Of a stretch of DNA of 35,691 bases, positions 1 through 35,691 are shown one piece after another. Source of the stretch: Bacteroidota bacterium. GTDB taxonomy: Bacteria; Bacteroidota; Bacteroidia; Bacteroidales; JABHKC01. The translations under genes were made by a program, and so were the position numbers. The first letter of the stretch is position 1, and each line of letters starts with the position of its first letter. The stretch covers positions 1 through 35,691 of the forward strand of contig JABHKC010000041.1 of NCBI GenBank assembly GCA_018692315.1. Direction: 5' to 3'. The notes beneath the pieces were generated by a model. That model was given only the letters and a program-made list of their open reading frames with translations. It had not been told where the DNA came from and searched no databases.

Positions 1-1805
1 CCATTACCATTTTTTACCATTACAATATTCTGTGAAATATCATTGAGCATAGTGCTTATTACACCGCTATTTTGGCGTAGGTAGCCAATTATGTTCCAGT
101 CTTGCAATAGTGCTAATGGCGACCACTCCGGGACAATCGCAATTCCAGAAACTTCAAGGATATTGAAATTGTACATTTTTATAATGTAACCTTCACCAAT
201 TTGCAAATCGCCTATAGTATTTACATTATACATTGGCCAAAAAGTTTCTCCAATTTCGTTTTTCATAAGAACCATATAGGCGGCTACATCGGTAAAAACC
301 GAATCACAATCTGGAACATAAGGATCTACATAGCTGGAAATAATTGACCAACCCTGATTCAGATTCACAAATTGTTTGGTATGATCGGGGATATATTGAC
401 TTGCCTTTAAAAGAAAAACATCTGAACTCCCTCCAAAAAAGCAAGGAGATATAAGGCTGTCAAATTGAACATTTGGAATTCCTAAAATTCTACCTGAAAT
501 AAATATATTATATTCATCATCAACAACAATTTTGTTTGGTTTTACATTATGCTCTGTTCCAAAAGGAATTATCCACTGTTTTTCACTTATAGCGTTAAAT
601 TTACATAAATAGGGCGCTTCTTCTGGATTTTCAAAAGAAGTGATAATAGTATCTATGTCAAAAATTATTGAATCGTTATATAAATGAAAAGTAAAATAGA
701 CATTATCATCATTATCATAAGTAATTGTTGGTTCTCTATTACCATCAAGACTACCCGTATTATTTACATATTTAGACCATAATAGGTTTCCATTTGAATC
801 AAGTTTTGCAAAAAATGAATTGTCATCGTTCAGTCCAGTGCCCGTAGTAGATGACCATATTGTGTCAGAATCTATTATAAATGTTGAACTGTTAGAGCTT
901 CCGGCAAGCAAAACACTATTAGAATTATCAATTTCAATATCATTTATATATCCATTATGATCACCATGTAATTGAATATTCCATAGAAGATTGCCATTAA
1001 TATCGAATTTTAAAAGAAATGGAGACCAGTTATTATTCGAGAATAATAAATTACCATCAACATTTAAAGGAATCCCACCAGTTCTTTGAGTATAATATAT
1101 ATTACCATAATCATCAACTGCAAGGTCAACAGGTTCATCATCATTGGAAGAGAATATTCTTTTTACCCAAAGCTCATTGCCAAGCGAATCGTATTTTGCT
1201 ATAAAAGCATCTTCGGTTCCTGAATTGCCGATTGTGGTGCCCGCAAAACTTAAATTTGGACTGTCGTAATAGCCTGTTATTATAATATTTCCTTCATTAT
1301 CTATTACTATATTTGAAGCATAGTCATCTCCTGTACCTGAAATAATATTTAGAGAAATTGGATTTCCTGATGTATCTTGTTTTGTAACAAAAATATCCTT
1401 AGTCTGTGTAACAGGAGTAGTAGTATTGCCATATGTATAAGACCAATATGTAGACTTGGACATTACAGAATACATATAAGTATCATTTTGTTGAAAATCT
1501 GAGATAGAGGATGTGAGAATATCAGGTACTTCAAAAGCTGATGATAAAACTCCATTGCTATTGAATTCAATAAGAAAGTTATTACTACCAGATAGAGATG
1601 TATCAGTAAAGAATAGTGTATCTGAACTGCCAGATCCAAGAGTTTCAATTACAAGTTTACAATTACCGTAATTATCACAGTAAAGTCTTATGGGACGATC
1701 GTCATTATAATTTCCCATTGTCCTTAACCAATCATACGATGTTATTTGTGAAAAACTTATTTGTGATACTAGATATAAAAGTATTAATATGATAAATTTT
1801 TTCAT
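1..1805 (-). CDS. Secreted beta-propeller-type (SBBP-like) protein, C-terminus outside window
   Basis: An open frame runs on the minus strand from ATG at 1805 to the window edge: 601 codons, no stop seen, so the C-terminus is missing. The N-terminus is a classic signal peptide (MKKFIILILL, then YLVSQISFS) with Gln20 at the predicted mature end. Residues ~30-460 carry repeated segments such as 'DNEGNIIITGYYDSP', 'DDYGNIYYTQRTGG' and 'DSNGNLLWSKYV', typical of SBBP-type beta-propeller repeats in Bacteroidetes surface proteins. From about residue 478 (DNA ~1-372) there is a different module: 'GWSIISSY' followed by 'IGDLQIGEGYIIKM', then a second related copy starting 'WNIIGYLRQNSG'. The same tandem module occurs in the next gene upstream (1956-4997). 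I expect a T9SS sorting domain beyond the edge but cannot see it. Likely cell-surface or secreted; ligand unknown. Confidence 0.8.
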   Translation of the reverse strand, partial: MKKFIILILLYLVSQISFSQITSYDWLRTMGNYNDDRPIRLYCDNYGNCKLVIETLGSGSSDTLFFTDTSLSGSNNFLIEFNSNGVLSSAFEVPDILTSSISDFQQNDTYMYSVMSKSTYWSYTYGNTTTPVTQTKDIFVTKQDTSGNPISLNIISGTGDDYASNIVIDNEGNIIITGYYDSPNLSFAGTTIGNSGTEDAFIAKYDSLGNELWVKRIFSSNDDEPVDLAVDDYGNIYYTQRTGGIPLNVDGNLLFSNNNWSPFLLKFDINGNLLWNIQLHGDHNGYINDIEIDNSNSVLLAGSSNSSTFIIDSDTIWSSTTGTGLNDDNSFFAKLDSNGNLLWSKYVNNTGSLDGNREPTITYDNDDNVYFTFHLYNDSIIFDIDTIITSFENPEEAPYLCKFNAISEKQWIIPFGTEHNVKPNKIVVDDEYNIFISGRILGIPNVQFDSLISPCFFGGSSDVFLLKASQYIPDHTKQFVNLNQGWSIISSYVDPYVPDCDSVFTDVAAYMVLMKNEIGETFWPMYNVNTIGDLQIGEGYIIKMYNFNILEVSGIAIVPEWSPLALLQDWNIIGYLRQNSGVISTMLNDISQNIVMVKNGN

Positions 1806-1835
1806 AATTTTTATATTTTATAATTATTTAAAATC

Positions 1836-1843
1836 CAAAGATA
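1836..1843 (-). promoter_or_regulatory. Putative Bacteroidetes -7 box (TATCTTTG)
   Basis: Read on the minus strand, 1843-1836 is TATCTTTG, an exact match to the Bacteroidetes TAnnTTTG -7 element, ending about 30 nt upstream of the ATG at 1805. The -33 position is poor (TTTA about 18 nt upstream rather than TTTG). It suggests that the propeller gene has its own promoter in the 150-bp gap after the beta-helix gene. Inferred from motif only. Confidence 0.4.
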
Positions 1844-1955
1844 ATAATTTGAATTTAAAACTAAAAAGAACCAAAAGTCAAGGTCTGAATAAAGCTAATA
1901 GGGTGATAAACAAACCTTAACCTAAAATTGGTTTTACTTATCTAAACTATTATTT

Positions 1956-4900
1956 TTATAATTTGATTACTGATAATTTCTGTGTATGTATTTTATCAGC
2001 AAAAAAATATTTAATAATATAATAGCCTGAATTCAAATTGTTTATCTGATTAGTATAACTATAGTAGCCTTTTTCTAAATCTTTGGAAATTAAATTTGAA
2101 ACAACACTACCTTGTATATCGCAAATAGAAATATCTACAAATCCTTCTTCGCATAAATAAAAACTCAAACGAACCAAATCATTTGCAGGATTTGGTGAAA
2201 CAGGAAATAAAATATTATTCTCTGGTTTTGTTTCAACTATTTTATTTGCTACGCAGTTTTTGTTAACTTCGAATGTGCCATCACCAAGTTCCCAACTTTC
2301 AACTTCAAAAATTCTTTCAATATTTGTAAGTGCTGAATAAACTTTTATTGTTATTGGCTCATTCTCATTTAAACCTTCTTTAATATCTGAATCTTTATCG
2401 TCGCCATGAGAAAGAAAAATTGTAATACCTCCTTCATATACAGCACTACCACACAAATTATTATTTGAATCGAAAACACCAATTTCATCGCCTACTTCTG
2501 GATAAACATCCCAGGCTTCTGGAAGAATTACAACTCCCATAGAATAGTATGTTTTATAATAGTCGGTATAAACTATTGTTTCCTGTTTTTCTCTAGGCAA
2601 AGAGTAACTTTTGGTTGCTGTCCAAGGATATGAAAAATCTGTGATTGTAGAACCACCTGACTTTATTGCAGTTGTATAACCTTCTCCTGCTTCCATATCA
2701 CTTATTTGGTTTATAGAATAATCAGGCCAATAGATATAACCATCCTCATTTTTTATCCAATCTATATCATCAGGAACATAATCACTAAACATGTCTTCAA
2801 CATCACCTGCAGTAATCCTAAGAAAACCAATTATATCATAGGTTTTAATAATATCAAATTCATAATCAGTTTCTACCTTTTCGCCATAAATATCTAAGGT
2901 CTTAGTTATATCAGTCATCCTAATTTTGTAGCCTTCGCCTACTACAATATCGCCGATATCGTTTGTTGAGGATGAAGGTTCATATTCTACTTCAGTATCG
3001 CTACCATTATCATATGTGAACATTCTATCTAACCATGGTTCAATGTCCTTTGTAACAAATTCCAATTGAGGATACAATGGTTTAATATATGATGAAATGA
3101 TGCTCCATGTTTGATCAAAATCAATTTCTTGATGTGATACTTTTAGTTTATCTAAATATGAAGTCTGACCATTCGCATATTTCTCTTCACCAGAGTCCCA
3201 TATCGGATGTGCAGTAAATTCTGTCTCACTGCTTGCATCATAAACTAACCATATAAATTCTTCTTCTTCTGTAAAACCGTATTTAGGTTCTTGTCCACTA
3301 TTATCTTTAAATGCCTCTAAGGAAAGATCTCCACTAGAAGGCCAAGCTGCACAACCACCACATGAAAGCTTTCCATCATCATTTGTGTAAAAAACGCCAA
3401 TATAATCTTCAGTTGCAACTAGTTCAACCTGAGTATTATTACTAATATTTACTTTCAGCACATCAGTTGAACTGTTAGGTATTTCCAAGGTATGTTTATC
3501 AGAACCAATAGTTCCGTGTGACCAAGATAAATAATAGCTTTCATATGCGCCTACATCAGATCCATGATAAGATGGTTTTGTAGTTCCATCAAAATCTTCA
3601 TCAATTTCAAAACTCCCATTAAAATCAGTTGCTGCCGAATCGTTACATGGCGAAAATGCTTTTAAATTATAATCTGAGTTAGCAGGGTCTCTAAATTCTA
3701 CATCTGCAAGAGTCGAAGTAATAAAATTTCTATTTAAGCTGTAAAAAACTGGGGTTTCTGGTATGAAATTTTCACCACTATGATAATCAACCGCATCATA
3801 GGCACAAACAATTATATTATAAAAGATATCATTATTGTTCGATACTTTATGATTAAAATATATTGCATCATTTCCAGGTTCAACAATGGTATTATGATAA
3901 ATAAATATTCCATTATCATAATTTAGATTGCCACCAAACCATGTATTTAAGTAAATTGCTTTACTACTTGGTTCAACTATTAAGTTATTGTATAGATATA
4001 ATTCACCAGTTGCTTTCGAATAAATTCCATAACCAACACCATCTTCAATCTGATTTGAATATACCTCCACGTCCCATGAACTTTGACCAATGTTTATTCC
4101 TTTTGATGATATCTGTCCACCAAAATCTTTTATTTTATTCTTGTAAATAAAAACATCAAGACTGTCGTCTCCAACTTTAATTCCATCATCTCCCAAGTCT
4201 TCAATTATGTTGTCATGTATTTTTAAATCGGTGAAACCATGTCGATAAATTGTATAATCTCCCACAGTTGTTGTTTGGTTGTTTGGATCACCAAGCAAAA
4301 TACCAGTCCCTCCAATATCATGGATTTTACAATTTTTTATTTCAACATTTTCAATTGTATATCCTGCTACATAACTTTGAGAATTGTAGCGATATGGTCC
4401 CCAAAAGGACATTTCTGTATCATCATTTTCATCATACCAATAATTATCCGATTTTATTCCACATCCAGTATGGTCACCTGCAGTTGTTGCCGGAGAGCCT
4501 GTAGAGTGAGTTATTTCAATTCCATCGATAATATAGTTATCAGAAAATCCTTTTAGGAGAATTCCATTTACGCCAACTACACCATTCTTACAATCAATTA
4601 TTATCCCATAAGGATCAGAAACATCTCCTCTACCAATAAACTCAAAATTTTTGCAATTTTCGAAATGAACAATATAATCGGCTGTAGGTGAATTATTACT
4701 CAATATTGTGAGTGGTTCTCCTACATTTTCATTTGTAATTACGATTTTCCCGGTTGATGAATTAGCACCATTAATCCCAATAAATTTGATTTCTCCATTC
4801 CATACTTCATTGCTATAATCTTGTAGAAAAAGAGTATCAGCTACATCAGTGCCATCTAGTATATCCGATTGGTAAATTAATGTTATATTGGGTGTTTCTA

Positions 4901-4997
4901 GAGAAGTTTCAGTTACATTAAAAGCTTGTCCAAAGGAATTTACAGAAAATGCTATTACTAAGCATATTAATGCTATTTTACTTACAATTTTTTTCAT
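1956..4997 (-). CDS. Secreted right-handed beta-helix protein with T9SS type A sorting domain
   Basis: I chose ATG at 4997 over 5021 because it begins a textbook signal peptide (MKKIVSKIALICLVIAFS, then VNSFG) with Gln24 at the mature end; the longer frame adds eight residues before it. Residues ~70-470 have the pattern of a parallel beta-helix ('NCKIHDIGGTGILLG', 'DNIIEDLGDDGIKVGD', 'NKIKDFGGQISSKGI'), ending in a choice-of-anchor-like stretch (DVGAYES). Next come two copies of a 'GDEIGVF...LCG' type module (the first with a CGGC motif) around a tandem 'WSIISSY / VGEGYKIRM' and 'YDIIGFLR / AGEGYTTAI' domain shared with the neighbouring gene. The last ~80 residues (PVSPNPANDLVRLSF ... GYYIIKY ... 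QKLSVIK) form a T9SS type A C-terminal sorting domain, predicting export through the outer membrane and surface attachment or release. Enzymatic activity is not evident; an adhesin or carbohydrate-binding role is possible. Confidence 0.9.
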   Translation of the reverse strand: MKKIVSKIALICLVIAFSVNSFGQAFNVTETSLETPNITLIYQSDILDGTDVADTLFLQDYSNEVWNGEIKFIGINGANSSTGKIVITNENVGEPLTILSNNSPTADYIVHFENCKNFEFIGRGDVSDPYGIIIDCKNGVVGVNGILLKGFSDNYIIDGIEITHSTGSPATTAGDHTGCGIKSDNYWYDENDDTEMSFWGPYRYNSQSYVAGYTIENVEIKNCKIHDIGGTGILLGDPNNQTTTVGDYTIYRHGFTDLKIHDNIIEDLGDDGIKVGDDSLDVFIYKNKIKDFGGQISSKGINIGQSSWDVEVYSNQIEDGVGYGIYSKATGELYLYNNLIVEPSSKAIYLNTWFGGNLNYDNGIFIYHNTIVEPGNDAIYFNHKVSNNNDIFYNIIVCAYDAVDYHSGENFIPETPVFYSLNRNFITSTLADVEFRDPANSDYNLKAFSPCNDSAATDFNGSFEIDEDFDGTTKPSYHGSDVGAYESYYLSWSHGTIGSDKHTLEIPNSSTDVLKVNISNNTQVELVATEDYIGVFYTNDDGKLSCGGCAAWPSSGDLSLEAFKDNSGQEPKYGFTEEEEFIWLVYDASSETEFTAHPIWDSGEEKYANGQTSYLDKLKVSHQEIDFDQTWSIISSYIKPLYPQLEFVTKDIEPWLDRMFTYDNGSDTEVEYEPSSSTNDIGDIVVGEGYKIRMTDITKTLDIYGEKVETDYEFDIIKTYDIIGFLRITAGDVEDMFSDYVPDDIDWIKNEDGYIYWPDYSINQISDMEAGEGYTTAIKSGGSTITDFSYPWTATKSYSLPREKQETIVYTDYYKTYYSMGVVILPEAWDVYPEVGDEIGVFDSNNNLCGSAVYEGGITIFLSHGDDKDSDIKEGLNENEPITIKVYSALTNIERIFEVESWELGDGTFEVNKNCVANKIVETKPENNILFPVSPNPANDLVRLSFYLCEEGFVDISICDIQGSVVSNLISKDLEKGYYSYTNQINNLNSGYYIIKYFFADKIHTQKLSVIKL

Positions 4998-5230
4998 TAT
5001 CTTAGGTATTAAATTAAACATTTTTTTTTATTAGTTTTTGATTTTGTTACAAGATTGTGCCTCAAAAGTTTTTTTCTTATAAACCAAAAAAAATAAAACA
5101 ACTTTCTTTTTTGAGGCAAACTTTGACGAATTTATTTTTCCCCAGTTCAAAAATGTTAATACTCTTTGAAAAAACGTTTTTCTTTTTGCTTTTGAAACTG
5201 TAGTAAAGCTTACAAGCCTTGCCGGGTACG

Positions 5231-5263
5231 AACTTTGTCAAAGTTTTGAACTTTGACAAAGTT
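5231..5263. repeat. 15-bp perfect inverted repeat hairpin
   Basis: Arms aactttgtcaaagtt (5231-5245) and aactttgacaaagtt (5249-5263) are exact reverse complements around a 3-nt loop, ttg. Each arm is itself a near-palindrome around its central base. Related fragments (aactttgttataaagtt and aacaaagttg) recur at ~5590-5630. It may be a terminator-like hairpin or an interspersed palindromic repeat; it is about 235 nt upstream of the minus-strand gene's start, so it does not terminate an identified gene. Confidence 0.75.
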
Positions 5264-5324
5264 GAAAGTATAGAAAGAAATTCTATAAATATTTGTATTT
5301 TATTTAATAGAAATTTCGAGTGGA

Positions 5325-5334
5325 GGGGGGGGGG
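5325..5334 (+). repeat. G10 homopolymer tract
   Basis: Ten consecutive G residues preceded by GTGGA, in otherwise AT-rich intergenic DNA. Such tracts are prone to slippage and can drive phase variation when inside a promoter or gene. Here it is ~330 nt from the nearest minus-strand start and ~820 nt from the plus-strand start, so no regulated gene is obvious. Confidence 0.8.
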
Positions 5335-5722
5335 TAATTATCTGACACGCAATATGTTACACATATTCTATTTGCTTTATTAAAATTAATAATTTTTAAA
5401 CTTACAAAATTTTTCTCTTCTTTCATATTTTCAACAAATTTTTCTTACTCAAAAAAACAAGCCCCTCTACTTACTAATAACAAAAAGAGCAAAAACCTTT
5501 CACGATTTTTGAAGCATTTTTTATAATATTCTTGAAAAAGGTTTGTATGTGTTTGATTATGTGGGAGAAAAAAAATTGCATTTTTTTTTCAAAACTTTGT
5601 TATAAAGTTATAAAATTTAACAAAGTTGTCCACAATTACAAGCACAAAAGGTGCGAAATTTAAAGTCGTAATGTAGAATTTAGAAAATTTATTAATAAAA
5701 ATTCAAGATTTTCAATATCTTG

Positions 5723-5911
5723 ACTTTAGCCTGATTATTTCATGAATTTTCGTAACGAAAGCTCAAAATGTGCATCAGATTTGAACTACCACAGATTTTT
5801 ATTTTTGAGTAATAGCAAGCTATTTTGATGAACTAAAAATTGAGGACGGTCAAAGATGATGTGTAGTTCGGGCTTTTAGTAGAAATATTCATGAATTATT
5901 TAGGTTAGAAA
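5723..5911. repeat. ~190-bp imperfect palindrome, MITE-like or structured intergenic element
   Basis: The sequence folds back on itself around the centre aatagc-aa-gctatt (5811-5824). Reading outward, the left side (catcagatttgaactacc ... cgtaacgaaagctc ... tttcatgaattttc) matches the reverse complement of the right side (ggtcaaagatgatgtg ... gggcttttagtag ... attcatgaattattt) with mismatches and at least one 1-nt bulge, out to about 5723 and 5911. No reading frame of note lies inside. This architecture fits a small non-autonomous palindromic element or a long RNA hairpin. I did not see a second copy in the window. Confidence 0.6.
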
Positions 5912-6157
5912 GGTTGCACTAATATAATAAGCTACTTACTTCAATTTCACTGACAATTCCATAAAATCAAAAATACATAGTTCAAAATGATAGCTTTTGT
6001 TTATTTTTGCCATAGATTGATAAACTGATTTTTATGAAACTTCTGTTTAAAAATATAAGTAAAGTTGAAAAATTAAATTCATTCATTAATGTTTTGAATA
6101 ACATGACAAACAGGGTATTAATCATTAATAATTAATCATTCATAATTTACTAATAAA

Positions 6158-7606
6158 ATGTCAGTAAAAATAATTGTACTTGCCGCATATGCACTAATGA
6201 TAATAATTGTTGGTGTAATTGGATTAAGAAAAACCAAATCGTTTAACGACTTTTTTCTTGGAGGCGGAAATGTGGGACCTTGGTTTACTGCATTTTCATA
6301 TGCAACCGCTTATTTTTCGGCAGTAGTTTTTATTGGTTTTGCAGGCAAAGTTGGCTGGGGTTTTGGCTACTCTGGAATTTGGATTGGAATTATCAACGGA
6401 CTTGTAGGAGTGCTTGCAGTATGGGCAATTCTAGGATGGAAAGTAAAAAAAGTAAGCACCGAAATGGGCATCTCAACCCTTAGCGAATTTCTTGATAAAA
6501 GATACAATAGTCCATTTTTGAAAATTTTTGCATCTGTTGCAATTTTTGTATTTTTAATTCCATATTCCGCAGCAGTTTTCATTGGACTTTCCTATTTATT
6601 TAAGTCAACATTTCCGGATTTGGGTTACGTAAATGCTGTAATTTTTATTGCAATTTTCACAACTATTTATCTTGTATTGGGTGGCTATAAGTCTATGACA
6701 TTGATTGATACAATTTTTGGAATTATTATGATTATTGGCGTTTTGATTATGATATATTTCACATTAGATAAAGCAGGTGGACTTTCTGTAATTACATCAA
6801 CACTTAATGAAATAAATCCAAAATTAACATCGGCAATTGGGCCTCCCGGCTGGTGGCCATTGTTTTCGTTAATATTTTTGACAAGCGTTGCACCTTTTGC
6901 TATGCCTCAATTGATTCAAAAATTCTATGCTGTTAAAGACCGAAAAGCAATTCGTGTCGGAATGATTGGCTCATCTGTTTTTGCAGTTTTGCTTGGTGTA
7001 ATTGCATATTTTATGGGCTCTACAACCAGATTTTTTGCCAAAACCGGACAAATGAAAATCATAAGTAATGCTGATGGTAGCCTCAACGTTGATGCACTTA
7101 TGCCTGAACTTTTGACTTCTGTAATCCCGGAGTCTCTATTTATAATTATTTTACTTGTATTGCTATCTGCATCTATGTCAACACTTGCTGCATTAATTTT
7201 AGTTTCAAGTTCTTCTTTAGTGAAAGATTTTTATGCAGGATTCATAAACAAAAATGTTACAGACAAAAAGCTTACACTTTTGATGCGTTTTGGAAGTGCC
7301 TTTTTTGTTTTATTATCTGCACTGATTGCAATAAATCCGCCCGAAACAATAGTTTCAATTTTAGGAATTTCGTGGGGGGCAATAGGTTCTGCATTTTTAG
7401 GTCCATTTATTTGGGGGCTTTTCAGCAAAAAAGTGAATAAAGTTGGAGCAATTGCATCAATGGTTGGCGGAGTAGCAATATGTTTGATTTTATTTATTTA
7501 CGGAATGTCATCGCCTCAAGCAGGAACAATAGGGATGATATCTTCATTAGCAATAAATCCTATATTTAGTTTGTTTTTTACAAAAAAGACCAATAGTTTT
7601 AAATAG
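6158..7606 (+). CDS. Sodium:solute symporter (SSS) family transporter
   Basis: A 482-residue polytopic membrane protein with about 13 hydrophobic segments, the usual size for the SSS family (LeuT fold). The opening 'YALMIIIVGVIGLRKTKSFNDFFLGGGNVGPW' pattern, with the loop 'KSFNDFFLGG', and the following 'AFSYATAYFSAVVFIGFAGKVGWGFG' helix are characteristic. It should couple inward Na+ movement to uptake of an organic solute across the inner membrane; the substrate cannot be read from the sequence. The ATG follows an AT-rich leader (actaataaaATG) without Shine-Dalgarno, normal for this phylum. The glutaminyl cyclase-like gene begins 18 nt after its stop on the same strand, so the two are probably co-transcribed, although no functional link is obvious. 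Confidence 0.88.
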   Translation: MSVKIIVLAAYALMIIIVGVIGLRKTKSFNDFFLGGGNVGPWFTAFSYATAYFSAVVFIGFAGKVGWGFGYSGIWIGIINGLVGVLAVWAILGWKVKKVSTEMGISTLSEFLDKRYNSPFLKIFASVAIFVFLIPYSAAVFIGLSYLFKSTFPDLGYVNAVIFIAIFTTIYLVLGGYKSMTLIDTIFGIIMIIGVLIMIYFTLDKAGGLSVITSTLNEINPKLTSAIGPPGWWPLFSLIFLTSVAPFAMPQLIQKFYAVKDRKAIRVGMIGSSVFAVLLGVIAYFMGSTTRFFAKTGQMKIISNADGSLNVDALMPELLTSVIPESLFIIILLVLLSASMSTLAALILVSSSSLVKDFYAGFINKNVTDKKLTLLMRFGSAFFVLLSALIAINPPETIVSILGISWGAIGSAFLGPFIWGLFSKKVNKVGAIASMVGGVAICLILFIYGMSSPQAGTIGMISSLAINPIFSLFFTKKTNSFK

Positions 7607-7624
7607 AATTTAAATTGGGATATT

Positions 7625-8632
7625 ATGAAATCGATAAAAATAGCTGTATTCTTCACTTTTATGCTTTTATTTTTTGCATGTCAGGAAAAACCTCAGCAGC
7701 AACAAAATTCAAATTCAAAGAAGAAGATTTCGAAAGTTGAAAGAATTTCAGTGCCAAAATTTAATGCTGATTCTGCATATATTTATGTTAAAAAACAATG
7801 CGATTTTGGACCAAGAGTTCCAAATACCAAGGCTCATTTTTTATGCTCTAATTACTTGAAGAAAAAAATGGAAAACTTCGGAGCTGATGTAATTGTTCAA
7901 GAAACCAGAGTAAAAGCATTTGATGGCACAAGTCTAAATATTAAAAATATTATTGCACAGTTTTCTCCCGAAAAGAAAAACAGACTTTTACTATTTGCTC
8001 ACTGGGACTCTCGCCCGTTTGCTGATCATTGCGAAAATCCTGAAAAACGCGACAGTCCTATAATTGGCGCAAACGATGGAGCAAGTGGTGTTGGAATATT
8101 GATGGAAATCGGAAGGCAAATTGGGATAAAAAATACAAAATTAGGAATAGATATTATTTTCTTCGATGCTGAAGATTATGGATATCCAGATCATAAAAAT
8201 ATTCCACACCAAAAGGACACCTGGTGTTTGGGTTCGCAGTATTGGGCAAAAAACATTCATACACCTAATTATTATGCCAGATATGGAATTTTGTTGGATA
8301 TGGTAGGTGCGAAAAATGCTATGTTTTATCAGGAACAAATATCTTTGTATTATGCACCAAGTATTGTAAATAAAGTTTGGTCTGCTGCCTTTAATCTAGG
8401 ATTTTCAAATTATTTCATTTTTAACAAAGGAGGACAAATTACTGACGATCATCAGTATGTAAACGAAATTGCAAATATTCCGAGCATTGATATTATACAA
8501 CACGACCCAAGTACAAAATCGAATTTTGGTTCGTATTGGCACACACATAACGACAATTTCGATATTATTGATAAAAACACTCTTAATGCTGTTGGACAAA
8601 CAGTTTTGGAAGTTATTTATAAGGAAAAATAG
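7625..8632 (+). CDS. Glutaminyl-peptide cyclotransferase-like M28 family lipoprotein
   Basis: A 335-residue lipoprotein: signal peptide with lipobox LLFFAC, lipidated Cys19, so periplasm-facing and membrane anchored. The M28 zinc-hydrolase/QC fold shows 'FAHWDSRP' (H126, D128), 'GANDGASG' (D151), 'DAED' (E183), 'ITDDHQYV' and 'WHTHND' (H306-D310), a set matching the Porphyromonas gingivalis-type glutaminyl cyclase as I remember it, including 'DTWCLGSQYWA' and 'YGILLDMVG'. The predicted reaction is cyclisation of N-terminal Gln to pyroglutamate on exported proteins after signal peptidase cleavage. In Bacteroidetes many signal peptidase I substrates begin with Gln when mature, and several in this window do. 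An M28 aminopeptidase is the alternative, but the overall similarity favours QC. It lies 18 nt after the SSS gene and converges on the MATE gene with a 14-nt gap. Confidence 0.85.
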   Translation: MKSIKIAVFFTFMLLFFACQEKPQQQQNSNSKKKISKVERISVPKFNADSAYIYVKKQCDFGPRVPNTKAHFLCSNYLKKKMENFGADVIVQETRVKAFDGTSLNIKNIIAQFSPEKKNRLLLFAHWDSRPFADHCENPEKRDSPIIGANDGASGVGILMEIGRQIGIKNTKLGIDIIFFDAEDYGYPDHKNIPHQKDTWCLGSQYWAKNIHTPNYYARYGILLDMVGAKNAMFYQEQISLYYAPSIVNKVWSAAFNLGFSNYFIFNKGGQITDDHQYVNEIANIPSIDIIQHDPSTKSNFGSYWHTHNDNFDIIDKNTLNAVGQTVLEVIYKEK

Positions 8633-8646
8633 GCAATTGTAAATTC

Positions 8647-9981
8647 TCAATACTTAACAATAACTTTGGTTTTCCATTTTCCAATAAAATAGTAAACCAA
8701 AGAGAATGTCATTCCAACGCCCCAACCAGCAGGAATTCCCCACCAAATACCAACAACTCCGATTTTCTGTGACAGAAAAACAGACAATGGTACTCTTACC
8801 ACCCAAAGAGCCAATAAAGTAATAAACATAGGCATAAGGGTATCGCCTGCACCTCTGAAAACTGCATTAAAAACAAATAGTACCGAGAATAAAATATAAA
8901 ACAGACTTACAATTTGAAGATATTCAGCTCCAATTTCAATAACATTTGTGTCAGGACTAAAGAGCCGCATTAGTTCGGTCCTAAAAATATTTATTATCAG
9001 AGTAAGAGATACGGAAATAATTGAGGTCATTATTAATGTTGCTACAAGTCCTTTTCTAACCCGTTCGGCTTTATTTGCTCCAAGATTTTGCCCCACAAAT
9101 GTCGAAAAAGCAGCAGCAAAATTCATTGCAGGTAATATTGCAAAAGAATCTATTCTGCCCGCAACAGAATAGGCAGCAACCGTGTCGGTTCCAAAATCAT
9201 TCACAATGCGAAATAAAGCAAGAAGTCCGAGCGAAACAATAGTTTGCTGAAATCCTGAGGGTAAGCCTATCCTTAAACTCCGCATAAACATTTCCCATTC
9301 GAAATTAATTTTCAGGAAAGAAATTTGAATAATCTTATGATATTTATTCAAATATAATACTATCATCAAAAAAGAAACTCCTTGCGAAATGACAGTAGCA
9401 ATTGCAACTCCCTCAATTCCCCATCCGAAAACCACTATGAACAACAAATCTAAAAATATGTTTAGTATTGTTGAAAGTATAAGAAAATATAATGGAGTTT
9501 TGGAATCGCCTAAACCTCTGAGAATTGCAGCAGTGCCATGGAATCCAAACATTGTTACGCTACCGAGAATAAAAATATTGAAATAGGTAGTTGCTTGTGG
9601 AATAATTTCAGCCGGAAGTTTTATCAATTTAAATATCTCATCGCTGAAAATTATCCCAATGGCACTTACAACAATTGATGATATGAATAATATTACATTC
9701 ATAGTATCAATTGCTAACTTTACTTTTGCATAATTTTTGGCACCGAAATATTGAGCTATTATTATAGTGGCACCAGAGCTTAATCCGATTACCATAGAAA
9801 TTAAAACAAAAATCAACGGGAACGAAGCCCCCACTGCCCCTAATGCTTCTTTTCCAAGATAGTTTCCTACAATTATACTATCAATAATATTATATAATTG
9901 TTGGAAAACATTGCCAAAAAGCATTGGAAGTGCAAAGTGCAAAATTCTTTTTGCCTCGCTTCCCTGTGTGAGATCTTTCAT
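8647..9981 (-). CDS. MATE family multidrug/toxin efflux transporter
   Basis: A 444-residue protein with about 12 transmembrane segments in two related halves, the normal MATE size and layout. Typical features include the N-terminal 'ILHFALPMLFGNVFQQLYNIIDSIIVGNYLG' helix, the 'GASFPLIFVL' and 'SSGATIIIAQYFGAKN' segments, and the second-half 'VAAYSVAGRIDSFAILPAMNFAAAFSTFVGQNLGA' motif. It belongs to the MatE/NorM-DinF group exporting cationic compounds against H+ or Na+; substrate and coupling ion are not readable. It is transcribed leftward and ends 14 nt from the convergent M28 gene. The upstream SPOR gene ends 79 nt before it on the same strand, so a shared transcript is possible. Confidence 0.92.
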   Translation of the reverse strand: MKDLTQGSEAKRILHFALPMLFGNVFQQLYNIIDSIIVGNYLGKEALGAVGASFPLIFVLISMVIGLSSGATIIIAQYFGAKNYAKVKLAIDTMNVILFISSIVVSAIGIIFSDEIFKLIKLPAEIIPQATTYFNIFILGSVTMFGFHGTAAILRGLGDSKTPLYFLILSTILNIFLDLLFIVVFGWGIEGVAIATVISQGVSFLMIVLYLNKYHKIIQISFLKINFEWEMFMRSLRIGLPSGFQQTIVSLGLLALFRIVNDFGTDTVAAYSVAGRIDSFAILPAMNFAAAFSTFVGQNLGANKAERVRKGLVATLIMTSIISVSLTLIINIFRTELMRLFSPDTNVIEIGAEYLQIVSLFYILFSVLFVFNAVFRGAGDTLMPMFITLLALWVVRVPLSVFLSQKIGVVGIWWGIPAGWGVGMTFSLVYYFIGKWKTKVIVKY

Positions 9982-10060
9982 TTATTATTTACTGATATGC
10001 ACTGTATGTGCCTAAATTTATGTGTCTTAAATGCTCCTGAATTATTATAATATTATTTCA

Positions 10061-10543
10061 CTATTCTTCAGATTTTTCTACTAATTTCGGATAATTCATA
10101 TTGTTTTCAATAACAAAATATGCTTCAGGAAAATCATTCAAAATTGTTTTATAAAAATGAAAGCCTTCGTTTTTAGTTCTATAGTCGCCAATCCGAATTT
10201 TGAAATATGGCTGATGATAAATTAAATATGTTTTTTCGTTCGGATATTTTGCAAGAAATTTCGATTGAGCTTTTCTTGCATTTTTTCTTGCATCGTGTCC
10301 CGAACCAGAATAGATTTGAATTCGGTAGCCCGATATGGTATTCTTTTTTTTATTTAGTTTTATATGCTTATTTACAAGTACATGCAAATCTTCTTCTTGA
10401 TAAATTGATACTTTAGTTTTTGAACTATCGCATTTTTGTAGTTGATAAAAAATTTCGCTCTCTTCAAAGTTTTGAGTTTCTTGTCCAAAAACTAAGCAAT
10501 ATGACAACAAAAACAAAACTATATTGCTGAAAATTAATCTCAT
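10061..10543 (-). CDS. Exported SPOR-domain protein
   Basis: A 160-residue protein with a signal peptide (MRLIFSNIVLFLLSYCLVFG) and Gln21 as predicted mature N-terminus. Residues ~72-150 form a SPOR domain: 'GYRIQIYSGSGHDARKNA' starts the first beta strand and helix, and 'YFKIRIGDYRTKNEG' is the typical central strand and turn. SPOR domains bind glycan strands lacking stem peptides at sites of cell-wall turnover. The ~50-residue linker before the domain is Lys/Glu-rich. Small exported SPOR proteins are common in Bacteroidetes; a specific role in division or wall remodelling is inferred only. Neighbours on the same strand are the USP gene upstream (102-nt gap) and MATE downstream. Confidence 0.85.
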   Translation of the reverse strand: MRLIFSNIVLFLLSYCLVFGQETQNFEESEIFYQLQKCDSSKTKVSIYQEEDLHVLVNKHIKLNKKKNTISGYRIQIYSGSGHDARKNARKAQSKFLAKYPNEKTYLIYHQPYFKIRIGDYRTKNEGFHFYKTILNDFPEAYFVIENNMNYPKLVEKSEE

Positions 10544-10645
10544 ATTAATTCTTTGTTCTTTCTTTTCTATTTAATAATTTGGGAGGTTTCAAAAACGATT
10601 ATTCAAAAAATAGTAATTAAATTGTTAAAATAACTCAATTATTGA

Positions 10646-11476
10646 TTAAAAATTATGAATGCTAATAACCGGAATTGTAGAATGATTTACCATTTGTTGA
10701 GCGTAATCTCCTAACCATAAACTTTCGGCACTTTCGGTTTGTTCGGTCATTATTGAAACTAACTGTGCATCAACTTCCTTAGCATAGTCTAAGGTAATTT
10801 TTGTTATATTATCGCCGTAGATTAATTCTTTGCTGCATTTAATATTAAGTGAAATTAAATGATTGTAAACCTGATCGCAATATTTTTCAATTTTAAAAAT
10901 TACTGCTTTTCTGTTTGTTTCTCTAACTCCAACTATCTTTACTTCGGCTCCAAATTTTAAAGCAAGCTCGGCTATGAATGGAACTTTTTGCCTGGTTTCT
11001 CTGCTAATGTCGATTGGTAGAACAAAACGTTTTAGTTCGGAAGGTAAATATCCAAGCCTAATAGTAATTACCGGACAAGGTGCATTGCTCACAACTCTAT
11101 ATGCGTTGCTTCCTATCATATATTCCTCGAAACCAGAAACACCATGAGTTCCCATTACAATTAAATAAGCATCATCATATTTTGCCTGATTTGTAATTTC
11201 TCTATAAATGCTCCCTGTTCTGATTTTATAGTCAAAAATTCCAGATACTAAATATTTATCTCTGAATTTTTCTATTAGCATATCAAAATAATGGTCAACA
11301 GATTTTTTGTACTCTGGTTCATCTTTAGCCAAATCGAATTGCACATCGAAGTTTCGGCTTTTTTTGACAAAAATCAGTCTAATGTGGGTTTGCAATTTAT
11401 TTGCCATAATAATAGCATGCTCAAGAGCATTTATTGAATCTTCCGAAAAATCTATTGGAACTACTATTCTTTTCAT
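10646..11476 (-). CDS. Tandem-domain universal stress protein (UspA family)
   Basis: A 276-residue cytoplasmic protein made of two USP domains. Domain 1 (residues 1-140) begins 'MKRIVVPIDFSEDSINALEHA' and carries the ATP-binding signature 'MGTHGVSGFEEYMIGSNA' (G109, G112, G115, G122-S123), so it should bind ATP. Domain 2 (~149-276) keeps the fold ('RFVLPIDISRE' start) but lacks the Gly-rich signature: the equivalent stretch reads 'SIMTEQTESAESLWLGDYA', so ATP binding there is doubtful. This intact/degenerate pairing is common in Bacteroidetes tandem USPs. It is divergent from the e(P4)-like nucleotidase gene, with 96 nt between starts holding a candidate promoter on each strand. Confidence 0.9.
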   Translation of the reverse strand: MKRIVVPIDFSEDSINALEHAIIMANKLQTHIRLIFVKKSRNFDVQFDLAKDEPEYKKSVDHYFDMLIEKFRDKYLVSGIFDYKIRTGSIYREITNQAKYDDAYLIVMGTHGVSGFEEYMIGSNAYRVVSNAPCPVITIRLGYLPSELKRFVLPIDISRETRQKVPFIAELALKFGAEVKIVGVRETNRKAVIFKIEKYCDQVYNHLISLNIKCSKELIYGDNITKITLDYAKEVDAQLVSIMTEQTESAESLWLGDYAQQMVNHSTIPVISIHNF

Positions 11477-11499
11477 AATTATTGCTTTTTTTATTTTTC

Positions 11500-11507
11500 A
11501 AAGATAA
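11500..11507 (-). promoter_or_regulatory. Putative -7 box (TATCTTTG) for the universal stress protein gene
   Basis: On the minus strand 11507-11500 reads TATCTTTG, matching TAnnTTTG, 23 nt upstream of the ATG at 11476. A weak -33 candidate (TTTC) sits about 17 nt further upstream. Motif-based inference. Confidence 0.45.
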
Positions 11508-11521
11508 TATTTTGTTAGAAA

Positions 11522-11553
11522 TTGAAAGCATTTGCCGAAAAAATTATCTTTGT
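11522..11553 (+). promoter_or_regulatory. Putative Bacteroidetes promoter for the nucleotidase lipoprotein gene
   Basis: ATTG at 11522-11525 (near the -33 TTTG), then a 20-nt spacer, then TATCTTTG at 11546-11553 (exact TAnnTTTG -7 box), which ends 19 nt before the ATG at 11573. Spacing fits the phylum's primary sigma factor. It is arranged back to back with the box for the universal stress protein gene. Confidence 0.5.
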
Positions 11554-11572
11554 AGAAATTTAAAACTACAAA

Positions 11573-12403
11573 ATGAATAGATTTATTATTTTATCTGTAT
11601 TGCTGATTTTTGCTACCTTTTCGTGCAAACGAGTAGCTATTAAAAACAAGAATTCCGATGAAAATATCACCTTAAAAAATGACGAAAATTACTCGTCAGA
11701 TTATCTTTTGCAATCGACTTTATGGTATCAAAAATCGGCTGAAATGCAGGCAATTTATCATCAGAATTTCAATTTAGCCAAACTTGTTTTTAATAATAAA
11801 CTTGCCGAAAACAAAAGTCAAAAACCAAAAGCTATTGTTGTTGATATTGATGAAACTATGCTTGACAATAGCCCATATGAAGCCAATTTGATAAAAACAA
11901 ATACCAGTTATACAAAAAAAACATGGAACGAATGGTGCAAGCTCAAAATTGCAAAAGCCTTGCCTGGAGCAGTCGATTTTACAAATTTTGTAAAATCTAA
12001 AGGTGTTGAGGTGTTTTACATTTCAAATCGCTACGAAAGTTCGGTGGAAGCAAGCATGGAAAATATGAAAACTCTGAATTTTCCGTTCATCGACAAAAAC
12101 CATTTTCTGTTTAAAAATAAAATTAGCAGTAAAACCGAAAGGAGAAATAAAGTTGCACAGAATTATGAAATAGTTATGCTTCTCGGAGATAATCTTGCTG
12201 ATTTCGCAGGAATATTCGAAAATCGAAGCGAATATTTTGGTTTTAACATTGTTGATGAAAATAAGTATTTGTTTGGCAACAAATATTTCATTTTTCCAAA
12301 TCCAATGTATGGTTCGTGGGAAAAGGCAGTTTTTGGTGGCAGCATGAAATTTTCGGCAGAAGAAAAAGATAGTTTGCGGAAAACTAATTTGATTGGATAT
12401 TAA
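11573..12403 (+). CDS. e(P4)-like 5'-nucleotidase / HAD acid phosphatase lipoprotein
   Basis: A 276-residue lipoprotein: short signal peptide ending FATFSC, lipidated Cys18. It has the HAD motifs in order: 'VVDIDETMLDNSP' (motif I, nucleophile D91 and D93), 'VFYISNRY' (motif II, S151), a Lys/Arg-rich stretch near residue 190, and 'VMLLGDNLADF' (motif IV, D206 and D210). These place it in the lipoprotein e(P4) family of class C acid phosphatases, Mg2+-dependent enzymes that dephosphorylate nucleoside monophosphates (and nicotinamide mononucleotide in Haemophilus) outside the inner membrane. Expected role is nucleotide or phosphate scavenging. Length is typical. It is a single gene with its own promoter, converging on the sensor kinase gene at 12443. 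Confidence 0.9.
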   Translation: MNRFIILSVLLIFATFSCKRVAIKNKNSDENITLKNDENYSSDYLLQSTLWYQKSAEMQAIYHQNFNLAKLVFNNKLAENKSQKPKAIVVDIDETMLDNSPYEANLIKTNTSYTKKTWNEWCKLKIAKALPGAVDFTNFVKSKGVEVFYISNRYESSVEASMENMKTLNFPFIDKNHFLFKNKISSKTERRNKVAQNYEIVMLLGDNLADFAGIFENRSEYFGFNIVDENKYLFGNKYFIFPNPMYGSWEKAVFGGSMKFSAEEKDSLRKTNLIGY

Positions 12404-12406
12404 CAA

Positions 12407-12434
12407 CTTGAATTATTGAGTAAAATCATTCAAG
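12407..12434. terminator. Weak inverted repeat between convergent genes
   Basis: Arms cttgaat (12407-12413) and attcaag (12428-12434) with a 14-nt loop lie in the 39-nt gap between the nucleotidase and sensor kinase stops. The stem is short and AT-rich without a strong T tract, so a bidirectional terminator role is only tentative. Confidence 0.25.
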
Positions 12435-12442
12435 CTAATTTT

Positions 12443-13963
12443 TCAGCAAGAATAAATTGTTATAATAAAACTTGTGCCAACATTTTGTTCCGATTCTACT
12501 GCAATTTCAAATTTGTGAGCATCAATAATTTTTTTACAAATACTTATTCCTAAACCTGTGCCTTTTTCGCCGCCTGTTCCATCTGTACTTTTATCGAAAG
12601 TGTCTGAAAACAATTTCTTTCTTGCATGATCGGGCATTCCAACTCCTGTGTCGGTAAGTTTAATAATTGTTTGCTCTGGATTCTGAATTGCCGACAAACT
12701 GATTTTTCCACCCGCCGGAGTAAATTTCACTGCATTCCCAATCAAATTGTTCAAAACCTGGCTGAATAATGCTTCGTCAACATCTACAAAAATATCTTCG
12801 TCAACATCCATTTCGAACTTGATGTTTTTCTCCTGCATCTTCGAGGAAAGATTTTTTCGCGAAACATTTCCAATCTCAATTAGCTTGATTTTTTTAGGAT
12901 AAACTTGAAATTTTCCAAGTTCCAGATTAGACCAATGATAAAGTTTGTTGTTGTAATCTAACAGTCTTTTTAGTTCCTCATTTATGTCTATTATATCGGA
13001 TTGATGTGATTCGTCAATTTTATTAAAAAAAGTTTCGTCTTGGAGCAAAATATCTGAAAGAGCAACAACTGCTGCAATAGGCGAACGCAAATCGTGAGAT
13101 ACAATTGATACGAACTGGTCTTTAAACTTCAGAAGTTTTTTGAGTGCATTTTCAGCTTTAGCCAATTTATCGTAGGCAAGACTTTTTTCTCTTGCTTTCT
13201 GAATAAGTAATTGGCTTTCTTCAACTGAGGTACTTATTGATTGAATAAATAATAGTTTCTTATTGTTTACAACTGCTGCCATTGCCTGAAGATGAAAATC
13301 TTCGCCATCGGTATTTGATTCTGTCCATCTGTCTGACATGACTTTTTCCGAATCGCTTTCTTCCCAATGGTTTTCTGCCATAGGCAAAAATGTTTGAATA
13401 AATGGGAAATAGTCGGAAATAATAAACTCTACTCTATTAGTAATTGAATCGGAAAATAATTCGACAAACCATTTTGGGAAACTTCCCACAATTTTAAAAA
13501 CATCATCACTTATTCTTTCAAATGTAACTACTTCAAACAGGTTTAAAACGTCTATTGAAATAGATTTATCTAATTTTTTCGACGAACGGGCAAGCATCAA
13601 TTGGGTCTCATTTTGTTTTTGCAGAATATTTCGCAGTTTGTTAACATCCTGTGTTTTATCTAACAAAACTACCCAACAGTTCGTTTGGTCTTTTATTATG
13701 TGAATATCGGCATAAACTTCTTGCTCGGTTTGAATATTTGGCAATATTATCAAAGGAGTTTCGAGCGGAAAAATTCCATCGAGAAATGGTACTATTTGTT
13801 CTATTTGAACGTTTTTGCTAATGCTGAAAATTCCATAAATTTCTAAGTTTCCTTCCCATGAAATAACTTTACCTTCTTTAGACAATTTTATAAAAACAGG
13901 ATTTTGACATCCTATCAACAAGTCTTGTAAATATTTATCGATATTATTAGGTATATTTATCAC
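12443..13963 (-). CDS. Soluble sensor histidine kinase with two sensor domains
   Basis: A 506-residue cytoplasmic kinase with no membrane segment. Residues 1-115 form a PAS-like domain ('VFIKLSKEGKVISWEGNLEIYG ... CWVVLLDKT'). Residues ~135-275 form a second sensor domain shared with the upstream pseudo-kinase ('YFPFIQTFLPMAENHW', 'SDRWTES', 'LIQKAREKSLAYDKL'). The dimerisation/phospho-acceptor domain has 'FVSIVSHDLRSP' with H290. The ATPase domain shows the N box (N410 in 'NNLIGNAVKFTP'), G1 'DTGVGMP' (438-444) and G2 'KGTGLGIS' (467-474). All catalytic parts look intact. It lacks a receiver and probably passes phosphate to the hybrid kinase's receivers or to a regulator elsewhere. It is the last gene of the cluster, 142 nt after the pseudo-kinase, so it may also have its own promoter; I found no clear one. 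Confidence 0.9.
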   Translation of the reverse strand: MINIPNNIDKYLQDLLIGCQNPVFIKLSKEGKVISWEGNLEIYGIFSISKNVQIEQIVPFLDGIFPLETPLIILPNIQTEQEVYADIHIIKDQTNCWVVLLDKTQDVNKLRNILQKQNETQLMLARSSKKLDKSISIDVLNLFEVVTFERISDDVFKIVGSFPKWFVELFSDSITNRVEFIISDYFPFIQTFLPMAENHWEESDSEKVMSDRWTESNTDGEDFHLQAMAAVVNNKKLLFIQSISTSVEESQLLIQKAREKSLAYDKLAKAENALKKLLKFKDQFVSIVSHDLRSPIAAVVALSDILLQDETFFNKIDESHQSDIIDINEELKRLLDYNNKLYHWSNLELGKFQVYPKKIKLIEIGNVSRKNLSSKMQEKNIKFEMDVDEDIFVDVDEALFSQVLNNLIGNAVKFTPAGGKISLSAIQNPEQTIIKLTDTGVGMPDHARKKLFSDTFDKSTDGTGGEKGTGLGISICKKIIDAHKFEIAVESEQNVGTSFIITIYSC

Positions 13964-14105
13964 TGTTCTAATTTTAATTTAATCTAAATTATTTCATTCT
14001 GTGCAAATAAGGATATTGAATATTATTGATTTCCGTCAAACATTAAAAATCTATTCACAAACTTTTGATTTTCAAATATTTTTTAGCATCTAAGTTTTAA
14101 TTTTC

Positions 14106-14735
14106 TTAGTCTTCATCGAACCATATTATGTTGTTTTTGAGCAGGGATAATCTTTCAATCTCGTCAGCAAATTCGTCAAATAAGGTTTTGTCTTTAACTT
14201 TTGCTTTTAGTTCGTTCAAATTTGTAATGACAGCTTCCAACTCACTATAAACAATAGGAAAAACTTGTTTGTTGTAGTTAATATTAGTTTCGAGTTTACT
14301 GGTTACTTTTTTCAAACTTTCATATTTCAAACTTTTATTTCTAGCTTTTTGAATAAAGGTGTAATTCCCAATTATTTTTTCATTAATATTTTCAATTAAC
14401 AAATAATCATTGCCACTCATTTTCATAGCAAAAGCTCGTAGATAATAAACATTTTCATGCTTGTCTGATTCTAACCAAAGGTCTGAGCAGATACTTGATT
14501 CCAAATCATTTTCCCAAAAAAGGTAAGCAGTTTCCAAAAAACTTTCTAAAAATGGGAAAAACTTACTATAGTCAATATTTTTATCAAAATCAAAATCAAA
14601 ATCTAAATCATCTAGTATCTCCTTTAACCACAATGGAGTCTCATTTAATAATTTAAATTTATTTTGCTTAACTCTTAATAAAATTGCAAATTCCAATTTA
14701 GAAAATAGACTATATATGTCTGAATTATTTCCCAT
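14106..14735 (-). CDS. Pseudo-histidine kinase: sensor domain plus His-less dimerisation helix
   Basis: A 209-residue protein homologous to residues ~135-345 of the downstream kinase. Shared landmarks are 'KFFPFLESFLETAYLFWEND' against 'DYFPFIQTFLPMAENHWEES', 'CSDLWLES' against 'MSDRWTES', and 'FIQKARNKSLKYESL' against 'LIQKAREKSLAYDKL'. It continues into a region aligning with the kinase's DHp helices, but the acceptor motif 'IVSHDLRSP' reads 'IVYSELEAV', so the phospho-His is Ser164. It stops after 'NIIWFDED' where the kinase has 'KLYHWSNLE', with no ATPase domain. It therefore cannot autophosphorylate but could dimerise with, or titrate signals from, the real kinase. Residues 45-51 are a DFDFDFD run encoded by a 6-nt tandem repeat (~14584-14601). 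It starts 8 nt after the GTPase stop: operonic. Confidence 0.8.
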   Translation of the reverse strand: MGNNSDIYSLFSKLEFAILLRVKQNKFKLLNETPLWLKEILDDLDFDFDFDKNIDYSKFFPFLESFLETAYLFWENDLESSICSDLWLESDKHENVYYLRAFAMKMSGNDYLLIENINEKIIGNYTFIQKARNKSLKYESLKKVTSKLETNINYNKQVFPIVYSELEAVITNLNELKAKVKDKTLFDEFADEIERLSLLKNNIIWFDED

Positions 14736-14743
14736 TTCTTTAA

Positions 14744-15244
14744 TTACTGATTTTTCAATATATCTCTACTTAGTTCAAGGAAAGCCAATTCCACTGCTTC
14801 GCCGGTTTTTGCACTGGTAAAATAATATTTCCAACCTTTTTGTTTAATTTTTTCGATTATGTTATCGTCAATTTCCCATTCGTCTTTCATATCTACTTTG
14901 TTTATTAGCAAATAAAATGGGATTTTACCGACTGTAATATTTATCATTTGATTCAGATATTCGGCTACTTCGAGAGTGTTTTTCCGAGTGCCGTCAATTA
15001 CAAGAAAATAACCTGCCGAACCGACGAGGTATGATGATTGAACTTTCTGATAATCGTCTTCGCCATGAATATCCCAAAGTATCAAATCTAATTTGGTTCC
15101 ATCTATGTTTAATGATTTTTTGTCTATTTTTACTCCTATTGTGGTTAAATATTTTTCAGAGAAAATACTCTTAACAAATCTTTGCACCAAACTAGTTTTG
15201 CCGACTGCATATGCACCAATCATGCATATTTTCTTCTTAACCAT
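14744..15244 (-). CDS. Rab/Ras-like small GTPase
   Basis: A 166-residue single-domain GTPase. Motifs: P loop 'GAYAVGKTS' (10-18), switch I Thr in 'YLTTIGVKI' (T34/T35), Walker B/switch II 'WDIHGEDDY' (D58, G61), 'NKVD' (115-118) and 'TSAKTGE' (143-149). Spacing and the 'TTIGV' and 'WDIHG' motifs resemble eukaryotic Rab/Ras and the prokaryotic Ras-like group (which includes MglA), rather than Era/TrmE-type GTPases. The catalytic Gln of Ras (Q61) is Glu62 here, suggesting slow intrinsic hydrolysis or an altered partner-assisted mechanism. It has no C-terminal Cys or lipidation tail (ends DILKNQ), so membrane recruitment would need a partner, perhaps the adjacent OmpA-like membrane protein. It lies 9 nt after that gene and 8 nt before the pseudo-kinase: tightly operonic. 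Confidence 0.92.
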   Translation of the reverse strand: MVKKKICMIGAYAVGKTSLVQRFVKSIFSEKYLTTIGVKIDKKSLNIDGTKLDLILWDIHGEDDYQKVQSSYLVGSAGYFLVIDGTRKNTLEVAEYLNQMINITVGKIPFYLLINKVDMKDEWEIDDNIIEKIKQKGWKYYFTSAKTGEAVELAFLELSRDILKNQ

Positions 15245-15253
15245 AACTATTTA

Positions 15254-17029
15254 TTATTTATCTGATATTATTACTTTAAATGAAACTCTTCGGTTGAATC
15301 TTTTTGCTTTTTTCGTATGCCCTTTCATAAGTGGCTGAGACGAGCCCATACCATAAATGGTGAACATATATTCAGGCAAATTTCTGTCCAAAAATATTTC
15401 TAAAAATCCTTCGGCTCTAAGTTTGCTAAGCCATAAATTTCCGTCTTTATATCCTGTGTCATCAGTATGTCCTAAAATCTCAAGATGAACAGACTTTCCA
15501 TCGGCTTTTGCACTCTCTATCAATTTCCAAATATTGTCAATCAAATTGTCTATTTTGTCCGACTGTCTGCTGTTAGCTTCCGAATTTCCTAAATCGAAAC
15601 TAAAATTTTGTTCTTCAATTATAGTTTTCAGTTCCAGAATACTTTTGGAAGTTTTTGAAGCGATTTTTTTTACTCCAATACTAAGCTGTTCGGTATTGTA
15701 TGAATTAATTCCTGAAATTTGTGATGACTTTTTTTTCGATTTCTCAATCCAATCTGTCGGAGCTGATCCACTTGCTATTAGAATATCATTGTTTAGGTCG
15801 AGTTTTATTGTTTCCGGAGGGTCTAAAATCACTTTTGCCCTATACAAAACAAATTCCTTTGACAATGCTTGATAGATTTCCCAATTGAAAATTACTGAAC
15901 CGGAATCGAAATTGTGCTTTTGCATTAAAAGATAAGGATCAACGGACAGGAAATCTTTTAAGCCTGAAATATAATGTTTCCCGCCATGTTTTTCATGTTT
16001 TGTAATTACAATTCCCGGGGCGGATTCAAGCTCACTTATAAAATTTGACCACTGATAGTTGCTTCTTATTTTAAAAAACAAGAGTGTAAAAATTAAAACA
16101 GCCACAATTCCTAAAGCTACAAAAGGGGCATATGATTTTTTCTTTTTTTGTTTTTCGCGAACTTGTTCGAGCAAACAGGGTTCCAAAATATCTGAAGTGT
16201 CTTCAAGTGGCTCAGTATCACCTTCAAATGACTCTAATTCGCGAGCAAAATCTTTATGTAATTGCTCTTGTGTAGTTTCCAACAAAGTTCGCAAATCTTC
16301 CGGCGCATTTCCACGCACTACGGCAGCCAGTATTGCATATGGGCCTTCTTCTATCCAAACTGTCAGTTCTCCAACTTGAATAGTGTTTAGAGTCTCCTGG
16401 CTATCAACTTTGAACGAGTCGTGAACAAAATCTTGTATTGCTCTTAGCATTCCCGAAACCATGTCTCCATCTTGTGAGGCAAAACCCGATTTGTCAACCT
16501 GTTTTATTAATAGGCTAGTTTTTTTATGAATAAGAAAAATCTGTTCGACACGAAATAATATACCTTTGATCATTACAATTTCTGCAAATGATTTTCCGGT
16601 AATGGCGGCTTGTATTCTCCATTTGACACTATCGAATGACAGGCTTGATTCAAGTGTCTTATTGAACGATTGTATCATTTTCCTGATGGTTTCGGAAATA
16701 GATTTTCTTATTGCCGGACCCATAATTGGGAAAAGTGCATCGGCTAACGATTTTGGATTTTCTCGAACGTTTTTTTCCAAAATCTGTGTAACAATCGGCG
16801 ATAACGAATTTGTTAATGGTGAAGAATCATTTTTCGACAGATTGATTGCTTTTGGTAGAATTTTGCTTACATCATTTGCGAATAGGTTATCAGATGTATT
16901 TTCCTCATCACTATTGTCATTTTCTGCATCGACACCTATAATGAGCGAACGTAACTCTTCCCACTGCGAATTTGATATCGAGCTTTTGTTACTTTTTGAA
17001 CTATCAATATTTCTTATTGATTGATTCAT
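15254..17029 (-). CDS. Membrane protein: cytoplasmic roadblock/longin-like domain, one TM, periplasmic BON-like and OmpA-like domains
   Basis: 591 residues. There is no N-terminal signal peptide. Residues 1-150 are Ser/Asn-rich then helical. Residues ~156-265 ('GILFRVEQIFLIHKKTSLLIKQ ... MVSGMLRAIQDFVHDSF ... GELTVWIEEGPYAILAAVVRG') look like a roadblock/longin-type alpha-beta domain; this is by eye and unconfirmed. A Lys-rich stop (293-298) precedes one TM helix (~301-320). The periplasmic part has a BON-like segment (~405-440, 'DLNNDILIASGSAPTDWIEK') and an OmpA C-terminal domain (~465-588) with 'ILGHTDDTG' and 'RFNRRVSFKV', which should bind peptidoglycan. Its start codon overlaps the upstream coiled-coil gene's stop by one base (TAATG), indicating translational coupling. 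Roadblock proteins regulate small GTPases (MglB acts on MglA), so this protein may anchor or regulate the adjacent GTPase. Confidence 0.85.
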   Translation of the reverse strand: MNQSIRNIDSSKSNKSSISNSQWEELRSLIIGVDAENDNSDEENTSDNLFANDVSKILPKAINLSKNDSSPLTNSLSPIVTQILEKNVRENPKSLADALFPIMGPAIRKSISETIRKMIQSFNKTLESSLSFDSVKWRIQAAITGKSFAEIVMIKGILFRVEQIFLIHKKTSLLIKQVDKSGFASQDGDMVSGMLRAIQDFVHDSFKVDSQETLNTIQVGELTVWIEEGPYAILAAVVRGNAPEDLRTLLETTQEQLHKDFARELESFEGDTEPLEDTSDILEPCLLEQVREKQKKKKSYAPFVALGIVAVLIFTLLFFKIRSNYQWSNFISELESAPGIVITKHEKHGGKHYISGLKDFLSVDPYLLMQKHNFDSGSVIFNWEIYQALSKEFVLYRAKVILDPPETIKLDLNNDILIASGSAPTDWIEKSKKKSSQISGINSYNTEQLSIGVKKIASKTSKSILELKTIIEEQNFSFDLGNSEANSRQSDKIDNLIDNIWKLIESAKADGKSVHLEILGHTDDTGYKDGNLWLSKLRAEGFLEIFLDRNLPEYMFTIYGMGSSQPLMKGHTKKAKRFNRRVSFKVIISDK

Positions 17030-17589
17030 TAACTATCCTTTGTTTCCAGTTTTTTAGAAGTTTCTCCTCTCAATTGAAGTGCCATGTCGGTTAGGAGTGC
17101 AGCAAGATTCATTCTATCGGTTTTTTTGTCTCTGAGGTTATCTACTTCACTACTCACAACGTTTCTGATATCGGCACTTTGTTTTTGAATATCTTCTGAA
17201 AGACCTTTGAATTGTTCTAATAATTGTTGCCTAATTTCGCGTGTAGAATTGTGAGATTCTTCTTTGTGCTTGTTCAGTTTTGTTGAAAGCTTATCTACCT
17301 CAGTGCTTATCTTAGTTTCTTTGTCTTCTCTTTCTTCTGATAGGATATCTATTTTTGAATATATGTCTTTAATTTCATTTTTAACATAAACTTCTAATGA
17401 ATCGAACATTTTTTTTGTTTCGCTTCTAATTTCTTCAATTGCTATTTGATTTTTCTTTTCGATATCGGAAAAACGCTTTTCGAATTCATTTATATTATTG
17501 CCAAAAAGTATGTCTCTAATTTTGTCAACTTTTTCGTTATCGTTAATTGCAATATTGCTATTTGCAGGTTTTTTTTCTTCTTTTTTCAT
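17029..17589 (-). CDS. Cytoplasmic coiled-coil protein of the GTPase/OmpA cluster
   Basis: A 186-residue hydrophilic protein without signal peptide or TM. Residues 18-45 ('NEKVDKIRDILFGNNINEFEKRF') look like a conserved N-terminal motif. Residues ~36-155 have strong heptad patterning with many Lys/Glu, predicting a long coiled coil, and 'DKKTDRMNLAALLTDMALQL' (154-173) looks like a conserved terminal helix. No catalytic motif is seen. I cannot assign a family name. Its stop overlaps the OmpA-like gene's start by one base and it begins 16 nt after the hybrid kinase stop, so it is co-expressed with both; a scaffold or connector between kinase, GTPase and membrane protein is plausible inference. 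Confidence 0.75.
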   Translation of the reverse strand: MKKEEKKPANSNIAINDNEKVDKIRDILFGNNINEFEKRFSDIEKKNQIAIEEIRSETKKMFDSLEVYVKNEIKDIYSKIDILSEEREDKETKISTEVDKLSTKLNKHKEESHNSTREIRQQLLEQFKGLSEDIQKQSADIRNVVSSEVDNLRDKKTDRMNLAALLTDMALQLRGETSKKLETKDS

Positions 17590-17605
17590 TTTAAATTATT
17601 ATTTA

Positions 17606-20600
17606 TTAAACATATTTTTTTAGTCTTTCACTTAAATCATTTGGCTTGAAAGGTTTTGAAACTAGCTCGTCAAAACCGGCATCTAAATACACTTCGTCGT
17701 TGCCTTCCGTAGATTTCGCTGTTAAGGCTATTATTGGTATTCTTTTCCTGTTTTCTGTTCTTTCAAGCTCACGAATTATTTTTGTTGCCTCGATACCGTC
17801 CATTTCAGGCATCTGGATATCCATTAAAATAAAGTCGTATTTGTTTTCTTTAAATTTCTCTACACTAATTTTACCATTTGTTGCTTCGTCATACGAAAAT
17901 TTCATTTTCTTCAGAGCCAATCCACCCACTTTTAAATTTATACTATTATCGTCAACTAATAAAACATGAGCTTGATTGGCTGGATCTTTTTCTTGGCTTA
18001 TTATTTCGGATTTAGAGGATTTATCATCAAAATTTTCGGATAAAACTACAGGTTTTGAAATTTTCCTCATTTTTTTGATATCAGACAACTTCTTTTTCAG
18101 TAGAGTAAAATCTATTGGTTTATCTAATAAGGCATAATAACCTGCCAGCTTAAAGTCTTTTTCGCTTATTGTGGTTGAGGTATTTATCAAAATTAGTTTT
18201 GTGTCGCGAATGTATTTATTGCTCCTGATTGTTCGGGCAAAAATCATTCCATCTGCATCTGGCAAAACACTATCAACAATAGCTATATCAAACATTCTTT
18301 TTGAGATACCGGCTACGGTATTTAAAAGTTTAAATCCTTCTTCGGCAGAATTTGCTTCGGTTGGAACGCAACCCCATTCTGAAAGAGATGAAGTAATTAA
18401 TTTCCTGGAGTTTTCTCTTGGATCAACAACAAGAATTCTTAAACCTGTACAATCTACAGTTGACTTTTCAATTATTTTCGGTTCATTCGGATCAATTTCC
18501 AGTTCTGCTGTAAAAGTAAATGTTGAGCCACGATTTTCTTCACTTTCTACCACAATGTTTCCGTTCATCAATGAAATAAGTCTTTTCGACAAAACAAGTC
18601 CTAATCCCATTCCATCGTGATGACGCATGTCTGTATCATCTCCTCCTACATAAGCTTTAAACAGTTTGTCCATTGCAACTTTGGAAATTCCTACTCCGGT
18701 ATCCTTTACTTTTACTTTTATTTTAGCAATATTGTCGCTGATTTCGTCCAATTTTGCAGAAATTAGTATTTCGCCAAATTTGGTGAATTTCACAGCATTA
18801 GACATTAAATTTCTAATAATCTGCCCAAGTCGCAATTTATCGCCAATGACAGACTCCGGTATGGTTTTATCTATTTGAGTTTGAAGCCGTAATCCTTTTT
18901 CTTTTATTTCTTTATCGAAATTCGAAATAACATTGTTAATACATTTTGGAAGATTGAAAGGCGACTTTTCAAGATTAATATTATTGTCCTCAAGTTCAGA
19001 GACATCGAATATGTCTTTTAGTTTGAGGATTAATTCTTCTGATGAATTTTTAATAATTTCTGTGTATTCTTTCTGCTCTTCAGACTGTTCGGTGTTTTCC
19101 AAAAACTCTATAGAAGAAACCACTCCGTTCATTGGAGTACGAATTTCGTGAGACATTTTTGACAAAAACTGGGATTTGATTAGGTTCGCATTTTCTGCAG
19201 TAACTTTAGCTTTTAATAACTCCTCAGCTTGTTTTTTCTTAATTGAGACATCTTCTTTGGTTGCAATATAATTGACAATTTCTCCTGATTCGCCAAAAAT
19301 AGGGCTAATTACAGTATAATCCCAATATAGCAAATCGTCTTTCTTTTTGTTAAACAGCTCTCCGCTCCATGTTTTACCTTTCGAAATAGTATCCCATAGA
19401 TTTTTATATGTGCTATTGGTTACTTTTCCAGATTTTAAAATTCTTAGATTTTTACCAATTATTTCGTCCGGAGAATATCCTGTCATTTTTTCAAACATCG
19501 GATTAACATAATCTACATTTCCAGAAACATCGGTAATTATGATTGATACCGGGCTTTGCTCAACAGCATGAGATAGTTTTACAATTTTCTCTTCGGCTTG
19601 TTTCATGGCAGTCATATCTCTCGAAATTGATATTATTCCGAGAATTTCGCCATCAGGAGAATAAAACGGTGTTTTTAGAGCATCCAACAAGAGTCTTTGT
19701 CCATATGAATTTCTTTCCCAGTCTTTGTTTCTCCAAGGTCTGCCTGTGCTTAATATTTGCTTTTCCTTTTCAGTAAATACATCGGCTTTTTCTTTAGGAA
19801 ACAGATTATAATCTGTTTTTCCTTTTAGTTCATCTACACTTTTTCCTGAAAAAATTGAATACGACTTATTACAGCCTAAATATGTACCACCGTTGTCTTT
19901 ATATGAAATAAGATCGGGAATAGAATCTAATAAACTACTTAAAAATGCTTTTTCCTGAATTATAGTTTCTTCAATGTTATGTCTCTTTTTTATTTCATTA
20001 CGCAATAAAAAATTCGTGTCTCTAAGTTTTTTTGTATCAGAGTTATGCTTTTTAGTAAGGCTATCTTCATAGTTGTGATATCTGCTTTTTATCCAATAAG
20101 CAAAATATCCTAATCCGAAAACTAATACAATTAGGAAACCTATAATTCCATATAACATTGAATTATTGCCCCCTCCTTCTGTTTGAGGAACATCTTTTTG
20201 GTAGGAACGTACGTTTCGTGGATTTTTCTTTGTCTGTGATTTTGTTTTTTTTTGTTCCTGATTTTTTTGAGGTTCTTCTGAATATGTTTCTTCTTTGTTC
20301 GAGCTCGATTTTTTATATTTGATTCCTTGATTTATATTAAGATTAGTTTCGTTTGAAAGAGCATTAAATTCGTCTGCTTTTGTATAATCTCCTAAGTATG
20401 AGTATGAGTTTGATATATTTGCAGCTATTTTTTTTATATAATAATTGTCTCTATCAGAATTTGCTTGCTTCAATCCTTTTTTAAAATATGATAAAGCTTT
20501 TTCATGTTTTTTTTGCTTGACATACATTTCACCAAAGCTATTTAATAAGGCAGAATTCTCTATCCCCAATTTTGCAAACAAGCTTTCTGCTTCCTGATAG

Positions 20601-21031
20601 CAGCCCAGTGCCTCTGTATTCCAATTCCTTTGTAAATAAACATCGCCAATATTTGTCCAATTTATTGCTACCTCTGCTTTTTCATTAGCTTTCATGGCAG
20701 ATTTCATTGCACTATTGAAGTTCTGATTTGCTTTGTCGGGTTCTTTTTCTTTTAAAAAGATAAATCCCAATAGTTTATATGCTAAAGCTTCTTGCTTTGG
20801 GTTTGAAATTTCTTTTGCTAAAATTAATGCCTTCTGCCCATAGTCTCGTGATTTATCTAAATCAAAATGAATATATTGAGCAGCAAGTATATTTAACACT
20901 TCTGCTTTTTCATTTCCTCTCAAACTTTCGACAATATATTCTAAACTATCTATCGAAACTTCAGCTTTACTGTTTTGGAAAAAAAATATTGAGAATATAG
21001 TTAATAATACATATTTATTTATTATCTTCAT
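17606..21031 (-). CDS. Hybrid histidine kinase: TPR sensor, TM, two PAS, HisKA-HATPase, two receivers
   Basis: The ATG at 21031 is preferred over 21070: it starts a signal peptide (MKIINKYVLLTIFSIFF) and a promoter -7 box lies between the two. Numbering from 21070 (1154 residues): TPR-like repeats ~45-240 in the periplasm, a Lys/Glu-rich linker, TM ~305-326, coiled coil, PAS ~375-490, PAS ~497-610, HisKA with H641 in 'FLSKMSHEIRTPMN', HATPase with N757, 'DTGVGIS' (790-796) and 'GMGLGL' (820-825), receiver 1 (~877-1000) with D933 in 'IVDSVLPDADG', receiver 2 (~1034-1154) with D1084 in 'ILMDIQMPEMDG' and K1139. Both receivers keep the acceptor Asp. It senses a periplasmic cue, probably through the TPR region, and transfers phosphate internally. 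It is the first gene of the cluster; no DNA-binding domain is attached. Confidence 0.92.
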   Translation of the reverse strand: MKIINKYVLLTIFSIFFFQNSKAEVSIDSLEYIVESLRGNEKAEVLNILAAQYIHFDLDKSRDYGQKALILAKEISNPKQEALAYKLLGFIFLKEKEPDKANQNFNSAMKSAMKANEKAEVAINWTNIGDVYLQRNWNTEALGCYQEAESLFAKLGIENSALLNSFGEMYVKQKKHEKALSYFKKGLKQANSDRDNYYIKKIAANISNSYSYLGDYTKADEFNALSNETNLNINQGIKYKKSSSNKEETYSEEPQKNQEQKKTKSQTKKNPRNVRSYQKDVPQTEGGGNNSMLYGIIGFLIVLVFGLGYFAYWIKSRYHNYEDSLTKKHNSDTKKLRDTNFLLRNEIKKRHNIEETIIQEKAFLSSLLDSIPDLISYKDNGGTYLGCNKSYSIFSGKSVDELKGKTDYNLFPKEKADVFTEKEKQILSTGRPWRNKDWERNSYGQRLLLDALKTPFYSPDGEILGIISISRDMTAMKQAEEKIVKLSHAVEQSPVSIIITDVSGNVDYVNPMFEKMTGYSPDEIIGKNLRILKSGKVTNSTYKNLWDTISKGKTWSGELFNKKKDDLLYWDYTVISPIFGESGEIVNYIATKEDVSIKKKQAEELLKAKVTAENANLIKSQFLSKMSHEIRTPMNGVVSSIEFLENTEQSEEQKEYTEIIKNSSEELILKLKDIFDVSELEDNNINLEKSPFNLPKCINNVISNFDKEIKEKGLRLQTQIDKTIPESVIGDKLRLGQIIRNLMSNAVKFTKFGEILISAKLDEISDNIAKIKVKVKDTGVGISKVAMDKLFKAYVGGDDTDMRHHDGMGLGLVLSKRLISLMNGNIVVESEENRGSTFTFTAELEIDPNEPKIIEKSTVDCTGLRILVVDPRENSRKLITSSLSEWGCVPTEANSAEEGFKLLNTVAGISKRMFDIAIVDSVLPDADGMIFARTIRSNKYIRDTKLILINTSTTISEKDFKLAGYYALLDKPIDFTLLKKKLSDIKKMRKISKPVVLSENFDDKSSKSEIISQEKDPANQAHVLLVDDNSINLKVGGLALKKMKFSYDEATNGKISVEKFKENKYDFILMDIQMPEMDGIEATKIIRELERTENRKRIPIIALTAKSTEGNDEVYLDAGFDELVSKPFKPNDLSERLKKYV

Positions 21032-21054
21032 ACTAACCTTTTTAAAATTCATTT

Positions 21055-21086
21055 CAAAATTACTACTCATTTTTTGTATTCACAAT
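21055..21086 (-). promoter_or_regulatory. Putative promoter of the signalling cluster
   Basis: On the minus strand, ATTG at 21086-21083 (near -33 TTTG), a 20-nt spacer, then TAATTTTG at 21062-21055 (TAnnTTTG -7 box). The -7 box ends 23 nt upstream of the ATG at 21031. It lies downstream of the alternative ATG at 21070, supporting the shorter start for the hybrid kinase. Confidence 0.5.
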
Positions 21087-21119
21087 TAATTTATATAGAT
21101 ATATAAAATTACTACACGA

Positions 21120-21153
21120 ATTGATTATTTTTTTTAACAAAAAAATAATCAAT
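21120..21153 (-). terminator. 15-bp A/T-rich hairpin after the ChaN-family gene
   Basis: Arms attgattattttttt (21120-21134) and aaaaaaataatcaat (21139-21153) are perfect reverse complements with loop taac, 16 nt beyond the ChaN-family gene stop. It separates that transcription unit from the signalling cluster. A-rich and T-rich arms could serve as an intrinsic terminator, though the stem has little GC. Confidence 0.5.
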
Positions 21154-21169
21154 AAATATATCGAACTAA

Positions 21170-22033
21170 TTAATAAGTTGTGGTCATATTTTCAGGAATA
21201 CATAAAATGAAATCGGCTAAGTCTTTAAAATCCTCCGATAAGGAATCAATATCGGATTGCTGAACTGTTGCAATCGTAACTATACTAAGGTTTTCGCTTT
21301 TTTGTTTTAAATACCAAACTATTCCTTCGTAATTGTCTGAATGATATGTCCCATTATAATGTAACAACATTCTGTCTGGGCTAAGGTTTTTATAAATAAA
21401 ATGTGCCATAGTAGCATCTTTTATTGCTTGAGCTTTGGGCAAATTATCATTTGAGTGCATTCCGCCGGTTCCCATACTTAGCATTTTTTTGTAGCATTCT
21501 ACATTAGGATCATAATCTATTGGAAGCGGTGCAATATAAGTTTTGGCTTCATTGCTTAGTTCGTCTATTCCTTCAAATCCCTTTGAAAATACTACAGAGG
21601 CATACCTACGAGGAATATTTGAAGCTATAAATTTCAAATTATTTTCTTTTGCAAACTGAACAAGTGGCTTATAATCAGTTTTATAATTGGACCACAATCG
21701 CATCTCATCTTCAAACTTGCTTTGCTTAATTAAACCGCTCAAATATTCGTCCATAATTATCTGATTATCGGACTCGAACATTTCTGCAGCAAGAATCAAA
21801 TTTTCTTTTTTTATTTCAAATAAATCCTGTGTTAGCTCTATCTGAAGCCAATGAGCAATAGGATTGTTATGCAATTCTCCGAAAAATACCACATCTGCAT
21901 TCTCAAGTTTCTTTAGCATTTTAGAATATTTTACTTCTTTTCCTGATTTTGTATAAATTTTATAAGCAGGTTTATCGCTCTTAAATGCGACCATAGTTAT
22001 AAAAATGAATAAAATAAATATCTTGAATTTCAT
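21170..22033 (-). CDS. ChaN family (haem-binding/Tiki-like fold) exported protein
   Basis: A 287-residue protein with a hydrophobic N-terminus (MKFKIFILFIFITMVAF) that should direct export; there is no lipobox Cys, unlike Campylobacter ChaN. The body is ChaN-like (PF04187): 'ADVVFFGELHNNPIAHW' with the E53-x-H55 signature, 'LAAEMFESDNQ', 'FIASNIPRRYASVV', 'KDATMAHFIYKNL' and 'LLHYNGTYHSDNYEGIVWYL'. Some family members bind haem or take part in iron uptake, and the fold is related to the EreA and Tiki proteases. No TonB receptor or haem ABC transporter is nearby, so an iron role is not supported by context beyond the upstream ABM-fold gene, which ends 35 nt before its start and is probably co-transcribed. 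Confidence 0.82.
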   Translation of the reverse strand: MKFKIFILFIFITMVAFKSDKPAYKIYTKSGKEVKYSKMLKKLENADVVFFGELHNNPIAHWLQIELTQDLFEIKKENLILAAEMFESDNQIIMDEYLSGLIKQSKFEDEMRLWSNYKTDYKPLVQFAKENNLKFIASNIPRRYASVVFSKGFEGIDELSNEAKTYIAPLPIDYDPNVECYKKMLSMGTGGMHSNDNLPKAQAIKDATMAHFIYKNLSPDRMLLHYNGTYHSDNYEGIVWYLKQKSENLSIVTIATVQQSDIDSLSEDFKDLADFILCIPENMTTTY

Positions 22034-22068
22034 AGTATTTTGTATTTATTATTGAATATTTTCGATTT

Positions 22069-22791
22069 CTAATTTCTATTTATAGTTGCATGATAGGCTT
22101 TTATTTCAACAGATGAATGAAATGTCTTTTTGGCATTTTTAGCCAATGTGCTTTTTGACGATTCATTAAAAGCATTTTTAGACTCCCAAAGTACAAAAAC
22201 TGCCTTTAAATTATCTGTTGATGAATTGAAATTTCGATTAACAATAAAACCGCTCTGCTTTGAAATCTCTGAAAGATAATTTTCAAATTTAGATTTTATC
22301 TCATTTTCATTGCCTCTTTTTTCTTTATAAACCAAAATCTCCAAAACCCTATCAGAACTTAACTCTTCAATATCAAATTCTTCGTTGTCTATTGTGCTAA
22401 GCTGGGAATATAATGTAAACCTGAAAGATGAAAAATAGTTTTCTGCAACGGGAGTTTTCATCAAACTTTCTCCGGATTTTCCAGATTGTTCCAAAGATTC
22501 CCATTGTGTTATTCCAACAAATACATCGCTTTTTTCATCTTCAGTAGTTGGATAAAAAGCTGAAAATTCTTTATTTTTCACAAATCCATCATGATTTTGA
22601 ATTTCTTTGAAATAGTCATTGCGAGCTTTTTGATACACTTTTTTGTTATTTGTTTTAACTTTTCTGACAACAATTTCATAAATGCCATTTTTGCCATCAA
22701 TATTTTGTTGTTCTTGTAAAAACCCAAATCCCGATAATAAGACAATTCCAAAAAAACCTGCAAATAGGAAAAGTACATTTTTCAATTTCAT
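22069..22791 (-). CDS. Exported protein with two ABM-like (dimeric alpha/beta barrel) domains
   Basis: I start it at ATG 22791, which opens the signal peptide 'MKLKNVLFLFAGFFGIVLLS'; a longer frame from 22812 adds seven residues. The mature part has two related ~100-residue halves. Half 1 has 'GIYEIVVRKVKTNNKKVYQKARNDYFKEIQNHDGFVKNKEFSAF' and 'DVFVGITQWESLEQSGKS'; half 2 has 'VLEILVYKEKRGNENEIKSKFENYLSEISKQSGFIVNRNF' and 'KAVFVLWESKNAFNESSKS'. This strand-helix-strand pattern with a 'W-E-S' strand is typical of the antibiotic biosynthesis monooxygenase (ABM) fold, which includes cytoplasmic haem-degrading IsdG; export is unusual. The fold call is by eye and catalysis is unproven. It precedes the ChaN-family gene by 35 nt. 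Confidence 0.65.
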   Translation of the reverse strand: MKLKNVLFLFAGFFGIVLLSGFGFLQEQQNIDGKNGIYEIVVRKVKTNNKKVYQKARNDYFKEIQNHDGFVKNKEFSAFYPTTEDEKSDVFVGITQWESLEQSGKSGESLMKTPVAENYFSSFRFTLYSQLSTIDNEEFDIEELSSDRVLEILVYKEKRGNENEIKSKFENYLSEISKQSGFIVNRNFNSSTDNLKAVFVLWESKNAFNESSKSTLAKNAKKTFHSSVEIKAYHATINRN

Positions 22792-23042
22792 AACTAATGT
22801 TTTAACTATCATTCTTTAATAAAAAATAAATTTTTAATAATCTGTAAATTAACAAAAAATAAATCAGATTGTAAATCTATTCCAGTTTGTATTTTCCAGC
22901 CCTAATTTTTTCATATTTCAACTTTAATGAAAATTAAATAAAATCAATAAATTTTTAATAAAAAAAACCAAAATGTCAAACTAAAAATTATTAGTTTTGT
23001 TTTTTTTATAATATTTTGAAACTGCTTAATAAATAGATACTT

Positions 23043-24014
23043 ATGGAAAAGATTTTAATTATTGGATGTTCAGGACAAATAGGCTCTGAGCTAACTTTAG
23101 GGCTAAGAAAAATTCATGGAGACTCTAACGTAATTGCAACAGACATAAAAGAACCAGCAGCAGAGGTAAAAGACTCGGGACCATTCGAATTTGTTGATGT
23201 CCTAAATATACATCAATTATATGGAGTTGCCAACCGTTACAAAATCACACAAATTTATCATTTGGCGGCTGTCCTTTCCGGAAATGCCGAAAAACGACCA
23301 ATCTTTTCATGGGATATAAACATGAATAGTTTGTTCAATATTCTTGAATTATCTCGCGAATTGAAAATAAAAAAGGTTTTTTGGCCAAGCTCAATAGCTG
23401 TTTTCGGACCAACAACCCCTCGCATCGACACACCGCAATTTACAACTATGGAACCTAATACGGTTTATGGAATAAGCAAACTCGCAGGCGAAAGATGGAT
23501 AGAATATTATTTTTATAAATATGGTGTTGACATTCGCAGCATTAGATATCCCGGATTAATTAGCTATAAAACTGAAGCAGGTGGCGGAACAACCGATTAT
23601 GCTGTAGAAATATTTTATGAATCAATAAGAAATGGCAAATACGAATGCTTTTTAAAAGAAGACACCACCTTGCCAATGATGTTTATGGCAGATGCACTTA
23701 AAGCTACCATTGATTTAATGGAGTTGGAGGCTGACAAAATTTCATTACGTTCGAGCTATAATGTTGCTGCTATAAGTTTCAGTCCAAAAGATCTTTCCGA
23801 AGAAATTAAAAAGTATATTCCAGAATTCAAAATTTCATATAAACCCGATTTCCGACAATCAATTGCAGAAACCTGGCCACAAAGCATCGACGACAGTATT
23901 GCTCGACAAAACAAAGGCTGGGCTCATAGCTACGATTTGCCAAAAATGACTGAAATTATGATTAAAGAAATCAGAGCCAAACTCATTCAAAATGGCGAAA
24001 AACTATTTTATTAA
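23043..24014 (+). CDS. L-threonine 3-dehydrogenase, short-chain (SDR/epimerase-like) type
   Basis: A 323-residue NAD-dependent enzyme of the extended SDR fold. The Rossmann motif is 'GCSGQIG' (G8, G11, G14); the catalytic set is S116/S117 in 'WPSSIAVFGPTTP' and Y142-x3-K146 in 'VYGISK'. The 'PGLISYKTEAGGGTTDYAVEIFYE' and 'TLPMMFMADALKATIDLM' segments are specific to the SDR-type threonine dehydrogenases known from Flavobacterium and related bacteria. It oxidises L-threonine to 2-amino-3-ketobutyrate, normally split by 2-amino-3-ketobutyrate CoA ligase (Kbl) into glycine and acetyl-CoA; no kbl gene is in this window. It is divergent from the ABM-fold gene (251-nt gap). Confidence 0.9.
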   Translation: MEKILIIGCSGQIGSELTLGLRKIHGDSNVIATDIKEPAAEVKDSGPFEFVDVLNIHQLYGVANRYKITQIYHLAAVLSGNAEKRPIFSWDINMNSLFNILELSRELKIKKVFWPSSIAVFGPTTPRIDTPQFTTMEPNTVYGISKLAGERWIEYYFYKYGVDIRSIRYPGLISYKTEAGGGTTDYAVEIFYESIRNGKYECFLKEDTTLPMMFMADALKATIDLMELEADKISLRSSYNVAAISFSPKDLSEEIKKYIPEFKISYKPDFRQSIAETWPQSIDDSIARQNKGWAHSYDLPKMTEIMIKEIRAKLIQNGEKLFY

Positions 24015-24116
24015 TTTATTGAAATTTACAAGTTGACACAAAATGTCAGGAAAGATAGTTTGGCACAATTTAAGTATGTGCCCAATTTAAACTATAGTAA
24101 AATAAAATTAAAAATC

Positions 24117-24875
24117 ATGATAAGTTTTTCAAAATCTTCGAACCCTGCTTTTAGCGACAAATTCTTAAAAAATACAAGCTCAATAAGTCAAAGTGCCGGC
24201 ACAATGACCATTCAAGGTACAGTAAATAAAACTGCAATTATGTTACTTCTTGTAGTTTTATCGGCTACCTATACATGGAAAATATATTTTGAAGCTACTG
24301 AACCCTCAGCAGCTATGCCTTGGATGATAGGTGGAATGATTGGCGGATTAATTGCTGCAATTATTACAATTTTCAAGAAAGAATGGTCGGCATATACTGC
24401 TCCGCTCTATGCAATTCTCGAAGGATTATTTCTCGGTGGCATTTCGGCTTTTTTCGAAGCAATGTACCCGGGCTTAGTTATGCAAGCTGTTGGCTTAACT
24501 TTTTCGGTATTTTTTGCTTTGCTGTTTTTTTACAAAACAGGAATAATAAAAGCAACTAATAAATTTAAAATGGGAGTAGTTGCTGCAACCGGAGGTATTG
24601 GTGTTATATATCTACTATCGTGGATACTTGGAATGTTTGGAATTTTCATGCCAATGATTCACGGAAATGGCATTTTTGGAATTGGGTTTAGCATTTTTGT
24701 TGTCATTATTGCCGCACTAAACCTTGTTTTAGATTTTGATTTTATTGAAAAAGGTTCACAATCTGGTTTGCCAAAATATATGGAATGGTATGGAGCATTT
24801 GGACTAATGGTAACTCTGGTTTGGCTTTACATAGAAATTTTGAGATTGTTGTCGAAGCTGGCTAGTAGAGATTAG
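24117..24875 (+). CDS. Bax inhibitor-1/YccA family membrane protein
   Basis: I start it at ATG 24117 (252 residues), because the 28 residues available from a TTG at 24033 look like untranslated leader rather than protein. After a ~45-residue Ser-rich cytoplasmic N-terminus there are seven hydrophobic segments, the usual BI-1 count, with 'SAYTAPLYAILEGLFLGGIS', 'MYPGLVMQAVGLT' and a C-terminal 'LVLDFDFIEKGSQSGLPKYMEWYGAFGLMVTLVWLYIEILRLL' pattern typical of the BaxI_1/YccA branch. Bacterial members have been implicated in Ca2+ leak and, for YccA, in modulating the FtsH protease; which applies here is unknown. It follows the threonine dehydrogenase by 102 nt on the same strand. Confidence 0.88.
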   Translation: MISFSKSSNPAFSDKFLKNTSSISQSAGTMTIQGTVNKTAIMLLLVVLSATYTWKIYFEATEPSAAMPWMIGGMIGGLIAAIITIFKKEWSAYTAPLYAILEGLFLGGISAFFEAMYPGLVMQAVGLTFSVFFALLFFYKTGIIKATNKFKMGVVAATGGIGVIYLLSWILGMFGIFMPMIHGNGIFGIGFSIFVVIIAALNLVLDFDFIEKGSQSGLPKYMEWYGAFGLMVTLVWLYIEILRLLSKLASRD

Positions 24876-24926
24876 GATTTGGTGTTGGCCTTTAGCTGTT
24901 TGCCTTTAGCCAAAAGCCATCAAATC
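24876..24926. terminator. Imperfect inverted repeat between convergent genes
   Basis: The gap between the Bax-inhibitor-like stop and the ClC stop has outer arms gatttg (24876-24881) and caaatc (24921-24926), with inner complementary ggc/gcc-containing segments and a direct repeat gcctttagc at ~24889 and ~24902. It could fold as a bidirectional terminator. Stem quality is moderate and judged by eye. Confidence 0.35.
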
Positions 24927-26697
24927 ACTCATCCGAGAATTTTTTAAGAAGCTGGCGGTATTTCGAAAATACATTTGCACGCGAAACAAAACCTTTATAT
25001 TTTCCATCATCAATTACTGGCAAATTATATTTTCCACTCAATTGAAACTTTTGTGCAACTTCTTCCATTGTATCGTTTCTATAAACTATTGTAGAAGGCA
25101 TAAACATTAAATTCCGAACAAAAGTTTCGTCATATAGTTCATGTTTGAACATTATATGTCTTATATCGTCAAGAAAGACAATTCCATAAAAATTACTTTC
25201 GCTATCAGTTACCGGATATACATTTCGTGTCGAATCTGAAACAATATGCACCAAATCCCTTAAACTAGCCTCCACATTAATTTCCAAAAAATTCTTTTCA
25301 ATAAGTTTTTCAACTTTCATTAAAGAAAGTACATTTTTATCCTTATGGTGGGTCATCAATTCACCGCGTTTAGCCAATTGTATTGTATAAACAGAATTAC
25401 TTTCAAAAATTTTGGTAGTAGCATATGAGATTGTAGAAACTATCATTAGAGGGATAAACAAATCGTAACCATTCGTAATTTCTGCAATGAGGAAAATTGC
25501 TGTAAGTGGAGCATGAATTACACCGGCAATAGTTCCAGCCATACCTACAAGGGCAAAATTACTTGTCGAAATTTCTGCTCCAAACTGGTTGAAAAATAAA
25601 GCAAACATTAAACCTGCATTTGCTCCAAGAAAAAGTGTTGGTGCGAAAATACCACCTACTCCTCCTGCTCCGAAGGTTATTGATGTAGCAAAAACTTTAA
25701 ATAAAATAATGGCAGTCAGTAGAATAATTATTGCAAAGATGTTGTCCCGAAAAGAATAATATAAACTGTGGTCAAACAAATAGCTATAATCACCTTTTAA
25801 ACACGAATTAATTTCTTCGTAGCCTTCACCAAAAAGAGAAGGGAAGAAAAAAATCAGAACACCAAGAAAAAATCCACCGAGTAGAAGTTTTATATACCAT
25901 TTATTTATTTTTTCAAACAAAGCCCCAACAAACATGTAAATACGGGTAAAATATACTGAAATGAAACCCGACAGAATGCCAATGCCAATATAAAATGGCA
26001 AATCTCTCATTTTGAAAAATTCCTTGATTTCAAATGTATATAAAACATCCTGCCCAAGAAACAGATAGGATGTAAGCACCGCCGTAGAAGAAGCAATTAA
26101 AAGCGGAACAAGCGAAGTCATTGTCAAGTCGAGCATAATTACTTCCATTGCAAAAACAATTGCGGCAATTGGCGCCTTAAAAATTGCAGCCATAGCTCCA
26201 GCACAAGCACATCCAAGCAGCAAAATTACTTGCTTATATTCCAGATGCATGACTCTTCCAATATTTGAACCAAGGGCAGCGCCTGTAGCTACAGTTGGAC
26301 CCTCAAGCCCTACCGAGCCACCGAAACCAACCGTCAAGGAACTTGTAATTATTGACGAAAACATATTGTGTCTTTTCAAAATCCCATTGTTTTTGGATAT
26401 CGAAAATAAAACACTCGGAATACCATGCCCAACTCTTTGCCTTATTATGAATCTTGCAAAAATAACCGCAATAAAAATCCCGATTGCAGGGTAAACAAAA
26501 AACAAATAATTTTCATATTCTTTAGTAAATCCGTGGGTTAAAAACGACTGTATAAAATGCACCGAATTTTTTATAACTACAGCCGACAAACCAACTGCCA
26601 AACCAACAACACCGCTTAAAAACAACACAAACTGCTTATTGCTTATGTGTTTTACACGCCACATTAAAAACCTACCTAATAAATTTGTTTTCTGCAT
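24925..26697 (-). CDS. ClC family chloride channel/transporter with C-terminal CBS pair
   Basis: 590 residues. The membrane part (~20-440) has the ClC selectivity motifs: 'GHGIP' (90-94, for GSGIP), 'GLEGP' (130-134, with the gating Glu E132), and 'GAGGVGGIFAPTLFLGANAG' (for GxFxP). A Glu in 'AIVFAMEVIMLDL' lies near the position of the proton-pathway Glu of exchangers, so Cl-/H+ exchange is possible but not provable here. The C-terminal ~130 residues hold two CBS domains ('LMKVEKLIEKNF ... VYPVTDSESNFYGIVFLDDIR' and 'FMPSTIVYRNDTMEEVAQKF ... LPVIDDGKYKGFVSRANVF') that often bind adenine nucleotides and regulate transport. Inner membrane; role probably in ion or acid balance. It converges on the Bax-inhibitor-like gene and diverges from the dipeptidase gene. 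Confidence 0.92.
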   Translation of the reverse strand: MQKTNLLGRFLMWRVKHISNKQFVLFLSGVVGLAVGLSAVVIKNSVHFIQSFLTHGFTKEYENYLFFVYPAIGIFIAVIFARFIIRQRVGHGIPSVLFSISKNNGILKRHNMFSSIITSSLTVGFGGSVGLEGPTVATGAALGSNIGRVMHLEYKQVILLLGCACAGAMAAIFKAPIAAIVFAMEVIMLDLTMTSLVPLLIASSTAVLTSYLFLGQDVLYTFEIKEFFKMRDLPFYIGIGILSGFISVYFTRIYMFVGALFEKINKWYIKLLLGGFFLGVLIFFFPSLFGEGYEEINSCLKGDYSYLFDHSLYYSFRDNIFAIIILLTAIILFKVFATSITFGAGGVGGIFAPTLFLGANAGLMFALFFNQFGAEISTSNFALVGMAGTIAGVIHAPLTAIFLIAEITNGYDLFIPLMIVSTISYATTKIFESNSVYTIQLAKRGELMTHHKDKNVLSLMKVEKLIEKNFLEINVEASLRDLVHIVSDSTRNVYPVTDSESNFYGIVFLDDIRHIMFKHELYDETFVRNLMFMPSTIVYRNDTMEEVAQKFQLSGKYNLPVIDDGKYKGFVSRANVFSKYRQLLKKFSDE

Positions 26698-26731
26698 AAT
26701 GGCGGCAAAATTATAAAAAGATTATCAAAAT

Positions 26732-26756
26732 GAAATTAGAAATTAGAAATTAGAAA
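26732..26756 (+). repeat. 7-bp tandem repeat (gaaatta x3.5)
   Basis: Three full copies of gaaatta and a partial fourth lie in the 175-nt divergent gap between the ClC gene and the dipeptidase gene. A nearby ctaatttc (~26774-26781) could pair with it. The rest of the gap is AT-rich with no clear promoter. Confidence 0.6.
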
Positions 26757-26872
26757 AAAGTCAATTTATTAGTCTAATTTCCTATTTCTTAATTTTCAAA
26801 TATGAAATTGCCAAATCCAAAATATTATATACTTTTATCGCATAAAAAAATTTTAATAAATAAGTTATAAAT

Positions 26873-28333
26873 ATGAGTAAAGAGATAATAAATTTAGAGC
26901 CAAAAGGTTTATGGAAAAGTTTTTATGACATAACACAAATTCCTCACCCATCGAAACATGAAAAAAAACTTGCCGATTTTGTGAAAAAATTTGGTGAAGA
27001 CTTAGAGCTCGAAACCACAGTCGATGAAATTGGTAATATAATAATTAAAAAACCTGCTACCGAAGGATTTGAAGCTATGAAAGGAGTAATTCTTCAAGCT
27101 CATCTCGACATGGTTCCTCAAAAAAACAACGATACGGCTCACGATTTTGAAAACGATCCAATTGATGCCTATATAGATGGCGATTGGGTTACAGCAAAAG
27201 GCACAACACTTGGTGCCGACAACGGAATAGGAGCTGCCGCAGCAATGGCAATTTTAGAATCGAACGAAATCAAACATGGACCTGTAGAAGCACTTTTTAC
27301 AATTGATGAAGAAACAGGAATGACCGGTGCTTTTGGGCTAAAGGCAGGATATCTTGACGGCGATATTTTAATAAATATGGATTCGGAAGACGAAGGAGAA
27401 CTTTATGTTGGTTGTGCCGGTGGTATAGATGCCGAGGCTCAGTTTTCATATGAAGAAGAAAAACCTCCTAAAAGCGTAAAAGCTTTTAAATTAAACGTTT
27501 CGGGGCTTAAAGGCGGACATTCGGGGCTTGATATTGCTCTTGGCAGAGGAAATTCAAACAAAATTCTGTTCAGATATTTACATCATGCCATCGGAAAATG
27601 GGGAATGCGCCTGGCTTCTGTCGATGGTGGAAGTTTGCGAAATGCCATACCGAGAGAATCGTTTGCGATAGTTACAGTACCTGACGAAAATGCAGATAAA
27701 ATTGAAGATTGTGTTGCAAAATTTGTTGAAGTAGTGAAAAACGAAATCTCAGCAGCAGAACCAAACTTTGAAATGACTGCGACTTCCGTTGATATACCGG
27801 ATTTTATAATCGAAGAAGAAATTCAAAATAAATTGGTAGCAGCTATTTATGCTTGCCCAAATGGTGTGATTCGCATGAGCGACACTATGGAAGGAGTAGT
27901 TGAAACTTCAACCAATATGGCAATTGTGAAATCTGAAAACGGGAAAATTGATGTCAATTGTTTGCTTCGTAGCTCAGTAGATTCTGCAAAGCACGACCTT
28001 ACAAAAATGATAGAAAGTGTGTTTGTGTTGGCTGGAGCAGAAATAGGATTTAGCGGCGAATATCCAGGTTGGAAACCAAATAAAGATTCCGATATTCTCA
28101 GAACAATGAGCAATGTTTACGAAACTAAATTTGGCAAAACACCGGAAATAAAAGTTATTCATGCCGGGCTGGAATGCGGAATTTTGGGAGCAGTATATCC
28201 ACACTGGGACATGATTTCCTTTGGACCAACTATTCGTTTTCCACACTCACCAGACGAAAAAGTTAATATCGAAACTGTGAAAATGTTTTGGGACTTTTTG
28301 CTTGAAACTTTAAAAAATATCCCGACAAAATAA
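26873..28333 (+). CDS. pepD: Aminoacyl-histidine dipeptidase (PepD-type, M20 family)
   Basis: A 486-residue cytoplasmic metallopeptidase, the normal PepD length. It has 'VILQAHLDMVPQ' (H77 zinc ligand, D79), 'GTTLGADNGIGAAAAMA' (bridging D116), 'FTIDEETGMTGA' (catalytic E146 and E147), 'NMDSEDEGELYVGCAGG' and the C-terminal 'VIHAGLECGILG' (H ligand), plus the 'GHSGLDIALGRGN' lid-domain motif. It hydrolyses Xaa-His dipeptides such as carnosine and other unspecific dipeptides using two Zn2+ ions, and would serve amino-acid recycling. The start ATG has an AT-rich leader. A strong hairpin terminator begins 19 nt after its stop, so it is likely monocistronic. Confidence 0.93.
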   Translation: MSKEIINLEPKGLWKSFYDITQIPHPSKHEKKLADFVKKFGEDLELETTVDEIGNIIIKKPATEGFEAMKGVILQAHLDMVPQKNNDTAHDFENDPIDAYIDGDWVTAKGTTLGADNGIGAAAAMAILESNEIKHGPVEALFTIDEETGMTGAFGLKAGYLDGDILINMDSEDEGELYVGCAGGIDAEAQFSYEEEKPPKSVKAFKLNVSGLKGGHSGLDIALGRGNSNKILFRYLHHAIGKWGMRLASVDGGSLRNAIPRESFAIVTVPDENADKIEDCVAKFVEVVKNEISAAEPNFEMTATSVDIPDFIIEEEIQNKLVAAIYACPNGVIRMSDTMEGVVETSTNMAIVKSENGKIDVNCLLRSSVDSAKHDLTKMIESVFVLAGAEIGFSGEYPGWKPNKDSDILRTMSNVYETKFGKTPEIKVIHAGLECGILGAVYPHWDMISFGPTIRFPHSPDEKVNIETVKMFWDFLLETLKNIPTK

Positions 28334-28351
28334 AATTTTGAATATGCAGCT

Positions 28352-28386
28352 AAAAAAAGCCATAAAATTATTTTGTGGCTTTTTTT
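28352..28386 (+). terminator. Rho-independent terminator after the dipeptidase gene
   Basis: Arms aaaaaaagccataaaa (28352-28367) and ttttgtggctttttt (28371-28385) pair around a 3-nt loop with one G-T wobble (T/A mismatch on the opposite strand) and end in a T tract. This is the cleanest intrinsic terminator in the window. Confidence 0.8.
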
Positions 28387-28413
28387 GTATCAAATGAAAT
28401 CTTCGTAATTTTG
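28384..28413 (+). promoter_or_regulatory. Putative promoter of the giant adhesin gene
   Basis: TTTG at 28384-28387, an 18-nt spacer, then TAATTTTG at 28406-28413 (TAnnTTTG -7 box). The -33 element overlaps the T tract of the preceding terminator. The leader to the ATG at 28485 would be about 65 nt. Confidence 0.4.
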
Positions 28414-28484
28414 AATAAAATGAACTTGATTTATTGAAACATTCTGTTTTGTTGAAGTATGACAGATTTAAAATTGCAAAACAT

Positions 28485-31400
28485 ATGAGTAGGAATCTAC
28501 TTTTTCTAATATTTCTTGTATTAAGTAAGTTCGGTTTTTCGCAGACATACATTATGAATGTTGATTTCAGTACAGCTTCCGATACTATACCTCCAAGTGG
28601 CTGGACACAGAATCAGGTTCAGGGAATTAGTAGCGACCTTTGGCATTTCAACAATCCAGGAAATCAAACTATAAGTTATCCGTTTACTGGAAATTTTGCA
28701 ATTTTCGATAGTCAAAACTATTCATCATCGGGAGGAAACGAAATGGTAAGCCTGCAATCGCCTGCTTTCGACGCTTCTATTGGAAATAATGTTTTTCTAT
28801 TTTTCGACCAGATTTTTACCGGATTTGGCAGTGATACTGCACGGGTAGAGGTTTACGATGGTAATAGCTGGAATACTATTGCAGAATATCTAAACCCTAC
28901 ATCAGGTGTAGTTTCAGAAATGTTAGATATTTCGGCATATGCCGGAGGAGTTACGAATGCAGGTCTGAGATTCACATGGATTGGAAACGGCATGAATTTT
29001 TGGGCGATAGATAATATTAGTATATATTCTCCTCTGAGCTTAGATTTGGGATTGATTCATTTTCATAGCCCAACTATGCCGTTTTTGTCTGGTCCTAATG
29101 ATATAAGGGTTTCTATAAAAAACTTTGGTGCAAACACTATTACCAGTGCCACAATAAACTGGAAAGTAGATGGGATTTTGCAAACAACTTTTTCATGGAC
29201 AGGCAATTTGACATTTCTTGCTACTGATGACACAATTATTTTAGGTTCATATGATTTTACGTCAGGAGACGTAGTAGATATTCAAATTTGGGTCGAAAAT
29301 CCTAATTTGGGTTTCGATTCAAATTCGCTGAACGATACCATTTCAACTAGTATTGCTTCGAGTCTTTGCGGTAATTTCACAATTGGAGGTTCAAATCCGG
29401 ATTATTCCAGCTTTTCTGAGGCTGTTTATATATTAAACAATGCCGGTGTGAGTTGTCCAGTTCGGTTTTTGGTGCGCGATGGCGATTATTCAGAGCAAAT
29501 AGAAATTGGACAGATTGCAGGTGCAGATTCTATAAATACTGTTACTTTTATTAGCGAAAGCGAAGATAGTAGTTTGGTGTCATTACAATATCTGGAAAGC
29601 AACAATATTATAGACTACACTGTAAAACTTGATAATTCGAAATATGTATATTTTCAGCACATTGGTGTTAAACGTAACCCTGGAAATTTCCCTTTTCTTA
29701 TTCAGGAAAGCAAGCATATTTCAATTTCGAACTGTTTACTACTGGGCAATAACTCAATAAAAATTGAAGAGGGTTGTGAAAATATTGACATTCTGAACAA
29801 TCATTTCGAAGGAAACTATAGTAGGCGAATTTTTGTCAATGGAAATTCTGGCAATCTTGTGAAGCACATAAATGTCAGAAATAATATTCTGCCAAATTCT
29901 TCGGGCTATTGTATAGATTTCACAAATGCTAAATATGTTGAGTTTTCGGAAAATCAGATTAGTAATTTTTATCGGGGAATACAGGTGAAATATTCCGATA
30001 ATATTCTGATTAATAATAATATTCTGGAAAATGGCATCGATTTTGGCATTGATGTTTATACTAATCAGTTTCAGGATAGCATTTTTATTAATGGCAATAG
30101 AATATCAGGTATTTCAAATGCATACGGGATAAAGGTTCGTTGCAAAAACGTTCGTATTTTGAACAACTTTATTCATGTTGAAGGTATGGCGGCAAATAAT
30201 GGAATTTATGTTGGCAGCAGCAGCGATAGTTGCAAGATCAATTTCAATTCTATAAGCATAACAAGCGCAAATCTTGCCAGTAGTGCAATTTTTCTGGAAG
30301 ATGCTGAAAACCTCGACATTCGAAACAATATTTTTTCGAATTACGGTGGAGGATATGCTGCTATTATCAGCAATAATCCTCCTGATTTAATGATTGACCA
30401 TAACAATTACTTCAGCTCTGGTGTGCTAACATGGAAACTTGCTGGTGCAGACATCCTGTATCTTCCGGCATGGCAATCAGGAATTTCTGACGATGCAAAT
30501 TCATTAAATCAGAATCCATTTTATTCGGGCACTCACGACTTAAGCGTAAACCAGTCGTTGCTTGATGGAACAGGAATTGTTATCCCAGAAATTACATTTG
30601 ATATTGATTCTGTAATTCGCTCGAATCCACCCGATGTAGGAGCAAAAGAATTTGATCCTTGTGGTATTGATGCAGGTATAAACTTGGTGGGCGGAATTAC
30701 AAACCCTATAACTCCCGGATTGCAGAATATTGATGCAGAGCTACAAAATCAAGGCACTGCTACATTAACAAACTGTATAATAAACTGGAGTGTAAACGGA
30801 CAAACACAAACTCCATATTTTTGGAGTGGAAATCTTTTAAGCGCAGAAAATCAGATTATTCAGATTGGAACTTATATTTTTACGACTGGCTCGAATTATA
30901 TAATTTCTATTTGGACATCGCAGCCAAACAACCAAACAGATTGTAACAATTTGAACGATACAATCAATACTAACGATATGTCAACTCCTATGTGCGGAGA
31001 TTATACAATAGGTGGGCTAAACCCGGATTTTGCTAATTTTTCTGAAGCAGCTACTATTCTGAACAATGCGGGTATTAGTTGCCCTGTGCGATTTTTTGTT
31101 CGCGATGGAGTGTATTCAGAGCAAATAGAAATTGGACAAATTGAAGGAACTAATTCTACAAATACGGTTACTTTTATTAGCGAAAGCGAAGACAGCAGTT
31201 TGGTAACATTACAATATCTTCAGTACAATATTATTTTAGACTATACTGTAAAATTGAATAATGCAGAATATGTTTATTTTCAGCATCTTGGTGTGAAACG
31301 TAGCTATGGGGATAATCCTTTTATAATTAAAGAAAGTAATAATATTTCAGTTTTGAATTGCATGCTAAGTGGCGATATTTCTATAAAAATTGAATCGGAG

Positions 31401-34400
31401 AGTGAAAATATTGATATTAATAATAATTATTTTGAAGGAAACTATGATAAACGAATTTGTATAGTTGGAAGTGCTGGAAGTCTTAATAGAAAAATTGAAA
31501 TTCGACACAATATATTCCCCGCGTCAACAAATTATTGTATAGAAATATCATACGCAGAAAATGTAGAAATTTTGCAAAATCAGATAAGCAATTTCTATCA
31601 GGCAATAAAAATTGAGTACTGCGATAATGTTTTGGTCGGATACAATACTATCGAGAATAGTGAGAATTACTGTATTGAAATAAATTCTGACGTTTCGCAG
31701 GATAGCATCCAAATCATTGGGAATAGAATTTCGGGAATAATGAACTCTGATGGAATTAGAATCTTTTGCGAAAATGTAGAAATAATAAACAATTTCATTC
31801 ATATCAATGGATTAGCTGAAAATTATGGTGTCTATCTTAGCAGCTTAGCAAACAATTGCAAGCTATACCATAATGCCATAAGCGTAACAAGTTCAAACTC
31901 TGTGAGTGGGGCAGTATATCTTGAAGATGCTGAATATTTGGATATTCGTAACAATATTTTCACGAATTGTGGTGGAGGATATTCTGTAAAAGTTGAATAT
32001 AGTCCGCTAAATTTGATTATCGATTACAATAATTATTATTCATTTGGTGAAAATGCCTGGCAAATTGCTGATAGTTCTTTTCAGATATTGAGTGCGTGGC
32101 AGGCAGCAATAGGAGATGATGTAAATTCTCTAAACAAAAATCCTTTTTATGCTCTTTCGACTAATTTAAGTTCGAATCAAATTATGCTTGACGGTGCAGG
32201 CGTTTCCATTCCCGAAATCATAATAGATATTGATTCAATTATTCGTACAAATCCGCCAGATATTGGGGCAAAAGAATTTGCTCCTTGCGGAACAGATGCC
32301 GGAATAAATGCAATCGTTGGAATATCAAACCCTTTAAATCCCGGCATTCAAAATATTGATGTAGAGCTTCAAAATCAGGGAACCAGCACATTAACAACTT
32401 GCATTATTGAATGGAGTGTTAATGGATTAATGCAAGCTCCTTATAGCTGGACTGGGAGTCTTTTAAGTGCTCAAAATCAGATAGTTCAAATTGGATCCTA
32501 TAATTTTTCATATGGAGCAAATTATGTTATTTCAGTCTGGACCTCGCAAGCCAACAACCAAACCGATTGCAATAATTTTAACGATACTATCATCACACAC
32601 AATTTGTCAACTCCTTTGTGTGGCGATTATACTATCGGTGGACAAAATCCGGACTTTTCTAGTTTTTTGCAAGCTGTAACAATTTTAAATAATGCAGGAA
32701 TTAGTTGTCCTGTGAGATTTTTGGTGAGGGATGGAGTATATTCAGAACAAATAGAAATAGAAAAAATTGACGGAACAGATTCTATAAATACGGTAACTTT
32801 CGTTAGCGAAAGCGAAGATAGCAGCCTCGTAAGTTTGCAATATTTCCAGAGCAACAGCATATTAGATTTTACAGTTAAGCTCAGTAATTCGGAATATGTT
32901 TGTTTTCAGCATATTGGAATAAAACGAGACACAGGAAATTGCCCCTTTTTTATTGAGCAAAGCAATAATATTTCAATTTCAAATTGTGTGCTAAGTGGCA
33001 ATAATTCTGTGAAAATTGAATCAGGTAGTGAGCATATTGTAATATCGAACAACTATTTTGAAGAAAACTATAGCGACCTGATCTGTATTGAAGGTGGAAT
33101 TGGAGAAATGATTCAACATATTGAAATTCATAATAATGTGCTGCCCGGCTCATCGGGGAAAAGTATTGAGCTATCATATGTAAATAATGTTGAAATTTCT
33201 AACAATCATATAAACAATTTTGCTCAGGCAATAGATATTGAACACTCAAACAATGTTCTTATAGAATACAATACCATAGAAAATGGCTATGGTTTTGGCC
33301 TTGAAATATCGTCGAATTTTCCTCAGACTAACATGTTTATTGTAGGAAACAAAATTACAGGAGTTTCAAATGCCGATGGAATCAGAATTTTAGGTGAAAA
33401 TGTTCAAGTTGTGAACAATTTTATTCAAACCGAAGGAATAGCAGACAAAAGCGGAATATTTATAAGCGACAATTCAGATAATTGTAAACTATATTATAAT
33501 TCGATAAATGTTATAAGTACTAATTCGGTTAGTAGTGCTGTTTGCCTCGACAATGCTGAAAATATGGACATTAGAAACAATATTTTCTCGAACAGTGGCA
33601 ACGGATATTCTGCAATTCTGGAAAATATTCCAACAAATATTATTATTGATTACAATAACTATTATAGCTTTAGTGTAAATGGCTTTCAGATTTCAGGAAA
33701 CGATTATCAATTGCTTAACAGCTGGCAAACTGCAATAGGAAACGACGCAAATTCTATAAATATTAATCCTTTCTTTGAAACTATTTCAAACCTTCGGCCA
33801 TTTCAGCGAGAGCTGAACGGTGCCGGGATTACTATACCATCAATAATTTACGACATCGACAAAGAATTGCGCTATCAATCAGCTCCAGACATTGGTGCCG
33901 ATGAATTTATGGTAGATTTCGGAATTACTGATTTGTTAAGTCCAACACTTGATTGTTATTTGACAATGGCTGAAAATATTACTATCTATCTCAAACAATT
34001 TGGAGATATTCCATTCATCAATTTAATTGTTGCTTATCAAGTCAATGGTGGTCAGATTTCTGCAGAAACAATTCCAGGCAGCCTTGCAAACGATTATGCT
34101 TTTACTTTTTCGGGCTCTCAAAACTTATTGGCATATGATACTTATACTTTCAAAATATGGATAGTTAACTCTCTCGATGACAATATTAATAACGACACAC
34201 TTATTGCTGTTCGTCATAGTCATGTTCCTCCATATGTTGATTTTACTCACAATATAGTTTGTGAAGGAGATACTACTGACTTTAATTCGTTGTCAAGCGT
34301 ATCATCTGGATGGATTGAAGGATATCATTGGGATTTCGGAGATTTATCAACAAGTACTTTTCAACACCCACATCATATATTCGACTCATCAGGGTTTTAT

Positions 34401-35691
34401 GCTGTCACTTTTCAGGCATTAACCGAAGTAGGATGTTTTAGCGACACCACCGTAGATGTTCTGGTTTGGCCTACACCTACAGCCGATTTTTCATTCAATG
34501 ATATCTGTTTAGCCGATACTGCTCATTTTCAGAATTTGTCATCAATTTCGTATGGCTCAATTACTTATTTCTGGGATTTTGGCAACAACTCTTCTTCAAC
34601 AGAATTATCACCATCGCATTTTTATTCGGTGGTTGATACTTTTTCGGTTTCTTTAATTTCAGTATCAAACAATGCATGTTCTGATACAATAATACACAGC
34701 ATTATTGTGCATGAATTGCCAGTTTTAAGCTTACCAAATTTCGATACACTTTTTTGTGAAAATGATGCTCCTATGCAACTAATATCTTATCCAACTGGTG
34801 GGATATTCATCGGTAGCGGAATTGTTGAAGATACGCTTTACCCACCTTTGGCAAATATTGGACAAAATACAGTTACATACTCATATGCTGATATAAACGG
34901 CTGTTCCGCTACAATTTCAGACGATTTTACAATCTTGCCAGTACCTGAAATCAGTATAAATGGTATTGACAGCAACTATTGTATAACTGGTTCTTCAGAC
35001 ACAGTCATAATTGTGCCAGCTGGGGGAGTCTTGTCTGGTTCAGGAATAAATGGAGAAATCTTTTTTCCACCAGTGGCAGGAAATGGGAACCATACAATTA
35101 CATATACACATATTGTGTCAAATGGATGCATAGCAACGAGCCAGTTCACGACAATTGTTTCTGAACCAAATATTATGAATTTACAGTTTGATATTGATAG
35201 CATAAGCTGTTATGGCGAAACTGACGCAGCTATTAATCTTAGTGTGAATTTTTCAAATCAAAGCTATTCTGAGATATTATGGTCGAATGGAGCAACTGTT
35301 GAAGATATTTCAAATTTAGGAATTGGGAATTACTCACTTACTGTTACTGATAGTTTTGGTTGTAGAAGCTTCGACTACATTGAAATTACTCAGCCAAACC
35401 AACTTTTTATTTCCTTAATAGCTCAGGATGCAATTTGTTTTGCGGAAGCAAGCGGACAGATTTTTACAAATATTATTGGAGGGACACAACCTTATAATTT
35501 TCAATGGTCTGATGGTTCAACAGTGCAAAACCCTACCAACCTTATGGCTGCTACTTATTGGTTAGAACTTGTCGATGCTAATTTTTGCACGGAATATGAT
35601 TCTATCGAAATATTTGAAGGTGCGGAAATCCTTCTTAGTCCAACAATTGAAGATATCCTTTGTTTTGGTTTAGGAAATGGAAGTATCGACA
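28485..35691 (+). CDS. Giant secreted adhesin-like protein, C-terminus outside window
   Basis: The frame is open from ATG 28485 to the window end: 2402 codons, no stop seen. The signal peptide is MSRNLLFLIFLVLSKFGFS, with Gln20 as mature end. Domains: a choice-of-anchor J/MAM-like domain (~25-185, 'FSTASDTIPPSGWTQ ... FWAIDNISIY'); a CARDB-like Ig domain (~190-290); three tandem 542-residue units starting at Cys295, Cys837 and Cys1379, each a right-handed beta-helix followed by a CARDB-like domain, the third unit ending with a divergent one; PKD-like domains from ~1916 ('YHWDFGDLST', 'TYFWDFGNNSS'); further Ig-like segments; and SprB-like repeats from ~2227 ('YNFQWSDGSTVQNPTNLMAATYWLELVDANFC'). 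SprB repeats occur in the gliding adhesin SprB of Flavobacterium, exported by T9SS, so this is likely a surface adhesin. A C-terminal sorting domain is expected beyond the edge but not visible. Confidence 0.88.
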   Translation, partial: MSRNLLFLIFLVLSKFGFSQTYIMNVDFSTASDTIPPSGWTQNQVQGISSDLWHFNNPGNQTISYPFTGNFAIFDSQNYSSSGGNEMVSLQSPAFDASIGNNVFLFFDQIFTGFGSDTARVEVYDGNSWNTIAEYLNPTSGVVSEMLDISAYAGGVTNAGLRFTWIGNGMNFWAIDNISIYSPLSLDLGLIHFHSPTMPFLSGPNDIRVSIKNFGANTITSATINWKVDGILQTTFSWTGNLTFLATDDTIILGSYDFTSGDVVDIQIWVENPNLGFDSNSLNDTISTSIASSLCGNFTIGGSNPDYSSFSEAVYILNNAGVSCPVRFLVRDGDYSEQIEIGQIAGADSINTVTFISESEDSSLVSLQYLESNNIIDYTVKLDNSKYVYFQHIGVKRNPGNFPFLIQESKHISISNCLLLGNNSIKIEEGCENIDILNNHFEGNYSRRIFVNGNSGNLVKHINVRNNILPNSSGYCIDFTNAKYVEFSENQISNFYRGIQVKYSDNILINNNILENGIDFGIDVYTNQFQDSIFINGNRISGISNAYGIKVRCKNVRILNNFIHVEGMAANNGIYVGSSSDSCKINFNSISITSANLASSAIFLEDAENLDIRNNIFSNYGGGYAAIISNNPPDLMIDHNNYFSSGVLTWKLAGADILYLPAWQSGISDDANSLNQNPFYSGTHDLSVNQSLLDGTGIVIPEITFDIDSVIRSNPPDVGAKEFDPCGIDAGINLVGGITNPITPGLQNIDAELQNQGTATLTNCIINWSVNGQTQTPYFWSGNLLSAENQIIQIGTYIFTTGSNYIISIWTSQPNNQTDCNNLNDTINTNDMSTPMCGDYTIGGLNPDFANFSEAATILNNAGISCPVRFFVRDGVYSEQIEIGQIEGTNSTNTVTFISESEDSSLVTLQYLQYNIILDYTVKLNNAEYVYFQHLGVKRSYGDNPFIIKESNNISVLNCMLSGDISIKIESESENIDINNNYFEGNYDKRICIVGSAGSLNRKIEIRHNIFPASTNYCIEISYAENVEILQNQISNFYQAIKIEYCDNVLVGYNTIENSENYCIEINSDVSQDSIQIIGNRISGIMNSDGIRIFCENVEIINNFIHINGLAENYGVYLSSLANNCKLYHNAISVTSSNSVSGAVYLEDAEYLDIRNNIFTNCGGGYSVKVEYSPLNLIIDYNNYYSFGENAWQIADSSFQILSAWQAAIGDDVNSLNKNPFYALSTNLSSNQIMLDGAGVSIPEIIIDIDSIIRTNPPDIGAKEFAPCGTDAGINAIVGISNPLNPGIQNIDVELQNQGTSTLTTCIIEWSVNGLMQAPYSWTGSLLSAQNQIVQIGSYNFSYGANYVISVWTSQANNQTDCNNFNDTIITHNLSTPLCGDYTIGGQNPDFSSFLQAVTILNNAGISCPVRFLVRDGVYSEQIEIEKIDGTDSINTVTFVSESEDSSLVSLQYFQSNSILDFTVKLSNSEYVCFQHIGIKRDTGNCPFFIEQSNNISISNCVLSGNNSVKIESGSEHIVISNNYFEENYSDLICIEGGIGEMIQHIEIHNNVLPGSSGKSIELSYVNNVEISNNHINNFAQAIDIEHSNNVLIEYNTIENGYGFGLEISSNFPQTNMFIVGNKITGVSNADGIRILGENVQVVNNFIQTEGIADKSGIFISDNSDNCKLYYNSINVISTNSVSSAVCLDNAENMDIRNNIFSNSGNGYSAILENIPTNIIIDYNNYYSFSVNGFQISGNDYQLLNSWQTAIGNDANSININPFFETISNLRPFQRELNGAGITIPSIIYDIDKELRYQSAPDIGADEFMVDFGITDLLSPTLDCYLTMAENITIYLKQFGDIPFINLIVAYQVNGGQISAETIPGSLANDYAFTFSGSQNLLAYDTYTFKIWIVNSLDDNINNDTLIAVRHSHVPPYVDFTHNIVCEGDTTDFNSLSSVSSGWIEGYHWDFGDLSTSTFQHPHHIFDSSGFYAVTFQALTEVGCFSDTTVDVLVWPTPTADFSFNDICLADTAHFQNLSSISYGSITYFWDFGNNSSSTELSPSHFYSVVDTFSVSLISVSNNACSDTIIHSIIVHELPVLSLPNFDTLFCENDAPMQLISYPTGGIFIGSGIVEDTLYPPLANIGQNTVTYSYADINGCSATISDDFTILPVPEISINGIDSNYCITGSSDTVIIVPAGGVLSGSGINGEIFFPPVAGNGNHTITYTHIVSNGCIATSQFTTIVSEPNIMNLQFDIDSISCYGETDAAINLSVNFSNQSYSEILWSNGATVEDISNLGIGNYSLTVTDSFGCRSFDYIEITQPNQLFISLIAQDAICFAEASGQIFTNIIGGTQPYNFQWSDGSTVQNPTNLMAATYWLELVDANFCTEYDSIEIFEGAEILLSPTIEDILCFGLGNGSID
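29367..33908 (+). repeat. Three tandem 1626-bp intragenic repeats in the adhesin gene
   Basis: Units begin at equivalent Cys codons at 29367, 30993 and 32619, exactly 1626 bp (542 codons) apart. Each starts with C-G-[ND]-[FY]-T-I-G-G-x-N-P-D and later has 'YSEQIEIxxI', 'SESEDSSLV', 'NNIFSN/TN', and the closing 'NPPD[VI]GAKEF'. The third unit ends at about 33908 with PDIGADEF and lacks the usual CARDB-like tail. Units are clearly homologous but diverged at both nucleotide and protein level, so this is an old duplication. Confidence 0.85.

Follow-up and report, generated by a model that had tools for sequence, protein, structure and literature searches.

The closest described systems are the neighbourhoods of the Group 1 Rup GTPases, which a 2014 survey reports to be very similar to the Rab/Ran/Ras/Rho proteins (PMC4316618). 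As described there, such a neighbourhood comprises a GTPase without the G3 glutamine, an adjacent coiled-coil protein, a DUF-TM-OmpA protein, and an output protein that has an invariant glutamine in its N-terminal part. The typical outputs are GGDEF/EAL fusions and histidine kinases, and the cytosolic domain of the OmpA protein is treated as unknown. The terms 'longin', 'adenylate cyclase', 'HD-GYP', and 'PAS domain' are absent from the main text of the survey, according to which none of the Rup members had been characterised by experiment as of 2014. Among the papers listed in a search of the open-access literature, none appears from its title to be an experimental study of Rup GTPases.

Here we analyse a stretch of 35,691 nucleotides from a Bacteroidota bacterium (GCA_018692315.1, contig JABHKC010000041.1; the window). 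Actinobacterial conservons resemble it in that one operon encodes a kinase together with a Ras-like GTPase and a roadblock protein (PMC13343842, PMC4316618). They differ in having an MglA-family GTPase and an MglB-type roadblock protein. The six genes of the window give no match to Robl_LC7 (Pfam, E up to 0.1) and include a TM-OmpA partner, which makes a conservon gene set (CvnA-CvnB-CvnC-CvnD) less likely here. To our knowledge, conservons carry no OmpA anchor. MglA and MglB of Myxococcus likewise combine a small GTPase and a roadblock/longin-group partner, and they are linked to two-component proteins (PMC4316618), but the partner in the window is longin-like and membrane-anchored with an OmpA domain, and the GTPase keeps the G3 aspartate. 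Finally, the eukaryotic longin Rab regulators (TRAPP, Mon1-Ccz1, DENN, and Fuzzy-Inturned) combine a Rab-like GTPase with a longin-fold protein (PMC3521125, PMC10933270), as predicted here for the window, which in contrast is bacterial, has a TM-OmpA anchor, and yielded no sequence match to them.

The locus and its conserved core

Six ORFs, all on the minus strand, are present in the window. In gene order, they encode a hybrid histidine kinase (17606-21070, 1154 aa), a coiled-coil protein (17029-17589, 186 aa), a longin-TM-OmpA protein (15254-17029, 591 aa), a Rab-like small GTPase of the Group 1 Rup type (14744-15244, 166 aa), a pseudo-kinase (14106-14735, 209 aa), and a soluble histidine kinase (12443-13963, 506 aa, GTG start). 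The intergenic intervals are 16, -1, 9, 8, and 142 nt; the ORFs and every gap are as given in the original prediction of a six-gene cluster. The coiled-coil protein and the pseudo-kinase match no Pfam family above the cut-off; the label of the former relies on inspection of the sequence by eye, the 2014 description (PMC4316618), and homology. Promoter and terminator scans gave nothing above shuffles. An AT-rich inverted repeat lies between a ChaN-like gene and the hybrid kinase.

The GTPase matches Pfam Ras (E 2.8e-31), is within the 240-aa size limit, and contains the motifs G1-G5 (GAYAVGKTS, TTIG, WDIHGED, NKVD, and TSAK). Its G3 motif, WDIHGED, has glutamate in place of the catalytic glutamine. 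Among 89 aligned GTPases, this position is E in 75, D in 5, T in 3, A in 2, S in 2, G in 1, and Q in 1, while the G3 aspartate is kept in all 89. Judged by the sequence features given in the 2014 description, four genes of the window match a Group 1 Rup neighbourhood (PMC4316618), to which the window adds the pseudo-kinase, the fusion of X and RBD modules in the soluble kinase, and the hybrid kinase. The proposal that GTPase, membrane OmpA protein, and kinases form one module is thus borne out but already published, and a new kind of system is ruled out, the core having been described in 2014 (PMC4316618).

The core, consisting of the coiled coil, the longin-OmpA protein, the GTPase, and an X/RBD output, is conserved across phyla. 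In a GTDB-wide scan, which also located the neighbourhoods in other phyla that had been suspected earlier, the GTPase is present in 78/80 loci, the coiled coil in 76/80 (own HMM), and a gene with an X or RBD output module in 74/80, counted anywhere within locus stretches of up to 19 kb. These are the best 80 of 446 loci and mostly cyanobacterial, and the HMMs (CC, GTP, X, RBD, and OMPAN) were made by us from the same loci. In 77 of the 94 loci examined (window included), the genes of the coiled coil, the OmpA protein, and the GTPase are consecutive on one strand, in that order, which is beyond chance. The trees of the GTPase and the OmpA protein agree across 42 non-cyanobacterial loci (r 0.81; 0/2000 permutations as high), although common descent is expected to produce such mirror-tree agreement too.

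Within the phylum, the OmpA-protein domain and the GTPase (cut-off E 1e-15, set to exclude other small GTPases) share one distribution, the same 13 genomes out of 296, one of which (G294) has two copies of each. Three draws of 296 genomes each were made, and their handles agree among those listed, which omit most of the genomes with no match. Alignments A9 and A5 include rows from some phylum-draw genomes, so that hits of the GTPase in 9 of these 13 genomes, and of the RBD module in 6 of the 9, are partly by construction; this does not apply to the GTPase in G053, G074, G171, and G291 or to the absence of hits elsewhere. Three genomes of a single genus have the core split over two contigs with all parts retained, the coiled coil and OmpA protein on one and the GTPase and X-RBD kinase on the other. 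The GTPase is absent beside the core in L055-L057, where it is located on another contig, and in L130. A recognisable X or RBD gene is missing from 7/13 phylum-draw loci: three have one on another contig, a sigma-54 activator takes its place in L058 and L059 and an HK-REC protein in L061, and the seventh is L060. In L049, L050, L052, and L053, the half with the GTPase and output is divergent from the half with the OmpA protein, and therefore the core is not always a single operon.

The pseudo-kinase and the hybrid kinase are absent from all three order relatives and look like local additions. Co-conservation of the six genes as one set is thus not what we find, and a six-gene unit is ruled out by the order relatives and the other loci. 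The pseudo-kinase aligns with residues 138-328 of the soluble kinase; in it, an RBD module precedes a degenerate DHp-like helical region. The name is apt: the phospho-acceptor site SHDL of the soluble kinase is YSEL here (His to Ser), and there is no ATPase domain. Tandem RBD genes occur in the window only, among the loci examined, and the only RBD modules found in its genome are the two in the window; short RBD ORFs in L077 and L137 resemble broken kinase genes. The hybrid kinase contains TPR, PAS, PAS, HisKA, HATPase_c, and two receiver domains (REC-REC) by Pfam, with one strong TM by hydropathy (at 309, between TPR and the PAS domains) and, by eye, a signal-peptide-like start. Where an upstream gene could be called (82 other loci), a hybrid kinase lies directly upstream of the coiled coil in two, L103 and L115; in L150, a hybrid-kinase-like gene is found at the other end and on the opposite strand.

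It is plausible, at a little under even odds, that only the other four genes function as a unit, next to an unrelated hybrid kinase and a pseudo-kinase that is a duplicate in decay, a reading compatible with those discussed below. The absence of both genes from the order relatives, the inverted repeat, and the GC content of the pseudo-kinase (27.1%, the lowest of eight genes compared) would fit. However, the pseudo-kinase ORF is intact, lies 8 nt from the GTPase, and retains the invariant glutamine and a conserved arginine of its module, and in L103 and L115 the hybrid kinase overlaps the coiled-coil gene.

A predicted longin domain in the OmpA protein

The OmpA protein has a single strong TM by hydropathy (16067..16138, minus strand; hydropathy 2.69, best 19-mer at residue 303) and an OmpA peptidoglycan-binding domain (15290..15559, minus strand; Pfam PF00691, E 4.9e-8, residues 491-580). 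The TM helix is lysine-rich at its N-terminal side, and the preceding domain (16154..16561, minus strand; residues 157-292, corresponding to model residues 132-267) is therefore placed in the cytoplasm. This cytosolic domain is predicted to adopt a longin fold, as in eukaryotic Rab regulators, by AlphaFold2 with Foldseek and VIA-align. The prediction comes from one AlphaFold2 model, with pTM 0.55 over the whole fragment and pLDDT 73-97 (blocks of ten, model residues 131-260). The model matches Sec22b (Z 13.4; 121 residues, 2.5 Å), VAMP7 (Z 13.4), Fuzzy (Z 12.8), Mon1-Ccz1 (Z 11.6), and MglB (Z 10.5; 106 residues).

The predicted model has the longin order b1-b2-a1-b3-b4-b5-a2-a3, in which the third helix is C-terminal and not N-terminal: strands span model residues 135-143, 149-154, 191-194, 197-203, and 207-214, helices span 163-181, 219-241, and 248-262, and an extra helix (123-131) precedes the first strand. 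Sec22b, VAMP7, and Ykt6 align over 119-121 residues, to residue 265-266, whereas MglB aligns only to 242. Roadblock as the identity of the domain is a poorer fit than longin in the structure comparison; the original label, roadblock-like, was close, but the predicted fold is nearer to longin, its sister fold. By sequence, neither a longin nor a roadblock family is among the Pfam matches listed for 30 members of the domain alignment (E up to 1) or in the two PDB matches of a sequence-profile search, and no MglB homologue was found in the six genes or among the matches listed for these 30 members.

The 2014 survey left this domain unnamed, and the longin prediction is new. None of the papers found in a search of the open-access literature contains 'bacterial longin', 'prokaryotic longin', or 'longin domains in bacteria' as a phrase. 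Full novelty of a bacterial longin is weighed against by a table that gives 'Longin/Roadblock' as present in bacteria, with the two not split (PMC4917890). Longins are described as derived from prokaryotic roadblock GAPs (PMC3521125), and an archaeal origin is presumed for the RB/longin families (PMC10933270).

Output modules and the direction of signalling

The soluble kinase carries an X module (13586..13963, minus strand; residues 1-126, own HMM E 6.3e-32) and an RBD module (13157..13531, minus strand; residues 145-269, own HMM E 1e-39) ahead of HisKA and HATPase_c (Pfam). This fusion is new; X and RBD share a single ORF in the window, L066, L119, and L140. Also new is that the outputs carry two module types, each with an invariant glutamine and joined to varied enzymes. 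The glutamine is present in 19/19 aligned X modules and in 71/71 RBD rows with a residue there (3/74 rows are gapped). The two are treated as separate modules because hhalign gives only a weak alignment between them (probability 1.8%, E 0.027). A PAS fold is predicted for the RBD module, with a best Z of 8.2, a level at which chance matches occur; the X module looks PAS-like by eye.

The partners of the modules are kinases, class III cyclases, HD-GYP, SpoIIE, and sigma-54 activators; elsewhere in bacteria, the X module makes up a protein by itself or is attached to a class III cyclase. The proteins for Pfam were chosen mostly by unusual length, and output counts are therefore not frequencies. 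Sigma-54 activators with an HTH domain occupy the output place in L136, where the activator carries an RBD module, and in L058 and L059, where no module is recognised. The earlier statement that no DNA-binding output is encoded thus holds for the window but not for its relatives, and therefore a non-transcriptional output is not a property of the system.

The longin fold alone does not separate a GEF from a GAP or scaffold. The longin-OmpA protein could be a GAP or a passive platform, with the kinases upstream, controlling the GTPase as an output that acts on envelope or polarity. This arrangement resembles the view of the original prediction and the conservon model. MglB, the GAP for MglA, is among the matched folds (Z 10.5), the 2014 survey likens the system to conservons and suggests that the GTPase is the output there (PMC4316618), and the window encodes two kinases, with a separate response regulator absent. 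We nonetheless regard it as unlikely: the modules of relatives are fused to terminal effectors (class III cyclase, HD-GYP, SpoIIE, and sigma-54 activator), and therefore GTPase-driven outputs fit better than sensors of the GTPase.

Less likely still, and improbable in our view, the longin-OmpA protein, the coiled coil, and the GTPase would mainly build or position an envelope structure for motility or polarity, with the kinase modules as accessories. MglA provides a precedent (PMC4316618), and a TM follows the longin region in 92/98 family members. But X/RBD is the sole large family among ORFs just downstream of the GTPase (124 of 169), though a conserved motility gene may lie further out, and an HD-GYP-type enzyme replaces the kinase in three loci.

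A candidate Rab-longin switch

We consider it somewhat probable, on the whole, that the locus is a Group 1 Rup system in which a Rab-longin switch at the inner membrane gates exchangeable outputs. The longin-OmpA protein, bound to peptidoglycan in the periplasm, would dock the GTPase at the inner membrane and control which nucleotide it carries; its likeliest role would be that of an exchange factor, which longin proteins fill for Rabs. The input would be the state of the wall or membrane. Tethering to the wall is not universal, since the longin protein of L061 (283 aa) has no clear TM and is too short for the OmpA part. The GTP-bound GTPase would bind the X and RBD modules and set kinase activity via the exit helix. 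The invariant glutamine of the modules may complete the GTPase active site, an idea that originates in the 2014 survey (PMC4316618), and hydrolysis would reset the switch. The pseudo-kinase may act as a brake, binding the GTPase or pairing with the soluble kinase, and the hybrid kinase would be a second, locally recruited sensor. The broader proposal, that in many phyla a wall-anchored longin is a GEF and the GTP-bound GTPase is read by two modules that give the absent catalytic glutamine in trans and plug into many output enzymes, is less likely than not.

The longin partner provides a concrete regulator hypothesis for the Rup GTPases, and the trans-glutamine idea becomes testable. The same modules on kinases, cyclases, phosphodiesterases, a phosphatase, and sigma-54 activators suggest an adaptor that lets the GTPase drive many enzymes. 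The longin partner also bears on the origin of the Rab-longin pairing: if the broader proposal is true, the pairing used in eukaryotic traffic would have a bacterial counterpart outside the Asgard archaea.

The gene cluster and its described neighbourhood

Six genes occupy positions 12443-21070 of the minus strand of the window. Their gaps (16, -1, 9, 8 and 142 nt) are as the original prediction had them. The first gene (17606-21070) encodes a hybrid kinase with the Pfam architecture TPR-PAS-PAS-HisKA-HATPase-REC-REC. It is followed by a coiled-coil protein, an OmpA protein (15254-17029) with a C-terminal OmpA domain, a GTPase of the Ras family, a 209-residue pseudo-kinase (14106-14735), and a soluble HisKA-HATPase kinase (12443-13963). 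The coiled coil and the 209-residue protein have no Pfam match above the cut-off. Among PDB sequences, the GTPase comes closest to Rab18 and Rab21 (E about 3e-21), and a thorarchaeal Rab is matched as well (E 8.8e-20). An AT-rich inverted repeat (TTGATTATTTTTT...AAAATAATCAA, 21121-21152, minus strand) lies between a ChaN-like gene and the hybrid-kinase gene; it may terminate upstream transcription and provide a separate start for the hybrid kinase.

In its account of Group 1 Rup, a 2014 survey of prokaryotic Ras-superfamily GTPases (PMC4316618) defines these GTPases by the loss of the G3 glutamine. The neighbours it describes are a coiled-coil protein, a domain of unknown function that often precedes a transmembrane segment and OmpA, and an output protein whose N-terminal region holds an invariant glutamine. 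The window agrees with that account in every feature compared, from the GTPase motifs to the gene neighbours and the output protein, and the neighbourhood first seen in the raw sequence is a rediscovery of the one described in 2014. No experimental study of a Group 1 Rup-type system was found in the literature searched.

Used as a query, the cytosolic portion of the OmpA protein matches 13 of 296 genomes drawn from the phylum and, in the form of its alignment, 4 of 295 from the order, the window's own genome counted in both. A GTDB-wide scan with this part confirmed 446 stretches, the best 80 of which were analysed. The suspected GTPase-OmpA neighbourhoods outside Bacteroidota do occur in several phyla: record titles among the best 80 of 446 name Cyanobacteria, Acidobacteria, Deltaproteobacteria, Calditrichia, Verrucomicrobia, Coatesbacteria, Delongbacteria, and others. 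In these 80 loci, our own HMMs detect the GTPase in 78, the coiled coil in 76, and the output modules RBD and X in 67 and 60, respectively. At least one module is present in 74; the six loci with neither include L062, a 3.4-kb contig. By tblastn, the OmpA-protein query matches 5 of 72,556 plasmid records, four of them in the N-terminal part (three rhizobial, one Nostoc). A Mesorhizobium plasmid carries consecutively a coiled coil annotated as hypothetical, an 'OmpA family protein', a 'Rab family GTPase', and an X-module adenylate/guanylate cyclase.

In 77 of 94 loci, the genes for the coiled coil, the OmpA protein, and the GTPase are consecutive, in this order and on the same strand; in L049, L050, L052, and L053, the GTPase-output half is instead divergent. 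In the draws of 296, the GTPase profile (E up to 1e-15) finds the same 13 genomes as the OmpA-protein query, and one of them, G294, has two matches to each; RBD is found in nine genomes, all among the 13, but the profile alignments hold rows from some drawn genomes, making 9 of the 13 GTPase matches and 6 of the 9 RBD matches partly a matter of construction. In three genomes of one genus (G053, G074, and G171; loci L055/L157, L056/L156, and L057/L155), the core is split over two contigs, with the coiled coil and OmpA protein on one and the GTPase, X, and RBD kinase on the other. That all parts are kept without close linkage argues for the core being a functional unit. The Scytonema locus L130 has a coiled coil and OmpA protein with no GTPase adjoining, and the sole GTPase match in that genome has just 40% identity to a cyanobacterial query.

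At the end of the window, a very long repeat protein (28434-35690, plus strand; >2400 residues in the window) runs off the edge. It looks secreted, and its repeats resemble beta-helix and SprB repeats; it is perhaps a Bacteroidota surface adhesin. Searches gave no tRNA anywhere in the window and, for 28400-35691, no Rfam family.

A predicted longin domain in the OmpA protein

The OmpA protein has a single strong transmembrane segment near residue 303. Since the N-terminal side is lysine-rich, the first 300 residues are probably cytoplasmic. An AlphaFold2 model of 280 residues (30 alignment rows) has a mean pLDDT of 73.8 and a pTM of 0.55, good at 131-260 and poor at both ends. Foldseek places TRAPP, AP sigma subunits, and Mon1-Ccz1 at the top of its matches and MglB tenth (E 9.1e-4). 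In VIA-align, Z is 13.4 for both Sec22b (121 residues, 2.5 Å) and VAMP7 (119 residues, 2.4 Å), followed by Ykt6 (13.0), Fuzzy (12.8), a Lokiarchaeal longin (12.0), and Mon1-Ccz1 (11.6); on the roadblock side, MglB reaches 10.5 (106 residues) and an Asgard roadblock 10.4.

As PMC10933270 describes the two folds, the N-terminal helix of the roadblock is replaced in the longin by an additional C-terminal helix. The model has a longin-type C-terminal helix at 248-262, through which longins align, whereas MglB alignments end at 242. A helix at 123-131, of lower confidence, precedes the first strand. Sequence searches of the domain (Pfam, among the families listed, and PDB sequences) gave no link to longins; therefore, longin here is a predicted fold and not a claim of descent.

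The compact relative L061 (7079-10315, minus strand) encodes a 283-residue longin-type protein without a clear transmembrane segment, a GTPase, and an HK-REC protein; judged from this locus, the wall anchor seems dispensable.

Output modules and local genes

X (about 129 residues) and RBD (about 126 residues) stand side by side in the soluble kinase, at residues 1-126 (E 6.3e-32, own HMM) and 145-269, respectively; the pseudo-kinase has RBD at residues 16-143. The predicted RBD model is PAS-like (best Z 8.2). The glutamine is invariant: all 71 RBD rows with a residue at that position have it, as do all 19 X modules compared. Outside the window, 45 X ORFs are shorter than 180 residues, mostly right after the GTPase and ahead of an RBD kinase. 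Pfam scans of 13 of the 17 longer X proteins without RBD gave Guanylate_cyc in ten, PAS alone in two, and nothing in one. Histidine-kinase domains are found in 13 of the 18 RBD proteins scanned besides the pseudo-kinase, a set selected largely for atypical length; of the other five, three carry HD_5 (HD-GYP type), one is a sigma-54 activator with HTH_8, and one is SpoIIE. The last is encoded at L064:6877-8142 (plus strand), upstream of the coiled-coil gene, with the X ORF and GTPase on the opposite strand. A 688-residue ORF at L076:12908-14974 (minus strand) holds a second such GTPase domain near a core without X or RBD.

The window and the loci L066, L119, and L140 each encode X and RBD within a single ORF. 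In a concatenated tree of the GTPase and the OmpA-protein domain, the window groups with L140, then with the order relatives L148-L150, then with L066 (supports 0.84, 0.96, and 0.91).

The six genes had been taken as one set. The core is indeed kept in the three order relatives, but none of them (0/3) carries an additional RBD gene or has a hybrid kinase encoded upstream of the coiled-coil gene. In L148, an X ORF overlaps the RBD kinase gene; L149 has an RBD kinase in which X is undetected; L150 has neither module and carries a hybrid-kinase-like gene beyond the GTPase, on the opposite strand. Two consecutive RBD genes occur only in the window among the 94 loci compared, and the short RBD ORFs of L077 and L137 resemble disrupted kinase genes. 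The pseudo-kinase has neither the acceptor histidine (YSEL where the soluble kinase has SHDL) nor the ATPase domain, but retains the glutamine and arginine of the module.

In two acidobacterial loci without X and RBD, a PAS-HK-REC-Hpt hybrid kinase gene (L103:6305-8278 and L115:3645-5789) overlaps the coiled-coil gene from upstream. A kinase in this position is therefore uncommon without being exclusive to the window, and it may act on the core from the opposite side.

Proposed mechanism

A predicted longin domain on a TM-OmpA protein, adjoining a Rab-like GTPase, would best be read as the membrane regulator of that GTPase. X and RBD would be the modules that read the GTPase, a role that fits the swapping of effectors on both. 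The GTPase lacks the G3 glutamine and retains the other motifs, which makes it attractive to suppose, in line with the 2014 proposal, that X or RBD supplies the glutamine in trans. In the window, the GTPase would set the soluble kinase, with the pseudo-kinase as its competitor or dimer partner. A response regulator for the soluble kinase is absent from the cluster, unless the receivers of the hybrid kinase serve.

The cluster represents a real system with a conserved core, previously described from genomes, to which the present analysis adds the longin prediction, the adaptor logic of X and RBD, and the distinction of the core from local genes.
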